Assembly: GCA_032027145.1 (NCBI GenBank)
Contig: JAVSMP010000001.1
Span: forward strand, 1,206,903 to 1,270,902
Length of the DNA stretch: 64,000 nt
DNA from: Ignavibacterium sp.
Lineage (GTDB): Bacteria > Bacteroidota > Ignavibacteria > Ignavibacteriales > Ignavibacteriaceae
Reading direction: 5' to 3'
The translations under genes and the position numbers were made by a program. Position 1 is the first letter of the stretch. Each line of letters opens with the position of its first letter. The notes beneath the pieces are model-generated. The model searched no databases and had not been told where the DNA came from. It saw only the letters and a list, made by a program, of their open reading frames with translations. Shown in pieces: positions 1-64,000 of the stretch.

Positions 1-1887
1 CTGATACGGTTCTTTATTTCTAACTGCTTCTCTGACTGAAATAAAAACATTTTCTTTATCTTCAGGATGAATAAGTTCAGCATAGGTAGCAACTTTATTT
101 TGAATCAGTTCATCAGGTAAAAATCCGGTAAGCTCAATAGACCCCTGGCTGACAAACTCCATAATCCAATCAGAATTGTACTTGCGTATATATGCCATTC
201 CCGGCAAGTTTGACATCAGATTAGATAAGTACTTTTCACTTTGAAGAAGCTTTGCTTCGGTTCTTTTTCTTTCAGTAATGTTTCTTAAAATTGCCTGGAT
301 TCCTATCAGTGAATCTTTTTCCCGGATAGGAGCTGCTCTTAATTCATAAGTGAATATACTTCCATCTTTTTTTATAAGATCAGTTTCAAATATCGGTACA
401 TCTTTCCCCTGAATTATCTTTGTAATATAAAATGCAGATGAAACAGCCGATTTAGTAGTCAGCACTTGTGAAGAAAATATGTTTTGTCCGATTAATTCTG
501 ATCTGGTATAACCAGTTTCTACTTCAAATAAATGATTCAGCTCCAGCACTTTGCCATGCGGGTCCAGAATAATTATAATATCAGCAGCTTTATCAAAAAG
601 TAAATGATATCGCTCTTCGCTGCTTTTTAATAGATTATGGGTTCTGGTTCTTTCAATAGCAAGCGCAATTTGGTCGGATACATAGATCAAAACATTTAGA
701 TCTCGGGTACCAAGTCTTATCGCTTCGTTGTATGACTGGACAACAATTACTCCTATTGTATTATCACCAATCTTTAGCGGTACGCCAATCCAATCAAGCG
801 AGTCAGTACCATAAAGATCAACTTCACCGGCATCAACAAGTTCTTTAAATATTTTTTGATCAACGTGTAGCGGGTTTCCATTTCTTAATACATATTCGGT
901 TAAGCCTTTTCCGGGCGGAGCAGTTTCATAAGGCTCATCAAATTCATCAACCATATAAGGAAAGCTTAACAGATTGCTTTCTTTATCATAGATTGCAATG
1001 AACAGGTTTTCGACAGGTAAAATATCGCCAAGTGATCTATGTATTGATTTATAAAGATCATCAAGATTTTCATTATCAATAACCGCTCTTGATATTTGAT
1101 AGAGTGCTTTTTCAAGAGTTTCAGAGTTTTTGAATCCGCTGATTTCTTCTTTTACAGCAAGATAGTGTGTTATCTGATCTTCGGAATTTTTAACAGGTGA
1201 AATTGAAACTAATTCCCAGAACAGATCCCCATTCTTTTTTTTATTCAGTAATTCTCCCTGCCACTCTCTGCCGCTGGAAATTGTTTCCCATAATTGCTGA
1301 TAAATATTCTCATCAATTTTACCCGACTTAAGTATTTGAGTGCTTTTCCCGATTACTTCTTCGGCAGTGTAGCCTGTTACCTCTGTAAATCGCGGATTAA
1401 TGTATTCAATAATTCCATTGATATCTGTAATAATAACAGTTGATTTACTCTGCTCAACAGCAGTTGATATTTTAGTTAATTGTTCTTCTAAAAGTTTATG
1501 TTCAGAAATATCTAAACCAATTGCCTGATATTCAAAATCATTTGTTGATTTTTCATTGATCTTATTTATTGTCCATTCAATCCAGAAGACCGAACCATTT
1601 TCAAGTCTTAGCGAATATTGTTTTTTTAAATCGTTGGTTGGCGATTCAATTGAAACAGATTTTTCAAGTTCCGGAGTATCTATAAAAAACTTAGAGCCAT
1701 AAATGTTTTCCTTTGTGGAATGAAAGAATTTTGAATAGGCATAATTAACAAAAAAGATTGTGCCGTCTTTTCTGAAACGACATAGTAAAACGGGAAGTTC
1801 ATCTGCAATTATCAGATGATCCTGAAGATTTATGTTTTCCAATTTTCTGTTTGAGTTTTCACTCGAAAAGGTTTTGTCGTTTTTCAA
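1..1887 (-). CDS. multi-PAS/GAF sensor protein, probably a histidine kinase (3' end outside window)
   Basis: The reading frame is open from a TTG at 1887 to the window edge, 629 codons, so the C-terminus is missing. An in-frame TAA lies four codons upstream of the TTG, which fixes the start to within a few codons; ATT or TTG are the only candidates and TTG is more likely. Order seen: PAS about residues 25-130, PAS about 139-250 (with ITDINGIIEYINPRFTEVTGY-like PAS core), GAF about 252-414, PAS about 414-540 ending in RNITERKR, and the start of a fourth PAS near 545. There are no membrane segments, so it is a cytoplasmic sensor. PAS and GAF domains bind small ligands or cofactors; a kinase or diguanylate cyclase output module normally follows and would lie left of the window. 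Kinase output is inference. Confidence 0.85.
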   Translation of the reverse strand, partial: MKNDKTFSSENSNRKLENINLQDHLIIADELPVLLCRFRKDGTIFFVNYAYSKFFHSTKENIYGSKFFIDTPELEKSVSIESPTNDLKKQYSLRLENGSVFWIEWTINKINEKSTNDFEYQAIGLDISEHKLLEEQLTKISTAVEQSKSTVIITDINGIIEYINPRFTEVTGYTAEEVIGKSTQILKSGKIDENIYQQLWETISSGREWQGELLNKKKNGDLFWELVSISPVKNSEDQITHYLAVKEEISGFKNSETLEKALYQISRAVIDNENLDDLYKSIHRSLGDILPVENLFIAIYDKESNLLSFPYMVDEFDEPYETAPPGKGLTEYVLRNGNPLHVDQKIFKELVDAGEVDLYGTDSLDWIGVPLKIGDNTIGVIVVQSYNEAIRLGTRDLNVLIYVSDQIALAIERTRTHNLLKSSEERYHLLFDKAADIIIILDPHGKVLELNHLFEVETGYTRSELIGQNIFSSQVLTTKSAVSSAFYITKIIQGKDVPIFETDLIKKDGSIFTYELRAAPIREKDSLIGIQAILRNITERKRTEAKLLQSEKYLSNLMSNLPGMAYIRKYNSDWIMEFVSQGSIELTGFLPDELIQNKVATYAELIHPEDKENVFISVREAVRNKEPYQ

Positions 1888-2101
1888 ATCAATTTCTTAT
1901 ACTTTCTTTAAAATCCCTTTGTTTTAGCATCGTAAAATTTGCAAGATTCATTCCAGAGAATAATATCTTTCATCGCTTAAAGGCTTGGATTTTCTTTTAA
2001 TAATCGTGTTTTTCTCTAAAAATATTAGATTAGAAGTGCAAATTATTTGTAAAAATAACCGATGATTTGAGAATGTGAATATTTTTTTACGATCAAGAAG
2101 T

Positions 2102-2130
2102 ATCAGCCCGGCAACAATTACCAGGCTGAT
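2102..2130 (-). terminator. terminator of the M24 peptidase gene
   Basis: A 7-bp perfect stem (ATCAGCC / GGCTGAT, with further pairing inside) sits 9 bases past the minus-strand stop of the peptidase gene. On that strand it is followed only by a weak T-rich run. Confidence 0.5.
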
Positions 2131-2138
2131 TGAAACAA

Positions 2139-3332
2139 TTATGCTTTAATTAGTATCAATTCTTTCTGTGGTGTGGAAATAAACTTGCATCCATCTTTTG
2201 TAAGATAAACTTCTTCTTCAAGTGTAGAAACCCCATAACCTTCAACAGGCAATCTTGGTTCAATTGTAAAAACCTGGTGCTCTTCGAGTTTTAAAAATGG
2301 AGTGTTGCCGTACTTTTCCCAGCGGGGAAATAATCCCGCGCCGCCATCGTGCACTTCTTTTCCAACCTGATGACCAAGTCCGTGCGGATATTCCGGATAA
2401 CCATTTTCTGTAATATAGTTTCTTGCAATGTCATCCATTTCAACTCCGATAACGCCTGGTTTTATTGCATCTGCAACTTTTTGTATTGCATCACGAATAA
2501 TATCAAATCCTTTTTGCACCGCAGCAGGAGCTTTTGTTTCGTCATCCTTCAGAACATACCACGTTCTCTGAAGATCGGAACAATAACCTTTATACTTAAT
2601 TCCAAAGTCCATATTGATCAAATGACCTTTTTCAATTTTCCTGTCTGTTGGTCCTGAATGCGGATTTGACGGATTTGGTCCGGTAAACACTGCGGGGCAG
2701 GTTTCTTCATCCCAGGCTAAACCAAATCCCTTTCCTTTTGTTATCTTTAATACATAATCAGCTATATCCTTTTCACTAAGTCCGGGTTTTATGTAATTAG
2801 TAACAGCATCAAATATCTTCAATGTTTCATCAACAGCTTCCTGCATTATAGTTAATTCTTTATCAGATTTTCTGCCGCGCAAGGCTGATATTATTTCTTC
2901 TGAGCTTACTATCTTATTTTCATATCCGGTGCCTTTAAGATACTCCGTTAGTAAAGTGTACATTCCGTGAGTAAGTCCATCAGCAAGAACTGAGTTAACA
3001 GAATAATTTATTGCAATAGTCTGCGGATTTTTTTTCTTTACATATTCTATAAATGGATCTTTAAATGATTTAAGATATCCGATAATATTTTTGTAAACAC
3101 CAGATTTAACAAAGTTCTCAAGTTCCATATCTCCAACAATTGCGGTTGTATCACCGTCTTTGTTAATTATAAATGCAGATTGCCAGGTAGAGTGGTCACC
3201 GACAATCATATCCATAATCGGATCTTTACTAACTTTTGTTTCACGCACAAATGTAACCCACATATCAATATTTTTTTCTTTTAAAATATCAACGGCTTGA
3301 GAAACTTTTTCCTTAATTATTTCAACGGACAT
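2139..3332 (-). CDS. M24-family metallopeptidase (Xaa-Pro aminopeptidase/creatinase fold)
   Basis: A 397-residue cytoplasmic protein without a signal peptide. The N-terminal half (about 1-150) looks like the creatinase/prolidase N-domain and the C-terminal half is the pita-bread catalytic fold. Metal ligands expected for M24 are visible: Asp in NMDFGIKYKG and CSDLQRT, His in PHGLGHQVGKE, Glu in FTIEPRL and Glu in STLEEEV. Enzymes of this family remove N-terminal residues ahead of proline or cleave X-Pro dipeptides with two divalent metal ions; the exact substrate cannot be read from sequence. GAGG six bases before the ATG supports the start. It is a single gene with its own terminator, convergent with nothing and divergent from the degraded region to the right. 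Confidence 0.9.
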   Translation of the reverse strand: MSVEIIKEKVSQAVDILKEKNIDMWVTFVRETKVSKDPIMDMIVGDHSTWQSAFIINKDGDTTAIVGDMELENFVKSGVYKNIIGYLKSFKDPFIEYVKKKNPQTIAINYSVNSVLADGLTHGMYTLLTEYLKGTGYENKIVSSEEIISALRGRKSDKELTIMQEAVDETLKIFDAVTNYIKPGLSEKDIADYVLKITKGKGFGLAWDEETCPAVFTGPNPSNPHSGPTDRKIEKGHLINMDFGIKYKGYCSDLQRTWYVLKDDETKAPAAVQKGFDIIRDAIQKVADAIKPGVIGVEMDDIARNYITENGYPEYPHGLGHQVGKEVHDGGAGLFPRWEKYGNTPFLKLEEHQVFTIEPRLPVEGYGVSTLEEEVYLTKDGCKFISTPQKELILIKA

Positions 3333-3539
3333 TTTAACCTCACTTAAAAAATGATAAAAAATTTAATCAACAATTTATTCATTGATAGTAATAAATGTTA
3401 TAAATTGAAGAACAGACTAAGCAATAATTTTTTTAGTTTAAAATCATTAACTGAAAAATAGATTGTTACTGATGCAAACTCAAACAAATAAAATTAAAGC
3501 TATTTATTTAAAAAGAGCATTTACATTTTTGTGTAAATT

Positions 3540-3938
3540 ACAGAGTCTTCCAATATTCAAAAGGTAATTTTATCGAGCTGTATAACAATGAATCTAATAT
3601 ACACGATGATCCTTGGATAACAACATTAAACAGAATAGTTGCATTTGGTTGGGATAAAAAAGTCTTCCAATTGTACAACAATCAACCCAAACTATTATAC
3701 GATTTTTCTTCCACATCAAAATCAACATCAAGTTTATGGGGTAGAAGTATTAAAGATTTATTTTTTGAAGTTTATGGTGGATTGGGTCATTATAATGGAG
3801 ATAATATTCAAATACTATATCCCATTAATAAAACATTTTACATTATGAATTGCATACTTTTTGAAAAAGGAGGCATTCATTCTTTACTACGAATTTGAAA
3901 ATTTTAAGTTTTATGTTTTAAGAGGTAAAATAAATTAA
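3540..3938 (+). pseudogene. frameshifted 3' remnant of the propeller lipoprotein family
   Basis: No start codon or signal peptide. One frame (from about 3540 to about 3860) encodes ELYNNESN..., then GRSIKDLFFEVYGGLGHYNG, which lines up with GRNIKDIFLAKIDGIAHYNG near the end of the lipoprotein at 5927-6955. After about 3860 the similarity moves to another frame and ends in YVLRGKIN-stop, matching VFRGKLK-stop of the intact gene. The piece is therefore the last third of a paralogue with at least one frameshift and no 5' end. Two short ORFs that could be called here (from 3639 and 3671) are pieces of this remnant or out of frame. The 207 bases between the M24 gene and this remnant hold nothing I recognise. 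Confidence 0.75.
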
Positions 3939-3965
3939 ATTAAATCAAAGAGGTTAATGCTATAA

Positions 3966-4056
3966 AAACTTGGAGCAGCGTTTGCACCACCGCTCCTTAA
4001 AGAAAAAGCGGTTAAGGTTGGCACCCTGTAGAATCCTTTCTGACTCCTGCTTTTTT
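3966..4056 (+). other. possible structured RNA or degraded terminator-like element
   Basis: Two hairpins in a row: GGAGC/GCTCC at about 3972-3996, then AAAAAGC (4003-4009) pairing with GCTTTTT (4049-4055) with AAGG/CCTT inside, ending in a run of T. It lies 28 bases after the lipoprotein remnant and 265 bases before gdhA. It may be the terminator of the lost gene, or an unclassified leader. I do not recognise a riboswitch family. Confidence 0.25.
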
Positions 4057-4320
4057 AAGATAAGGACATAAAGCAGTTAATATTTTTGCAGCAAAAAAAA
4101 CATATACCCCAATTATTTAGGGAATTACTGTTTTTCTTCCTAATTTTGCCACACAAAAAGTATTGATTTTATCACTAAATGCTAAATGCAACAGAAAAAA
4201 ATGTCGGGGGAAAAAGTTCTATAAAGTCTGAAAATAATCTTGTCTTTACTGTTATTTAATTAAAAATATTCTTAAAAAATTAATTCATCTTTGATGAACA
4301 AAAAATAAACAGAGGTCTTT

Positions 4321-5661
4321 ATGTCAGATTACACAAATAAACTATTAGCAGAAGTAAAAGCTAAAAATCCTGCCGAACCAGAATTTCATCAGGCAGTTGA
4401 AGAAATAATGGGATCACTCGAGTTGGTATTACAACGTCATCCCGAATACCGTTCAATGAAAATATTAGAGCGAATGGTTGAACCTGAAAGAACAATTATT
4501 TTCCGTGTTCCTTGGGTAGATGATCAGGGAGAAGTTCACGTTAACCGTGGTTATAGGATCGAAATGAATTCGGCAATCGGACCCTACAAAGGCGGGATTA
4601 GATTTCACCCCTCAGTAACGCTCGGTATTTTAAAATTCTTGGCATTCGAACAAGTATTTAAAAACTCACTAACAACACTTCCAATGGGCGGCGGTAAAGG
4701 CGGTTCAGATTTTAATCCAAAGGGAAGATCAGATAATGAAATAATGAGATTCTGTCAGAGTTTTATGAACGAGTTGTTCAGACATATTGGTCCTGATACT
4801 GACGTTCCTGCCGGTGATATTGGTGTTGGTGCACGCGAGATTGGATATATGTTTGGACAATATAAAAGAATTAAAAACGAGTTTACCGGTGTACTAACCG
4901 GTAAAGGAATTAATTGGGGCGGATCACTTGTAAGACCAGAAGCAACCGGATTTGGCGTGGTTTACTTTGCTCAGGAAATGTTAAAAACCAAGAAACAAAC
5001 TTTTGATGGTAAAACCGTAGTAGTATCTGGATTTGGTAATGTTGCCTGGGGAGCTGTAAGAAAAGTTACAGAGCTTGGAGGTAAAGTTGTTACACTTTCA
5101 GGTCCCGATGGTTATATTTATGATCCTGATGGAGTTAAGGGTGAAAAGATTGATTATATGTTAAAACTGCGCTCAAGCAACAAAGATATTGTTGAAGATT
5201 ACGCAAAAGAATTTAAAGTAAAATTTGTCCCTGGTAAGAGACCCTGGGAAGTTAAATGTGATGTTGCTTTACCATGTGCAACACAAAATGAATTGAACGA
5301 AGAAAATGCAAAAGACCTTGTAAAGAATGGATGTATGTGTGTTTGCGAGGGTGCAAATATGCCTACAACTATCGAAGGATTTAAAGTGTTTACAGATGCA
5401 AAAATTCTTTATTCACCAGGTAAAGCTTCTAATGCCGGTGGTGTTGCAACATCTGGATTGGAAATGACTCAAAACTCTATGAGATTACCATGGAGCAGCG
5501 AAGAAGTTGATAAACGCTTACACGAAATTATGGTACGTATCCATGATACTTGTATTAATACAGCGGAAAAATATGGAACTCCCGGAAGCTATGTTAACGG
5601 TGCAAATATCGCTGGTTTCCTTAAAGTTGCAAATGCTATGCTGGATCAGGGAGTTGTATAG
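4321..5661 (+). CDS. gdhA: NADP-type glutamate dehydrogenase
   Basis: Catalyses reversible reductive amination of 2-oxoglutarate to glutamate and so links ammonium assimilation with the TCA cycle, in the cytoplasm. The 446-residue length is that of class I hexameric bacterial GDH. Seen: substrate-binding stretch KGGIRFHPSV near 90, catalytic region PMGGGKGGSDFNPKG near 121 with the active-site lysine, PAGDIGVGAREIGYM near 161, and a Rossmann nucleotide-binding stretch VVSGFGNVAWGA near 238. The Ala after GFGN-V and the overall class I form fit the NADPH enzymes, but coenzyme choice is inference. AGAGG precedes the ATG. It is monocistronic, with a strong terminator 34 bases after the stop, and it stands as a healthy housekeeping gene within a decaying island. 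Confidence 0.95.
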   Translation: MSDYTNKLLAEVKAKNPAEPEFHQAVEEIMGSLELVLQRHPEYRSMKILERMVEPERTIIFRVPWVDDQGEVHVNRGYRIEMNSAIGPYKGGIRFHPSVTLGILKFLAFEQVFKNSLTTLPMGGGKGGSDFNPKGRSDNEIMRFCQSFMNELFRHIGPDTDVPAGDIGVGAREIGYMFGQYKRIKNEFTGVLTGKGINWGGSLVRPEATGFGVVYFAQEMLKTKKQTFDGKTVVVSGFGNVAWGAVRKVTELGGKVVTLSGPDGYIYDPDGVKGEKIDYMLKLRSSNKDIVEDYAKEFKVKFVPGKRPWEVKCDVALPCATQNELNEENAKDLVKNGCMCVCEGANMPTTIEGFKVFTDAKILYSPGKASNAGGVATSGLEMTQNSMRLPWSSEEVDKRLHEIMVRIHDTCINTAEKYGTPGSYVNGANIAGFLKVANAMLDQGVV

Positions 5662-5694
5662 TAATTAACAATTGATAATTAAAAATTAACAATT

Positions 5695-5722
5695 AAGGCG
5701 ATTCGAAAGAGTCGCCTTTTTT
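5695..5722 (+). terminator. rho-independent terminator of gdhA
   Basis: AAGGCGA (5695-5701) pairs perfectly with TCGCCTT (5712-5718) and is followed by seven T. Its GGCGAT...TCGCC core recurs in other terminators of this window. Confidence 0.85.
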
Positions 5723-5793
5723 TATTTCTACACCAATATTTTTCTACGTCATTTCTATCTCTTAAATTTTTTCAACAAGTAAATTTTTATTGT

Positions 5794-6036
5794 CAGCTTA
5801 ATTACCTTTTACCTGACACTAATTGTAAGTTAAATTGTTTATTGTGTTTTGGATTTTTTTTCTAATTTTTTTTTCTATCATATAAGTACAATAATTGTTA
5901 TAAGAAAGCATAGGAGGAACAAAGGGATGCTTAAAATAAATTATTTGTTTCTAAGTTTGTTTTTAATTGCTTTGTTTGTTTTAACTATTAGCTGCAATAC
6001 CACCGAACCAACCGATAACATTAAACCCGGAAGAAG
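5794..6036 (+). repeat. direct repeat, copy 1: shared leader and lipoprotein signal block
   Basis: About 243 bases match 8409-8651 without gaps at an offset of 2615 and with only about a dozen differences. The block covers the untranslated leader, the AGGAGG ribosome site, the ATG and the first ~35 codons including the lipobox. Downstream the two genes differ strongly. Its first ~30 bases also match the end of the transposase-like fragment joined to copy 2. Confidence 0.9.
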
Positions 6037-6955
6037 GGATTATACATGGAAGGTGGATACCTTGGACATTCCGTTCACGACATTGCAGAGAATTTGGGGA
6101 AGTTCACCAGACGACGTATGGGCAATTGGACCCGGTGGTGACAAAGATAAAACCATATATCATTTTGATGGCAAAAAATGGAAGACGGATGGAATATCAA
6201 GACCACTAGCCCCTACTTCAATTTTTGGTTTTGCACCTGATAATGTTTGGATAGGTGGAAGAGGCGGTGAGATTTGGCATTTTAATGGATTTAATTTGAG
6301 CAAGATTTTTACAATGAACATTACTGGATACAACTTTTATGGGTTTGAAAATATCTGGGGCGATGCTATCAATAATGTATATGCAGTAGGCTATGCTGAA
6401 GATGGTGTAACATATAAAGGGATTATTGCTTTGTATGATGGCGTTACCTGGGAAAATTTAGATATACCTATAATTAAGAATTCATTTATTAAAATACAAC
6501 GCGGTATTAAATCAAATAATAATTATTTCATTCTTGCTTATCGTTTCGAACAATTCGCAGAAGATACATCTTATATATACGAATTTGATGGATTAAATCT
6601 TAACAAAATATATCAGGGAATCACTACTACACAAGAATTAGCTGAACTAGCCTGTATTAACGGTAAAATATATATACGTGAAGGCTATAATATTTTTGAA
6701 TATAATAATAAAAAATTAGACTTATTGTTTAAACTACCTGCGGAAGCATCAATATCAGGTAGAAATATTAAAGATATTTTTCTTGCAAAGATAGATGGAA
6801 TTGCACACTATAATGGTAGTGATATCCAATATTTGTACCATTTTGGTAATAATATTTCATTAAGTGGTGAAGTGATATTTGATAATGAAATATTCTTTTT
6901 AGCTTATGATTTTAATAACTCATTAAATTTGGTGTTTAGGGGTAAACTTAAATAA
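5927..6955 (+). CDS. outer-surface lipoprotein with WGSSPDDVW propeller-like repeats
   Basis: The start is the ATG at 5927, nine bases after AGGAGG, and not an upstream ATG at 5849 whose extra 26 residues fall in the leader. The 342-residue product has a hydrophobic signal and lipobox ending TISC at about residue 23, so it is lipidated and exported. The body has repeats of the type IWGSSPDDVWAIG, FAPDNVWIGGRG and IWHFNG, with HYNG near the end. Such W-G/D-V-W blades are typical of propeller-fold surface lipoproteins common in this lineage; no catalytic motif is visible and the function is unknown. It is first of a possible three-gene run (5927, 7029, 7548) with gaps of 73 and 18 bases. A paralogue follows at 8542 and a broken one precedes at 3540. 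Confidence 0.8.
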   Translation: MLKINYLFLSLFLIALFVLTISCNTTEPTDNIKPGRRDYTWKVDTLDIPFTTLQRIWGSSPDDVWAIGPGGDKDKTIYHFDGKKWKTDGISRPLAPTSIFGFAPDNVWIGGRGGEIWHFNGFNLSKIFTMNITGYNFYGFENIWGDAINNVYAVGYAEDGVTYKGIIALYDGVTWENLDIPIIKNSFIKIQRGIKSNNNYFILAYRFEQFAEDTSYIYEFDGLNLNKIYQGITTTQELAELACINGKIYIREGYNIFEYNNKKLDLLFKLPAEASISGRNIKDIFLAKIDGIAHYNGSDIQYLYHFGNNISLSGEVIFDNEIFFLAYDFNNSLNLVFRGKLK

Positions 6956-7028
6956 GCATGAAAACTTTTATGTGAGAAGAATTTAGTGTCGAAAAAATTA
7001 TATAATATTGTTAAAAGAAGGTTGTACT

Positions 7029-7529
7029 ATGGTTAAAAAGAAAATAGAATACGTTTTATATTTAATTGTTTTTATTCAATTATCTGGTTGTACTTATAAC
7101 GTTAGTAGATACGATTTTGATGCCCCTTTAACTTTTTATGACAGAGTAAATGAATTATGTTATCAGCAAGAGGTTAATATAGTCACCGATGATAGTAGCT
7201 TCTATTTTGGGACCAATTTTATTATTTCCGACAGCACTTCATCTTTCTTTAACATAAATACTGGAAATGAAAAAATAATTTTAACCCAATCTATAAATTA
7301 CTTGGCATTTAAAAGTCACTCCTATGGTCTATTAAAGAATGCTACAGCGGGTGCAATCGCTGGTGTAGGACTAGGTTTGTTTTTAGGACAATTTTCTGAA
7401 AGTTTATTTGGTAAAAAACAGGAGGTTCCGGCACTATTATACGTTCCAATAGTTGGAATTGCTGGGGCTGTAATTACAACAGCTATTATATGGGTTCTTG
7501 GTAATGAAGTAATAATTAAATTTGAATGA
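7029..7529 (+). CDS. small lipoprotein with glycine-rich membrane segments
   Basis: I chose the ATG at 7029 (GAAGG seven bases upstream) over one at 7008, giving 166 residues. The start MVKKKIEY, a hydrophobic stretch and LSGC at about residue 21 form a lipoprotein signal. Near residues 105-160 are two hydrophobic stretches, the first glycine-rich (AGAIAGVGLGLFLG), the second ending TAIIWVLG, resembling a glycine-zipper hairpin. I do not recognise a family. It lies between the propeller lipoprotein and the secreted enzyme, 18 bases ahead of the latter, so the three are probably cotranscribed. Confidence 0.65.
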   Translation: MVKKKIEYVLYLIVFIQLSGCTYNVSRYDFDAPLTFYDRVNELCYQQEVNIVTDDSSFYFGTNFIISDSTSSFFNINTGNEKIILTQSINYLAFKSHSYGLLKNATAGAIAGVGLGLFLGQFSESLFGKKQEVPALLYVPIVGIAGAVITTAIIWVLGNEVIIKFE

Positions 7530-7547
7530 AAAATCAAAGAGAAATTC

Positions 7548-8201
7548 ATGAAAAAGTTCTTGTTATTACTAATATTTTTTAATCTTACTATTTTTTCAAA
7601 TTTATTCGCACATGGACAGGGTGTGCATCAACATATGGTTAGACAAGCATATGAGGTTTTAAAAACTATTTATGGTGGCGACATTCCAATATTGCAAGAT
7701 CATGTGGGTTTTAATGAACAGGGAACAATTGTTTTTGATCCCGGCAATTTATTGGTAATTGGTGCTTACAGGGAAGATGAAGAGGATGCAGTATACTGGA
7801 ATTATGGACAACCAGGTGGCTTTGCTGTGACAAATACACACTTTTATGAACCTGATGGTGGTGAGAACTGGCACTTTGTTGTACTAGGGGCAACTTATGA
7901 AAATGCATATCAAAAAGCACTAAAGTATATTTACGGTGGGTATGAATTGCGTGTCCCATATCCTGGTGCTTCTATCATCGAATGCTATGATGCTCCTACA
8001 AATTTATTTGAATGGTATAAAAATGGCAGTATCTACTATAAAGGATTTATTGATATGACAGTACCTGCTCATGTACATGGGGATAGACATTGGCCAGATT
8101 TAGATACATATGAAGAATGGATGAATAACCCGACAGTTTATAATAATTATACAGCAAGCACTGGTTTATCTCAGGGTAATATATTTGATCTTAGTAATTA
8201 G
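7548..8201 (+). CDS. secreted zinc phospholipase C-like protein, C-terminus cut off by an IS remnant
   Basis: A 217-residue protein with a signal peptide (MKKFLLLLIFF...LFA, cleaved near 21). Residues 22-40 (HGQGVHQHMVRQAYEVL) and 164-175 (DMTVPAHVHGD) resemble the spaced His/Asp ligands of zinc-dependent phospholipase C and S1/P1-nuclease-fold proteins; a third His lies in NTHFYEPDGG. This is a motif-level similarity, not a firm assignment. The last G of the TAG stop is also the first base of an IS256-like terminal sequence (8201 on), so the stop is created at the insertion junction and the native C-terminus is gone. Such enzymes are usually longer, so activity is doubtful. Confidence 0.6.
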   Translation: MKKFLLLLIFFNLTIFSNLFAHGQGVHQHMVRQAYEVLKTIYGGDIPILQDHVGFNEQGTIVFDPGNLLVIGAYREDEEDAVYWNYGQPGGFAVTNTHFYEPDGGENWHFVVLGATYENAYQKALKYIYGGYELRVPYPGASIIECYDAPTNLFEWYKNGSIYYKGFIDMTVPAHVHGDRHWPDLDTYEEWMNNPTVYNNYTASTGLSQGNIFDLSN

Positions 8202-8440
8202 GGAGTGTAAATAATTCTGTGTAAACGGTTAAAGTAAGAAATTAGTTAAGTGCTGTGAAGCCCCGATTTTCATCGGGATAAACTCCGCGGAACAGCAGTT
8301 AACTTGGCGAAAATCTGTTAAGGGTTTTCAAATTTTAAAAACTAATTACTTTTAACTATTATCCAAAAGGAGATTTACACAATGGAACTAACTCCCGAAA
8401 TGATCGAGCAGCTTAATTCCCTTTTACCCGACACTAATTG
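8201..8440 (+). mobile_element. IS256-like 5' end remnant
   Basis: It starts GGGAGTGTAAATAATTC, then TGTGTAAAC, an end type seen in IS256-family elements. It contains a large interrupted palindrome (8244-8256 with 8292-8304, inner CCCGAT/ATCGGG), then AAAGGAG and an ATG at 8382 encoding MELTPEMIEQLNSLLPDTN, like the first residues of a mutator-type transposase. The frame closes soon after inside the lipoprotein leader repeat. No 3' end is present, so this is a truncated copy. The family name is from recollection of end and N-terminus style and should be tested. Confidence 0.5.
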
Positions 8441-8651
8441 TAAGTTAATTTATTTATTGTGTTTTGGATTTGTTTTCTAATTTTTTTTTCTATTATATAA
8501 GTACAATAATTGTTATAAGAAAGCATAGGAGGAACAAAGGGATGCTTAAAATAAATTATTTGTTTCTAAGTTTGTTTTTAATTGCTTTGTTTGTTTTAAC
8601 TATTAGCTGCAATACCACCGAACCAACCGAGGAGCTTAAACCCGGAAGACG
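8409..8651 (+). repeat. direct repeat, copy 2: shared leader and lipoprotein signal block
   Basis: Partner of 5794-6036, collinear without gaps. Here the left end is fused in frame to the transposase-like N-terminus, so the junction of mobile DNA and lipoprotein leader lies at about 8409-8440. Confidence 0.9.
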
Positions 8652-9618
8652 TGATTATGTTTGGTCAGTAGACAGTGTTGATTATGATACTCTACCTGGA
8701 AGAATAGAATTATATTCAATCTGGGGTAGTTCTCCAACAGATGTTTGGGGTGCAGGATTTTCAGAAGATGTAAGAAATTGTCTTTGGCATTATGATGGTG
8801 AAAAATGGAACCGTGCGGTATGGAATACTCCTATAACTGAATTTGGTAATGGTTCTAAAAGTGTTGGAGGGGTTTGGGGAACGGCGCAAAATGATGTATG
8901 GGCTTTTGGAGGAAGATTATTTAGCAATCCTGAAAGAGTTGAACCCTTTATAATGCATTATGATGGAAATCAATGGAAAGAAGTAATTGGACCTAAGGAC
9001 CAAATGCCAATTGGCTTTAGAGATATTTACGCACTTAGAAAAGATCATTTTTGGATATCGTCATCTGATTTTGTAAGTGAATATAAAGATGGAATCTGGA
9101 AAAAATATTTTATTGGTGAAAATTATATTATTCAGTCCATAGAGGGAATTGGTGCCAATGTTTACTTAATAGCATATCCTATAGGTATAGACTCTTTATT
9201 TCTAATGAAATTAAATGGAAATAAATTCACAATAGTTGATAATACGTCTCTATTTGGACAAGGAAAATTTGGACATCTTGCTTTAACATTTATGGAAAAG
9301 AAAGTCATCACTGCGGACGACTATGGGATTTATGAAGCAGATGTAAGCGAAGCTACTATTCTTTATAATTCATGGAGTACCATTGTCAGTACATCATCAG
9401 TAGGATTCGCAAATTCTTTATGGTTATCTAATAAAAATATTTGGTTGGTAGGAAATTATATATATCCCTATCACTTCAACGGAACGAATTGGAAGGAAAT
9501 AGATATTTATTTGGGAAATAATCAACAATCAGAAAATGTTTTTTGGGGTATTTGGGGAGATGGTAATGAAATTTTTATTGGGGATACTGAAAATAGTGTA
9601 GTGTATCACGGTAAATAA
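8542..9618 (+). CDS. outer-surface lipoprotein, paralogue of the 5927 gene
   Basis: The start is the ATG at 8542 after AGGAGG, 78 bases downstream of the longest possible ORF start, giving 358 residues. The lipoprotein signal is identical to that of the 5927 gene (lipobox TISC), followed by NTTEPTEELKPGRRDYVW. Repeats include IWGSSPTDVWGAG, GVWGTAQNDVWAFG, LWHYDG and IMHYDG, and the protein ends with a WGIWGDGNEIFIG blade. After the first ~40 residues it is only distantly similar to its paralogue. No catalytic residues are recognised; a surface-binding role is a guess. It is followed after 39 bases by the disrupted protease gene, repeating the pattern lipoprotein then secreted hydrolase seen at 5927-8201. 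Confidence 0.8.
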   Translation: MLKINYLFLSLFLIALFVLTISCNTTEPTEELKPGRRDYVWSVDSVDYDTLPGRIELYSIWGSSPTDVWGAGFSEDVRNCLWHYDGEKWNRAVWNTPITEFGNGSKSVGGVWGTAQNDVWAFGGRLFSNPERVEPFIMHYDGNQWKEVIGPKDQMPIGFRDIYALRKDHFWISSSDFVSEYKDGIWKKYFIGENYIIQSIEGIGANVYLIAYPIGIDSLFLMKLNGNKFTIVDNTSLFGQGKFGHLALTFMEKKVITADDYGIYEADVSEATILYNSWSTIVSTSSVGFANSLWLSNKNIWLVGNYIYPYHFNGTNWKEIDIYLGNNQQSENVFWGIWGDGNEIFIGDTENSVVYHGK

Positions 9619-9657
9619 TTTAAACTAAACGTTTAAAACAAAACAGGAGAAATAGCC

Positions 9658-10112
9658 ATGAAATATTCTATACAAATTCTGCTAATCATTATTGTGCTAC
9701 TTTCGTCAGTTGGATATTCACAATATGGTTATTGTAATGATGGACAAGGAAATGATAATAATCCTTGCGGCCTTCCGGAAGGGAATTATCAGATTAGCAA
9801 TCATAAATGGTATAAGTCAGAATTAAAATATTTTTACGTAAATGGAACTAATGATATTGAGAGTGATTTGGAAAAACAAGCTTTTGAGGCTGCATTTGAT
9901 AAATGGGCGGAAGCTGTTCCATTTGATTTTGTAGAAGTATTAAGCCAGAATGAAGCGGATATTAAAATTGTTTATTTGGCTTATTCGGATTTTTCCGAAT
10001 TAATGGGACATGAAACAAGTGCATATGCCCTAGCTTTTCAACCTGAAAATGACTGTAGAGGATTGTTAGCGCTAAATGATGGGATGAGATTTTCTTTGGA
10101 AATGAATCCTTC
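9658..10112 (+). pseudogene. matrixin-type metalloprotease, 5' part (split by IS3 element)
   Basis: AGGAG precedes the ATG. The product begins with a signal peptide (cleavage near SVGYSQ) and then a matrix-metalloprotease-like N-terminal catalytic stretch: FDKWAEAVPFDFVEV, NEADIKIVYL, and YALAFQPENDCRGLLALNDG, as in proteins where these precede HExxHxxGxxH. The coding sequence is broken after codon 151 by the IS element whose left end is at 10113; the ORF as found runs on into the IS to a stop at 10153-10155, giving an inactive 165-residue product. Deleting the IS and one CTTC repeat restores the frame to the segment at 11517. Confidence 0.85.
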
Positions 10113-10179
10113 TGTAACGCTTCAGAAGGAAATGGAATTTTATAATTTTGTGTAATGTAAAAATAGAAAGGAAATTCTA

Positions 10180-10506
10180 ATGTCCGAAACAAAAAGAGAA
10201 AGAAAACATTACTCCCCGGATCAGAAAGTTCTTATCCTTAGAGAACTTCTTGAAAACAATCTTCCCATCAGCCAGCTTGCTGAAAAGTACCAGGTTCACC
10301 CTAACGACATCTATAACTGGAAGAAAAAACTCTTTGAATATGCTAAAGATATTTTTCAGAGTAAATCAGTTAATCAGAAACAAACCTCCCTGGAACAGAA
10401 AAAGATTGAAAAGCTTCAGTCTAAATTAAGAGATCGTGAGGAGGCGATAGCCTTTCTGCTTAAAGAAAACATCGAAATAAAAAAAAGTATAGATGGGGAG
10501 ATATGA
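10180..10506 (+). CDS. IS3-family transposase OrfA (HTH protein)
   Basis: A 108-residue protein with AAAGGAAATT before the ATG. A helix-turn-helix of the transposase-8 type occupies about residues 10-55 (SPDQKVLILRELLENNL, ISQLAEKYQVHPNDIYNWKK) and a leucine-rich coiled coil follows at about 60-105 that normally mediates OrfA/OrfAB multimerisation. It binds the IS ends. Its last codons contain a run of eight A (10479-10486), a slippery site where -1 slippage would join it to OrfB. Its TGA overlaps the ATG of orfB (ATGA, 10503-10506). Confidence 0.93.
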   Translation: MSETKRERKHYSPDQKVLILRELLENNLPISQLAEKYQVHPNDIYNWKKKLFEYAKDIFQSKSVNQKQTSLEQKKIEKLQSKLRDREEAIAFLLKENIEIKKSIDGEI

Positions 10507-11462
10507 ACAGAAAGTGGGTTGAACCTGACGTAAGAGATAATGTTGTGGAGTTTGTAAACTTCATAAGACTCAAGACTGATATTCCGCTTAAAGGCATCAC
10601 TCCTCTTTTAGGCATTAGTTCCAGTAAATATTATTCCTGGATTGAGAGGAAAGGAGTAAAAAATAACCATAACGGAAAGACTTCCAAGGAACATTGGTGC
10701 CTGGACTGGGAGAAGAAAGCCATTATTGTCTATGCTAAAGTTCATCCCGTAGAAGGTTACAGACGCCTTACTTACAAGATGATTGATGATAATGTTGTTG
10801 CTGTTTCGCCTGCTACTACTTACAGAATACTTAAAGCTGCCGGCTTACTTAACAGGTGGAATAAAGTTAAAAGATCTTCTAAAGGAGGTGGCTTTGATCA
10901 GCCAACAGCTCCTCACCAGCACTGGCATACCGATATTAAGTATGTTAACTATCACGGAACTTTTCTGTTTCTTATTTCTGTTATTGATGGTTACTCACGA
11001 TATATAGTTCATCACGAACTAAGACGAAGTATGCAACAGTTTGATGTTCAGTTAACCTTGCAGAGAGCTTTAGAGAAGTACCCCGGCACAAAGCCAAGAA
11101 TCATTTCAGATAATGGTCCTCAGTTTATTTCCAAAGACTTTGCTGAATATCTGAAGCTTCTAGGACTTCAGCATATAAGAACCTCTGTTGCTTATCCTCA
11201 GAGTAATGGCAAGATCGAACGATACCATAGAACTATTCATCAGGACTGCTTAATGAAAACCTCTTTAATCAATCTTGATGATGCACGCAAACAGATTTCA
11301 TCTTATATTGATTACTACAATACTAAAAGACTTCACAGTTCGTTGTTTTATTTAACACCTGAAGATTTTCTTATTGACAGAGTTGAAGAAAAGCTGAAAG
11401 TAAGAGAACGAAAACTTAAAGAAGCTAAACTGAAAAGAATTGAGGTTAGATATGCAAGCTAA
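10503..11462 (+). CDS. IS3-family transposase OrfB (DDE integrase)
   Basis: A 319-residue catalytic subunit. An HTH_21-like N-region (YAKVHPVEGYRRLTYKM) precedes an rve integrase core with the DDE triad visible as Asp in HWHTDIKYV (~145), Asp in IISDNGPQF (~205) and Glu in SNGKIERYHRT (~240), then the conserved YNTKRLHSSL. It is in the -1 frame relative to orfA. GGGGAG two bases before its ATG could also allow independent or coupled initiation. The fusion OrfAB is the usual active transposase in this family; no stops interrupt the -1 frame between the A-run and this ATG. Confidence 0.95.
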   Translation: MNRKWVEPDVRDNVVEFVNFIRLKTDIPLKGITPLLGISSSKYYSWIERKGVKNNHNGKTSKEHWCLDWEKKAIIVYAKVHPVEGYRRLTYKMIDDNVVAVSPATTYRILKAAGLLNRWNKVKRSSKGGGFDQPTAPHQHWHTDIKYVNYHGTFLFLISVIDGYSRYIVHHELRRSMQQFDVQLTLQRALEKYPGTKPRIISDNGPQFISKDFAEYLKLLGLQHIRTSVAYPQSNGKIERYHRTIHQDCLMKTSLINLDDARKQISSYIDYYNTKRLHSSLFYLTPEDFLIDRVEEKLKVRERKLKEAKLKRIEVRYAS

Positions 11463-11512
11463 TCTACCTTATTTAGTTAACACCAAATTCCATTTTCCGC
11501 TGAACCAATACA

Positions 11513-13524
11513 CTTCAAACGCTGTAGATTTATACTATGTTGCTCTACATGAGATGGGACATGTTTTGGGTTTATGTCATTCAAATAATACCAGTACTGT
11601 TATGCATTATGAATATGGAAGCAGTAAAAGAAATTTACATTCTTATGATATTACTGGCATTAGACAAATATATGATGTGGTAAAGGTAAAAAATGAATTT
11701 AAAAATCCAGGTGGTTCATTAGCGAATGGGGGTATAATAAATGCTGAAGTAAATCCAGGGGTTTATAAAGATTTTAATACGGATGGTTTACCAAATAATG
11801 AAAAATCTTTTGGTTTTAATAAAAATTCACAAAGGCGATTTGAAGCTAAAGAACAAACTTTTCAGAATTTAGATAGAAAGTTTAATCCTTTCCAACAAAA
11901 TAATGGAGGATGGATTTTAAATGATGTTACTGTTTTGGGATACAATCAGGTTCTTAATACTTCAGTAAATACAGGGACGTATAAAGCCAGATATCGATAT
12001 AAAACCAATATAGGATTAAATGCAATAACAGAGTTTAATGGAACAATCCCTACTGGAATAACTATAAGCCAAATATATCAATATGAAAATGGTTCAATAA
12101 TGGCACCTTCACCATATCAACCAAGTGGAAGTAGTATAAATTACAACTTTTCCTACTGGACAGATGATTTTACAAAAGATAATCCAAGAGTAATTACACC
12201 AACCGACAACCAAACTTATACAGCACTCTACAAATACCCTCATCATTCAAACACTGGTTCATTTGTTAACAGCGGTCAGCGTAAAGTAATTCGATCTGAG
12301 GATGGATACCTACATCTTGTTTATGAGAGTATGGGTTATGTTTGGTATGAAAGAAGCACAGACAACGGCGCAACCTGGCATATAATGAATGGCGGTAAAC
12401 CAATTGATAAAAATCCATCCAAATCTCCTTCTATAGATTTTTATTATGGCTATCAAAGACTTATTATAGTTTATCAAACCTGGGCAGAAGATTATAATGA
12501 GTTTGCAGCTATTAAAGCTGCTTGTTTTAAATTAGGTGAATTAGAATTTACCACAACGGTAGAACAAAGTTATCTTAGTACATACTCTGAAGTAAATTAT
12601 AAGCCGGTTGTAGGTTATGCCAGCAATGATAATATTGCTGTTGCCTGGGAAGATTATGGCGTTTGGGTTTTAACCGGCGTGCTATCTTTTAGTACAAACC
12701 AGATAATCTGGAATAATATTATCGGAGTAGATAATAATAACAGTGATAATATAAATCCAACTATTGCAGCTTACAAAACAACACCAGGCACAGCAACATT
12801 TCACTTAGCGTGGCAGAGCAATTACAGCACTATCAGATATTGCAACTTAACCGAGCAAAGCAAAGGTTCTTTCCTGGTTTTTGCAGTAGATCAGGTTTCA
12901 CAGGGCTGCGGTTTTCCTGTTAATTATTATCCTTCGATAAATGTTTCAAATTCAAATGATGTACAGCTTGTTTGGATAGGTACGCCTTATTATGGCTCCA
13001 CTTACAGAAAAGCTTTATCAAGAAGCAGAACCACAAACTGGAGTTCTTCGTTTGCCTAGTATGGCAATAATGTTGAAAAATTAAAAACAGCAACTTTTAG
13101 TTTTAATATAACCGGTTTGCCTACTTCATCGTTAGCTATAAGATTAAAAGTAAATAATAATCTCAAACCACAATATGCTGCAGCTGTAATTAAATCCGAT
13201 GAAAGCGTACTTTTAAAAAATAATCCTATTGAGTTAAACTTATCCGGGACAGAAACAGTTAAGGAATATTCTCTTGATCAGAATTACCCTAATCCATTTA
13301 ATCCAAGCACAACCATAAAATTCCAGATACCCAAAGATGGTTTTGTTTCAGTCAAAGTATATGATATACTCGGTAATGAAATCACAACTCTTATAAATGA
13401 AGAAAAATCATAAGGAAGATATGAAGTTATCTTCAATGCAAGTTCGCTAGCAAACGGAGTGTACATATATAAAATCCAGTCTGGTGATTTTAATAGCTCA
13501 AAGAAGATGATACTTATCGAGTAA
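11513..13524 (+). pseudogene. matrixin-type metalloprotease with propeller and T9SS domain, 3' part
   Basis: Continues the gene begun at 9658 (frame resumes at codon TCA across the duplication). It starts NAVDLYYVALHEMGHVLGLCHS, the HExGHxxGxxH zinc site plus a following VMHYEY Met-turn. Then come a linker and an Asp-box-type region (ERSTDNGATWH near 12360) and the sorting domain ([16 protein letters not shown] near 13280, SSKKMILIE at the end). Two in-frame stops interrupt it: TAG at 13057-13059 and TAA at 13411-13413, each followed by clearly homologous coding in the same frame. The repaired gene would encode 820 residues. It would have been an exported, surface-attached protease. An ORF reading from 11440 starts inside the IS and is not a real start. 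Confidence 0.88.
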
Positions 13525-13601
13525 TGTTCAATTAACAACTTACAATGCTCAAAATTTAATTTCTAAATTTAAGATTGAGCACTGAACATTTAACATTTTT
13601 G

Positions 13602-13627
13602 AGGCGGTCTTGGGATCGCTTTTTTTA
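13602..13627 (+). terminator. terminator of the disrupted protease gene
   Basis: GCGGTC/GATCGC stem with a 4-base loop and a run of seven T, 78 bases after the final stop. It has the same core as the terminators near 5700, 34430 and 36910. The 140 bases between it and the next terminator hold nothing I recognise. Confidence 0.75.
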
Positions 13628-13767
13628 TTGAAACAATTTTTGACTTTAGATGATTTTGGTACAGAGGTTAATGCATTTATTTATACGCTATGGAAAATTG
13701 TGGAGTAATTTATAAACAGATATTAAAATGACTTTAATATCACATACATAAAACAGGTCTTATCAAA

Positions 13768-13802
13768 AACCTTCGAGATTTTAGATCATAATCCCGAAGG
13801 TT
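13768..13802 (-). terminator. terminator of the small membrane protein gene
   Basis: AACCTTCG pairs with CGAAGGTT, extended by GATT/AATC; on the minus strand it is followed by TTTTTGAT, 11 bases past the stop at 13814. Confidence 0.75.
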
Positions 13803-13813
13803 AAAAAGAATTC

Positions 13814-14092
13814 TTAAACACTCTGAATATTATAACCGCCGCTAAATAAAGAACTGAGCATTGTCCATAATGCAGCAAAGAAAATTATCATTAAAACAAT
13901 TACAATAAGCATCATAATAAGTGCTGCCTGTGCCCACGTTTTTTTACTTGGATGAGTACTATCACTAAATGCCCAGACAAACATCATAATAATTCCAACA
14001 AGCGGAATTGCCTGAATGATAAAAGTAATTAACCAATCTCCAATTGTCATTGGTTTATAATTACTGTTAAAGCCAGTATTTAAAGAATCCAT
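13814..14092 (-). CDS. small membrane protein with two transmembrane helices
   Basis: I chose the ATG at 14092, preceded by AGGAGG, over one at 14143, giving 92 residues. Helices lie at about residues 18-42 (LITFIIQAIPLVGIIMMFVW) and 54-80 (AALIMMLIVIVLMIIFFAAL), separated by a short polar loop with SDSTHPSKKTWAQ. Similar small proteins with IPLVGIIMMFVWAF are widespread in Bacteroidota but I know no function. It is a single gene with its own terminator. Confidence 0.75.
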   Translation of the reverse strand: MDSLNTGFNSNYKPMTIGDWLITFIIQAIPLVGIIMMFVWAFSDSTHPSKKTWAQAALIMMLIVIVLMIIFFAALWTMLSSLFSGGYNIQSV

Positions 14093-14400
14093 CTTACCTC
14101 CTAATGTTATGTTATTATTTGAAAGTAATATATCCCTTTGCAAAATTAGACTTAATAAGTTTTAGTGACAACAAAAGAAAAATAAAAATTACCGAACCTT
14201 CATAATTTTCAATAGTTAACTATCATAAAATATTATTCTTAAAATTGGGAAAAGCTTTTCACTTTTATTCTTCAGATTTAAAAATTCCTGTTGATTTTAG
14301 CTTCATTAATTCGTTTTTAAGCTTATTTGCTTGGTATTATTATTGGGTAAATCTTATAACTTAAAACTATGGAATTCAATCAAAACTTAACGGATTAAAA

Positions 14401-17400
14401 ATGGAAAGAAAAAAAATAACGATTGATGGCAATGAAGCAGCTGCATATGTTGCATATAATACAAACGAAGTAATTGCTATTTATCCAATTACGCCTTCAT
14501 CAAATATGGGTGAGTGGTGCGATGCTTGGTCAGCAGTTAATAAGAAAAATATATGGGGAATCGTTCCTTCTGTAAGCGAATTACAAAGTGAAGGCGGTGC
14601 ATCTGGAAGTGTACATGGCGCATTACAAACTGGTGCCTTAACTACAACATTTACAGCATCACAAGGGTTGTTGTTAATGATTCCGAATATGTTCAAAATA
14701 GCCGGTGAGTTAACTTCAACAGTATTTCATGTTTCCGCTAGATCAGTAGCTGCCGCAGCACTTTCAATTTTTGGCGATCACTCTGATGTTATGGCAACAC
14801 GTTCAACAGGATTTGCGTTGTTGTCATCCAATTCTGTTCAGGAAGTAATGGATTTTGCTTTGATTTCGCAAGCTGCAACTTTAGAGGCTCGTGTTCCTTT
14901 TATTCACTTCTTTGACGGATTCAGAACTTCGCACGAAGTAATGAAAATTGAAGAGTTGACAAAAGCAGATATGCAGGCTATGCTTGATGAAGACCTTATC
15001 TTTGCACATCGCAAACGAGCATTAACTCCTGATAATCCGGTTATGAGAGGTACAGCTCAAAACCCTGATGTTTATTTTCAGGGCAGAGAAACTGTAAATC
15101 CGTTCTATATCGCCTGTCCGGCAATTGTTCAAAAACAGATGGATAAATTCGCCAAGCTAACAGGTCGTCAATATCACTTATTCGATTATGTCGGTGCACC
15201 AGATGCAGAAAAGATTATTGTAATGATGGGCTCCGGAAGTCAGGCTGCTGAAGAAACTGTAGAATTCTTAGCTGCAAAAGGAGAAAAGGTTGGTTTAATT
15301 AAAGTAAGATTATACAGACCATTTTCTGTTGATCACTTTATTAATGCACTGCCCAAAACTGTAAAATCAATTGCTGTTCTGGATAGAACAAAAGAACCTG
15401 GTTCAAGCGGTGAACCGCTTTACCTTGATATTGTAAATTCAATATCAGAAAAATATATGGCTGGCGAATTGCAGTTTGCATATCCCAAAATTGTAGGCGG
15501 AAGATATGGATTATCTTCCAAAGAATTTACTCCTGCAATGGTTAAAGCTGTGCTTGATAATTTATCCAAAGAAAAACCTAAAACACATTTTACAGTCGGA
15601 ATTATAGAAGATGTTACTAACAGTAGTTTGGATTTTGATCCAAAATTTTCTGTTGAATCTGAAGAGACTTTCCGCGGTAAATTTTATGGACTTGGTGCAG
15701 ATGGTACAGTTGGTGCAAATAAAAATTCAATTAAGATTATCGGTGAAGGAACTGATTATTTTGCACAGGGTTATTTTGTTTATGATTCAAAGAAATCAGG
15801 TTCAACCACTGTATCTCATTTAAGATTCGGACCGAAAGAAATAAAATCAACCTACCTGATTAACAAAGCACATTTTCTTGCTTGTCATCAGCAGGTATTT
15901 TTAGAACAATGGGATATGCTCAAAGAAGCAAGTGAAGGCTCTACATTTTTATTAAATACAAAGATTGATAAGGAAAATGTTTGGGATTCATTACCTGAAA
16001 AAGTTCAAAGGGATCTTATTGAAAAGAAAATGAAATTCTGGATTATTGATGCTTACAAAGTTGCCGAAGAAACCGGAATGGGCGGAAGAGTTAATACAAT
16101 TATGCAGACCTGTTTCTTTGCAATATCAAACATCTTTCCTCAGGAAAAAGCAATTGATCTGATAAAAGATTCAATTAAGAAAACTTACGGTGCTAAAGGC
16201 GATAAGATCGTTCAAATGAATTTTGATGCTGTTGATAAAACACTTGCTAATCTGTTCGAAGTTCAAGTTCCAAATAAAATCACCAGCAAAATAAAGATGC
16301 AGCCGCCTGTTTCCGGCAATGCACCTGATTTTGTTAAAGAAGTTACAGCAAGAATTATTGCAGGCGAAGGTGATCAATTACCGGTTAGCAAAATGCCGAT
16401 TGACGGAACCTTTCCGCTATCAACAACAAAATGGGAAAAGAGAAACATTGCCCTTGAAGTACCTGTCTGGGATAAGGAAATATGTATTCAATGTAATAAA
16501 TGCGTTATCGTTTGTCCGCATGCTGCTATACGTGCTAAAGTTTATGAAGAAAAAGATCTTAAAGGAGCACCTGAAACATTTAAGCACATCAGTTTTAAGT
16601 CTAAAGATTACGGCGACAATATGCTCTACTCGTTACAGGTAGCAGTAGAGGATTGTACTGGTTGTGAGCTTTGTGTTGATGTTTGCCCTGTTAAGAATAA
16701 AAAGGAAACTAAGTTAAAAGCAATCAATATGTCTGAGCAGCTTCCTATACGCGAGCAGGAAAGATTGAATTGGGATTTCTTCTTAAATATTCCTGAACTT
16801 GACAGAAGAAAAATTGCAGTTTCTAAAGTTAAAGATTCACAATTCTTAGAACCGCTGTTCGAATTTTCAGGTGCTTGTGCCGGCTGCGGTGAAACTCCGT
16901 ATGTAAAGTTAGTAAGTCAGTTATTTGGTGATAGAACAATGGTTGCAAACGCCACAGGATGTTCATCTATTTATGGCGGTAATTTGCCAACAACACCTTG
17001 GGCAGCAAATAAAGATGGACGCGGTCCTGCCTGGTCTAATTCATTATTTGAAGATAATGCAGAGTTCGGTTATGGATTCAGATTGGCTGTTGATAAACAC
17101 AATATGCAGGCAAAAGAACTTCTTAAATCACTATCTGCAGAAATAGGTAATGATCTTGTTGATGCCCTGATTAACTCACCGCAAAAGGATGAAGCTGATA
17201 TTTATGAACAAAGAGAAAGAGTAACGGCTTTAAAGAAAAAATTAGAAGATATGCTGAATGCAAAGTCTAATGGTAAAACCAGCGAAGTCAAGCATTTATT
17301 AAGTCTGGCAGATTATCTTGTAAAAAAATCTGTTTGGATTATGGGTGGTGATGGCTGGGCGTATGATATTGGTTATGGCGGATTAGATCACGTGTTAGCT

Positions 17401-17994
17401 TCGGGAAAAAATGTAAACATTCTTGTTCTTGATACAGAAGTTTATTCAAATACCGGCGGTCAGTGTTCTAAATCCACACCAAGAGCTGCAGTTGCTAAAT
17501 TTGCCGCTGCTGGTAAACCTGTTGCAAAAAAAGACCTTGGTTTGATGGCTATGACTTACGGAAATGTTTATGTTGCTAAAGTTGCAATGGGTGCAAATGA
17601 TCAGCATACATTAAGAGCATTTCTTGAAGCAGAAGCTTACGATGGTCCGTCATTGATAATTGCTTACAGCCATTGTATAGCTCACGGAATCAATATGGGC
17701 ACTGCAATGCAAAATCAAAAAGCTGCTGTTGATTCCGGCTACTGGCCCCTATTCAGATATAATCCTGAACTTGAAGCTGAGGGAAAGAATCCTTTTAAAA
17801 TGGACTCAAAAGGTCTGAAGATTAATCTTAAAGATTATGCTTATATGGAAACAAGATACAAGATGCTTACAAAGTCTCATCCACAGCTTGCAGAACAACT
17901 GATAAAAGAAGCTCAGGATGATGTTATAAGAAGATGGAAAGAATATGAAAGATTAGCAGCTTACGATCCGCAAAAAACAGAAGCAGGTGCATAG
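14401..17994 (+). CDS. nifJ: pyruvate:ferredoxin (flavodoxin) oxidoreductase, single-chain
   Basis: Oxidatively decarboxylates pyruvate to acetyl-CoA and CO2, passing electrons to ferredoxin, or works in reverse for CO2 fixation. At 1197 residues it has the full fused-domain length. Seen in order: pyruvate-binding domain with YPITPSSNMGEW near 25; CoA/transketolase-like domain; the EKR-type linker region near 440-490; two [4Fe-4S] motifs, CIQCNKCVIVCP near 696 and CTGCELCVDVCP near 751; proximal-cluster cysteines in CAGCGETPY near 826; and the TPP-Mg site GDGWAYDIGYGG then NTGGQCSKSTPR near 1020. All expected cysteines are present. It indicates an anaerobic or oxygen-tolerant fermentative/reductive life. 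The DHOD-like gene 93 bases downstream is likely in the same transcript. Confidence 0.96.
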   Translation: MERKKITIDGNEAAAYVAYNTNEVIAIYPITPSSNMGEWCDAWSAVNKKNIWGIVPSVSELQSEGGASGSVHGALQTGALTTTFTASQGLLLMIPNMFKIAGELTSTVFHVSARSVAAAALSIFGDHSDVMATRSTGFALLSSNSVQEVMDFALISQAATLEARVPFIHFFDGFRTSHEVMKIEELTKADMQAMLDEDLIFAHRKRALTPDNPVMRGTAQNPDVYFQGRETVNPFYIACPAIVQKQMDKFAKLTGRQYHLFDYVGAPDAEKIIVMMGSGSQAAEETVEFLAAKGEKVGLIKVRLYRPFSVDHFINALPKTVKSIAVLDRTKEPGSSGEPLYLDIVNSISEKYMAGELQFAYPKIVGGRYGLSSKEFTPAMVKAVLDNLSKEKPKTHFTVGIIEDVTNSSLDFDPKFSVESEETFRGKFYGLGADGTVGANKNSIKIIGEGTDYFAQGYFVYDSKKSGSTTVSHLRFGPKEIKSTYLINKAHFLACHQQVFLEQWDMLKEASEGSTFLLNTKIDKENVWDSLPEKVQRDLIEKKMKFWIIDAYKVAEETGMGGRVNTIMQTCFFAISNIFPQEKAIDLIKDSIKKTYGAKGDKIVQMNFDAVDKTLANLFEVQVPNKITSKIKMQPPVSGNAPDFVKEVTARIIAGEGDQLPVSKMPIDGTFPLSTTKWEKRNIALEVPVWDKEICIQCNKCVIVCPHAAIRAKVYEEKDLKGAPETFKHISFKSKDYGDNMLYSLQVAVEDCTGCELCVDVCPVKNKKETKLKAINMSEQLPIREQERLNWDFFLNIPELDRRKIAVSKVKDSQFLEPLFEFSGACAGCGETPYVKLVSQLFGDRTMVANATGCSSIYGGNLPTTPWAANKDGRGPAWSNSLFEDNAEFGYGFRLAVDKHNMQAKELLKSLSAEIGNDLVDALINSPQKDEADIYEQRERVTALKKKLEDMLNAKSNGKTSEVKHLLSLADYLVKKSVWIMGGDGWAYDIGYGGLDHVLASGKNVNILVLDTEVYSNTGGQCSKSTPRAAVAKFAAAGKPVAKKDLGLMAMTYGNVYVAKVAMGANDQHTLRAFLEAEAYDGPSLIIAYSHCIAHGINMGTAMQNQKAAVDSGYWPLFRYNPELEAEGKNPFKMDSKGLKINLKDYAYMETRYKMLTKSHPQLAEQLIKEAQDDVIRRWKEYERLAAYDPQKTEAGA

Positions 17995-18087
17995 GCTGAT
18001 TATATATTAAGAAGGAGTTAGAGAATTAAGTTGCTTTAACTCCACTTATTTCCAAATAATAAAGAAGAAATTATTAAGGTAAAAACA

Positions 18088-19077
18088 ATGGATATATCAA
18101 CAACATATTTAGGATTAAAATTAAAATCGCCCATCGTTTGTTCAGCAGGTCCGTTATCTGAAAAAGTTTCTAATATACGTGAAATGGAAGATGCAGGTGC
18201 GGGTGCAGTTGTTCTATACTCAATTTTTGAAGAACAGATTGAACATGAGCAGCTCGAATTAGTTTATCATACAACAGCACATTCAGAAAGTTTTGCTGAA
18301 GCCACATCTTACTTTCCAGAGCCGTTTGAGTTTAAACTTGGTCCGGAAGAATATCTCAATCACATCCGAAAGGCAAAAGAAGCGGTTAACATTCCAATCA
18401 TTGCAAGTTTAAATGGCAAATCTATTGGCGGATGGACTGATTACGCAAAGAAGATAGAGCAGGCAGGAGCCGATGCACTTGAACTGAATATTTATTTGCT
18501 TCCAACCGATCCCAGAAAGTTCAGCGCAGAAATTGAAAAAACATATATAGATATCGTTAAAGCCGTCAAATCAACAGTAAAGATTCCTGTTGCAGTTAAA
18601 ATGCATCCGTTCTTCAGTTCAACAAGTTATATGGCTTCGCAGTTATGTAATGCAGGTGCAGATGGATTGGTTTTATTTAATCGCTTTTATCAACCTGATA
18701 TTGATCTCGAGACACTTGATGTTGTTCCAAATGTAATATTAAGTACTCCAATGGCAATGAGACTTCCATTAAGATGGATTGCTATGTTATATGGACGTAT
18801 TAATGCAGATCTTGCTGCAACAAGCGGGATTTACTCTGCACAGGATATACTCAAAATGATTATGGCGGGTGCAAAGGTTACTATGATGCTTTCTTCGCTG
18901 TTAAAATTTGGAATAGGACATGTTGCAGATGTAACCACTAATCTAAAAACCTGGATGAAAGAGAAAGAATACGAATCAATTGATCAAATGCGCGGAAGTA
19001 TGAGTTATATGAAGGTTGATGATCCTGCAAAATTTGAAAGGGCAAATTATATGAAAGTTCTTCATTCTTATAAATAA
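18088..19077 (+). CDS. dihydroorotate dehydrogenase-like flavoprotein
   Basis: A 329-residue TIM barrel of the FMN-binding DHOD family (starts MDISTTYLGLKLKSPIVCSAGPLS; FMN-phosphate region near the end, MIMAGAKVTMMLSSLLKFG). The active-site loop, NxSCPN in true class 1 PyrD, is here NIYLLPTD, so the Cys/Ser base is missing and the protein is unlikely to make orotate. Proteins of this type are often encoded beside PFOR, as here, so a redox role linked with pyruvate oxidoreductase is an inference. AAGG lies before the ATG. The gap to PFOR contains a GGAGTTA/TAACTCC hairpin (18014-18043) without a T run. Confidence 0.85.
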   Translation: MDISTTYLGLKLKSPIVCSAGPLSEKVSNIREMEDAGAGAVVLYSIFEEQIEHEQLELVYHTTAHSESFAEATSYFPEPFEFKLGPEEYLNHIRKAKEAVNIPIIASLNGKSIGGWTDYAKKIEQAGADALELNIYLLPTDPRKFSAEIEKTYIDIVKAVKSTVKIPVAVKMHPFFSSTSYMASQLCNAGADGLVLFNRFYQPDIDLETLDVVPNVILSTPMAMRLPLRWIAMLYGRINADLAATSGIYSAQDILKMIMAGAKVTMMLSSLLKFGIGHVADVTTNLKTWMKEKEYESIDQMRGSMSYMKVDDPAKFERANYMKVLHSYK

Positions 19078-19124
19078 AAATTATTTATCACGCTTTGATA
19101 AAACAAGTGTGATATTGTATTGTA

Positions 19125-19206
19125 TCCATTGCCGGATGATGCTCAGAGGAGAATCCTGATCGAAACCGAAGCAGAATGTGAATTAACCGGCAGTGGATTT
19201 TTTATT
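19125..19206 (+). other. long-stem structured element, probable terminator of the nifJ/DHOD-like transcript
   Basis: TCCATTGCCGG (19125-19135) pairs with CCGGCAGTGGA (19187-19197) over 11 bp with one G-U, closing a 51-base internal region with AGGAGAATCCT in it, then TTTTTTATTT. A second hairpin ATCACGCTT/AAGTGTGAT (19087-19113) precedes it. The large ordered loop is unusual for a simple terminator. No RNA family is recognised. Confidence 0.45.
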
Positions 19207-19219
19207 TATGGCTTTATGT

Positions 19220-22200
19220 TTACAATTTACGAGCAACAACAACAACTGTTTTTAAAGTTTCCACAATTCCTGAGTTGTCATTAAGAGCCTCCAGAAATAC
19301 AATATAAATTCCTATTCTTAATGCTCTTTTATCATCATCCAGTCCATCAAAAATTACAGAGCCGCTTGAACCGCTTGCCTGATTGTTTAAAAGAGTTCTG
19401 ACTAATCTTCCTTTGCTGTCAAATATTTTTATTCTTACCTGTGAGATTGCTTGTGTTAAATTGTAGTTTATGATTGTGAAATCCTCAAATCCGTCATTAT
19501 CAGGCGAAAAAGGATTTGGGTTCAGGGATATAGTCGCTGATTGATTAAGGTTTTCAGCAAATATACTGTTTTGCAATCCTGGTGTACCGCCAAGCAGAGC
19601 AACACTGGTACTCCAGTTAAGCGGATCGTTGGCATTAAGTGATGGGCTTATTCTTTCTAATGATTTGTTTTTTGTTGAAGCTATATTTTGATTATGCCAT
19701 TTGGGATTATAAAAAACAGAATCAATAACATTATTTCTAACATCTTTTAATAGTATCAGCTCTCCGGTATTAACTAATCCAAGACTTGATTGATTTAGTA
19801 TGTTTTTGTTTTCTGTTCCAATTAAATTATAAAACTCCACAGTTGTTGAATCAGCAATTAAAAGAAAATATTCTTTAGGAGGAATTAAAAAACTTGTTTG
19901 AGAAAGTTTGAAAAAATTTCCGTTTTCATCTTCAATTTTCCATCCTCCAATGTTAATGCTATCATAACCTATATTATAAAACTCTATAAACTCGCTGTTA
20001 AAATTTTCAGGGTCATACATTATTTCGTTAATGATCAAATCGTTTCTTTTATATGCAGGAATGTAGATGAATGAATTTTGTTTTCCCGGTGTGCTTTTAT
20101 TTATATCTAATGAAGTTGCCCAATTTAAACTATCATTTGTCAGACCATTAAGAGAAATTCTTTCAAGTGAATATCCTTTAACATTACCCCAGCTTGAGCG
20201 GTAAAAAAGGCTGTCAATTATACCATTTCTGAAATCGTAAACAACAACTCCGTCTGTAGTATTACCAAGACTGCCGAAGTTTGAATAAAATACTTTTACA
20301 GCAACATCAGGATATGCACTGTTAAAAGAAGTATCTTTAGCAATCACGAAAAGTTCATCGGAGGCAACAAAAAGATTTTCATTGGTGATAAAACTTTTAA
20401 CTGGAGTAGTTAGCACGTCACTTATCATCCAGTCTTTTAAATTTACTGAATCACCGCTAATGTTTATCAGTTCAACCCATTCAGGTTTTCCATCGGCTGG
20501 ATTGTACATTATCTCGTTTATTTTTACTATATCCTGTGCATAACCAGGCTCAATAGATTTTTCATAATAATTGTTTAAAGTATCCTCATCCTGTTGATAT
20601 ACTACTCTGACTGCCGTTAAAATCTTTTTTTGCAGATTAGTAATCTTAACTGTTGAAGCAACTGTTATTGAATCACCGGATAAAAGGTTTTGCTGATTAA
20701 CTGAAGATAAAAGCATATCAACAATATTGTTTGAATCAGAATCAATATAAAATTCAACATAAAAACTTTGAACTGTTTGATTGCCATTATTTTTAATTTT
20801 AGCTGTTAGCGAGATATCATCTCCGGCTGCAGGAAATCTTGGATTATAAGAAATTCCTGTAACAGACAGATCAAATTCCTTTGGTGCTATACTATTAATT
20901 CTTCCAGGTGTGCTTTGCTCAATATCATAACTGCTTGCCCAGTTAAACTGATTATTTGAAGAATTTGTAACCGAGATTCTTTCAAGTGAAAATCCGTTTG
21001 TGCCGCCCCATTGATTTGAATAAAAAACAGAATCAATAGTAAGTCCGCGGTTATCTCTTATCACTACTCCGTCACGATCGTTATTAAAAGAAGGCAGCGG
21101 AATTTTTAACAAATCTGATGGAATAAATCTATGATAATTAAACACTGATGAATCTTTGGTTAGCAGAACATATCCCTTTGGCGGAATTAACAAATTGTTT
21201 TTAATTGCTGCCTTAGCCGGAGTTGTGATTACATCCCAAATGGACCAGTCTTTTAAATCTATTTCTACATCAGTGTTATTGAAGAGTTCAATCCATTCCG
21301 GTTCACCGCCTAAAGGTGCAAACATTATTTCATTAACAACAACAGACTGATTTGGATAACCTGGCTCAATTATTTTATACTTAAAATTATCAGATGTATC
21401 CTGATCCTGACTATAAATAGCTTTGATAAAAAATGCTTTTCTAAATCGCAAATCGTTTGCAGTATAATTGAATTGATATGTGCTTGAATCATTTACTGAT
21501 AAAGTTAAATTGGATATTGCTTCTATGAATAAATCTGGTATTGAATCAAGGTCTGAATCCTCATAAAGTTCAATTGAAAATATGGCAATATTTTTTCCGG
21601 TATTTTTTACAAAAGCTGAAAGTGTGATATTATCTCCAAGCAAAGGATATATTGGATTAAAAATTAAATCTGTTACTTTAATATCATAAGCTTTTTGTGT
21701 TATTGAATTAAAATCACCCGGAGTAGCTTTACTAATATTAATACAAGCAGCCCAATTTGCCGGATTACTGCTTAAACTATCCGCAGATATTCTTTCTAAA
21801 GATTTTCCACCGGTATTTCCTCCCCAACCAGGCAGATAATAAACTGAATCAATTATAAACCCCCGGTCATCTTTAATAACAACTGCATCACCTGTGTTAT
21901 TAAGAGATGGAATATTTGCTTTAACAATTTGTGAAGGCACATTATAGAAATTTAAAATTGAGGAATCTTTTGTTATTACAATAAATGATTCCGGTGCAAT
22001 AAATATATCTGTTCCGGTTATTGTTGTTGTCGAAGATGCATCAGAGAGTTTCCAGTTTTTTATACTTATAGATTGACTAGTCCTATTAAAGAGTTCAATC
22101 CATTCAGGTTCATTTGTTGAAGGAGCATACATAATTTCATTTATAACGATGTCATTATAGATATTGCCGGTGGGATAAACATTAAACTGTTTGATTAACA

Positions 22201-23074
22201 AATTATCTGCTGTGTTCTGATCTTTAGAAAAACTGACTCTTGAAATAATTTGATAATTACCCGCAGAGAGAGAACTAAGAATTACAGAAACAATTACAGA
22301 ATCGCCTGGTAATAAATTAGAATAATCCTGATAGAATATTCTTTCACTTAATTCCGGAATAGAATCCTTATTCATATCATTATACAATTCGATGGAATAA
22401 TTATCTGCCAAAAGAACCCCGTTGTTTTTAACTTTAGCAGCAATTGTAACATCATCCCCGCTGATTGGAATTGAAGGTGAAAACATCAGCGAATATAAAC
22501 TAAGATCATAATTAACCGGTGTAACTGAGTTAGTAAAACCAGGAGTTCCATTGATTACTAATGAATTAGTCCAATTTGTTTGGAGTGAATCCCGATTTAA
22601 TAATATCTTTTCATCGGATATGGCAGTGGGATTATTGGCAGAGTAAAAATAAAAATCTACAGTATCATTGCTTACAGTTAACAGCCATAAAGGTCGGTTT
22701 GTTGTATTAGCCATGCCGGATGAGCCAAAAGAATTATCGGATATCTTTAAAATCAAAGCACTTGGCGGAACCAATCCATTATAAATTCCAGTGGCGATAT
22801 CGTAATCATTTTCAAAAATAACCGCAAAAGAATTTGGCGCTAATATGGTACCAAATCCTGCATCTGTAATCTGATCGGCTGTTGATGTATAGTATTTAAT
22901 CTTGTAAAAACTTAGGTCAACACTTTCAGTTGAGCTTAAATTATATATCTCGATAAATTCATTGTTTCCCGAAGTTGGTGCAAACATTACTTCAGAAAAA
23001 ATTAGCATAGTATCTGTTTGCGGTAAACTTATAGTAGCTGACAGGGCAATAAGTAAACTGATTTTTTTTAACAT
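19220..23074 (-). CDS. secreted lamin-tail/CARDB repeat protein with FlgD-like C-terminus
   Basis: A 1284-residue exported protein (signal near 1-18, SLPQTDT). Five lamin-tail domains, each opening with a motif like INEIMYAPSTNEPEWIELFN, begin at about residues 24, 310, 575, 840 and 1030. Three CARDB-like beta domains (YDLSLYSLMFSPSIPISGDD and similar) alternate with the first four. The end (NPFSPDNDGFEDFTIINYNL...GIYIVFLEAL) resembles FlgD-Ig/gliding-motility C-terminal domains and lacks the QNYPNPFNP form. Lamin-tail proteins in bacteria are often adhesive or associated with extracellular nucleases, but no nuclease is visible. The start of the SDR gene lies upstream with a 28-base gap between the two genes, so both may share a transcript. 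Confidence 0.85.
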   Translation of the reverse strand: MLKKISLLIALSATISLPQTDTMLIFSEVMFAPTSGNNEFIEIYNLSSTESVDLSFYKIKYYTSTADQITDAGFGTILAPNSFAVIFENDYDIATGIYNGLVPPSALILKISDNSFGSSGMANTTNRPLWLLTVSNDTVDFYFYSANNPTAISDEKILLNRDSLQTNWTNSLVINGTPGFTNSVTPVNYDLSLYSLMFSPSIPISGDDVTIAAKVKNNGVLLADNYSIELYNDMNKDSIPELSERIFYQDYSNLLPGDSVIVSVILSSLSAGNYQIISRVSFSKDQNTADNLLIKQFNVYPTGNIYNDIVINEIMYAPSTNEPEWIELFNRTSQSISIKNWKLSDASSTTTITGTDIFIAPESFIVITKDSSILNFYNVPSQIVKANIPSLNNTGDAVVIKDDRGFIIDSVYYLPGWGGNTGGKSLERISADSLSSNPANWAACINISKATPGDFNSITQKAYDIKVTDLIFNPIYPLLGDNITLSAFVKNTGKNIAIFSIELYEDSDLDSIPDLFIEAISNLTLSVNDSSTYQFNYTANDLRFRKAFFIKAIYSQDQDTSDNFKYKIIEPGYPNQSVVVNEIMFAPLGGEPEWIELFNNTDVEIDLKDWSIWDVITTPAKAAIKNNLLIPPKGYVLLTKDSSVFNYHRFIPSDLLKIPLPSFNNDRDGVVIRDNRGLTIDSVFYSNQWGGTNGFSLERISVTNSSNNQFNWASSYDIEQSTPGRINSIAPKEFDLSVTGISYNPRFPAAGDDISLTAKIKNNGNQTVQSFYVEFYIDSDSNNIVDMLLSSVNQQNLLSGDSITVASTVKITNLQKKILTAVRVVYQQDEDTLNNYYEKSIEPGYAQDIVKINEIMYNPADGKPEWVELINISGDSVNLKDWMISDVLTTPVKSFITNENLFVASDELFVIAKDTSFNSAYPDVAVKVFYSNFGSLGNTTDGVVVYDFRNGIIDSLFYRSSWGNVKGYSLERISLNGLTNDSLNWATSLDINKSTPGKQNSFIYIPAYKRNDLIINEIMYDPENFNSEFIEFYNIGYDSINIGGWKIEDENGNFFKLSQTSFLIPPKEYFLLIADSTTVEFYNLIGTENKNILNQSSLGLVNTGELILLKDVRNNVIDSVFYNPKWHNQNIASTKNKSLERISPSLNANDPLNWSTSVALLGGTPGLQNSIFAENLNQSATISLNPNPFSPDNDGFEDFTIINYNLTQAISQVRIKIFDSKGRLVRTLLNNQASGSSGSVIFDGLDDDKRALRIGIYIVFLEALNDNSGIVETLKTVVVVARKL

Positions 23075-23102
23075 TTTAACCCCGAAAAAAATAGACTGTT
23101 TT

Positions 23103-23873
23103 TTATTTTTTCTTTGGTCTTAGTTCCTTGGAAGCCAATACTTCAAATAATTTAGTTGGCATTAGTTTTAATATTTTAGCACCAATTGTTAATTGCCAGG
23201 GAAATTCGATTATACGTTTATCTTTTTTTAATCCTTTAATTATAATCCTGCTGGCTTTTTCGACACTCATTAAAAACGGCATTTCAAATTCATTTTTATC
23301 TGTCATTGCTGTTTTAACAAAACCGGGTTTAACAGTAATAACTTTAACATTATATTTTTTTAGTTCTATCCGTAAGCTTTCTAATAAGATTGTTAACGCC
23401 GCTTTACTTGCCGCATAAAATCCACTTTTGGGAAAACCCTTTACATCTGCCAGACTAGATACACCAACGATATAGCCTTTTTTTTGTTTTATAAAATAAG
23501 GCAATAGTTCTTCGATAAAGTAAACCGGACCGAGAACATTTGTATTGAAAGTTATTTCAGCTTCAGATGAATTAAAATTCAGAACACCCAATCTTTCAGA
23601 AACTCCTGAGTTAAGTATTGCAATATCAATTTGCCCAAAATCTTCTTTGATTAATTTTACTGTATTATAGACTTCATCTTTTGAAGTAACATCACATTTG
23701 TAATACTTTATTTGGGATGTATCACCAATTTGATCAACTAATGATTTTAATATATCTGTTCTTCTGGCAACTAACGCAAGTTTTGCACCCTCCATTGCCA
23801 AATCTTTTGCAAGTTGATAACCAATACCCGAAGATGCACCGGTTAATAGAACTACAAAGTTTTTAAAATTCAT
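23103..23873 (-). CDS. short-chain dehydrogenase/reductase
   Basis: I chose the ATG at 23873 (AGAAG upstream) rather than 23903, giving 256 residues. Classical SDR marks are seen: TGASSGIG near 10 for the cofactor, NSG in place of NAG near 85, catalytic Ser in VGVSSLAD near 138, and YAASKAA (Tyr/Lys) near 153. The cofactor helix with ARR after the second strand suggests NADP(H), an inference. Substrate unknown. The C-terminal basic tail is short, so the protein is probably cytoplasmic or membrane-associated. Confidence 0.88.
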   Translation of the reverse strand: MNFKNFVVLLTGASSGIGYQLAKDLAMEGAKLALVARRTDILKSLVDQIGDTSQIKYYKCDVTSKDEVYNTVKLIKEDFGQIDIAILNSGVSERLGVLNFNSSEAEITFNTNVLGPVYFIEELLPYFIKQKKGYIVGVSSLADVKGFPKSGFYAASKAALTILLESLRIELKKYNVKVITVKPGFVKTAMTDKNEFEMPFLMSVEKASRIIIKGLKKDKRIIEFPWQLTIGAKILKLMPTKLFEVLASKELRPKKK

Positions 23874-24020
23874 TTGCTTCTTTTTGTAATTTTTACAAAG
23901 CAAGTAATTGAATTAAGAGATTAAAATCAACCAGATAGTAAATAAATTTTACAGGAAAGATTAAAAGTGGAAATTAAAGCAGAAAAATCGTTTCTTTAAA
24001 AAGAATTTTTACCATATATT

Positions 24021-24036
24021 TTGGCACGCTAATAGC
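24021..24036 (+). promoter_or_regulatory. candidate sigma-54 (-24/-12) promoter before the rpoN operon
   Basis: TTGGCACG at 24021-24028 matches the -24 element exactly; GC at 24035-24036 is in the right place for -12, with exactly ten bases between GG and GC. The -12 element reads TAGCA instead of TTGCA. Transcription would start about three bases before the ATG at 24050, giving a near-leaderless message; this fits the absence of a ribosome site there but is also a reason for caution. Confidence 0.4.
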
Positions 24037-24049
24037 AAAAATTATTCCA

Positions 24050-24619
24050 ATGACAATAGATAAAATATTTGCAATAAATGATGTTTTGGTAAGGGATGAA
24101 ATAGTAGAAATTCCCTTTTCCTGTGATTTAAAGAAATGTAAAGGTGCCTGCTGCACTTTGGATAGTGAATTTGGTGCGCCAATCAGAAAAGACGAAGTTG
24201 AAGAAATTGAGAAAGTTCTTCCAGTAGTTAAAAATTACCTGGCACAAAAGAATATTGACGAAATTGAAACAAGAGGATTTTACGAAATTAATGACGGTGA
24301 GATTTTAATAAACAGTATTAATAATAAAGACTGTGTGTTCTCTTACTGGGAAAATGGTATTGCCAGATGTGCTATAGAACGCGCTTATTTTGACGGTAAA
24401 ATAAATTACAGAAAACCAATTTCCTGTCATCTGTTTCCAATTCGGGTATCAGATTTTGGAGGAGATGTATTACGTTATGAAAAGTTCAGCGAGTGTGCAC
24501 CGGCACTTGAAAAAGGAAAAGAAGAAAATGTTACTATTGTAGAATTCTGCAAAGATTCTTTAATAAGATTATACGGAGAGCAATGGTACAATAAACTTAT
24601 GAATTATACAGGTAAATAA
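24050..24619 (+). CDS. DUF3109 family protein (cysteine-rich, YkgJ-like)
   Basis: A 189-residue cytoplasmic protein. Cysteines expected to bind metal or a cluster are seen in SCDLKKCKGACCTLDSEFG near residue 25, CVFSYW near 98, RCAIERA near 108, ISCHLFPIR near 124 and SECAPAL near 143, the arrangement of DUF3109. The biochemical role of the family is unknown to me. The stop is followed one base later by the rpoN ATG, so the two are translationally close and one operon. There is no clear Shine-Dalgarno before its ATG. Confidence 0.85.
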   Translation: MTIDKIFAINDVLVRDEIVEIPFSCDLKKCKGACCTLDSEFGAPIRKDEVEEIEKVLPVVKNYLAQKNIDEIETRGFYEINDGEILINSINNKDCVFSYWENGIARCAIERAYFDGKINYRKPISCHLFPIRVSDFGGDVLRYEKFSECAPALEKGKEENVTIVEFCKDSLIRLYGEQWYNKLMNYTGK

Positions 24620-24620
24620 A

Positions 24621-26075
24621 ATGCTTTCACTCAGTCAACGACTAGCTCAAACACAAAAACTTTCGCCACAACAAATTCAGTATCAGAAACTGCTACAGCT
24701 TAATACCCTGGCTTTAGAACAGCGCATAAAAACTGAACTTGAAATGAATCCTGTGCTTGAAGAGGAAATGGAAATGAATCTTGAGCAGAATGATAAGGAA
24801 AAAGATTCTGATACAGAATCTGAAATAGAAGACGAGTACTCTGATAAAGATAATGAAGAATTTGCTTTGGAAGATTATATGAATGATGATGATTTTGATC
24901 ATGAAAGAATCAACCGAAGCCCTGATGAAGAAATTTATCAACCGCTTGCGCCACAAAGAGAAACATTAAGTGAGTACTTAACAGAACAACTTAGAATGCT
25001 TAATCTTAGCGAAAATCTTTATATCCTTGGTGAAGAAATAATCGGTAACCTGGATGAAGACGGATATTTGAAAAGAGAACTATCAGAGATTCTTAATGAA
25101 CTTGAAATGTTTGAACACATTAATATTGAACCTCAGACTGCTGAAGATTTGCTTAGACGAATCCAAAAATTTGATCCGATTGGTATTGCCAGCAGAAATT
25201 TGAAGGAATGTCTAATTGTTCAACTTCAGGAGAGTAAATCTGATCCCTACAACAAATATCTTGCAATTAAAATGCTTGAAGATCATTATGATGAATTTAC
25301 AAAAAGAAGATTTGATCTTATCAGGCAAAGAATGAATATGACTGATGAAAGTTTGAAAGATACTGTCGAACTGATCCAGACAATGAATCCAAAACCAGGC
25401 GAAGGTAATATTTCATCAATGGAAATGAATCAGGTTACACCTGATTTTATAGTTGAAAAAGTAGATGAAAACTGGGTGATTACTCTTAATGATAAAAGTA
25501 TGCCTTCAGTAACGATCAGCAAACAATATTTGGAAATGTTTAATTCCAATAAAAGATTAAAAAGAAACAACCGGGAAAAAGAGACTTATAAATTTTTAAG
25601 GGAAAAATTTGAATCTGCAAAATGGTTTATTGCCTGCATCCAGCAGCGACGCGAAACATTGATGAAAATTATGCGTGCAATCCTCGAAAGACAGTACATG
25701 TTTTTTGAAAAAGGTCCAAAGTTCCTTAAACCTATGATATACAAGGATATTGCTGAAGAAATTCAAATGGATATTTCTACAATAAGCAGGGTTGTAAATG
25801 GTAAATATGTTCAAAGCCCGATGGGAATACACGAATTGAAATATTTCTTCAGCGAAGGATTATCAACAGATTTTGGCGAAGAAGTATCCAACAAACACAT
25901 TCGTGAAAGATTAAAAGAGATAATAGAACACGAAAATAAAAAAGCACCTTTTAGTGATGATAAACTTGCAGACTTATTGAATGCTGAGGGTATCCACATT
26001 GCAAGAAGAACTGTTGCAAAGTACCGCGAGCAATTAAAGCTGCCCGTTGCACGCTTGCGTAAACAGATGATTTAA
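24621..26075 (+). CDS. rpoN: RNA polymerase sigma-54 factor
   Basis: A 484-residue alternative sigma factor that needs AAA+ activators to open promoters. Region I is glutamine/leucine-rich (SLSQRLAQTQKLSPQQIQ...LEQRI), region II is strongly acidic (about 50-95), the core-binding region follows (FDPIGIASRNLKECL near 190), then the HTH (DIAEEIQMDISTISRVVNGKY near 375) and the RpoN box ARRTVAKYREQL near 460 that recognises the -24 element. All regions are complete. Its stop TAA is followed immediately by the ATG of the membrane methyltransferase gene. Confidence 0.97.
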   Translation: MLSLSQRLAQTQKLSPQQIQYQKLLQLNTLALEQRIKTELEMNPVLEEEMEMNLEQNDKEKDSDTESEIEDEYSDKDNEEFALEDYMNDDDFDHERINRSPDEEIYQPLAPQRETLSEYLTEQLRMLNLSENLYILGEEIIGNLDEDGYLKRELSEILNELEMFEHINIEPQTAEDLLRRIQKFDPIGIASRNLKECLIVQLQESKSDPYNKYLAIKMLEDHYDEFTKRRFDLIRQRMNMTDESLKDTVELIQTMNPKPGEGNISSMEMNQVTPDFIVEKVDENWVITLNDKSMPSVTISKQYLEMFNSNKRLKRNNREKETYKFLREKFESAKWFIACIQQRRETLMKIMRAILERQYMFFEKGPKFLKPMIYKDIAEEIQMDISTISRVVNGKYVQSPMGIHELKYFFSEGLSTDFGEEVSNKHIRERLKEIIEHENKKAPFSDDKLADLLNAEGIHIARRTVAKYREQLKLPVARLRKQMI

Positions 26076-26708
26076 ATGCTGTATTTCTGGGATGTTGTTG
26101 CTTTAATTTTTCTCTTTGCACTTTATGGACTAGTACATTCCGTGCTTGCATCAGAAAAAATTAAAATTGCTTTTAAAAAACTATTCGGAAAATTTATAGC
26201 TTTTTACAGATTGTTATTTAACATCTTTGCGTTGCTGAGTTTATATTTTATCTGGGAAGCAGCACCCCATCCTTCATTACAGATTTATCAATTACCCCCG
26301 CCTTACGATTATCTTGTTTTAATTCCGCAATTAGCAGCAATGGCAGGAGTGATATGGTGTTTTAAGTATATCAGTTTAAAAGAATTTATAGGAGTGAATC
26401 AAATAGGCAGGTTAATAAACAATGAATACTCTGAAAATGAGCTTGATGAAAGATATACTTTAAGAATAAAAGGACCTTATAAATACAGTCGTCATCCGAT
26501 ATATTTTTTTTCAATCTTATTTTTGTTGTTCAGAGCTGAAATGAATTTGTCTTATCTCACAATGTTCATATCGTTTACAGCCTATTTTTATATCGGCTCG
26601 TATTATGAAGAAAAAAAATTGGTTAGGCTTTTTGGTGATGTTTATTCAAATTATCAGAAAAGTGTACCAAGAATTTTTCCAATTAGATTAAAATTTCCAT
26701 CAAAATAA
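26076..26708 (+). CDS. membrane methyltransferase-like protein (NnrU/isoprenylcysteine methyltransferase family)
   Basis: A 210-residue integral membrane protein with about five or six hydrophobic helices. The C-terminal signature GPYKYSRHPIYF (near 130), EEKKLVRLFGDVYSNY and VPRIFP is typical of NnrU/ICMT-like and methanethiol S-methyltransferase-type enzymes that use S-adenosylmethionine at the membrane. The substrate is unknown. It starts directly after the rpoN stop and ends the operon before a terminator. Confidence 0.82.
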   Translation: MLYFWDVVALIFLFALYGLVHSVLASEKIKIAFKKLFGKFIAFYRLLFNIFALLSLYFIWEAAPHPSLQIYQLPPPYDYLVLIPQLAAMAGVIWCFKYISLKEFIGVNQIGRLINNEYSENELDERYTLRIKGPYKYSRHPIYFFSILFLLFRAEMNLSYLTMFISFTAYFYIGSYYEEKKLVRLFGDVYSNYQKSVPRIFPIRLKFPSK

Positions 26709-26725
26709 ATTTGGAGTTCATTAGT

Positions 26726-26780
26726 AGTAATATTTGTAACTGACTTTTATTTGCTTAGCAAGTATTACTCCTTTTTTTTT
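26726..26780 (+). terminator. terminator of the DUF3109-rpoN-methyltransferase operon
   Basis: AGTAATATTTG (26726-26736) pairs with CAAGTATTACT (26759-26769), followed by a run of nine T from 26772. Confidence 0.7.
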
Positions 26781-26851
26781 ATGTTGTCCAATTTAGAGGG
26801 TACAGTTCATATTGTTAAATTTGTATTGATTAAATTCAGGAATAATTAATT

Positions 26852-27391
26852 ATGAAACAAAGATTAAAATCAACAACAATACTTGGTATTATACACAATG
26901 GTGTTGCCGCACTTGGAGGTGATGGACAGGTTTCTTTGGGTAACACTGTTATGAAACATAATGCAATGAAAATTAGAAAAATAGCAAACGGAAAAGTACT
27001 TTGCGGTTTTGCAGGTGCTTCGGCAGATGCTTTTACACTTATGGAAAGATTTGAAGACAAGCTTGAACAATACCGCGGAAATGTTAACCGTGCTGCAGTT
27101 GAACTTGCAAAAGACTGGCGAACAGATAAATTTTTGAGGAAACTTGAAGCAATGCTTGCCGTTATCTCTAAAGATACTGCACTTGTTGTTTCAGGAACCG
27201 GAGATGTTATTGAACCTGATGATCAGATTGTCGCAATTGGTTCGGGCGGAATGTATGCACTTGCTGCTGCGCAAATGTTAAAAAAACATAGTCAGTTATC
27301 AGCAAAAGAAATAGTGCAGGAATCATTAAAAACTGCTGCTGAAATTTGTATTTACACAAACGATAAAATTAATGTAGAGGTCATTGATTGA
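26852..27391 (+). CDS. hslV: HslV peptidase subunit of the HslUV protease
   Basis: A 179-residue proteasome-like threonine peptidase. It starts [14 protein letters not shown]; the catalytic Thr should be exposed after removal of the short leader (STTILG). [14 protein letters not shown] near 24, the basic KIRKI near 42 and [16 protein letters not shown] near 57 are all characteristic. It forms a double hexamer capped by HslU and degrades misfolded and regulatory proteins. Its TGA overlaps the start region of hslU, so the pair is coupled. Confidence 0.97.
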
Positions 27392-27393
27392 TT

Positions 27394-28794
27394 ATGGAAA
27401 ATAAATCCTTAGAGAAAAATATTAATACTCCTTCAGAAATAGTAAAGGAGTTAGATAAATTTATTATCGGACAGACAGAAGCTAAACGTGCTGTTGCTAT
27501 TGCAATCCGTAATCGTTGGAGAAGGCAGCAAGTAAAAGATGTACTGCGTGAAGAGATTATGCCAAACAACATAATACTTATAGGACCAACAGGTGTTGGT
27601 AAAACTGAAATTGCAAGAAGATTAGCCAGATTATCCCAAGCACCTTTTGTAAAAGTTGAAGCTTCAAAATTTACCGAGGTTGGATATGTGGGTAGGGATG
27701 TTGAATCAATGGTGCGCGATCTGGTAGAAGTTGGAGTTAATCTTGTTAAAGCAGAAAAAGCTTCGGAAGTTCAAACCAAAGCTGAAAAACTTGCAGATGA
27801 GCGAATACTTGATATTTTAATTCCACCGGTTAAAAAAAATCAAACAACTACTGTTGTTCAGGAAGGTGAAGAACAACAAGTAAGCGAAGATGAGAATGAA
27901 GCTTATCAGAATAAAAAAACTCGTGAATGGATGCGCGAAAAAGTTAAAAGTGGTGAAATGGATGATAAGATGATTGAGTTTGATTCTCAGGCACAGTCTT
28001 CAATTGGTATGCAGGTTTTGGGTCCTTTTGGTATGGATGATATGGGGATTAACATTCAGGAAATAATGGGCAGCATCATGCCGAAAAAACGAAAGAAAAG
28101 AAAAACTACTGTTAAAGAAGCCCGGCAAATTCTTGCGCAGGAAGAGATGCAGAAACTGATTGATATGGATGCTGTTCAGAAAGAAGCAATTGAACGAGTC
28201 GAAAACTCAGGAATGATTTTTATTGATGAAATAGATAAAGTTGCCGGCGGCGGAAAAGCTCAGGGTCCTGATGTTTCCCGCGAAGGTGTTCAGAGGGATC
28301 TTCTTCCAATTGTTGAAGGCTCAAACGTAAATACTAAGTATGGTGTTGTTAGAACCGATCATATCCTGTTTATTGCTTCGGGTGCATTTCATGTTTCAAA
28401 ACCATCAGATTTAATTCCTGAGTTACAAGGACGATTTCCTATCAGGGTTGAATTAAACAGCTTATCTGAAGATGACTTTATTCAGATATTAACTACTCCA
28501 CAAAATGCACTGCTTAAGCAGTACAGCGCTTTGCTTGAAACAGAAGGTGTAAAATTAAACTTCAGTAAAGATGGAATAAAAGAAATAGCGCGCATCGCAA
28601 CAGAAGTAAATGAACAGGTCGAAAATATCGGTGCCAGAAGATTACACACAATTCTTACAACTCTGCTGGACGAAATACTTTTTGATGTACCGGATAAAAT
28701 TCCATCAGACACAGTAAAAATTGATGCGAAATTTGTAAAAGATAAACTTGAAAAAATCGTTAAGGACAGAGATTTAAGTAAATTTATTTTATAA
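27394..28794 (+). CDS. hslU: HslU ATPase subunit of the HslUV protease
   Basis: AAA+ unfoldase that feeds substrates to HslV. I prefer the ATG at 27394 (MENKSLEKN, 466 residues) over the TTG at 27388. Seen: [16 protein letters not shown] near 13, Walker [10 protein letters not shown] near 65, pore loop GYVGRD near 94, an acidic/charged I-domain (about 110-240), Walker [11 protein letters not shown] near 275 and the sensor-2 region NIGARRLHT near 410. It begins three bases after the hslV stop. A strong terminator follows immediately. Confidence 0.97.
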
Positions 28795-28801
28795 TGTTTG
28801 A

Positions 28802-28829
28802 AAGCCCCTTTTTTAAGGGGTTTTTTATT
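28802..28829 (+). terminator. rho-independent terminator of hslVU
   Basis: CCCCTT/AAGGGG stem (28805-28820) with a short T loop and a run of six T, eight bases after the hslU stop. It lies inside an ORF that could be read from 28794, which argues for the later start of the next gene. Confidence 0.92.
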
Positions 28830-28844
28830 TTACCTGGAGTTAAT

Positions 28845-31103
28845 ATGAGTAAAGTTTTGTTTGCTGCAGTTCTGATATTAAATACTTTTTTAGTCTTTGC
28901 ACAATCTGAATTTACTACTTCAATAAATGGAACTATAATACATACCATTATAAATCCCGATGCAAAAAAAGAATCAGAAAATGGAATTTACTGGTGTAAG
29001 TATGATATAAAAGAAGTTACTGATGAAATGCGGAAACTTGTCAATTTCAGTTTTTATGAAAATGATAAGCTCTTGTTCACGATGACTGATATTCCTGGTT
29101 CTGATGTTGATATATCTAATTCTGGTAATATTGTTTTTTACGATCATTCTTATCACTTCAATAGAAAACTAAAAATTCATTTTTATTCAAAAACAGGAAG
29201 CAAACTAACAGAACTTGAATTAATAAATGCAAATCTGTTTGGGTTTTCATTATCAGGTAATCTGTTTGGAGCTGGTTCACCTGATGGAATTCAAATTATA
29301 TCTGTTAAAGATTTGTCTGTTCAAAGATATCCCAAAGGGTTTCAATTTGCTGTTTCGGAGGATGATAAATTAGTTGCAATTGCATCTGAAGATAAGATTG
29401 AGGTTTTTAATAAAGGATTACTGATCAAATCAATCAATACTGGGTTTAAACATACCCGCAAAGTCATCATATCCACTGTAAATGATCTTATTGCTGCGAT
29501 TGATAAAAGAAACCTGAAAGTATATTCTATATCTGATGGTCATATTAAATTTTCATATACTTCAGAGGTTAATAAATCTAACAGGGACTTGAAACTAATT
29601 GATAACAAAATTGCGCTTGGAGTTCACATCCGTACAAAAACTAAATCACAAGGCGAATTGATTTCATTTGACCAGCAGGGTAACATACAAGAATTGCAGA
29701 CCGGGCAAAGCAGATACCTGAGTAAATCCAATGTTTATAAATCCTCTAATGAAACAGACACCTATGATAATATTCCCTGGCCCTTTTCTCCGTTCGATAG
29801 TATGCGTACTATCTGGAATCATTACGAACAACATATGGGCGGTTACGGATCAGGATATTCATATTTGCATCAAGGGCTTGATATTATTACGCCAATAGCT
29901 GAACCAACTTATGCTGTCAGAGGTGGAGTAGTAAAATGTGTTTTAACCACTGGCGGTTATATTTACTGGCGATTATCAATTTGCGATTCAAATACTCAGG
30001 ATAGATCAAATGGTTGGCTGTATGCTCATTTAATCGAGAACACTATACAATTTGATGTGGGAGATACAGTTGAAGTGCACGACTATCTTGCAGATATAGT
30101 TGAGTGGACTTCCGAATGGGGGCATATACATTTTGTTGAAATAAATGATTCGGGATTTGTCTGGTTATATGATGATAACGAATGGGGAATTAATTTTAAT
30201 CCATTACTTGCTTTAACACCAGTTAGTGATGAAACAAAACCTGTAATTGACGATGTTTTTCCCGATCAGAAATTTGGTTTTTGTACTAATGAAACGAGTA
30301 ACTATTTACAACCTGACTCATTGTCTGGTGAGGTGGATATTATTGTAAAAGCATTCGATTATGCCGGAGATTCTGAGTGGCAGCAGCCTGCATTTAAAAT
30401 TGATTATTGGATAAAAAGAATACCCGATGATCAGATTATTGTTCCGCGAAAAATGGCTCATATATTAAATCACTCATATCCGTTTTATTCGGGAGATAAT
30501 TTTGAACCTTATGCAGCTGTAATGTATAAAAGAGATGATATTTTAACCCCGACAACTTGGATGAGTACAGTAAGGAACTTCCATCATGTTATTACAAACA
30601 GTGATGCTGATTCACTAATCACACTTGAAGAAAGAAATAATTCGTTAAATACTGCGGATTATTATGACTCTGAATACAGAATATATGTTGAAGCATTTGA
30701 TCAGTCCGGCAATTCAACAATCGATAGTATGGATGTGTATTTTAAAAATGGAATTTCTTCTGTAGATGATAAGAGTATTCCAAATGAATTTATTCTTTAC
30801 CAAAATTTTCCAAATCCATTTAACCCATCAACAAAGATAAAATTCTCAATCCCGAATTCTACAAACCCAAAAAGTAACAGAGGTGATGAGTTAGTAACTT
30901 TGAAAGTATATGATATACTTGGAAATGAAGTAGCAACACTTCTAAATGAAGTAAAGACAGCAGGCAGTTATGAAGTAGAATTTAATGCAATTGGTGGATT
31001 AAATACAGGCGGAGAGGTTTTCAGTTTGTCAAGCGGAATTTATTTTTATAGAATAACAGCCGGTAATTTAACCCAGGTCAAAAAGATGCTGCTGCTTAGA
31101 TAA
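28845..31103 (+). CDS. exported M23-type (LytM-like) peptidase with T9SS sorting domain
   Basis: I chose the ATG at 28845, with GGAG upstream, because the longer ORF from 28794 runs through the hslU terminator; 752 residues. The signal peptide ends near FAQSE. The N-terminal half resembles a propeller (SLSGNLFGAGSPDGIQIISVKD). The M23 zinc site appears as HQGLDIITPI (H and D, near 360) and HIHFVEI (near 445), with YAHL between. The C-terminus is the type A sorting domain ([16 protein letters not shown] near 665, VKKMLLLR end). Normally such domains cut peptidoglycan or peptides; being surface-sorted, it may attack other cells' walls or proteins, which is inference. Confidence 0.85.
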   Translation: MSKVLFAAVLILNTFLVFAQSEFTTSINGTIIHTIINPDAKKESENGIYWCKYDIKEVTDEMRKLVNFSFYENDKLLFTMTDIPGSDVDISNSGNIVFYDHSYHFNRKLKIHFYSKTGSKLTELELINANLFGFSLSGNLFGAGSPDGIQIISVKDLSVQRYPKGFQFAVSEDDKLVAIASEDKIEVFNKGLLIKSINTGFKHTRKVIISTVNDLIAAIDKRNLKVYSISDGHIKFSYTSEVNKSNRDLKLIDNKIALGVHIRTKTKSQGELISFDQQGNIQELQTGQSRYLSKSNVYKSSNETDTYDNIPWPFSPFDSMRTIWNHYEQHMGGYGSGYSYLHQGLDIITPIAEPTYAVRGGVVKCVLTTGGYIYWRLSICDSNTQDRSNGWLYAHLIENTIQFDVGDTVEVHDYLADIVEWTSEWGHIHFVEINDSGFVWLYDDNEWGINFNPLLALTPVSDETKPVIDDVFPDQKFGFCTNETSNYLQPDSLSGEVDIIVKAFDYAGDSEWQQPAFKIDYWIKRIPDDQIIVPRKMAHILNHSYPFYSGDNFEPYAAVMYKRDDILTPTTWMSTVRNFHHVITNSDADSLITLEERNNSLNTADYYDSEYRIYVEAFDQSGNSTIDSMDVYFKNGISSVDDKSIPNEFILYQNFPNPFNPSTKIKFSIPNSTNPKSNRGDELVTLKVYDILGNEVATLLNEVKTAGSYEVEFNAIGGLNTGGEVFSLSSGIYFYRITAGNLTQVKKMLLLR

Positions 31104-31172
31104 TATATGTATAATCATCTTATCAAATAGTTTGTCCGAGAGAAAAAAATAAAAAAAATATCAACAATTTTA

Positions 31173-31198
31173 TTGACCAAACCAAAATAAATTATAAT
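31173..31198 (+). promoter_or_regulatory. possible housekeeping promoter of the M36 peptidase gene
   Basis: TTGACC (31173-31178) and TATAAT (31193-31198). The 14-base spacing is short; TAATAT two bases further gives 16. It would leave a leader of about 155 bases. This lineage may use a different -35/-7 form, so the call is weak. The rest of 31104-31363 holds nothing I recognise. Confidence 0.3.
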
Positions 31199-31363
31199 AT
31201 TAGCGAACCGATGGAGATATCTTAAATTCATTCAATGAACAGTTATTTTTTTGAGGACTGAAGCGTCTTAGAAAATAATTAGCATATCCCTGTTGATAAT
31301 TTCATTAAAAAGAAGGTTCTAAACAATTAACTAACTATCATTCCAAAATTCGTTGAGGATATA

Positions 31364-34339
31364 ATGAATACATATCTACGTAAACCATTCTCAGTAATTA
31401 TCGCTCTCCTGCTGATGAGTTTTTCATTTGCTCAGAAGCCGCCAGTCGTTTCATCATTGCAGATAGTGCCTGATGAAACCGAAGCTACTTTTGTTAAAAA
31501 TAATATGAGGATTAATCAGGAAACCGGAGTTCCTGTAGCCCTTTACAAACCTGATTATCTGGTAGCAAATGATTCACCAGAAAAAATGGCGCGGCAATTT
31601 CTTAAAGAAAACCATGACCTTTTTAAGTTTTCACCTGATTTATCTGAACTAAGATACCTGACTACCAGAGAAACTCCTGTCGGATATCATGTTCACTTCG
31701 ATCAATACATCGGACAGTATCCGGTTTTAAATTCAAGAATAAATGTTACAATAAGTAAGAACAACCGGGTAGTGTTTGTTGCAAATGGTTCAAAGGTAAA
31801 TTATAATACAAAAGTTACAAACGATCTTGAAAGGATTAATATCAGTTCAGAACACGCATTAATTATAGCAAAGGGATATTTAGGAATAAAGGGTGCAATC
31901 AACTTTGAGAAAAGTGAACCAGGGATTTATTATAACAAAGGAACCTTTAGACTCGCTCAGGTTGTAACGATTGTACCATCAGAAGAATTATTTGGTGAAT
32001 GGCAGGTTTTAGTTGATGCACAGACAGGTGAGGTTTTCAGAGTTGAAGATGTTGCCTGCTATGATGACCCGATAAAATCAAAACCAGAATTGGCTGAAGG
32101 AAGCGGATATGTATTTGCACCTGATCCGATTACTCACGCAAGAACAACTTACGGCTCAACAGGATTTGTAGATAACAATGATGCAGATTCTGACTCGCTG
32201 ACTTTTCACAGAGAGTTAAAAGCATTACGCGATATTACTTTTGAAAGCGGTGCATATATTTTGAAAGGTCCTTGGGCAGAGATAAGAGATTTTGAAGCAC
32301 CTTTCACAGGACTGCATACAAATCCAACAACAGATTTCTTCTTTACAAGAAGCCACGATTCTTTTGAAGCAGTTAATGCTTACTACCATATTGATAATGC
32401 GATGAGATGGATTAACGACACTCTTAGCATACCATTACATCCGTTTCAATATACCGGCGGTATCAGATATGATCCCCACGGATTAAATGGCGACGATAAT
32501 GCACATTACATACCAAGCACCGGTCAGATTGCCTGGGGTGATGGCGGTGTTGATGATTGTGAAGATCCGGGTGTTATTCTTCATGAACTTGGTCACGGAC
32601 TTCATGATTGGTTAACAAATGGTTCTCTATCACAGATTCAGGGCTTAAGTGAAGGATGCGGTGATTACTGGGCAAGCTCGTATTTAAGAAGTACAGGATA
32701 TTGGACGCCCTCAGATCCTGCTTATAACTGGGTTTTTATATGGGATGGACATAATCCTTTTTGGGCTGGCAGAATAACAAACTACGGTGCTCACTATCCA
32801 GAAGGATTAACCGGGACTATACATACTGATGGTCAAATGTGGGCTTCTTCTTTAATGTCTATTTATGACTTGATAGGAAGAATTCCTACTGATAAAAACT
32901 TTCTTGTAGCACTTTCTATGACTAATAGTGGTTCTAATCAACAAGATGCAGCTAATGCATTTATAGCAGCCGACCAGCTTAATTACGGCGGCAGTAATCT
33001 TGTTCATATAATTCCTGTTTTTGCAGACAGAGGTTATATAGCAGGACCCGTAACTGCAGATTTTATGGCAGATGTTACTGTTGGTAATGCACCGTTAACT
33101 GTTCATTTTACTGACTTATCTATCTCTCAGCCAAATCCAATTACTTCCTGGGAGTGGGATTTTAATAACGATGGAGTTGTTGATGCTACTGATAAAAATC
33201 CAACCTGGGTTTATACTGATTTTGGATTTTATACCGTTAAGCTTACAGTTTCTGATGGTTCTTATTCCAGCACTAAGACCAAAACAAATTACATAAAAGT
33301 TACTGATCCAAATGTTGTTGAGTGGTGTAATGAATTTAATAATTTAAGTAACTGGACTATTGTTGGACCGCTTGGTATGACAAACTGGACAGCAAATAAT
33401 TCAGCAAATGCCGGAGGCACTTCACCAGAATTAAGATTAGGCTGGTCTCCATCATTCAATGGAACATCGAAAATTAGATCTTCAGTAATTAATTTGCCTG
33501 ATAATCAAGTAGTGTTCTTTTCATTTAACTATTACTTCGATTATTATTCAAGTCCAAGCGGAACAGTAACTGTTGATGTAACTTACGATGGCGGAACAAC
33601 GAGTACATCATTGTATAATCAGGTAAATGCAACAGGTAACGTTGGACCGCAGTTGTTTACAGGAAATTTTACAACCCCTGCATCAGGCGGAGCAAATACA
33701 CAAGTGGAAATTACTTTTTCAGGAAATTCTTTTAATTATGATTATATATACTGGGATAATTTGTGCCTGCAATATATTATTCCGGTTGAGTTAACATCGT
33801 TTACAGCTTTTGCAATTGGAGCTGATGTTGAACTTAACTGGGCAACAGCCACAGAAACCAATAATCAGGGATTTGAAATTGAAAGAATGAGTGAAAATGG
33901 AAAGTATGAAAAAGTTGGATATGTTGCCGGATACGGAACCACAACAGATGCAAAATCATATTCATTTACTGATTCTAAATTGAGCGAAGGAAAATATAAT
34001 TACCGGTTAAAGCAGTTAGATTATGATGGCACTTATAAATACTCAAATGAAGTAAATGTTGTAGTTAATCTTCCGCTGGAATACTCCCTTGTACAAAACT
34101 ATCCAAATCCATTTAACCCAAGTACAATAATAAAATACTCATTAAAGGATGATGGAAAAGTAACATTAAAAATATTTAACTCTCTTGGTGAAGAAGTAAG
34201 AACACTTGTTAGTGAAATTAAACCAGCAGGAAATTATGAGGTTGAGTTTAATGCTTCTGATCTTCCAAGTGGAATTTATATATACAGTATGCAATCTGGT
34301 AATTTTGTTTCATCTAAGAAGATGATACTTTTAAAGTAA
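31364..34339 (+). CDS. exported M36 (fungalysin-type) metallopeptidase with PKD and T9SS domains
   Basis: 991 residues, GAGG before the ATG, signal ending FSFAQ. FTP/propeptide region at about 60-240 (YHVHFDQYIGQYPVLNSRI). Catalytic zinc site VILHELGHGLHDW near 405 with the third ligand in SEGCGDYW near 425. PKD domain about 565-645 (SWEWDFNNDGVVD, GFYTVKLTVSDG). A beta-sandwich near 650-800, an FN3-like segment LTSFTAFAIGADVELNW near 812, then [16 protein letters not shown] near 912 and SKKMILLK at the end. Function: a secreted thermolysin-like endopeptidase kept on the cell surface by T9SS. Confidence 0.92.
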   Translation: MNTYLRKPFSVIIALLLMSFSFAQKPPVVSSLQIVPDETEATFVKNNMRINQETGVPVALYKPDYLVANDSPEKMARQFLKENHDLFKFSPDLSELRYLTTRETPVGYHVHFDQYIGQYPVLNSRINVTISKNNRVVFVANGSKVNYNTKVTNDLERINISSEHALIIAKGYLGIKGAINFEKSEPGIYYNKGTFRLAQVVTIVPSEELFGEWQVLVDAQTGEVFRVEDVACYDDPIKSKPELAEGSGYVFAPDPITHARTTYGSTGFVDNNDADSDSLTFHRELKALRDITFESGAYILKGPWAEIRDFEAPFTGLHTNPTTDFFFTRSHDSFEAVNAYYHIDNAMRWINDTLSIPLHPFQYTGGIRYDPHGLNGDDNAHYIPSTGQIAWGDGGVDDCEDPGVILHELGHGLHDWLTNGSLSQIQGLSEGCGDYWASSYLRSTGYWTPSDPAYNWVFIWDGHNPFWAGRITNYGAHYPEGLTGTIHTDGQMWASSLMSIYDLIGRIPTDKNFLVALSMTNSGSNQQDAANAFIAADQLNYGGSNLVHIIPVFADRGYIAGPVTADFMADVTVGNAPLTVHFTDLSISQPNPITSWEWDFNNDGVVDATDKNPTWVYTDFGFYTVKLTVSDGSYSSTKTKTNYIKVTDPNVVEWCNEFNNLSNWTIVGPLGMTNWTANNSANAGGTSPELRLGWSPSFNGTSKIRSSVINLPDNQVVFFSFNYYFDYYSSPSGTVTVDVTYDGGTTSTSLYNQVNATGNVGPQLFTGNFTTPASGGANTQVEITFSGNSFNYDYIYWDNLCLQYIIPVELTSFTAFAIGADVELNWATATETNNQGFEIERMSENGKYEKVGYVAGYGTTTDAKSYSFTDSKLSEGKYNYRLKQLDYDGTYKYSNEVNVVVNLPLEYSLVQNYPNPFNPSTIIKYSLKDDGKVTLKIFNSLGEEVRTLVSEIKPAGNYEVEFNASDLPSGIYIYSMQSGNFVSSKKMILLK

Positions 34340-34422
34340 TGATCAATCAACAATGATTATTGCTCAATAACTGATAAACATATTCAAAAACATTGAACAT
34401 TAAAAATTCAACATTTAACATT

Positions 34423-34452
34423 AACAGGCGGTCTTTGGATCGCCTGTTTTAT
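34423..34452 (+). terminator. terminator of the M36 peptidase gene
   Basis: AACAGGCGGTC pairs with GATCGCCTGTT (one G-U) around a four-base loop, then TTTTATT. It shares its core with other terminators here. Between it and 34731 I see nothing recognisable. Confidence 0.8.
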
Positions 34453-34731
34453 TATAGGAAACAAAATCATTACTGGTTAAGCAGTAGAACTTAAAGTCTT
34501 TTTACCAATGATAATTGAGCTTACATTAACTATAAAGTTTTTGTAATAAATATTACCTTTGCAAGAAATTATGCATTTAACTATCAATCAGTTTTAGAAG
34601 TAAATACTGAAATGGGCGGAGTTGATTTGTATTGTTGTAAATAGTTTTTCTATCACAGTACGACCGTGACAGCCAATTGAAAGTTATTAAAGATCACTAT
34701 TTGAGTAAGTTTATTTTGTAATACTTTTTAT

Positions 34732-34836
34732 GTCATCACGAGTCCCGAGAACCTGCCTGCTTACAGGCATGATTGTGACGAAGTGATCTGCAAAATTAGA
34801 GATTGCTTAATGTGGTTTTACCATACTCGTAATGAC
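34732..34836 (+). repeat. 105-bp palindromic MITE/REP-like element
   Basis: Ends GTCATCACGAG and CTCGTAATGAC are inverted repeats (10 of 11). Inside are GACGAAGTGATCT and AGAGATTGCTT, and an inner palindrome CCTGC...GCAGG-like at CCTGCCTGCTTACAGG. The style matches dispersed GTCATTGCGAG-type intergenic elements of many bacteria. It has no coding capacity. Confidence 0.65.
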
Positions 34837-34934
34837 TGAGAACATTTGTTTATTATCAACAAATAAATATTTCTTTACTTTCCAACTACTATTTCTTAAG
34901 TTTATTGCAGTAATACATTATAAGAGGGTTTGTT

Positions 34935-36866
34935 ATGAAAAAGTTTGGCTTGCTTTTTTTTGTTGTTCTTTCTTTAACATTTTCTTCTCAACTTTCTGCT
35001 CAAAATGTTTCTCCGCATTTCTCCGAATTAAAAGGAATGGAGGATGCTCAGGGTAATACACATCTGTTGTATAGGATATACAGTTACCAGATTTTACAAC
35101 CATTCGGTTTTTATGAAGATAATTCTTTGTATCACTTTGACCTCGGAAATCAGAAAGATACTTTATTTATTCGAGAATCCGGCAGTAATATCTCTGCTCA
35201 TATTTATATAGATGATTATAAAATTATAGACTTTAATCCAATACATTATATTTTTGCAGGCACTGTGTGCGGAATGGAATGTTCTCCATTTGCGTTTAAT
35301 TCAGAATATGGAATAATTTTTAATAATGGTTCGTGGGGTAATAGTGAAAAAATAGATTATGCAAAACAAAAAGATTGTATTTATTATGGTTTAATCGCCT
35401 GGGATATAGACTCATCAATTACGAGCATTAAAAGTTATGATGGAGGTTTATCTTGGGATACTCTGTCATCCAATAAAGTGTTTGTTTCTGTTAATCCATT
35501 TGACAATGAAATGTCATTTTACATTAGTGATATAAATTCCACTGTTTATAAATCAACAGATGAAGGCAAAAATTTTTTCATATGTGATACTCAATATACT
35601 CATTCAAATCCTGCACCTAACTTTTACTATGATACTGATGAATCTCACATTTATAGATCTTCATCAAAAAATACATATCCAGGTATATATTATTTATCAA
35701 TTTCGGATAACAAAGGCGAACCATTTTCTTGGCAAATAAAGTATGAAAGTATCGATCCGATTTTTATAACAATAGATGAATACCAATCTGGTGCAATTTA
35801 TTTAGCTGATGGAAATAAAATTATGTATTCATCAGATTATGGAAATACATTTAATCTATACAAAGAATTAGATAAAAAAATCATAGGCATATTTAAAAAG
35901 CCAAATTCTAACAAGCTATACGCTGCAACTAAATATAACCTATATGAGATAACTAATAATAGTATAACTGTAATCAAATCATTGCCGATTCCAGCTGAGG
36001 CTTTAGACTTCTATCCATTACAAATCGGAAATAAATGGTTTTATGAAAGAATTAATTACTCGCTTGATTGGATAACTGGAAATACAATTATTGATACAAG
36101 CTATTTTCAGCGCAGTGTTATAGGATTAGAAAACAAACCAAACGGAAAGAAGTATTATAAAATTGATGACTATGATTTTTACAATAAAGTACAACTTGTA
36201 AATTTTGAGAGGATTGATTCGCTTACTGGACTGGTTTTTAGATATGATTCAACTTTAGATTCAACAAATTTTGAATGTATCATCGATGATCTAATGGCAG
36301 AGAAAGGAAATCAAATTAACACTTCAAGATTGTATTCATTTTATAATCCCATTGGAATGATTTTCGAAAATGAGGACTACTTTAATGATTGGAGTTCTTA
36401 CAGAAAGAGAAATGGTTTTTCAACTGGTAGTTTAGGCGGTGATTATTATTCCTTAACTCAAGGTATTGGATTGGATTCTGTTTTTGTTTCATTAATAGAT
36501 GCTTTTGATGCACATATAGATATTAAAGGTTGTGTTATAGATGGAATTGTTTACGGCGATACAACATTAACAGATATCATTGTGTGTTTTGATAGTTCCC
36601 CAACCAGTTATAATCTAAACCAAAACTATCCAAACCCATTTAACCCGGCTACAAAAATTACCTGGCAATCTCCATTAGCTGGTCATCAAACATTAAAAGT
36701 TTATGATGTTCTTGGTAATGAGGTTGCTACACTTATTGATGAATTTAGAAATGCAGGAATTTACGAAGTTGGTTTTGACGCATCAAAGCTTTCAAGCGGA
36801 GTTTATTTTTATCAGCTAAAGGCTGGAGATTACCTTAACACAAAAAAGATGTTGCTGATAAGATAA
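34935..36866 (+). CDS. exported Asp-box propeller protein with T9SS sorting domain
   Basis: 643 residues; GAGGG before the ATG, signal MKKFGLLFFVVLSLTFSSQLSAQ. Asp-box (BNR/sortilin) repeats are seen as SYDGGLSWDTL near 165, STDEGKNFF near 207 and SSDYGNTFNLY near 300, indicating a beta propeller. A middle region (FYPLQIGNKWFYERI near 360) resembles domains found in other exported proteins of the group but has no name I can give. The end is the type A sorting domain ([16 protein letters not shown] near 560, TKKMLLIR). Probably a surface-binding protein; no catalytic residues are recognised. Confidence 0.82.
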   Translation: MKKFGLLFFVVLSLTFSSQLSAQNVSPHFSELKGMEDAQGNTHLLYRIYSYQILQPFGFYEDNSLYHFDLGNQKDTLFIRESGSNISAHIYIDDYKIIDFNPIHYIFAGTVCGMECSPFAFNSEYGIIFNNGSWGNSEKIDYAKQKDCIYYGLIAWDIDSSITSIKSYDGGLSWDTLSSNKVFVSVNPFDNEMSFYISDINSTVYKSTDEGKNFFICDTQYTHSNPAPNFYYDTDESHIYRSSSKNTYPGIYYLSISDNKGEPFSWQIKYESIDPIFITIDEYQSGAIYLADGNKIMYSSDYGNTFNLYKELDKKIIGIFKKPNSNKLYAATKYNLYEITNNSITVIKSLPIPAEALDFYPLQIGNKWFYERINYSLDWITGNTIIDTSYFQRSVIGLENKPNGKKYYKIDDYDFYNKVQLVNFERIDSLTGLVFRYDSTLDSTNFECIIDDLMAEKGNQINTSRLYSFYNPIGMIFENEDYFNDWSSYRKRNGFSTGSLGGDYYSLTQGIGLDSVFVSLIDAFDAHIDIKGCVIDGIVYGDTTLTDIIVCFDSSPTSYNLNQNYPNPFNPATKITWQSPLAGHQTLKVYDVLGNEVATLIDEFRNAGIYEVGFDASKLSSGVYFYQLKAGDYLNTKKMLLIR

Positions 36867-36903
36867 TTGAGCGTTGAACATTCATCATCCATCTATCAAT
36901 AAA

Positions 36904-36925
36904 AAGGCGATTACTTGATCGCCTT
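36904..36925. terminator. bidirectional terminator between convergent genes
   Basis: AAGGCGAT and ATCGCCTT form a perfect 8-bp stem around a 6-base loop, with A and T runs on both sides. It serves the Asp-box gene on the plus strand and lies within a few bases of the stop of the minus-strand DUF5522 gene, whose transcripts leave it leftwards. Confidence 0.85.
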
Positions 36926-36930
36926 TATTG

Positions 36931-37161
36931 TTAAACTTTCTCATCATAAGGACAGTGTCTGCATCCGCTACCACAGCAATAACCCCGTTTAAGTAAAAAC
37001 TCAGCAGTTAAAACAGCTAGTCCGGTATCAGGATCAAAGTAAATATCATTGTGTTGCTCAATTGCTTCTTTATGAAGTCTGATTATCTCATTATAGTTTG
37101 GATAATTTTTGTTAAGCCGGGATATAGTATAAAGTTTTTCTTTTGTTATTTGTTCAGTCAT
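36931..37161 (-). CDS. DUF5522 family small cysteine-rich protein
   Basis: 76 residues, no signal. The C-terminal RGYCCGSGCRHCPYDEKV carries the four-cysteine motif of DUF5522, likely a metal-binding site. The N-terminal half is helical and basic, and a DPDTGLAVLTAEFL strand region lies before the cysteines. The family is widespread in Bacteroidota and of unknown function. It is a lone gene facing the Asp-box gene. Confidence 0.85.
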   Translation of the reverse strand: MTEQITKEKLYTISRLNKNYPNYNEIIRLHKEAIEQHNDIYFDPDTGLAVLTAEFLLKRGYCCGSGCRHCPYDEKV

Positions 37162-37340
37162 AAATAAAATATTTTATCAAGTAATAGCCAAATATATAAA
37201 AGAGTTTATTGTGTTTTGGTAAACCGCAAATAATTAATAATTCCCGTTCGTCAATTGTAAGGGTTATCTATAATAATAAACCATCTTTGCGCTTAATACA
37301 TAAATATATTTGGTACAGAAAAAAATCTTTAGAGAAGTAT

Positions 37341-38261
37341 ATGTATAGATTAAAATTATTATCAGCTCTTATAATTATCTTTTCCTGCAGCTTTTCAATT
37401 GCACAACAGGATTCTTCTAAATCAACTGATGATTGGGATTGGCATTGGAAGTGGGATGAATGGAAAGATTGGGAAAATTGGGACTTTGATTTCGATTTCG
37501 AACAGACACACCCTTCAGTTTCTATGCAATATGGATTAGCAAATATTAATAGAACCGATATTAAATCTAATTTTGTTAACCCTAATCTATTTGAACTAAA
37601 ACTTGGATATACTAAAGAAAGTAATACTTGGGATACTGATTATATCAATAGTCATAGTTTTAAATATGTTTATCTTTCTAATACATCAAACAAACTTACT
37701 GGTAAAGAAGCTGCTGGTTCAGAGATAGAATCTGATATGTGGAGATTTGGATTTGGCAGATTACACGGGTATGGATATAAGCTCGGCGAGAGCTTTGCAA
37801 TTATTCCGTATTATTCTTCTACACTTAATTGGTCAAACATTGATTTCAGATATCCTGAAAATCAAGCACTCATTAACAGCGATGATATTGAAAAACTAAA
37901 TCTGTATGATAAATCATTTAGATTTGGAACAAGCAGTGAGGGAGGAATTCGTATTAAATTAATTGATAACCTGATACTGGATGCAGGATATGAACGATCC
38001 ATTGTTTTTCAAAGACATCTATTCTGGAAGTGGGCGGGCAGCGGATTAATCGAGTCAGCAGCGCAAGGACTACTCGACGGGTTTATCAATAAAATATTTA
38101 AATCTTCACCTTCAGCAGGACCAATTGTAAACTTTTTGCTTAAGAATGCGCTTGCGTATGGGATTTATGAATTAAGACAAGAGAAAATGAACTGGCCATT
38201 TAATAGTGAAGCACCAATTGCATTCGATCAATTTAAATTTGGCGTATCGGTTGTGTTTTAA
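37341..38261 (+). CDS. exported protein, possibly outer-membrane, of unknown function
   Basis: I chose the ATG at 37341 (AGAGAAG upstream) rather than 37209, since it opens a signal peptide (MYRLKLLSALIIIFSCSFSIAQ); 306 residues. A short segment rich in Trp, Asp and Lys (DDWDWHWKWDEWKDWENWD) follows at about 30-50. The rest has alternating strands (ELKLGYTKES, FRFGTSSEGGIRIKLIDNLILDAGYERS) and ends FKFGVSVVF with a terminal aromatic, as in outer-membrane beta proteins. I do not recognise a family. Its last 118 coding bases are repeated exactly at 41575-41692. Confidence 0.7.
   Translation: MYRLKLLSALIIIFSCSFSIAQQDSSKSTDDWDWHWKWDEWKDWENWDFDFDFEQTHPSVSMQYGLANINRTDIKSNFVNPNLFELKLGYTKESNTWDTDYINSHSFKYVYLSNTSNKLTGKEAAGSEIESDMWRFGFGRLHGYGYKLGESFAIIPYYSSTLNWSNIDFRYPENQALINSDDIEKLNLYDKSFRFGTSSEGGIRIKLIDNLILDAGYERSIVFQRHLFWKWAGSGLIESAAQGLLDGFINKIFKSSPSAGPIVNFLLKNALAYGIYELRQEKMNWPFNSEAPIAFDQFKFGVSVVF
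38134..38251 (+). repeat. 118-bp perfect direct repeat, copy 1 (inside the 3' end of the 37341 gene)
   Basis: Identical base for base to 41575-41692 at an offset of 3441. The two copies flank the whole minus-strand DUF2341 gene. Confidence 0.93.
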
Positions 38262-38335
38262 TTGGATTTAAAACTTCAAACCCAATTCCGAAAGAAATCG
38301 GGTTTGAATTTGTATTATATGGAAATATTCCTGAT

Positions 38336-41011
38336 TTACTTTATTACTATCATCTTCTTTGTTTGAATAAAAGAACCTGATACTAGTTTGTACAGATACA
38401 TTCCACTATTCAGATTACTTGCATCGAAATTTATTGTATGAACTCCGGCTTCTTTAATTTCGTTTAACAACTCTACAACCTGCTCGCCAAGTGCATTATA
38501 TATAACTAATTTTACCTGACCAGCTTCCGGAATTGAATATTTAATAGTTGTAAAAGGATTGAACGGATTTGGATAATTCTGACTTAACTCGTATTTGACA
38601 GGTGAACCAAGATTCACTTCTATTGTCTTTGAGTATTCATACTTTCCATCATTATCAATCTGTTTTAATCTGTAATGGTGTTTTCCTGATGAGAGATACT
38701 TATCCTCGAAGTAATAATATTTGGGTGAATTGCTGTTACCATTTCCTTGAACGAATCCTATCATTGTCCAACCATTTTTATCATTCTCAGAAAGCCGATG
38801 TATCTCAAAACCATAATTGTTTACTTCTGTTTCTGTAGTCCAGTTCAATTTAATTGTTGAGCCGATAACCAGAACAGAAAAAGAGTTAAGCTCTACTGGC
38901 AACGGATTTGATACCTCTTGACCAATTGTTATAACTGGTTCAATAGCTGCAAAACTGCGAACACGAACATCATCATAATAGACTGCCACATTTCCATAAT
39001 TCTGAAGACAGAAACCCCCGGTTAATACATCACCTCCGTCATTGGTAGGACTTAATATTAGAACATCATCTAAGTAAAGACTGATTGTATTACCATTTGC
39101 TACAATTTTATACTTGTAGTATTGATTAACATTGTAGTTATTTGACGTTACGGCATTAATAAATCCATTGTCGTTATAGTATTTTCTCAAAAACAAATCG
39201 TTTTGAGTTTCACCACGAAGTAATGTTATATATCTATTACCGTTACTTGTATACCGGAAGCCTATTTCTGGTGTACAAACATTATTAGCATCTTGAGTTA
39301 ACTTAACTTTTGTTTCGAAAACGAAATTACCAAAACTCAAATCGGTTGTTCTAAGAAAGTTGTTATGAGAAAGGGAAGCACTTCTCAAACTAAGTACATT
39401 GCTGCCTTCATCTTCGACGATTTGTACAGTAACTCCATTTACAATCCATTTAGCAGGGTCAGGTTCCCAAGCAGATGTGTTCCAGTTAAGTAATCGAATC
39501 CATGTTCCACTTGTTGAGAAATATCCTCTGTTCGTTGGAGTATTTTTTGCTTGACGCACCATCATATCCAGATAGTTATATGCTTGTGTTGAGTGCGAAG
39601 ACTTATAATTTGAAACCCAACCGTAATTCAGAGACATACCCCATAGTGCGGTTCCAATTTCATATGAACCTTTAAAGTTATTTGGTTGTATTAGTCCGTC
39701 AGATGTAACCAGTCGGTAAGAAAAGAATGCATTGTGATTAATATAGTTATGAACATACATATCTATATTCGGATAATTGGTATCAGTAAGGAAATGCCAG
39801 GCTTGCTCACCATATGAGAGATAATCATAGGAGTTATCTCTCTCATATAGCATACGCACTGCAATCATAAACCACTGTTGATGACATTCATAAAATTCAC
39901 CTGAGGGCGTTGGAGAAGTCCAGGTCAAACCGCCATTGTTTGAAACCCATCTGTTAATCAAAATCCAGTCTATATTGTCCCTGACTTTAGTTAGATAGGA
40001 AGCGTCTCCTGTCACATCATAAGCTAAAAGAACTCCAAAATCTCTTTTTAGATGATCCTGTACACCACTTTGTCCAGTCCATCCACCAGAACTTTGTGTA
40101 AAAGTATTTACATAGTTTACTATTATTCCTCTGGACTCATCTGCTAAAGTTGTATTTCCATAGATAGTGAATGCTTTGCATGCATTTGCTAATCCCTGTA
40201 ATGCGAGACTGTAATCTGGTGCAGTAGTTGGAGTACCATAAGTATTCTTCACATATTCATAAACATTTATCAAATCATCATAACATCTCATTGCCAGAGT
40301 CGGATTACTAACTCTAAAATATTCGTATCCTAGTGCTAAATTGGATAATACTAATCCGTAACAATAAATAGGTTCTGATGATAATCCAGTCACAGTGCCA
40401 TTTGTATTTATCTGAGTATCCATATAATCGAATTCGTCTTCAATCTCATTATCTAACGATTCAATAGGCCAGCCATTTTGTGCTTTGATTATTGAGTAGT
40501 ATAACGCTCCTTCTTGCATATGCATTGAATATTTCCAATCATGGCTAGCATATCCGCCCCAGTATTCCAATGTATTACTTCCTGAATTAAAGTCATCAAA
40601 GAACATAAAGGTATTTGTACCGTTGCTTACTGAAGTAGCTAATGAGTTTCCATAATATAAAAATATTGAATCGCCTGTTGTTGGTATGCTTTGTACCTTT
40701 ACCCATATTACTGCCTGATGTGATGTCGTATCCCAGACTTCTATCCAGAATGGTATTTCTGTAGTTCCGTTACCTGTTGTAATTCTTATATCACTGCCGT
40801 CACTATTTGCATTTTGAAAATCAAATGCAGGATTAAGGTTGCTTAAATCAATTTTTACCTGATAATCAGTTAAAATAGAATTACTGTTATTAGTGATTGT
40901 AATTTCTCTTCTGTAGTCCCAATTATTAAGCCACGACTGGGCGTTAAGTGTTGTTATTATACTTGAAATAATTCCGACACTAAAAAGAAATAAGTAAAAG
41001 TTTTTTCGCAT
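38336..41011 (-). CDS. exported DUF2341/alpha-toroid chimeric protein with T9SS sorting domain
   Basis: I chose the ATG at 41011 (GAGGATAGCT upstream) over a TTG at 41023; 891 residues, signal ending TLNAQ. DUF2341 at about 25-115 (WDYRREITITNNSNSILTDY...IPFWIEVWD...FLYYGNSLA). Then FMFFDDFNSGS begins a beta domain that is interrupted by about 350 helical residues resembling an alpha/alpha toroid (YSLALQGLANACKAFTIYG, HLKRDFGVLLAYDVTGDASYL). The beta-sandwich resumes at WEPDPAKWIVNGVTV near 512 (LamG-like, DDVRVRSF). An FN3-like segment and type A sorting domain ([25 protein letters not shown]) end it. Toroids often belong to polysaccharide lyases or hydrolases, but I cannot point to catalytic residues. 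Confidence 0.8.
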   Translation of the reverse strand: MRKNFYLFLFSVGIISSIITTLNAQSWLNNWDYRREITITNNSNSILTDYQVKIDLSNLNPAFDFQNANSDGSDIRITTGNGTTEIPFWIEVWDTTSHQAVIWVKVQSIPTTGDSIFLYYGNSLATSVSNGTNTFMFFDDFNSGSNTLEYWGGYASHDWKYSMHMQEGALYYSIIKAQNGWPIESLDNEIEDEFDYMDTQINTNGTVTGLSSEPIYCYGLVLSNLALGYEYFRVSNPTLAMRCYDDLINVYEYVKNTYGTPTTAPDYSLALQGLANACKAFTIYGNTTLADESRGIIVNYVNTFTQSSGGWTGQSGVQDHLKRDFGVLLAYDVTGDASYLTKVRDNIDWILINRWVSNNGGLTWTSPTPSGEFYECHQQWFMIAVRMLYERDNSYDYLSYGEQAWHFLTDTNYPNIDMYVHNYINHNAFFSYRLVTSDGLIQPNNFKGSYEIGTALWGMSLNYGWVSNYKSSHSTQAYNYLDMMVRQAKNTPTNRGYFSTSGTWIRLLNWNTSAWEPDPAKWIVNGVTVQIVEDEGSNVLSLRSASLSHNNFLRTTDLSFGNFVFETKVKLTQDANNVCTPEIGFRYTSNGNRYITLLRGETQNDLFLRKYYNDNGFINAVTSNNYNVNQYYKYKIVANGNTISLYLDDVLILSPTNDGGDVLTGGFCLQNYGNVAVYYDDVRVRSFAAIEPVITIGQEVSNPLPVELNSFSVLVIGSTIKLNWTTETEVNNYGFEIHRLSENDKNGWTMIGFVQGNGNSNSPKYYYFEDKYLSSGKHHYRLKQIDNDGKYEYSKTIEVNLGSPVKYELSQNYPNPFNPFTTIKYSIPEAGQVKLVIYNALGEQVVELLNEIKEAGVHTINFDASNLNSGMYLYKLVSGSFIQTKKMIVIK

Positions 41012-41023
41012 AGCTATCCTCAA

Positions 41024-41574
41024 CCATTTAATTTTTTATTTGTTGTTTTAAATTCATAGGCAATACAAATAGAGATTGTAAGGCAGAAAAACTAATAATA
41101 AATATTATAGTAATAATAATTATTAGTGAAGTAATACTATAAAGAAGCGTATTTTTCATACTTCTAAGAAAATGCTCTCCTAACATTTTTTTATAAGTAC
41201 TATTATTTGAATTCTACTAATTATAGAAATTAGTCTGATTGTTCAGGAAGGATAGTGAAAAATAGTTTAAGCTGCTCTCTCCCTGATTTCTAAGTTCCAA
41301 TGTACAAAAATATTTTGATGAATACATTATTAAGAAAATATTTTTTTCCTTTTTTTGAGTTTAAACAGAAATACTGCATCTAAAATATAGATGTTTAATT
41401 AGACTATACTTTATTATCACCGATAATTGACTTTTGACAAATATTTAAACTGAATTTATTTTAAACAAATCTTTTAAAAATCTCAGTTAGTCTTTATTTC
41501 AGATTTTTTTTGAACAGGTTGTTAATTTAGGGCTGTAGTAATAATCGTTAAACAGCATTGTCTGAGTTTAAATA
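41024..41574. other. intergenic region without recognised features
   Basis: About 550 very AT-rich bases between the DUF2341 gene and the repeated gene tail. I see short AT palindromes only, and no ORF, strong hairpin or clear promoter. It probably contains the promoter of the minus-strand DUF2341 gene. Confidence 0.5.
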
Positions 41575-41702
41575 TTTTGCTTAAGAATGCGCTTGCGTAT
41601 GGGATTTATGAATTAAGACAAGAGAAAATGAACTGGCCATTTAATAGTGAAGCACCAATTGCATTCGATCAATTTAAATTTGGCGTATCGGTGGTTTTCT
41701 AA
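41575..41702 (+). pseudogene. duplicated 3' tail of the 37341 gene (repeat copy 2)
   Basis: 118 bases identical to 38134-38251, then a different ending that still encodes SVVF-stop with other codons (GTG GTT TTC TAA against GTT GTG TTT TAA). No upstream part of the gene is present. It is therefore the tail of a second, related gene or a recombination product. Confidence 0.85.
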
Positions 41703-41745
41703 AAAGCAGTTTTGTTTGAATATTAATTTCTTTTAATTAAGCAGC

Positions 41746-42972
41746 TTATTTCAGCAGAGTCATTTTTTTGGATTGTAAAAAGGAAGTTATTCCATTTGAA
41801 ATCTCTATCTGATAAATATAAATGCCGCTTGAAATATTTTTATCTGAAGAGAAAATATTAAACTCAATTTGATTTATACCAGCACTTTTATAATCATCTA
41901 ATATTTCGCAAATAAAGTTGCCAAGCAGATCGAAAATTTTAATTTTCACGTTACCTTCAATTGGGGAGTGCCAGCTTATTGTTGTGCCGGGGTTAAACGG
42001 ATTTGGATAATTCTGATAAAGCTCAAACGAAGTAATACTAAAGTTAAAAGTCAAAATGTTTGAATATGCTGTCTGACCATCGTTGTCTATTTGTTTCAAC
42101 CTGTATTTTATATCACCATTTACTTTTGGCGGGTTATCTGTAAAGGTGTAGTATTTTGGTGAGTTAGAAGTTCCATTTCCGAAAACAAAACCGATGTTAT
42201 TCCAGCCTGTATTATTTGTTTGCCGCTCAACTTCGAATCCATAATTATTAATTTCAGTAGCAGTATTCCAGTTTAACACTACATTTGAACCTATTATTTT
42301 TCCTGTAAATGAAATAAGTTCAACAGGAAGTGCCTCATTTATAATCTTGCTAACCGGAATTTTCCCAAATCCATTACGAAAATCAAGCTCACCATTTTCA
42401 GACCCATATATTCTTGCCAATGTTCTAGCTGAATCAAAACTAACATCAAGCGTATTTGAGATAAATGCGATTTGCCCTGCTATATATCCGTTTGCATAAC
42501 TTGAAAGGTTTGTGCCGGTTATAGGATCAATAGAAAAAAACTCAAGCTTATAAGCAGTTTGATTCGAATCAATGCCTGCTCCTGTAATTACAACAGGTGA
42601 AGAGACAACATCACCGAAGAAAGTCTGAATGTGATCATTACTGCCGGCTGGCATAACTAATCTTACCGTTGGATAATTTGGTGCTAATCTGATTCCTGTT
42701 GAAAGTCCGGTTGTTGATCTGATAATTAAATCAAAGTCATTCCCAATTGCATAATCAAAACTTTCTTGAATATTATTCTGCAGTAATATTATTTCGCCCG
42801 GAAATGGTATAGAGTTGTAACTGGTATAACCAATTTGAAATGCAGTTTTAACATTACTATCATGCGAGCCGCCAAGCCCTGATATTATTACTTTATCAAT
42901 CTGTTGTGAATACAGGTTGATTTGTATTAATAAGAATATAACAACAATACAGAAATTTAATTTCCGCATCAT
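41746..42972 (-). CDS. exported protein with T9SS sorting domain, N-terminal domain unknown
   Basis: 408 residues, GAAGG before two adjacent ATGs, signal ending NLYSQ. Residues 20-205 (VIISGLGGSHDSNVKTAFQIGY, LIIRSTTGLSTGIRL, VRLVMPAGSND) and the ending FRNGFGKIPVSKIINE faintly recall subtilase-like folds, but no Asp-His-Ser triad is convincing. An FN3-like segment (LPVELISFTGKIIGSNVVLNW near 212) and type A sorting domain ([16 protein letters not shown] near 320, SKKMTLLK) follow, closely like those of the M36 and DUF2341 proteins, showing shuffling of this tail. Function unknown. Confidence 0.8.
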   Translation of the reverse strand: MMRKLNFCIVVIFLLIQINLYSQQIDKVIISGLGGSHDSNVKTAFQIGYTSYNSIPFPGEIILLQNNIQESFDYAIGNDFDLIIRSTTGLSTGIRLAPNYPTVRLVMPAGSNDHIQTFFGDVVSSPVVITGAGIDSNQTAYKLEFFSIDPITGTNLSSYANGYIAGQIAFISNTLDVSFDSARTLARIYGSENGELDFRNGFGKIPVSKIINEALPVELISFTGKIIGSNVVLNWNTATEINNYGFEVERQTNNTGWNNIGFVFGNGTSNSPKYYTFTDNPPKVNGDIKYRLKQIDNDGQTAYSNILTFNFSITSFELYQNYPNPFNPGTTISWHSPIEGNVKIKIFDLLGNFICEILDDYKSAGINQIEFNIFSSDKNISSGIYIYQIEISNGITSFLQSKKMTLLK

Positions 42973-43111
42973 TTTCCCTTCGTTTAATCCCAGTTAATTG
43001 AAAGCGCACTAAATTGTGCTGCTTCCTAAACTTATTATCGAAGAGAATACAAAAAATTTTAGAGGTGTTTAGAAACAAAAAATGTCTTAGTTTATCTCTA
43101 AACCAGAACTA

Positions 43112-44254
43112 TTATCTGAAAGTAATTTTAATATTTACAATCTCTGAAGAACTTCCGGTTCTGACCGGCGGACCCCAGGTACCGGCACCAGAAGAAACAT
43201 AATAATGTGTATTACCTTTTTTAAGATAGCCCCAGCTAAGTTCATAAATCAGGTTTGTGATAATATTTGCAGGCCAGATTTGTCCGTGGTGTGTATGACC
43301 TGAAAGCTGCAAATCAATTCCATTTTGTTCAGCTTGTTCAAGTTTAACTGGAGTGTGATCTAATAAAATTTTTGGGTAGTTGTGGTCCAGATTTTTTATG
43401 ATTTCAGATAGACTCTTTCTTTCTTTACCGGTAAACTGTTTCATTGAAACGTCTTCTCTGCCGATTATATAAAAACTGCTGTCTATTAATACATAAGAGT
43501 CCAGTAAAAATTTTATCCCGAATTGTTCAGCATACTTATCAGAGGATTTAACTTCATTGATAAATTCATGATTGCCGTTTATTGAATAAATACCATACTT
43601 AGGTTTTAATCTTCTAAAAGATTCACCAATTCTTCTCTGATTTAAAATAAAAGCATTATCATCAACAATATCACCTGCAAGTAAAATTATATCAGGGTTT
43701 AGAGAATTCATTTTGTCAACAATTTTTCTAAGCAGTTTTTCCCCGTCTATCGGTGAAAGGTGAATATCCGAAGCCATCACAACATTTAGTTCAGATAAAT
43801 TGCTATTGCCTTTAGGAAGTGAAAGCTCAAGATCTTTTATTTTAATATCATGCTTATTCTTGTAACCAAGAAAAACAATCAGGCTTACTAGCAGTATTAC
43901 AATTATTGCTGTGATTTTTTTTACAGACTCATAATTATTTATAATTGACTGAGGAAGAAAACTGAACCAACCATTAAACAATCTTAAGACATCAAGTAAA
44001 AATAAAGTCAGAATAAAATAAACAAAAAAAGCAAACCATAGAGCGCCGATTACTAGAATTATATCATACAACAGCGACGGAAGAACTTTATATAAAAGTT
44101 TAGCTAAAACATATCCATAGGCTATAAAGACAAATAAAAATGCATAAGGAATTTTTAGATATGAATAAGCAGCTAAAACCTGCCAGCCTCTAATAAAAAT
44201 ATAATAGTTTAGTGTTGTGTAAACTGTAAAAAATATGATAAAGAATAATGCCAT
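43112..44254 (-). CDS. membrane-anchored metallophosphoesterase (YkuE-like)
   Basis: 380 residues. The N-terminal ~130 residues hold four hydrophobic helices; the catalytic domain follows with the calcineurin-type motifs MASDIHL (~160), AGDIVDD (~195), NGNHEF (~220), LDHTP (~300) and SGHTHHGQIW (~320). It binds two metal ions and hydrolyses phosphoesters, phospholipid precursors in related enzymes; its substrate is not determinable here. It is a single gene facing away from the pirin gene. Confidence 0.9.
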   Translation of the reverse strand: MALFFIIFFTVYTTLNYYIFIRGWQVLAAYSYLKIPYAFLFVFIAYGYVLAKLLYKVLPSLLYDIILVIGALWFAFFVYFILTLFLLDVLRLFNGWFSFLPQSIINNYESVKKITAIIVILLVSLIVFLGYKNKHDIKIKDLELSLPKGNSNLSELNVVMASDIHLSPIDGEKLLRKIVDKMNSLNPDIILLAGDIVDDNAFILNQRRIGESFRRLKPKYGIYSINGNHEFINEVKSSDKYAEQFGIKFLLDSYVLIDSSFYIIGREDVSMKQFTGKERKSLSEIIKNLDHNYPKILLDHTPVKLEQAEQNGIDLQLSGHTHHGQIWPANIITNLIYELSWGYLKKGNTHYYVSSGAGTWGPPVRTGSSSEIVNIKITFR

Positions 44255-44466
44255 AGTTCTGTTTTATTTTTGACGTGCAAAATAGTGATAATAATTCAGT
44301 ACAAGTACCGTTGATATCACAAAGATAATATTGCTTTTTAATTTTTCAGCAGAAGATAATGTTTGAATTATTTACTGTTTTTGTGTTTGTGATATTAATA
44401 CTTGGCTCTAAGTGTGTTATAACATAGGTTTGAATAAACAAAACTGAATATTAAAAAGGATAAGAG

Positions 44467-45177
44467 ATGGAAAAAGAAGTTTACAGATCTGAAGACAGGG
44501 GAAAAGCAAATCTCGGATGGCTGAATACGAAATACAGCTTTAGTTTCGCCGATTATTATAATCCAAAGATGATGCACTTTGGAATGCTTCGGGTTTTAAA
44601 TGATGATATTATTAACCCTGCAATGGGTTTTGGAACTCATCCGCATAACAATATGGAAATAATTACAATTATAACTGATGGGCAGCTTGAACATAAAGAC
44701 AGTATTGGGATGGGCTCGGTAATTTACAAAGATGAAGTGCAGGTTATGTCTGCCGGGTCAGGAATTACACATTCCGAATTTAATCCGTCAGAAGAAGAAA
44801 GAGTTAATCTTTTACAGATATGGATATTTCCTAAAGAAGACAATATAAAGCCAAGGTATGATCAGAAATTGTTTTCAGCAGTTGAAAGAAAGAATAAACT
44901 TATTCCTGCTGTTTCCGGATATAAAAAAGAAGGTTCGCTTTATATCCATCAGGATGCAGAGATTTATCTCGGCAGTTTTGATAAAGGAAAAACTATTAAT
45001 TATAAACTGAACAATACTGAGCATGGTGCATATGTTTTTCTGATTGAAGGAAATATAAAAGTGCTTGATGAAGATTTGTTTAGACGTGATGCAATCGGAA
45101 TAACAGAACAATCCGAATTTACTATTGAAACAGTTGAAGAATCTTATTTTATAATTATTGATGTTCCGATGAATTAA
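44467..45177 (+). CDS. pirin family protein (YhhW-like)
   Basis: 236 residues, bicupin, cytoplasmic. Metal ligands are seen in the N-terminal cupin: FGTHPHNNMEIITII (two His near 55), LEHKDS (His near 77) and ITHSEFNPSEEE (His/Glu near 100). The C-terminal cupin lacks ligands, as usual. Related proteins act as quercetin dioxygenases or redox sensors; role here unknown. The 3' end overlaps the convergent glycosyltransferase gene by four bases. Confidence 0.9.
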   Translation: MEKEVYRSEDRGKANLGWLNTKYSFSFADYYNPKMMHFGMLRVLNDDIINPAMGFGTHPHNNMEIITIITDGQLEHKDSIGMGSVIYKDEVQVMSAGSGITHSEFNPSEEERVNLLQIWIFPKEDNIKPRYDQKLFSAVERKNKLIPAVSGYKKEGSLYIHQDAEIYLGSFDKGKTINYKLNNTEHGAYVFLIEGNIKVLDEDLFRRDAIGITEQSEFTIETVEESYFIIIDVPMN

Positions 45178-46607
45178 GCAATACTCTTTTCATCGTCTGG
45201 CTGGCTGTAATTAAAAATTCTATAACTATTTCTTTTTTTAATTTCATAATAAAATAAAGTAATGACAGGCAGATGCTGAATATATTTAAAGTAACCGCCA
45301 ATCGGATTTAAGTGATAAAGCGGGATTAAAAATGCATACATCAACAATGAATATTTAGGACTAAAGACAAGCGGTAATATCATCCATGTAACATACCACG
45401 GAAATTGTGTGGGGCTGATAAGAAATGCAACAGCAACTATGATTACAATTTTATTCATCAAGTCATGATTATTATTTGCTGGTTTACGGATTAAAAGGAA
45501 TGCTGTTAAAATAATTATCCCGACAATTATCCATCTTGCAATGCAATCAGCACAAACATAATAGATTTTAAAAGTATCTGTGAACAAGATAATTCCGTCT
45601 TTAAGCAGAGTATAAAATGCAGCGTTGTTAATCCAGTTTGATGCATATTTAATAAAACCCTGATTTTCATCTATTCCTGCACGTAAAACAGGAATGAAAA
45701 TAATAATTAGAAATAACCCAAACACAGCAAGATTAGCTGCCAGTTTTATTTTTCGATTAAAATATTTTCTTAAGAACAATGGCAGCAGCAATATTGGCCA
45801 TAGTTTGAAACCTACTGCAAAAGAAAGGGTTACCATTGAAACAAGATGTTCATCTTTAAGATAATAATAGATGGAAACTGCTACGAATAACAATGTAAAA
45901 AGATCATAGTGAGCTGAGTTAAAAAACTCGTGAAGTACAATTGGATTAAGCCAGTAAATAGCAGCGAAGGAATATGGAAGTTTCAGCTCTCTGAGAATTC
46001 GGAAAATAAAAAAGAGAAGAAAAATATCTCCTACTAACAATATCAGTTTCCATCCGGTTAAACTCCACGGATATAAATAGTATGAAAATGCAAAAATTAT
46101 CTGAGACAAAGCAGGATAAAGCGTCCTGATTTTAGGATACTTTATTTTGTTTATAACTTCACCGGATTCTTCAGAGAGTTTTAATATCTGTTTTGGAACT
46201 TCGGGATTTTTATCAATCACTTCCTGCGGGCTGAATACATAAGGATTATATTCATTAGCTGTTACAGCGCCATCCCAGAAGTATCTGTAAAAATCATCTT
46301 CAAGTATTGGTGAAGAGGGGATAAGGATTAATCTTGCAAATAATCCGGTAAAAATTATCCAGGCTATCCAGCTTTCTTTAAATGGAAGTTTTGTGATATT
46401 TATGATAGCAATGAAAAAAAGTAATCCGATTAAAATTCTTTGTAAGACAAATGATATTTTTTGTGAGTCAGTAGGCTGTGCATCATAGGTTAATGTATGA
46501 GAGACAAAAAGAATATAAATGGCATAAAGAATAACCCCAAAACCTAAAAGAATAAATAGAAGTTTAGCACGGGCAGATTTAGCTGAACTATTAATCAGAC
46601 TTTTCAT
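45174..46607 (-). CDS. GT-C fold glycosyltransferase (GT87-like)
   Basis: 477 residues with about eleven hydrophobic helices, and a short cytoplasmic basic start (MKSLINSSAKSARAK). A conserved periplasmic loop after the second helix group has acidic residues in PSSPILEDDFYRYFWDGAV near 98, as in GT-C enzymes that use polyprenyl-phosphate sugars; NPYVFSP and YPALSQIIFA fit the GT87/MptB-like group. It probably transfers mannose or another hexose to an envelope glycan or protein. The assignment to fold is firm, the substrate is not. Confidence 0.75.
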   Translation of the reverse strand: MKSLINSSAKSARAKLLFILLGFGVILYAIYILFVSHTLTYDAQPTDSQKISFVLQRILIGLLFFIAIINITKLPFKESWIAWIIFTGLFARLILIPSSPILEDDFYRYFWDGAVTANEYNPYVFSPQEVIDKNPEVPKQILKLSEESGEVINKIKYPKIRTLYPALSQIIFAFSYYLYPWSLTGWKLILLVGDIFLLFFIFRILRELKLPYSFAAIYWLNPIVLHEFFNSAHYDLFTLLFVAVSIYYYLKDEHLVSMVTLSFAVGFKLWPILLLPLFLRKYFNRKIKLAANLAVFGLFLIIIFIPVLRAGIDENQGFIKYASNWINNAAFYTLLKDGIILFTDTFKIYYVCADCIARWIIVGIIILTAFLLIRKPANNNHDLMNKIVIIVAVAFLISPTQFPWYVTWMILPLVFSPKYSLLMYAFLIPLYHLNPIGGYFKYIQHLPVITLFYYEIKKRNSYRIFNYSQPDDEKSIA

Positions 46608-46793
46608 AAGCTATTAGCACATCACTTAAATCAAGCAGATATATTTATTAGAGCGTTTGTCATATAAACAATAAACTAATAGTTCAAATAATTTTAAACT
46701 GCTTTCGTTTATTAATTTATTAAGCAAACATAACAATTATATAATTTAATAACCCTTAACAGATTGGCAGCGATACTGATAATTGGGATAAAA

Positions 46794-46821
46794 ACAGGTT
46801 CTCAAATAATTGAGAACCTGT
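46794..46821 (-). terminator. terminator of the large envelope/peptidase cluster
   Basis: ACAGGTTCTCAA and TTGAGAACCTGT form a 12-bp perfect stem with an ATAA loop; on the minus strand TTTTATCC follows. It lies 45 bases past the stop of the M1-M28-PDZ gene. The remaining bases to 46607 hold nothing I recognise. Confidence 0.9.
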
Positions 46822-46865
46822 AAAAAGTTTAAACAATCTTTCGATTTGTTATTACTATAGAAATT

Positions 46866-49800
46866 CTATCTTTCAGACAAGGTAATACTAACTTCGTGCT
46901 TTACATTATTTCTGATGATTGTTAATTTAATTTTATCTCCGGGTTTATGCTGCTTTAAGTAATTAGAATATTCGGTAAGATTCTTAACAGGCTTTTCCTC
47001 AAATCCTATAATCACATCACCCTTTTGCAAATTAGCATTTGCAGCAGGTGAGTTATCTGCTACATCAGCAATTTTAACACCTTCGCCTGTGAATGTAAAA
47101 TCAGGCATTGCACCAGTACTTGCATTACGTTCGCCGGTATTCTTTTTTGTTGTGGAATTAGTTTCGCCCTGGGTACCAGTAAAAGGCATTGGCTCAGTTC
47201 GATCAGCTAAATATTCTAAGACCTCGCGTGATATTGCAGCAGTCTTTAATAACCCTTCAGCATCTATTTTATCTGCTTTATCTTCAGGTGAATGGTAATC
47301 GGATTTAATACCGGTATAAAATAGCTGAACTCCAGGAATTCCTTTTTCAATAAATGCTGTTTGATCACTTGCATCCAAATCCTGTGTAACTAACTCTGTA
47401 GGAACTCCGGTTGTAAAATTAGCACCCATAAAAATAAATTTCCATTCGCGTGCGGTATTAGTATTAAGCACCATTAATTTGTTACCAAATAATCTTCCAA
47501 CCGTATCAAGATTAAGTACGGCAAATATTTTTGCAGCCGGATATTTTTTATAATTAGCAACAAAATATCTGCTGCCGATCAATCCGGCTTCTTCAGCAGT
47601 GAAAGCAATAAAAATTATTGTTCTGGCTGGTTTAAGTGACTTGCCAAGACTCTTTGCCAATTCGAGTAGAACAGAAACACCGCTGGCATTATCATCAGCA
47701 CCATTATGGATTTTTCCCTCGTTTCCTTTTTTAACATCTGGCCAGCCAAATCCAAGATGATCATAATGAGCTGAGATAACAACTGCTTCGGATAAGTCAG
47801 GATTTGTTCCTGGAATTATTCCAATAATATTTTTTAGGCTGATATTTTTTTTATCGAGTACATCCTGTTTCCAAGATTGGAAATAAGTAGCATCATCGCT
47901 ACCTGGTAATAATCCGTACTCTTCAAATTTTTTTGCAATATACTCTGCTGCTATATCTAATTCAGGGGTACCAATTCCTCGTCCTTTTAATTCATCAGAG
48001 GCAAGAAATTTTACTGTCTCCATCATTCTTTCTGCTGAGAATACAGGCTCTAATGAAGCAAGTGCTTTTCTGGTTTCTAATTTAACTTCAATATTGCTGT
48101 CAGTAGTAACAATGTTTTTAAACATCGGAGAATTAATAACCGGCCAGACTCCTTTTTCAATATTTGAAGGTTCGCTTCCATTAAAAGCCAAATAACTATA
48201 TTTGGCATAATGCGGAAGTTTAGCATTAAGTCCTTCAACAGCTGAATTATTTCCGATTGTTAATAAAGTTATGACTTCTTTTATATTATTAGGATTGGTA
48301 ACAGAAATGTAGAAACTATTATCATCTGAAGAAATTTCTCTCTTTCCGAATTTAATTCCATTATTAAGAATCTCTGAATTATATTTTTTTAACTCACTAT
48401 TAACCACAGAATTAAATTTATTGTTCATACCGAGAAGCAGAACAGACTCATTAGCAGGAAGCTCTTTTATTTCATCCGGCGATTTTACAGAAAATTTATT
48501 TTCATTTCCTTTAATCCATAATTCTGCAAAATCTTTATACTGCTTATAATGTACATCTTTCTGATCAGGTAAAATTATTACAGATTTTTTAGAACCAAAT
48601 GCTTTTGTAAAAGTTGGTGGTGATTCTCTTGGGTCTAATTTTCTCATCAAATCAAATTCCGGATCAATCAAAATTTTAAGAGGTGCAGAATCAACTGTAA
48701 AATTATATTTAGTTTCTTTTTCATTCATCTCAACAGTTTCAGTTTTTGTTCCATCTTTAGTAACAATCACAACAGGCACATCTAAATAAAAAACATCTTC
48801 AGGCTGGATTTGTTTGAGTGTAAAAGAAACATTGTTTGAGCCTCTGACTGAATTTACCTGAACATCTTCCAAAGCTAATTGAGGAGCGCCGGTGCGATTA
48901 ACCCATTGATCAAAAAACCATTTCAAATCTTTTCCGGTAACTTCTTCAAATGCTTTTCTGATATCATCGAAAGAAGAGCGCTTAAATTTATTATTGCGGT
49001 TAAAAACCTGAAGGCTTTTAATAAACTGCTCATCTCCGACCTTTCTTCGAAGCATATGAAACATCATTGAAGTTTTTCCGTAACCAATTGCTTCGCTTGG
49101 CGGATCAAAACGTGATGAGAACTTTGAAAGAGGAAAATCATTTTCAGGAGTAACATAATCAGTAAATTTTTGCAAAGTTTCACTGCGGTATTCTACAGCT
49201 TGTCCGCGCTGCTCTTTAATAAGATGATCAGCCATATAAGCAGTAAGTCCTTCGCACCAATTACCAGATTTGAAATCTACATAAACAGAATTGCCCCAAT
49301 AATTGTGAAGCAGTTCATGCGGATAAGATGAGTGTAGAATAAAAGGCAAGCGAATAATCTTTTCACCAAGCAGTGTGAATGAAGGCATTCCATATCCTGT
49401 TTCCCAAAAATTTTCCACTAACGCAAATTTTGTATAAGGGAATGGTCCTACAAGTTTGCGGTACATTTCCATGTATTGGGCAGTTGCTTCAAGATACTTA
49501 TTTGCTAATGTTTCATCCGGAGTTCGTAAAAAAGCATAAGCTGTTACACTTCCCATAGGATAATCGTATTCATAAAATGGTGCAGCAATCAAAAATATTT
49601 CTTCCTGAGGAGTCGGAGATTCCCACTTATCAATATGTTGTCCGTTTTTCTTTTCATCAATGATTCTTGTACCGACTGATACCGTTTTCCAATTATCCGG
49701 CAGTGTTGTAGTTAAGTTGAATGAAACCAATTCATCACTAAAATAAGGAACCCAATAAGTTGAACCGGCAAGATAAACTCCTCCTTCCCAGATTATCCCT

Positions 49801-50222
49801 GGTGATTCGCTGAAACCTCGAGCATAATTTTCTTTACTTTGTTTAACAGGTGATTCAATCTTGCCTTTATATCTAAGAAATAATTTCAGATCGCCGGAAG
49901 TGTTTGGAGGAAGTTTAATTGTATAAACATTTAATTTGAGATCACTTTTGGTTCCGGAATCATCTAAGTCCATACCAATATCTTCTGCATCAACCAGCTT
50001 ATCGAGTTTAGTAATCATTTCAGAAGGTTCAACTGATAATGCATTATGAAGTTTAAACTGAAGTCCGTCTTTAACCAATGATTTATCAATCGTTACTTCA
50101 TCGGTAACTTCCAGTAAGGACATATCAGGTTTTATTACAACATTTAATTCGTGATGGATTAATGGACTTTGAGCGTTTATTGTTACTGCAAACAATACAA
50201 AAAACAAAATATTTTTAAACAT
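46866..50222 (-). CDS. exported M1-M28-PDZ fusion peptidase
   Basis: 1118 residues, AAGGA before the ATG, signal MFKNILFFVLFAVTINAQ. M1 aminopeptidase domain: zinc site HELLHNYWG near 302 with the third Glu in NWCEGLTAY 19 residues on, and Tyr/Gly-rich WETGYGMPSF before it. A middle unknown region (550-680) follows. M28 domain: AHYDHLGFG near 816, NGADDNASGVSVLLEL near 842, FTAEEAGLIGS near 875, NLDTVGRL near 905 and YHSPEDKADKID near 980, all M28 ligands present. PDZ at about 1050-1118 (NSPAANANLQKGDVIIGFEEKPV). Both catalytic centres look complete, so it is likely a periplasmic two-headed aminopeptidase. The ChaN-PDZ gene lies 58 bases upstream. Confidence 0.9.
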   Translation of the reverse strand: MFKNILFFVLFAVTINAQSPLIHHELNVVIKPDMSLLEVTDEVTIDKSLVKDGLQFKLHNALSVEPSEMITKLDKLVDAEDIGMDLDDSGTKSDLKLNVYTIKLPPNTSGDLKLFLRYKGKIESPVKQSKENYARGFSESPGIIWEGGVYLAGSTYWVPYFSDELVSFNLTTTLPDNWKTVSVGTRIIDEKKNGQHIDKWESPTPQEEIFLIAAPFYEYDYPMGSVTAYAFLRTPDETLANKYLEATAQYMEMYRKLVGPFPYTKFALVENFWETGYGMPSFTLLGEKIIRLPFILHSSYPHELLHNYWGNSVYVDFKSGNWCEGLTAYMADHLIKEQRGQAVEYRSETLQKFTDYVTPENDFPLSKFSSRFDPPSEAIGYGKTSMMFHMLRRKVGDEQFIKSLQVFNRNNKFKRSSFDDIRKAFEEVTGKDLKWFFDQWVNRTGAPQLALEDVQVNSVRGSNNVSFTLKQIQPEDVFYLDVPVVIVTKDGTKTETVEMNEKETKYNFTVDSAPLKILIDPEFDLMRKLDPRESPPTFTKAFGSKKSVIILPDQKDVHYKQYKDFAELWIKGNENKFSVKSPDEIKELPANESVLLLGMNNKFNSVVNSELKKYNSEILNNGIKFGKREISSDDNSFYISVTNPNNIKEVITLLTIGNNSAVEGLNAKLPHYAKYSYLAFNGSEPSNIEKGVWPVINSPMFKNIVTTDSNIEVKLETRKALASLEPVFSAERMMETVKFLASDELKGRGIGTPELDIAAEYIAKKFEEYGLLPGSDDATYFQSWKQDVLDKKNISLKNIIGIIPGTNPDLSEAVVISAHYDHLGFGWPDVKKGNEGKIHNGADDNASGVSVLLELAKSLGKSLKPARTIIFIAFTAEEAGLIGSRYFVANYKKYPAAKIFAVLNLDTVGRLFGNKLMVLNTNTAREWKFIFMGANFTTGVPTELVTQDLDASDQTAFIEKGIPGVQLFYTGIKSDYHSPEDKADKIDAEGLLKTAAISREVLEYLADRTEPMPFTGTQGETNSTTKKNTGERNASTGAMPDFTFTGEGVKIADVADNSPAANANLQKGDVIIGFEEKPVKNLTEYSNYLKQHKPGDKIKLTIIRNNVKHEVSITLSER

Positions 50223-50280
50223 AGCTGTTCCTTTTATAAACTATCATAAGAAATAATTTATCACATAATGAACATCAAAA

Positions 50281-51621
50281 TTATTCATCATCTTTAACAG
50301 GCTTAATAACAAATGATAAATCAACTTGTTCATCGCCTCTTAGAAGTGAGAATGACATTTGTTCATCCCAGTTTTTAAATTGCAAATATTTTTTTAGCTG
50401 AGTTGAGTTTTCAAAAGTCTTTCCATCTATCGAAAGAATAACATCATTTCGTTTCAAGCCGTTTTCAAATGCAATTGTTTTTGGCATAACTCTTTCAACC
50501 AAATATCCGCCATCCTGAGGTTCATCTTTTATACTGAATCCGAACGCGGGATACAGTTCTTGTTTTACTTCTTTGACTCCCCAGATAAAATCTGCATAAC
50601 TTTTTACAACAATTTTATAGGGAGTTTCATCTGACATCATAAGCATATGAGGATTTGAATGTTTTTCCTTTTCCTGCATTCCTTCTTTATGAGGCATATC
50701 AGTTTTATTATCATCTGTTTTTTCTTTCTTTATCTCTTTTCTGATCTGCATCATACCTTCTTCTTTGTTTTTTTCCGGAATATCAACCGGAACAACAGAT
50801 GCGAATGAAAGGCTGCTTCTTTTTTGAATAATTTTACCGATACCGTTATTATAAATCACGTGTCCGCTTCCGGCTAATAAAACAACAGTAGCTTCGGGAT
50901 ATTTTTCAGCAGTTCTTATTGCGCCTTCACCCATTGCTGCATCCCAAAGACTTTGAGCAGGATACATATTATTAAATTGATCCGGCATTGTTGCATCCAT
51001 TCCCTGCATCAAAACTTTTATCAAAAATTTATGTTCAATGTCAGTTGTATCTATTTTAGGGATAGCTTTAAGATCATCTTCAGTAAGGCTGGCTACACCG
51101 CTTCTTCCGATTTTAGAAGTGTACTTTTTCTCAGTATTAACTCCGTACATCGGAATATGTTTTTCTCTTGCGTAATCGAAAATGGCTTTGTAATAACGAT
51201 AATTATGACCCCAGGTAGTTAAATAATCTGTTTGTTCCATAAATGTATTTGGATCAGTTTTACCACTGACCCAATTTGCAAGTGCTTCATCTTGTTTTGG
51301 ATTATACATTTCAAGAGCAAGAACAACAGGTTTACCTGCTTCATACAAGCCTTTAATTACATTCAGTTCAACATCGTGATAAAGCTGATTTGTATGAGAT
51401 TCACCAACCATAACAATACGATAATTTTTAAGTTCCGAGATCATATCATCATAAGTAATCTCTTTGCCAGCCTTTGTATCAAATATTTTATTTAGTTTAA
51501 CCATACAGAAATCATATTTACGGTTACTGTCGCCAATTGGTAATCTTTCAGAATCGAAATCCTGAGCTATACCCGAACCTATTAAGAAAAACAATAAAAC
51601 AAGTATTGTCAAAGCTTTCAT
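50281..51621 (-). CDS. ChaN-family (haem-binding lipoprotein-like) protein with C-terminal PDZ
   Basis: 446 residues, AAGGAG before the ATG. A signal peptide (LLFFLIGSGIAQ) without a lipobox Cys, so it is not a lipoprotein. ChaN domain at about 35-275: NYRIVMVGESHTNQLYHDVE near 68, LALEMYNPKQDEAL near 98, YYKAIFDYAREKHIPMYGVN and VLLAGSGHVIYNNGIGK near 250, with the GESH and GHV histidines of the family. A charged linker (about 285-345) and a PDZ domain at about 370-440 (PKTIAFENGLKRNDVILSIDGK). ChaN in other bacteria binds haem; haem handling here is inference, in keeping with the CxxCH protein and TonB receptor of the same cluster. Confidence 0.88.
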   Translation of the reverse strand: MKALTILVLLFFLIGSGIAQDFDSERLPIGDSNRKYDFCMVKLNKIFDTKAGKEITYDDMISELKNYRIVMVGESHTNQLYHDVELNVIKGLYEAGKPVVLALEMYNPKQDEALANWVSGKTDPNTFMEQTDYLTTWGHNYRYYKAIFDYAREKHIPMYGVNTEKKYTSKIGRSGVASLTEDDLKAIPKIDTTDIEHKFLIKVLMQGMDATMPDQFNNMYPAQSLWDAAMGEGAIRTAEKYPEATVVLLAGSGHVIYNNGIGKIIQKRSSLSFASVVPVDIPEKNKEEGMMQIRKEIKKEKTDDNKTDMPHKEGMQEKEKHSNPHMLMMSDETPYKIVVKSYADFIWGVKEVKQELYPAFGFSIKDEPQDGGYLVERVMPKTIAFENGLKRNDVILSIDGKTFENSTQLKKYLQFKNWDEQMSFSLLRGDEQVDLSFVIKPVKDDE

Positions 51622-51652
51622 ACCATTCTCCTTTTAGTAAAAATAAAAAAAT

Positions 51653-52654
51653 CTAATTATCAAGTTTCAAAACTTTTATTTGATGATTATCCAAATCAGC
51701 TATCCATAAATAACCAGCATGCACCAAAACGGCTGCAGGTCTGTTTAGTTCGTTTATTCCGGAGCCTGCTTTTCCATTTCCGGCTATTGTTGTAACATTG
51801 CCTTTAGTGTCAATCTTCAGAATTCTGTGAGTTCCCATATCAGCAATATAAATATTTCCGTTATCGTCAACAGCTATTCCATGAGGAGTATTAAGAGTGT
51901 CATTTAATCTAACGGTCTCAACAGTTTTGTATGGTATTACTTTCCGGATTAAGTTGCTTCCGGCATCAGCAACAAAGATATTTTCACCATCTGATACAAT
52001 ATCAATTGCATATACAAAAGAAGCTTCATCATACTTACCGTCATCATTACCTGATTTTCCGCTTCCGGCAACAGTAGATATAATACCATCTATTATTTGT
52101 CGCACTCGTGAGTTACCGATATCAACAACATAAACTCCGCCCTCCTTTCTTAAAATCACTGCGTGGGGGGAATTGAATAAGGCAGAATCTGAATTACCAT
52201 CCTTAAAACCTTTTTCGTTTGGAACTCCGGCTAAGGTGCTGACAATAAATTCTCCGTTTTTGTTTTTTGTAATAGTTCTGATAAGATTAGCTCCTGCTTC
52301 AGCAACATAAATAATATCATAAACGCTGTCATACGCAACACCATGAGGAGAATTAAATTCAGCTTCTGAAAATAAACCATCGCGATAACCTTTTTTATCC
52401 GGACTGCCGGCAATAGTTGTAACTTCTCCTTCAAGTGTAACTATCCGGATAGCATGATTATTTATATCAGCAAAAATCACAGAGTTATTTTTATATGGTG
52501 CTAACCGGATTGGTTTATTTAACTCAGCATCTTTTCCATCTTTAAAACCAGCTTTACCGGAACCTGTAATAATTTGCAATGAAGAATTTTGACCTGATAT
52601 GTTCAAGGTAAAATATGTTAATGATATGATTAGATAGAGGACTATTTTTTTCAT
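51653..52654 (-). CDS. exported NHL-repeat propeller protein
   Basis: 333 residues with signal ending LNISGQ. Six or so NHL blades: GKAGFKDGKDAELNKPIRLA, NNHAIRIVTLEGEVTTIAGS, FNSPHGVAYDSVYDIIYVAE, NSRVRQIIDGIISTVAG, LNTPHGIAVDDNGNIYIAD and RPAAVLVHAGYLWIADLDNH. It forms a beta propeller in the periplasm or on the surface, probably for protein or ligand binding. No enzymatic residues are evident. 31 bases separate it from the ChaN-PDZ gene downstream. Confidence 0.9.
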   Translation of the reverse strand: MKKIVLYLIISLTYFTLNISGQNSSLQIITGSGKAGFKDGKDAELNKPIRLAPYKNNSVIFADINNHAIRIVTLEGEVTTIAGSPDKKGYRDGLFSEAEFNSPHGVAYDSVYDIIYVAEAGANLIRTITKNKNGEFIVSTLAGVPNEKGFKDGNSDSALFNSPHAVILRKEGGVYVVDIGNSRVRQIIDGIISTVAGSGKSGNDDGKYDEASFVYAIDIVSDGENIFVADAGSNLIRKVIPYKTVETVRLNDTLNTPHGIAVDDNGNIYIADMGTHRILKIDTKGNVTTIAGNGKAGSGINELNRPAAVLVHAGYLWIADLDNHQIKVLKLDN

Positions 52655-52743
52655 ATTGTCATAAAAAAAAGTTTATAAATAAATGTTTTTGTTATAGAAA
52701 TAAAATGTCTGATTATCTTTTTAAATTCATTGTGAAGAAATTA

Positions 52744-53127
52744 TTAGTGTCTGAAAACTGAAACTGCTGCGCCGGTAATAAATGCGATGAGCCATCCTAT
52801 ATATGCTATCCTTATATAATTATAAAAGCCCTTAGAAATAGATGTTTCACTTCCAAATTTTATTCTGAATCTGATCAAAAGAACGAATACTATTATCATT
52901 AAAAGCAAACCAGTGTAACCTACAATACCATGTAATGTAAAATAAGTTTGAGTTGCACCGATCATCATAAAACTTGTAGCTATAATATCTGAGATAATTG
53001 CAATAGTAATAAATACAAGCACTCTGGTTGAAGCCCGCTTTTCTTTGCTTTCATATACCATAAAAAGGGTGTAAAAAATCAGTGCCAGATGAACAAACAA
53101 TATTCCGATTTTAATAATATCAGCCAT
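52744..53127 (-). CDS. small four-helix membrane protein
   Basis: 127 residues, helices at about 5-24, 34-56, 66-87 and 103-123. Conserved-looking His in FVHLALIFYTL and TLHGIVGYTGLL within helices might bind haem as in small cytochrome-b-like proteins, but this is only a suggestion. No family is recognised with confidence. It lies 89 bases before the NHL gene. Confidence 0.7.
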   Translation of the reverse strand: MADIIKIGILFVHLALIFYTLFMVYESKEKRASTRVLVFITIAIISDIIATSFMMIGATQTYFTLHGIVGYTGLLLMIIVFVLLIRFRIKFGSETSISKGFYNYIRIAYIGWLIAFITGAAVSVFRH

Positions 53128-53236
53128 AAATTTTCTTTCTTGTAGTAGTGTAATAAATATTAATTTTTACTTTGAATTACGATACTAAATATAATTAAAA
53201 TTACTAATTACTACAGAATTTGAATTGTCTGAAAGG

Positions 53237-54556
53237 TCACAATAACAGATAAGATAATGCGACAGTATAATCTCTTTTTGACGGATAATGAATTACCTCG
53301 AAAAGAAAATCATCAAAGATTTTAAAACCAGCTTGATATGAAATATAATTTTCTTTCTTATCAACAAATTTAAATGTTTTAACATCAAATAACGGATTTG
53401 TTTCTTGTGTATAAAACAAACCAAGTACAGGATCCGAAAAAATTAGAAAATCCACTCCTGAAAACAGTTTATAAAACTGAAAAGCAGTAAACCCAACATT
53501 GTTAGCATTGTTATTAATTTTTTGATTAAGATGGACATAGAATAATGAATAATCAAAACTTTCATAGTCTTCAGAAATAGCAAGCAGTTTTCTTTGTCTT
53601 AATTGGCTGTTAACCCTCAAAGTAACACTGCTAACAAACATTCCTGTAACCATGCCCACAGCAGCGGGCTGAATAAAAAGATTCCGGTTGCCGAAGAAAA
53701 TTCCGCCAAGTTGAAAATCATAATCAGATTTATGTTTCCAGATTAAAAACCCTGATGGCAAATAATCATAACGAAAAGGTGTCCATCTTCCAACTGCAAA
53801 AGTGCTGAGATTTTCAGATTCATCTGTACTTTTAATATAGCCGGCAAAAGCATAAAGATTAAAAGGTCCTGATAAAAAAGTTCCGGCACCAAAGCGTTTA
53901 TTTGTTTTTTGTTCAACCCGTCCGCTTCCGATCACAGCCATTGGGGTAAGAAAATCCAGATTATATTTTGCTGCTATGTAATAAGATTTTAAATCAGAAT
54001 GTACATAAGGACTTATAGTGTGACCTGCCTGATAACCGTTGTAATATTCAAATCCAATCCGTAACCAAAGTTCTTTAAAGGGACGATATGTAAATCTTGA
54101 GAATAAGATCGTATTGTATAAAGAAGTGTCAATAATATTATCAACAGTTCCGCCTAACTCAAACTGATATCTGTCATCATCGCTGAATGGAAAAACAACC
54201 GCACCTGCTGATATTTGTCTTACACGATATTGATTAGCGTTATCCAATCCATTATTAATTAGTGAAAGAAAAAGTGTTTTATCCCTTTGGTTTTTTTTAT
54301 AAAAATTGAATGCAGATATATTTTGGTTTGCTGAATTCATAAAAGAAAGCTGGAACTTCCATTGATCAGGCGAAGGAGGACCAAAGACTGAATACCTTAT
54401 ATCAGAATTGTGTTTTAGGTTGTTTTGATGTGATAACGAATCAGCATTTTTATTAACCTCATTTTGGGCAAATGAAATAGATTCAATACTGCCCAAAACA
54501 AGGGAGAAGACGGCGATAAAAATTTTAATTCTTTTAAAAACTTTTTTTTTCAACAA
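53237..54556 (-). CDS. probable outer-membrane beta-barrel protein
   Basis: 439 residues reading from a TTG at 54556 (no in-frame ATG fits the signal), signal ending ESISFAQ. Many amphipathic strands ending in aromatics (FRFTYRPFKELWLRIGFEYY, YDFQLGGIFFGNRNLF, NYISYQAGFKIFDDFLFEVI) and a C-terminal YTVALSYLLL. This pattern points to a barrel. No family is recognised. The gap to the TolB-like gene is 56 bases. Confidence 0.7.
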   Translation of the reverse strand: MLKKKVFKRIKIFIAVFSLVLGSIESISFAQNEVNKNADSLSHQNNLKHNSDIRYSVFGPPSPDQWKFQLSFMNSANQNISAFNFYKKNQRDKTLFLSLINNGLDNANQYRVRQISAGAVVFPFSDDDRYQFELGGTVDNIIDTSLYNTILFSRFTYRPFKELWLRIGFEYYNGYQAGHTISPYVHSDLKSYYIAAKYNLDFLTPMAVIGSGRVEQKTNKRFGAGTFLSGPFNLYAFAGYIKSTDESENLSTFAVGRWTPFRYDYLPSGFLIWKHKSDYDFQLGGIFFGNRNLFIQPAAVGMVTGMFVSSVTLRVNSQLRQRKLLAISEDYESFDYSLFYVHLNQKINNNANNVGFTAFQFYKLFSGVDFLIFSDPVLGLFYTQETNPLFDVKTFKFVDKKENYISYQAGFKIFDDFLFEVIHYPSKRDYTVALSYLLL

Positions 54557-54612
54557 GTTCAGATGAATTTTAAATAATAAAAAAGATTAAAATATCTTTC
54601 AATAAATATTAT

Positions 54613-55632
54613 TTATTTTGGTCCAATATTGAGAGATGAGATATCCATCAAATATGGCGATAATGTTCTTACTCCAGGTGCTTCGTCTCTGCTTGATGAA
54701 AATGTAAGTAATTTTCCATCGGGAGAAATTGCCGGAAACCCATCGAATGCATTGCTGTAAGTTAAACGGATTTTCTCGCCTGTTCTTATACTCATTAAAT
54801 AGATTTCGAAATTAAAAGGCGGCAGTACACGAACATAAGCAAAGTGATCTCCATCCGGTGCAGGGAACGGCGCCCAATTTGTGCCCTCATCGAATGTAAG
54901 CTGTTTCAGATTTGTGCCATCATCTTTAATTGTAAATATTGTCATCGGCGTTCCCCGTTGACCTTCATTTTCACGGAGCCAGGCTCTGTAAAGAATAGTC
55001 TCGTTATCATTTAAATAAAACGCACCGCCTTCCTGCCAGTCATCAGTAAATGTAATCTGATGTTCACCTGTTCCGTCAGAATTCATTTTCCACAAATCAC
55101 ACTTCCCATCAATTTGTCTGGCAAATAAAATTTTCTTTCCATCCGGTGAAACAGAAACTTCAGCATCATAATATTGATTGTTAGTCAATCTTACTACGTT
55201 TCCTCCGTCAAGATCGCTTGTATATAATTCTGCTCCTGTCGGATAATCTTTTGGATTTGACCAATTACCTTTAGGTAAGTCTATATTGTCTCTTGTTGAT
55301 GTCCATATTAATTTTTTACCGTCAGGGAAATAAAATGAACACGCATCTTCACCAATAGAATTAATTCTTTTAATATCTGTCCCATCAATTTTTAAAGTAT
55401 AAACCTGATGAGATGAATCATCTTCAAACTTAGCATTTCCAATAAGACTTTGTCCATCGGGCGAAAAGTAGAATTCAGCACCATTGGGCACATTTGGTAT
55501 TTTCCACACTTTGAATTCTTTATCCGCTTCTTTCTTTTCTTCACTCTGAGCGTTAACCAAAGAAGTGAAGCTAAAAACTGTGAACAAAATTAAAAGAGTT
55601 GTTTTACAAGTTTTACTGATATAAGTAATCAT
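54613..55632 (-). CDS. exported TolB-like PD40 propeller protein
   Basis: 339 residues; AGGAG before the ATG, signal ending LVNAQ. PD40/WD40-like blades: YFSPDGQSLIGNAKFED, YFPDGKKLIWTSTRDNID, SVSPDGKKILFARQIDGKCDLW, FPAPDGDHFAYVRVLPPFNFEIY and AISPDGKLLTFSSSRDEAPG. The fold is that of TolB-type propellers that bind periplasmic or outer-membrane partners. It sits between the PorV/PorQ-like gene and a barrel protein in one run of genes, which suggests a scaffold role. Confidence 0.88.
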   Translation of the reverse strand: MITYISKTCKTTLLILFTVFSFTSLVNAQSEEKKEADKEFKVWKIPNVPNGAEFYFSPDGQSLIGNAKFEDDSSHQVYTLKIDGTDIKRINSIGEDACSFYFPDGKKLIWTSTRDNIDLPKGNWSNPKDYPTGAELYTSDLDGGNVVRLTNNQYYDAEVSVSPDGKKILFARQIDGKCDLWKMNSDGTGEHQITFTDDWQEGGAFYLNDNETILYRAWLRENEGQRGTPMTIFTIKDDGTNLKQLTFDEGTNWAPFPAPDGDHFAYVRVLPPFNFEIYLMSIRTGEKIRLTYSNAFDGFPAISPDGKLLTFSSSRDEAPGVRTLSPYLMDISSLNIGPK

Positions 55633-55670
55633 TTAACACTGCTCCTGTTATATCTTTATTTAAGAAAAAA

Positions 55671-56696
55671 TTATAATTGAAGTTGTACAGAAAACTGTGA
55701 TACATTCCCGAGGTTTTCAAAACTAATATATGCGTAGTCAAAAGCAACCCTTTGATTACCAACAGGAATATTAACACCTAAGCCTAATGCCCATTTTTCT
55801 GTATCATAATTTATTTTATATCCTGCTCTTACAAAAACTGTTTCTGTCCAGGATATTTCGCTGCCTATATTAAAGCGTTCATTATTGTCATTAAGATGAG
55901 TTCCTTCAGCAGCTAAAGTAAGGCGATAATCTTCTGATTGAAATACAGATTCAATGCTTCCTCCGACAACATCCATTGAAAGACCGGCTCTGAAAATCAG
56001 AGGTAAGGGATATTCCTGAGTTGCTAATCTTGCATCAGGATTGTAATTGCCGACAAAAGACTGGTTTATATCAGCAATAGTAATCAGATCGCGCCCATCA
56101 AGCTGCATAGTACCGCCAAAATTGGAAATTGCCATCCCAATTATAAGATTATGAAATCCGGTTTTTAGATAAGAACCAATATCAAACGTAAAAGATGAAG
56201 CCTGAACATTGTACAGATTCTGCACAACATATTTAACCGATACCCCGACAGAAAATCTGTCTGTTAATTGTCTGGCATAAGATAGTCCTATTGATAAATC
56301 TCTTACATCGTAAAATATTCCGGTTCCATCCGGGCTTGAAACAGTGGTAACTTCTTGTTCGCCTGTATTAAGCATAATTGCCTGAATTGCAATAAAGTCC
56401 GAAAAAGAAACTGGAATAACTATTCCGGCATAATCATGTGAAATATCTGCAAACCATTCTGAATGAGTAAAACCTATAATTGGACGATCCAGATTTGCTA
56501 TACCGGCAGGATTCCAATAGATAGTGCTAATATCATTAGCAACAGCTGTAAACGAGCCGCCCATTCCCATGGCTCTTGCACCAACACCGATTTTAAGGAA
56601 TTGTGCTGCAGCAGTGCCAACCTTTGAAAATCCTCCTGCAAAAACAGAAACCGGCAAGATTATTAAAATTATTATTATCAATTTCTTCATAAACAT
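55671..56696 (-). CDS. PorV/PorQ-family outer-membrane protein
   Basis: 341 residues (an ATG two codons inside is possible). The signal ends in VFAGG. The N-terminal GVGARAMGMGGSFTAVANDISTIYWNPAGIANL is the hallmark of the PorV/PorQ (UPF0164, FadL-like) family; the strand pattern continues to FDYAYISFENLGNVSQFSVQLQL. PorV shuttles T9SS cargo to the cell surface in Bacteroidota; whether this copy is the main PorV or a specialised paralogue cannot be told. It directly follows the large exported CxxCH protein, with 27 bases between. Confidence 0.9.
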   Translation of the reverse strand: MFMKKLIIIILIILPVSVFAGGFSKVGTAAAQFLKIGVGARAMGMGGSFTAVANDISTIYWNPAGIANLDRPIIGFTHSEWFADISHDYAGIVIPVSFSDFIAIQAIMLNTGEQEVTTVSSPDGTGIFYDVRDLSIGLSYARQLTDRFSVGVSVKYVVQNLYNVQASSFTFDIGSYLKTGFHNLIIGMAISNFGGTMQLDGRDLITIADINQSFVGNYNPDARLATQEYPLPLIFRAGLSMDVVGGSIESVFQSEDYRLTLAAEGTHLNDNNERFNIGSEISWTETVFVRAGYKINYDTEKWALGLGVNIPVGNQRVAFDYAYISFENLGNVSQFSVQLQL

Positions 56697-56723
56697 AACC
56701 TAAAATTTCAATTAAGCGGTAAT

Positions 56724-59700
56724 TTATTTTATCACTAAAAATTTTCCTACGTGTTGTGTTCCGTCAGGAAGCTTAACAACAAACACGTAAAGTCCATAAG
56801 CAATGTACTGATCGTTATATGTTCTAAGATCCCAAAAATCAAATCCCCTGTTATCGTTATGATAGATCTCATTAACAAAATCACCAGCCACAGTGTAGAT
56901 TGAGATTTTACATTCGTTAGGCAAATGATTGAACATTAATCTTTTACCGAATTGTGAAGTTTCATATTCATTAGAAACGATGTAAGGATCAGGGACTGCT
57001 CTTATCTTACTTAAATCTATATTTTTTGAATCAGTATATCCAGCCTTCTTTGTTGAAAATTCATATCTGATTTCTTTTCTGAATGGTTTAAATGTTCTTA
57101 TTGTAAATTGATCGCCTTGTGTAGGAGCAATAGCTATCTGATTCACAGTGATCCCATCAGCATTGATATAAGTATCCGGCTGATTATTCGTTCGTAGAAC
57201 TAAGCCTGTTACAGTGGTATCGCTTGTAATGGGGTCAATCTCATATTTTTCAAAATTCAACATATCAGGATATCTCTCATAAAATCCGAAACTGCCGGCT
57301 GAATATGCGTTTCCACCGGGGATTAAATCCCATCCAAGCCTGCTATAATAGAACTTCCGGTATTCTTCCCAGGGTGCTTTAACTGCAAATTCAATCAACA
57401 ATGTATTTTGGCTTACATCAATTGGATTATTTGGATCTGTAACAACTTCAACTTTTAAGGGTAAGTGATAGATTATTGTGTCATACAAAATGCCTGTAAA
57501 GTAATCATAAAGCTTTGCACTCAATCCACCTATTGTATCAATAGTAATTCTGTAATCGTCAATTGTATAAACTTCTTCCTGAGCTGTCTGTTGATCGCCA
57601 ATGTATTTAGGAACTGGTTTTGTTGACCATTGAAAAGTCGAGGTATCTTCGTTTACCAAAGTCCACCCTTCAAAAGCTACACCTGATGGAGTATTAATAG
57701 CAACTAATCTGAATCCATCAGTAATGGGGAGGTTATCTTTTGAATCATCTGAAAATAAATGATGATCCAGAAGAATAGTTGTATCGCGGGTAACAGCATT
57801 AATTCTGTATAGATTAAGACCCAATACGTAGTTTGTATCAGAGCCGGTAACTTCAAGTGTAGAATCAACAAAAGTAACAACATAATCATCACCGGTGATT
57901 GAATCAGGTTCTACAATTTCTATTGAAACAAATCCCTGACAAACACCTCCGATAGGAGGGAATGAACCTTCGGGAGTTAAAGTAGGTGAAAAATCAGGAG
58001 GCTGAAAATTTTGAGGTCTTACGCCTGGGACAACAGAAACAGTATTGCTTTCTAAAATAGAGTTGCCAAGAGGAGACTGATATGATTGTTCTAAACTATC
58101 AGGGTGTTGATTTCCTTTATCGTATGAGGTAACGCAGTACCAGTATTCCACACCATTCAACAGATTTTTATCTGTATAGCTATGTTTAATGCCCGAATCG
58201 TCACCGAGCCACTGATTAAAAACAGGATCAGGGCCTTTTATGTTATCAATCAAATCAAAAATTTTAATCGGTTTATATCCAATTACTTTTCCAAATTGAT
58301 CAGTAATCGGAGTTCCCCATGTTTTACCGAGATTATCGCTTCTGTAAATCTTATAACCTTCAAAGTCTTTCTTACCAGTTAAAACATCCTTTGAATCTTC
58401 GGCAGCAGAATCCCAAAATAGTTTTACTTCTTTATCACCGGCAACTGCCCTTACAATGGGAGTTTTAGGTGGACCGGAGCCCTGGAAAGCTCTTTTAGAT
58501 AATTGCTGCAGCATTCTCATATTACTCATTAAATTTGTAGTATCCGGCTGATTAGGGATTGTACCTGAATTACCCATTACTAATCCAACTGCAGAATTAA
58601 CAGTTTCACCGGGGTTTAGTGTAAAAGGTCCTGTCATAATAAAATAATTAATTGCAGCACCTTGAGGGAAATATTTATTTAAGCTGTCAGGGTCAGTAGT
58701 ATCCATCCGCCGATCAGAGCCGTGGAAGTATGCAGACGGTACCATCAGATTAGGATTGTTTGGATTGCTGCTAATAATTGCCCACATTTCTTCATCCATT
58801 TTTGGTGCAAACTCCCGGCTGAAATAATGAAAATCTGTTACACCCATATTTTTAGGTGTTTCCAGAATATTAAGTCCGACAATTCCTAATTCTGTTGGAT
58901 CAGTTGCCCAGGCGCCGTCTTTAGTGTTGTTTTTATCATAGATATAAACAAAATCTCCGTTTTGGTGTCCATCATTTGGGTTTGAATCAATGATATTTAT
59001 ATAATCTGCATTATCAAAATCAGGTCTGAAAATAGCATAGTAGCCTAAGTAAATACTATCTAAAACATTACTGCTGGTATTTCGTACTGTGTAGCTCCAG
59101 ATTAACATATCTTCTGCATAAGGTCTTCCATAAGAGTAAGCAGTTTGTTCTACTTCTATTCCTAAGGGTCCTTGAGGATTAGAATTTTCCTTATCATCAA
59201 AGACACAATAAATATCTCTATCGGAAACAAACTCACCGACTACTTCATTTCCGAAATTTGGAGATTCTGGATCTATATCAATTCGATATTTACCGGGCCA
59301 ATGTCGTTCATTTGGGGTTTCAATCCAGTTTCCACTGTTATCAAAATATCCTTTTGGCCAGGTTTCTGGATTATCACTTAAAGCAAGAAAAGGTGTTTCA
59401 TCCGGCGGGGCGGCTTTTACATCACCGGAAAATAATTTTCCTCTTGAACCATCTTTAGGTGCCCAATCGTATTTATCTGACGGACCGCCAACAACTGATG
59501 TTATTACATTATTTTTGGAAGCAACAACTAATCCTAAACCATAACAATATTGAATTACATCAGAAGCATCCTTAGGCCAGCGGACTGATTCGTTAAAATA
59601 TTCATGAAAGTTGGATAAGATACCATAATTGCCAAGGTAATTAGCAACCTGTCCTCTATCCATAATTCCCAAACCGCGTTCAGAACTGGAAATTACTTTC

Positions 59701-59831
59701 GTTAATTTTTTTAATTGTTCGGGTTTAAGATCCTTATGACAACTGATGCAGTTATTTTGAGCAAACAGTTTATCGGAAGATAAACTAACAATTAAACAGA
59801 AAAATAATATCTTGAATAAAACTCTAAACAT
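56724..59831 (-). CDS. large exported protein with one c-type haem motif and a T9SS-like end
   Basis: 1035 residues, GGAG before the ATG, signal to about 25 (DKLFAQ), then NNCISCHKDLK: a CxxCH motif at residues 28-32. Only one such motif is present. The rest is beta-rich with an FN3-like region (VRAVAGDKEVKLFWDSAAEDS near 455), WYCVTSYDKGNQHPDS near 560 and a C-terminal FlgD/T9SS-like domain (CKISIYTVAGDFVNEIYH, YGLYVFVVKLPDG, GKFLVIK). It probably lies on the surface. 13 bases separate it from the TonB receptor upstream, and the PorV/PorQ gene follows. Haem attachment is inference and needs a cytochrome maturation system. Confidence 0.8.
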   Translation of the reverse strand: MFRVLFKILFFCLIVSLSSDKLFAQNNCISCHKDLKPEQLKKLTKVISSSERGLGIMDRGQVANYLGNYGILSNFHEYFNESVRWPKDASDVIQYCYGLGLVVASKNNVITSVVGGPSDKYDWAPKDGSRGKLFSGDVKAAPPDETPFLALSDNPETWPKGYFDNSGNWIETPNERHWPGKYRIDIDPESPNFGNEVVGEFVSDRDIYCVFDDKENSNPQGPLGIEVEQTAYSYGRPYAEDMLIWSYTVRNTSSNVLDSIYLGYYAIFRPDFDNADYINIIDSNPNDGHQNGDFVYIYDKNNTKDGAWATDPTELGIVGLNILETPKNMGVTDFHYFSREFAPKMDEEMWAIISSNPNNPNLMVPSAYFHGSDRRMDTTDPDSLNKYFPQGAAINYFIMTGPFTLNPGETVNSAVGLVMGNSGTIPNQPDTTNLMSNMRMLQQLSKRAFQGSGPPKTPIVRAVAGDKEVKLFWDSAAEDSKDVLTGKKDFEGYKIYRSDNLGKTWGTPITDQFGKVIGYKPIKIFDLIDNIKGPDPVFNQWLGDDSGIKHSYTDKNLLNGVEYWYCVTSYDKGNQHPDSLEQSYQSPLGNSILESNTVSVVPGVRPQNFQPPDFSPTLTPEGSFPPIGGVCQGFVSIEIVEPDSITGDDYVVTFVDSTLEVTGSDTNYVLGLNLYRINAVTRDTTILLDHHLFSDDSKDNLPITDGFRLVAINTPSGVAFEGWTLVNEDTSTFQWSTKPVPKYIGDQQTAQEEVYTIDDYRITIDTIGGLSAKLYDYFTGILYDTIIYHLPLKVEVVTDPNNPIDVSQNTLLIEFAVKAPWEEYRKFYYSRLGWDLIPGGNAYSAGSFGFYERYPDMLNFEKYEIDPITSDTTVTGLVLRTNNQPDTYINADGITVNQIAIAPTQGDQFTIRTFKPFRKEIRYEFSTKKAGYTDSKNIDLSKIRAVPDPYIVSNEYETSQFGKRLMFNHLPNECKISIYTVAGDFVNEIYHNDNRGFDFWDLRTYNDQYIAYGLYVFVVKLPDGTQHVGKFLVIK

Positions 59832-59844
59832 ATAAATTCTCCGG

Positions 59845-62433
59845 TTACCATATTATTTGTATTCCAGTAGTAATAGCCCGCGGTGGACCGACATTAGCGG
59901 GGTTATGATTAGCATCGGGTGAAGATCCAACTAAACCTGGTTCACCGCTGTCAAACGGCTTTCCGGTTCGTGAATATACAAATAGAACATTTTCATTGTT
60001 GAACAAATTGGTAATTTCCCAAAACCAGGCAATAGAAAAAAATGAAACAGGAAATTGTTTTTGCAGTCTGAAATCAAGTGAAGAAGTCCAGGGTTTTCTC
60101 TCAGAATTAATATCAATCCTAACTGTGGGATCAACATACGGAGTATAAGGCAGCCCGCTGCTTGCCCTGAATATTAAATTAAAATTCAGGTCTGATAATA
60201 TTCCATGATCTTTGGGAACATAAAAGCTGAAGTTGGCTGCAAAATTATGGCGTTGATCAAAATCAAGGAAATACTCCTGATGTGGAATTTCTTCCTGTGT
60301 ATATGCATTAAGATAACCACCGAGCGGCTGTGAATTATTTCCTTTAGCGATCATATAAGTGTAATCAACAGAGCCTGAAAAATAATCCGCAAATCTTTTC
60401 TTAATAGTTAAGTCAATTCCTTTAACGCTTGCATAATCTGAATTGTAGAAAATAACATAATCTCTTGAAAGATAACTTACCTGAAGTGTTGAGAGCAAAT
60501 CAGTAATATCCTTATACCATGCAGTTATATCGAAAGCCCAGTTATCTCCAAGCTGATGTTTAAGCCCTGCTTCAAACGAAATAGTTTTTTGTGCTTTGAC
60601 AGTTGGATTTCCAATCAGTGGAAGAGATGTAGATAAGTCTTTTTTTATGTTGTAGTACAGAGCATTGTAGTTAGGATTCTGGAAAAAGTGTCCGTAAGCA
60701 AAATGTAAAACCGATTGCTCTGTTATTGGAAATGCTAATCCAATCCTGGGGCTGAATGCATATTGTGGTTCTACTGCAACTTCTTTTGAAGGAATGAAAT
60801 TATTATTCTGGTCAAATTCACCAAATCGTCTGATATCAGGCCACATAGTTGCTTCAGGATTTATATAGTCCAGTCTTACTCCAACATTAACAATAAGATA
60901 ATCATATTCAATTTTATCCTGAATATAAGCAGAAAATTCTGTTGGCGATTTTGAATAAATATCTTTAAAGTTAGCTCCTGAAGGCCATGGAGCAGATTCT
61001 TCATGAACATCAATTTGATGTTTTATTATTTCTAATCCGCTTTTAAATTGATGATAATTGCCAGCCTGCCAGGTTGCGTCAAGTTTTCCTCTGTATGTTA
61101 AAGTTTTGTTATCAGCATATCTTGAATCATCACCATCAACATAAAAATATACTGATTCACCGGTTCTGCCGATGATATAATCTTCAGGACGTTTATTGCC
61201 AACTTGTGTTAATGAGTTATTTTCAAATCTTGATAGATTAACTGTATAAAATAAACTCTGGTTAACTGTATGTGTTGCGTTTAAAATTTGTCTGTTCGAT
61301 TTAATTGTAGTATGTGTCTGATGATCGCTTCTGTATTTCCATGGATGACTGTAACCTTGTTGTTTTATATTTGTAAACTGGCTTGATAATCCGAATTTAA
61401 GTGTTGGTAAAACAAAATAGGTTAGCTTACCAAAACCATCAATAGAAGTATTATACCCATGCGGCAGATAACTGTCTTTATTAAGTGAATAACCTGAAAT
61501 GAAAAAAGTTAAGTCAGATAAAACAGGACCGCTTAAAGAAGCCCTAAGTTGTCCGGGTATTCCAATCCAGGCTTCATCAAGTACGCTGGTTTCATGATAT
61601 TGGTATAAATCCTGCACTCCGGGGAAAGCATTTGCCTTTCTGTACTTAGATTTTTCTAAAGTAGGAGTAGTGTATTCTATTCTTCCCTTTAAATTTTTGC
61701 CGCCATCCTGAGTTGTAATATTAACAATGCCTGACATTGCGTCACCGTATTCTGCGTTAAAAGTACCGCTGATTATCACCATTTGGTTTATCGCATCTTT
61801 ATTAAAATTATTATTTGTTTCACGATAAAGCGGATCTTCCATCTTAACACCATCTACCATATATGAAATCTCAGAAGTTCTTCCACCTCTTACATGAAGA
61901 TCACCGTTTGCATCAAGTGTAAATCCCGCTTTTGTTGTTAAAATTTCGGTGATGCTGTTGACAGGCATATTTACAATTTCATCGAATGTAACAGTTGATT
62001 GTTTGGAAGTTTCATCTAACTGAACAAGAGGGCGTTCAGCAGTTACAATAATATCTCCTTCAAGTTGAACAGAAGCAGATTCCAGATTAAAATCAATTTG
62101 TGTTGTTAGGTCTGCAATAATTTGAACGTTGTCCACAGTAATACTTCTGTACCCAACCATTGACGCTTTAACTGAATATCTTCCCGGTGTAATATTAATT
62201 ATAAAATATTGACCATTAATATCACTTGCAGCACCTATAGTAGATCCAATGATTACAATGTTACAACCCGGGATTGGTTCACCAGTAACAGCATCTCTTA
62301 CAATACCGGCTATCTTTCCCGTTGTACCGGCTTGTAAATTAGATACCGGTAAAAATACAGTAGTAAAGAAAACTAAAACGAATATTCTATATACTCGTTT
62401 GAATGATATATATCTTCTCACGTTTAATGTCAT
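59845..62433 (-). CDS. TonB-dependent receptor with carboxypeptidase-regulatory-like domain
   Basis: 862 residues with a long signal (to about LQAGTTG). CarboxypepD_reg-like domain at about 38-120 (GKIAGIVRDAVTGEPIPGCNI), plug at about 140-240 (DIIVTAERPLVQLDETSKQ, LHVRGGRTSEISYMVDG, GTFNAEYGDAMSGIVNI), then a barrel to the end (ENVLFVYSRTGKPFDSG, TTGIQIIW). It imports or senses large substrates through TonB energy. The substrate is unknown; neighbours suggest export of surface proteins or a haem-related ligand. No cobalamin riboswitch is evident upstream. It is first of the minus-strand cluster. Confidence 0.93.
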   Translation of the reverse strand: MTLNVRRYISFKRVYRIFVLVFFTTVFLPVSNLQAGTTGKIAGIVRDAVTGEPIPGCNIVIIGSTIGAASDINGQYFIINITPGRYSVKASMVGYRSITVDNVQIIADLTTQIDFNLESASVQLEGDIIVTAERPLVQLDETSKQSTVTFDEIVNMPVNSITEILTTKAGFTLDANGDLHVRGGRTSEISYMVDGVKMEDPLYRETNNNFNKDAINQMVIISGTFNAEYGDAMSGIVNITTQDGGKNLKGRIEYTTPTLEKSKYRKANAFPGVQDLYQYHETSVLDEAWIGIPGQLRASLSGPVLSDLTFFISGYSLNKDSYLPHGYNTSIDGFGKLTYFVLPTLKFGLSSQFTNIKQQGYSHPWKYRSDHQTHTTIKSNRQILNATHTVNQSLFYTVNLSRFENNSLTQVGNKRPEDYIIGRTGESVYFYVDGDDSRYADNKTLTYRGKLDATWQAGNYHQFKSGLEIIKHQIDVHEESAPWPSGANFKDIYSKSPTEFSAYIQDKIEYDYLIVNVGVRLDYINPEATMWPDIRRFGEFDQNNNFIPSKEVAVEPQYAFSPRIGLAFPITEQSVLHFAYGHFFQNPNYNALYYNIKKDLSTSLPLIGNPTVKAQKTISFEAGLKHQLGDNWAFDITAWYKDITDLLSTLQVSYLSRDYVIFYNSDYASVKGIDLTIKKRFADYFSGSVDYTYMIAKGNNSQPLGGYLNAYTQEEIPHQEYFLDFDQRHNFAANFSFYVPKDHGILSDLNFNLIFRASSGLPYTPYVDPTVRIDINSERKPWTSSLDFRLQKQFPVSFFSIAWFWEITNLFNNENVLFVYSRTGKPFDSGEPGLVGSSPDANHNPANVGPPRAITTGIQIIW

Positions 62434-62493
62434 TTTAACTGTTAAGGTTTTAAAATTTTTTAAAGAACGCCCTATAAACTTTTAATAAAATTA

Positions 62494-62520
62494 AGGTGCT
62501 GACCTGATCAGGCAGCACCT
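62494..62520 (-). terminator. terminator of the repeat-domain T9SS gene
   Basis: AGGTGCTG and CAGCACCT form a perfect 8-bp stem with CTGATCAG inside, 60 bases past the minus-strand stop at 62581. T-rich runs lie on both sides. Confidence 0.8.
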
Positions 62521-62580
62521 GTTTTTTATAGTAATAAATTATTTCACTTTCATAATTCCTTTACATCAAATGAACAGGAA

Positions 62581-64000
62581 TTATTTAAGCATTAACATCT
62601 TTTTGTTTATGACTACATTATTTGTTTGCAGTGAATAAATATATACTCCTGATCTAACCTGATTTCCTGCATTATTTAAACCATTCCAGCTTACACTATA
62701 CTGTCCTGCTGATTGAAATTGAGAAACAAGAGTTTTAACTCTTTCACCTAAAATATCATAGATTATCAGTGAAACATTTCCTGCTTCTTTAATATTATAA
62801 ATGATACTGGTTGAAGGGTTAAATGGATTAGGATAGTTTTGTGCTAAATAAAATTCTTCAGGTAGAGCAAAATCATATTTATCATCAATGGATGTAGTTG
62901 ACTGAAGTTGTTTTATAACAATATTATCAAAATATCCCGGGATACCGCTGCTGCTTTGCTGAAAAGCATACAAGCCGAAACTTCCGGATGTGTTTCTTGT
63001 TGATGTTGTATCAACTATCGGACAGCCTGCTAAAAGTTGTCCGTCAAAATAACACCAGAAACTTGTTTCATTTGCACTTGTGTTTCTTACTTCTATCTTC
63101 ATTTTATGCCAGCCCGAAACTGTAGGGAATAATCCCGGATTATCAACTCCTTTGAAATCTTTATTGAATAAAGGAAGAAAAGTATTCGGATCAGATTTAC
63201 GTCCTGAAAAGTTGATTCTGTCATTGGTATCAAAATCTGCTCTTAGTTTATAAAAATCTTTACGTGTAGTATCAGCATAAACAACCAGTCCGGTATAAGC
63301 AGATAATGGCTCGTTAACATAACAATAAACATCAGCCTCAATAGAATAATTAGCTAAAGTAAAATCTCCGTTAAGAGCAGTAGCAGAACCGGTAAAAGAG
63401 CCGTCTAAATCCTGCAGATGACCTAAGAAATTTCCACCGCCAGTTAAAGCAGAAGGTGCATTTGCCATTGGTGCAGCAACAACAGTTTCTTCAGGCAAAC
63501 CTGTGCTCGGATTTGGATAATAAAACCATCCTGCATTTGCTGTACCTGATTCGAAATCCTCCGAATAAAGTATGGTTGGAAGTTCTTCAACAACAATATT
63601 ATCAAAATATCCCGGGATACCGCTGCTGCTTTGCTGAAAAGCATACAAGCCGAAACTTCCGGATGTGTTTCTTGTTGATGTTGTATCAACTATCGGACAG
63701 CCTGCTAAAAGTTGTCCGTCAAAATAACACCAGAAACTTGTTTCATTTGCACTTGTGTTTCTTACTTCTATCTTCATTTTATGCCAGCCCGAAACTGTAG
63801 GGAATAATCCCGGATTATCAACTCCTTTGAAATCTTTATTGAATAAAGGAAGAAAAGTATTCGGATCAGATTTACGTCCTGAAAAGTTGATTCTGTCATT
63901 GGTATCAAAATCTGCTCTTAGTTTATAAAAATCTTTACGTGTAGTATCAGCATAAACAACCAGTCCGGTATAAGCAGATAATGGCTCGTTAACATAACAA
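62581..64000 (-). CDS. exported protein with repeated LamG-like domains and T9SS sorting domain (5' end outside window)
   Basis: The frame stays open past an internal ATG at 63777 to the window edge, so the N-terminus is missing; at least 473 residues are encoded here. A concanavalin-like beta-sandwich of about 225 residues (YSEDFESGTANAGWFYY, SGWHKMKIEVRNTS, GYFDNIVVEEL) is present once complete and once partly, the latter identical at DNA level to the former. The end is the type A sorting domain ([17 protein letters not shown] near the C-terminal 100, NKKMLMLK). Such domains bind carbohydrate or protein; no catalytic part is visible. It may be longer than it seems in assemblies because of the repeat. 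Confidence 0.85.
   Translation of the reverse strand, partial: CYVNEPLSAYTGLVVYADTTRKDFYKLRADFDTNDRINFSGRKSDPNTFLPLFNKDFKGVDNPGLFPTVSGWHKMKIEVRNTSANETSFWCYFDGQLLAGCPIVDTTSTRNTSGSFGLYAFQQSSSGIPGYFDNIVVEELPTILYSEDFESGTANAGWFYYPNPSTGLPEETVVAAPMANAPSALTGGGNFLGHLQDLDGSFTGSATALNGDFTLANYSIEADVYCYVNEPLSAYTGLVVYADTTRKDFYKLRADFDTNDRINFSGRKSDPNTFLPLFNKDFKGVDNPGLFPTVSGWHKMKIEVRNTSANETSFWCYFDGQLLAGCPIVDTTSTRNTSGSFGLYAFQQSSSGIPGYFDNIVIKQLQSTTSIDDKYDFALPEEFYLAQNYPNPFNPSTSIIYNIKEAGNVSLIIYDILGERVKTLVSQFQSAGQYSVSWNGLNNAGNQVRSGVYIYSLQTNNVVINKKMLMLK
62918..64000 (-). repeat. tandem repeat, 675-bp period, perfect where both copies are visible
   Basis: 62918-63325 is identical to 63593-64000. The unit encodes 225 residues in frame. 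Identity runs to the window edge, so the array may continue. Confidence 0.93.

What the first reader, a model, noticed from the sequence alone, without database searches (positions are those of the whole stretch)
5794..8651. Two lipoprotein genes share a near-identical 243-bp leader and signal block but differ in the body
5794-6036 and 8409-8651 align without gaps with about a dozen differences, covering leader, AGGAGG, start and lipobox; beyond that, the proteins are only distantly alike. Conserved delivery module with variable exposed body suggests recombination at the 5' block, as in families that diversify surface proteins. A third, degraded member lies at 3540-3938.
Basis: partly seen in the sequence, partly recalled or inferred. 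Interest (0 to 1): 0.6.

Follow-up and report, generated by a model that had tools for sequence, protein, structure and literature searches.

The report
Surface lipoprotein bodies swapped beneath shared leaders
Two neighbouring bacterial surface-protein genes share one start block but carry unrelated bodies, because whole bodies, often with part of the next gene, are exchanged at a fixed chromosomal slot; this points to a little-known way for an environmental bacterium to vary its surface.

Summary
5794-6043 and 8409-8658 align without gaps with 12 differences. The block joins two lipoprotein genes, P1 (5927-6955) and P2 (8542-9618), whose bodies are about 30% identical. They are not a diverged duplicate: the bodies fall on opposite sides of a 100/99-supported split. 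In a sister species (G002) the same slot, gdhA to PFOR, shows 93.7% DNA identity through leader and signal peptide, then carries a P2-type body. A third species (G005) has another body there. Silent-site divergence G000/G002 is 0.28-0.30 in gdhA and PFOR and 0.23 in the signal peptide, but 1.55 in the P2/G002 body. So bodies are exchanged beneath a resident leader. The swapped segment can run into the N-terminal domain of the next, T9SS-secreted protein, whose C-terminal part stays. The two leader copies share a 136-bp identical core; the right copy joins a truncated IS256-type end at an 8-bp microhomology. P1 is predicted to be a beta-propeller. Function, and a matched lipoprotein-secreted pair, are inferred, with counter-examples. 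New variant of a known kind.

The parts
3403..3530 (+). leader-like stretch before the degraded third member
   Evidence: 94% over 128 bp to DNA upstream of family member G003c; elsewhere in the own genome only a 39-bp, 82% match
3540..3938 (+). C-terminal remnant of a P1-type (type A) propeller lipoprotein gene, 5' part lost, frame shifted near the end
   Evidence: BLASTP to P1 residues 217-319, E 5e-8; open frame 3512-3898
4321..5661 (+). gdhA-like glutamate dehydrogenase gene, left border of the exchange slot
   Evidence: ORF; 98-100% aa identical in G005 and G002 with the slot downstream; the name is my reading of the protein, from no call
5794..6043 (+). 5' block, copy 1 (leader, ribosome-binding site, start, signal peptide, lipobox, PGRRDY)
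   Evidence: 95.2% to copy 2, no gaps; 91% to G002
5880..6015 (+). 136-bp core identical between the two block copies
   Evidence: 0 of 136 differences against 6 of 86 just upstream, Fisher p 0.003; G002 differs inside the core
5927..6955 (+). P1, lipoprotein with type A beta-propeller body
   Evidence: ORF (ATG after AGGAGG chosen as start); AlphaFold2 pLDDT 90.9; propeller matches; type A clade
7029..7529 (+). small lipoprotein-like ORF following P1
   Evidence: ORF; weak homolog directly after a type A lipoprotein in G028 (24%, E 2e-6; place)
7548..8201 (+). ORF217, N-terminal domain of a secreted protein, ending at the left end of the IS remnant
   Evidence: homolog two genes after P1's closest relative in G026; several homologs elsewhere are much longer proteins
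8201..8416 (+). truncated left end of an IS256-type (mutator transposase) element
   Evidence: 93% to a copy with a 409-aa transposase ORF, and further copies at 80-87%; family name recalled from the protein, from no call
8409..8416 (+). CAGCTTAA, 8-bp microhomology shared by IS copy and leader; left edge of block copy 2
8409..8658 (+). 5' block, copy 2
8542..9618 (+). P2, lipoprotein with type B body
   Evidence: ORF; 63% full-length to G002e and G003c; AlphaFold2 pLDDT 81.0; type B clade
9658..10155 (+). N-terminal part (matrixin catalytic domain) of the T9SS partner gene of P2
   Evidence: Pfam Peptidase_M10 2.6e-11
10180..11462 (+). two IS3-type transposase ORFs inside the matrixin gene
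   Evidence: NCBIfam transpos_IS3 2.1e-53 for the second ORF, 7.6e-9 (below cut-off) for the first
11440..13059 (+). rest of the partner gene: end of matrixin domain and conserved C-terminal part
   Evidence: Pfam M10 positions 99-158; 77% to G002 and 74% to G005
13117..13413 (+). T9SS sorting-tail fragment of the partner gene
   Evidence: matches the tail of the G002 and G005 partners at 86% and 83%
14401..17994 (+). pyruvate:flavodoxin oxidoreductase-like gene (PFOR), right border of the slot
   Evidence: 98% and 96% aa in G002 and G005 in the same order; the name is my reading of the protein, from no call

Best explanation
P1 and P2 belong to a family of lipoproteins with a propeller body. 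Bodies are exchanged between lineages, also between species, while the leader and signal peptide at a given chromosomal place can stay. In the slot between gdhA and PFOR, the sister species G002 carries leader + type B body + matrixin T9SS protein. The lineage of this genome gained a second body (P1, type A, with its own downstream genes) inserted at the leader, so the leader is now present twice as a direct repeat around the newcomer; part of the leader was later, or in the same event, made identical by gene conversion or crossover. Shown: the direct repeat, synteny, two body clades, silent-site jump, identical core, recurrence in other clusters. Inferred: that homologous recombination in the conserved leader/PGRRDY segment is the usual way in (an IS256-type end and 8-bp microhomology took part at 8409), and that the exchanged unit is a functional pair: a surface propeller made to fit the N-terminal domain of the adjacent T9SS-secreted protein (probability of this functional step about 0.3).
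For: Same slot, same leader, other body in G002: 93.5% over -1497 to +117, body 28%; 93.7% over window 4253-6043, then G002 matches again from 8410. G005 slot has a third body, and there the lipoprotein and partner genes lie between two 106-bp direct copies of right-flank DNA, 94% alike, 4740 bp apart. Body tree: P1 in a 36-row clade, P2 in an 8-row clade, both branches 100/99. dS G000/G002: gdhA 0.30, PFOR 0.28, signal peptide 0.23, P2/G002e body 1.55; reverse cases: G002e/G003c codons 22-220 dS 0.19 against gdhA 1.08; G000e/G005b body 0.18 against gdhA 0.64. Sharp break at +117 to +138 in 6 of 48 same-genome pairs with body identity up to 50%. Identical 136-bp core, G002 differing inside it. 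Body and partner N-domain similarity correlate, Pearson 0.71, 0 of 5000 permutations as high, for 15 hand-picked lipoproteins and their partners. Partner C-domain 79-83% alike among G002, G003 and G005 although body and N-domain differ in G005.
Against: 42 of 48 low-identity same-genome pairs show no such 5' sharing. Body-to-partner matching is not strict: best body and best N-domain coincide in 5 of 15, and the rank correlation is weak (Spearman 0.32); G006a/G029a partners are 45% alike with bodies 31%, G006a/G006b 40% with 28%. A type B gene of G004 (L149) is followed by unrelated genes, not by a T9SS protein. Adjacent genes inherited together would also correlate. Homologs of the two ORFs after P1 are mostly elsewhere: beside a family lipoprotein listed in 1 of 11 and 1 of 8 other rows. 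In G005 the leader itself differs too, so the leader is not always the resident part. The junction at 8409 looks IS-related or illegitimate. The comparison genomes are one per species, many in pieces. No expression or binding data.
Confidence: 0.75

Rival explanations
1. Plain tandem duplication: one lipoprotein gene was copied, the leader stayed under purifying selection and the bodies diverged.
For: The two genes lie in the same orientation 2.6 kb apart with a shared leader; bodies keep a common fold pattern and a WGSSP.DVW motif.
Against: P1 groups with G026d (85/86) in type A, P2 with G002e and G003c in type B. G002 differs from this genome inside the 136-bp core where P1 and P2 are identical, so selection does not freeze it. 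G002 has only the type B gene at the slot.
Confidence: 0.05
2. Leader homogenisation only: two old paralogs side by side, whose 5' ends are kept alike by gene conversion; no body ever moved into the slot.
For: Identical core flanked by diverged edges (6 of 86 upstream differences) is a conversion footprint; tandem type A genes in G002 share their signal peptides.
Against: G002 and G005 have one gene each in the slot with different bodies; dS of the P2/G002e body is five times that of the flanks; G002e/G003c (in part) and G000e/G005b bodies are far too similar for vertical descent.
Confidence: 0.2
3. An isolated IS-driven rearrangement: an IS256-type element brought in or rearranged the P1 segment, and the repeat has no wider meaning.
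For: The IS remnant ends at the leader with an 8-bp microhomology and ORF217 ends at its left end; an IS3-type element sits in the next gene.
Against: The pattern recurs in the 1.0-Mb cluster of this genome and in G006 with long shared upstream DNA running straight into the gene, and in the G002/G003 exchange. I did not search every one of those junctions for IS ends; IS3-type genes do lie between the two G006 genes.
Confidence: 0.25
4. Programmed phase variation: a site-specific recombinase switches bodies behind one active leader, as in mycoplasma Vpma.
For: Conserved leader and signal peptide with alternative lipoprotein bodies.
Against: The copies are direct, not inverted; inverted repeats of 14 or more in 5500-9000 are four short, mostly AT-rich pairs. 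Tyrosine-recombinase genes (PF00589) were found at 6 places, none nearer than about 490 kb to either cluster. Both P1 and P2 have full leaders. Edges of shared blocks differ between clusters.
Confidence: 0.04

Closest known systems
Allelic exchange and domain rearrangement of T9SS and other surface proteins in Porphyromonas gingivalis (PMC5266723, passages read)
   Same: T9SS bacterium; surface proteins, among them a locus with an associated lipoprotein (RagAB), reported to vary by allelic exchange and gene conversion between strains.
   Different: Different protein families; here the exchanged unit can span the end of one gene and the start of the next, in an unnamed lineage.
CDI/Rhs toxin-tip exchange with cognate immunity genes (PMC3150448, passages read)
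   Same: Constant part plus variable part exchanged with its neighbour gene as a module; further modules lie next to the locus; IS elements interrupt some.
   Different: Here the constant parts are the N-terminus of gene 1 and the C-terminus of gene 2; both bodies keep full start signals; no toxin or immunity domain was found in P1 or P2.
SitA polymorphic lipoproteins of myxobacteria (PMC5562445, passages read)
   Same: Lipoproteins with homologous N-termini and unrelated C-terminal parts.
   Different: SitA carries a toxin domain and a long conserved N-terminus; here about 39 residues are near-identical and the body is a propeller.
Vpma/Vsp/Vsa lipoproteins of mycoplasmas (PMC2268961, passages read)
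   Same: Lipoprotein families with shared upstream sequence and variable bodies.
   Different: Vpma genes invert by an adjacent Xer-type recombinase; neither inversion sites nor a near tyrosine recombinase was found here.
Ycf48 and virginiamycin B lyase propellers
   Same: Best fold matches of the P1 model: Ycf48 5ojp E 2.1e-9; 2z2n Z 25.1, rmsd 3.0, 275 aligned.
   Different: 12-15% identity, and many unrelated propellers score nearly as high; shared fold only.

Membership tests
Surface-protein diversification by homologous allele or module exchange | Same chromosomal place, conserved flanks, non-orthologous or over-diverged bodies in related genomes | tested here: met
   gdhA-PFOR slot in G000, G002, G005; dS jump
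Surface-protein diversification by homologous allele or module exchange | Mosaic or gene-conversion footprint | tested here: met
   136-bp identical core with diverged edges; G002e/G003c 93.7% over 604 bp, then a break
Surface-protein diversification by homologous allele or module exchange | Variation between strains of one species | not testable with these tools
   one genome per species is held
Polymorphic toxin systems (CDI, Rhs, SitA) | Toxin domain in the variable part | tested here: inconclusive
   no Pfam match over its cut-off and no NCBIfam match in P1, P2 or the two ORFs after P1; some partners carry protease domains, not shown to be toxins
Polymorphic toxin systems (CDI, Rhs, SitA) | Adjacent cognate immunity or partner gene exchanged together with the variable part | tested here: inconclusive
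   correlation 0.71 for 15 hand-picked cases, with counter-examples
Vpma/Vsp/Vsa phase variation | Adjacent site-specific recombinase | tested here: not met
   PF00589 genes at 6 places, none within 490 kb; serine recombinases not searched
Vpma/Vsp/Vsa phase variation | Inverted recombination sites and one active leader | tested here: not met
   block copies direct, both complete
Beta-propeller proteins | Blades of antiparallel strands forming a closed propeller | tested here: met
   P1 model pLDDT 90.9 and propeller matches
Surface-exposed lipoproteins | Lipobox and export to the outer face | not tested
   Cys23 is invariant in the 29 aligned type A rows; outer-face location not tested

The most novel reading that the evidence does not exclude
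A polymorphic two-gene system of T9SS bacteria in which the delivery signals are the constant outer ends (lipoprotein signal peptide at the left, T9SS sorting domain at the right) and the variable middle codes for a matched pair: a surface propeller and the N-terminal effector or protease domain of the secreted neighbour, exchanged between species as one cassette. The propeller would dock, hold or neutralise its own secreted partner.
Probability: 0.3. Interest if true: 0.8.

Novelty: new variant of a known kind. Interest (0 to 1): 0.55.

Why it matters
If right, a little-studied bacterial lineage varies its surface by swapping protein bodies beneath resident export signals, across species borders, and the swap crosses a gene boundary so that a surface receptor-like protein and a secreted neighbour may change together. 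That gives a directly testable set of natural pairs for binding or protection, and a warning that leaders and bodies of such genes have different histories, so naming orthologs from N-termini or from position misleads.

Tried and rejected
Rejected: duplication-divergence (tree, dS) and mycoplasma-type switching. An RNA element in the leader: no Rfam family reached its gathering score anywhere in the window. Pfam Rax2 for P2 (3.4e-6, 27.1 bits, cut-off 28.8) and Bee_toxin for both signal peptides are below their cut-offs and were not used. Virginiamycin lyase as a function: fold match only. The P2 model was not searched for folds.

Choice of rows. The covariation test used 15 hand-picked lipoproteins of 45 held, those to which I had assigned a following T9SS-type protein with its N-terminus. 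G000a, G003b, G005d, G021a, G026d and G028a have listed neighbours but were left out of that count. For the other 24 I assigned no partner; several are followed by another family lipoprotein or reach a contig end, and I did not check each one. The tree used 44 of the 45, one (G032a) having no recognisable body start.

Literature, seven searches. (Ignavibacteria, lipoprotein, recombination, gene conversion): 0 papers with all four terms. (type IX secretion, polymorphic toxin, lipoprotein, immunity protein): 2, neither on this topic by title; 1 (PMC5266723, passages read); listings seen; passages read in PMC2268961, PMC3150448, PMC5562445, PMC7073777 (TANFOR polymorphic toxins, hypothesised T9SS substrates) and PMC3482391. 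No paper on this family was met in these listings, which were cut to the best rows; most subscription papers are not held.

Lineage: the named relatives are bacterium BMS3Abin04 (unclassified in NCBI) and a Calditrichaceae MAG; Ignavibacteria-like is recalled, not tested.
Full report
Observation. The two blocks are real: 250 bp, no gaps, 12 differences. In the 3.67-Mb genome they are the only two matches of the block (with the longer query and a laxer look, two further short matches of about 79% appear). The near-identical protein part ends at PGRRDY; bodies are 29-30% identical.

Two different bodies. P1 matches, over its whole length, three genes at 1.00-1.01 Mb of the same genome (36-41%; one has an in-frame stop), while P2 matches these mainly in its first 90-120 residues, with weaker second stretches. 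P2 has full-length relatives of 63% in two other species of the genus. A maximum-likelihood tree of 44 bodies separates P2 with G002e, G003c, G004a and four more (8 rows, 100/99) from P1 and the rest (36 rows, 100/99); P1's nearest is G026d, from another family (85/86; pairwise 50-51%). I call them type B and type A. Relatives of P1 were found in 32 of 41 genomes of the order.

Same slot, other body. gdhA, a lipoprotein gene, a T9SS protein and PFOR lie in this order in G000, G002 and G005. G000 and G002 align at 93.7% from 4253 to 6043 (gdhA, leader, signal peptide), and G002 also matches from 8410 on: the G002 block is matched twice in G000, so G000 looks like a G002-type locus with a 2,615-bp unit added and the leader doubled. 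In G005 the homology to G000 stops after gdhA, apart from 72 bp around the lipobox-PGRRDY segment and 109 bp that in G000 lies right of the slot (13812-13920), and resumes inside the partner gene. Those 109 bp occur twice in G005, before the lipoprotein gene and right of the partner gene, as a direct repeat of 106 bp, 94% alike, 4740 bp apart: here too a repeat of flank DNA brackets the exchanged segment. After gdhA of G001, G003 and G004 no family gene was found in the stretch read (about 6.6, 7.8 and 0.5 kb); G003 has its type B gene on another contig.

Silent-site test. With Nei-Gojobori dS, G000/G002 differ by 0.30 (gdhA), 0.28 (PFOR) and 0.23-0.24 (36 signal-peptide codons of P2 or P1 against G002e), but by 1.55 in the body of P2/G002e and 0.64 in the partner's C-terminal part. 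In the other direction, G002e/G003c are 0.19 apart in codons 22-220 and 1.37 beyond, while gdhA is 1.08; G000e/G005b bodies are 0.18 apart while gdhA is 0.64. G000c/G002d (0.42 against 0.30) look close to vertical. Bodies therefore have histories of their own, with breakpoints at PGRRDY and also within the body. dN/dS of body segments is 0.11-0.45 in these comparisons, so no sign of positive selection over whole segments. Values above about 1 are near saturation and rough.

Footprint in the two leaders. From 5880 to 6015 the copies are identical (0 of 136) but differ at 6 of 86 sites just upstream (Fisher p 0.003); a run this long arose in 15 of 20,000 random placements of 12 differences. G002 differs from both inside the core, so the identity is not just constraint. 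This fits crossover or gene conversion between the copies or with incoming DNA.

Edges. The left edge of copy 2 (8409) is where a truncated IS256-type end stops, at the shared 8-bp CAGCTTAA (the element has further copies). ORF217 ends at the left end of that remnant. So at least one step at this place was illegitimate or IS-linked. Elsewhere the break is seen with long shared DNA upstream: the 1.0-Mb cluster (c, d, e; 91-98% identical from -562 or -1216 to +137, bodies 30-38%) and G006a/b (97%, -395 to +126, body 28%). In all, 6 of 48 same-genome pairs with bodies up to 50% identical share a 5' block of at least 90% over at least 90 bp; 42 do not.

The unit can be larger than the body. For genes d and e of the 1.0-Mb cluster the repeated piece is the C-terminal half of a T9SS protein, the intergenic region and the lipoprotein's 5' end; what varies is the lipoprotein body and the N-terminal part of the T9SS protein. 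In the gdhA slot the partner's C-terminal part is 73-83% alike among G000, G002, G003 and G005, whereas the N-terminal domain is matrixin after the bodies of P2, G002e and G003c (31-39% identical in that domain) and something else in G005. G005c and G006b share body (62%) and partner (51%); G000c and G002d share body (89%) and partner (80%). P1 and G026d share body (51%) and a following ORF217-like gene (35%). For 15 hand-picked cases body and N-domain similarity correlate (Pearson 0.71, 0 of 5000 permutations; Spearman 0.32, 8 of 5000), but best matches agree in only 5 of 15, and G006a/G029a, G006a/G006b and G008c/G023b have related partners with unrelated bodies. A type B gene of G004 has no T9SS neighbour (L149). 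Adjacent genes inherited together explain part of the correlation. Of nine loci with an ORF217-like frame, six are 495 aa or longer within the locus, two end in the T9SS motif and a third ends similarly by eye; three are short. So P1's second neighbour may be a partner protein cut short by the IS.

What the bodies are. P1 models as a propeller with high confidence (pLDDT 90.9, pTM 0.85); nearest folds are Ycf48 and virginiamycin B lyase (Z 25.1, rmsd 3.0, 275 residues), but 976 of 978 chains compared scored Z 8 or more, so the fold says little about function. P2 models less well (81.0). No curated family names P1 or P2 over its cut-off.

Known or new. Recombination-driven exchange of surface-protein alleles is well known, also in a T9SS bacterium, as are module exchanges with cognate neighbours. 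Membership in toxin or phase-variation systems is not shown (see table). What seems unusual is an exchange unit bounded by the delivery signals of two genes. I rate this a new variant of a known kind.

Limits. The functional pairing is an inference with counter-examples.

Noticed in passing
window 9658-13413: The matrixin T9SS gene after P2 is interrupted by IS3-type ORFs (10180-11462) and by a frame break before its sorting tail; G002 has an uninterrupted 1007-aa frame there.
   Followed up: partly
L127 1670-1775 and 6410-6515 (G005): A 106-bp direct repeat, 94% alike, brackets the lipoprotein and partner genes in the G005 slot; the matching DNA lies once, right of the slot, in this genome (13812-13920) and in G002.
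   Followed up: partly
window 62904-63203 and 63579-63878: Two 300-nt direct copies, 99% identical, 675 nt apart, in and around the ORF at the window's right edge.
   Followed up: no
window 38128-38261 and 41569-41702: A 134-nt direct repeat, 96% identical, 3441 nt apart: the 3' end of the ORF at 37209-38261 is found again between genes.
   Followed up: no
window 13336-13441, 30885-30990, 34151-34256, 36678-36783: Four stretches over T9SS sorting tails, 62-75% DNA identity to the first; this region is rich in T9SS substrates.
   Followed up: no
L061 8647-9687: Family gene G000e carries one in-frame TAA in this genome, while its 94%-identical counterpart in G005 is open: looks like recent transfer followed by decay.
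   Followed up: partly
L154 10844-11869 and 17260 onward (G006): Two family genes 6.4 kb apart with 97% identical 521-bp 5' regions and bodies of 28% identity, each followed by a secreted-type protein, the two 40% alike.
   Followed up: partly
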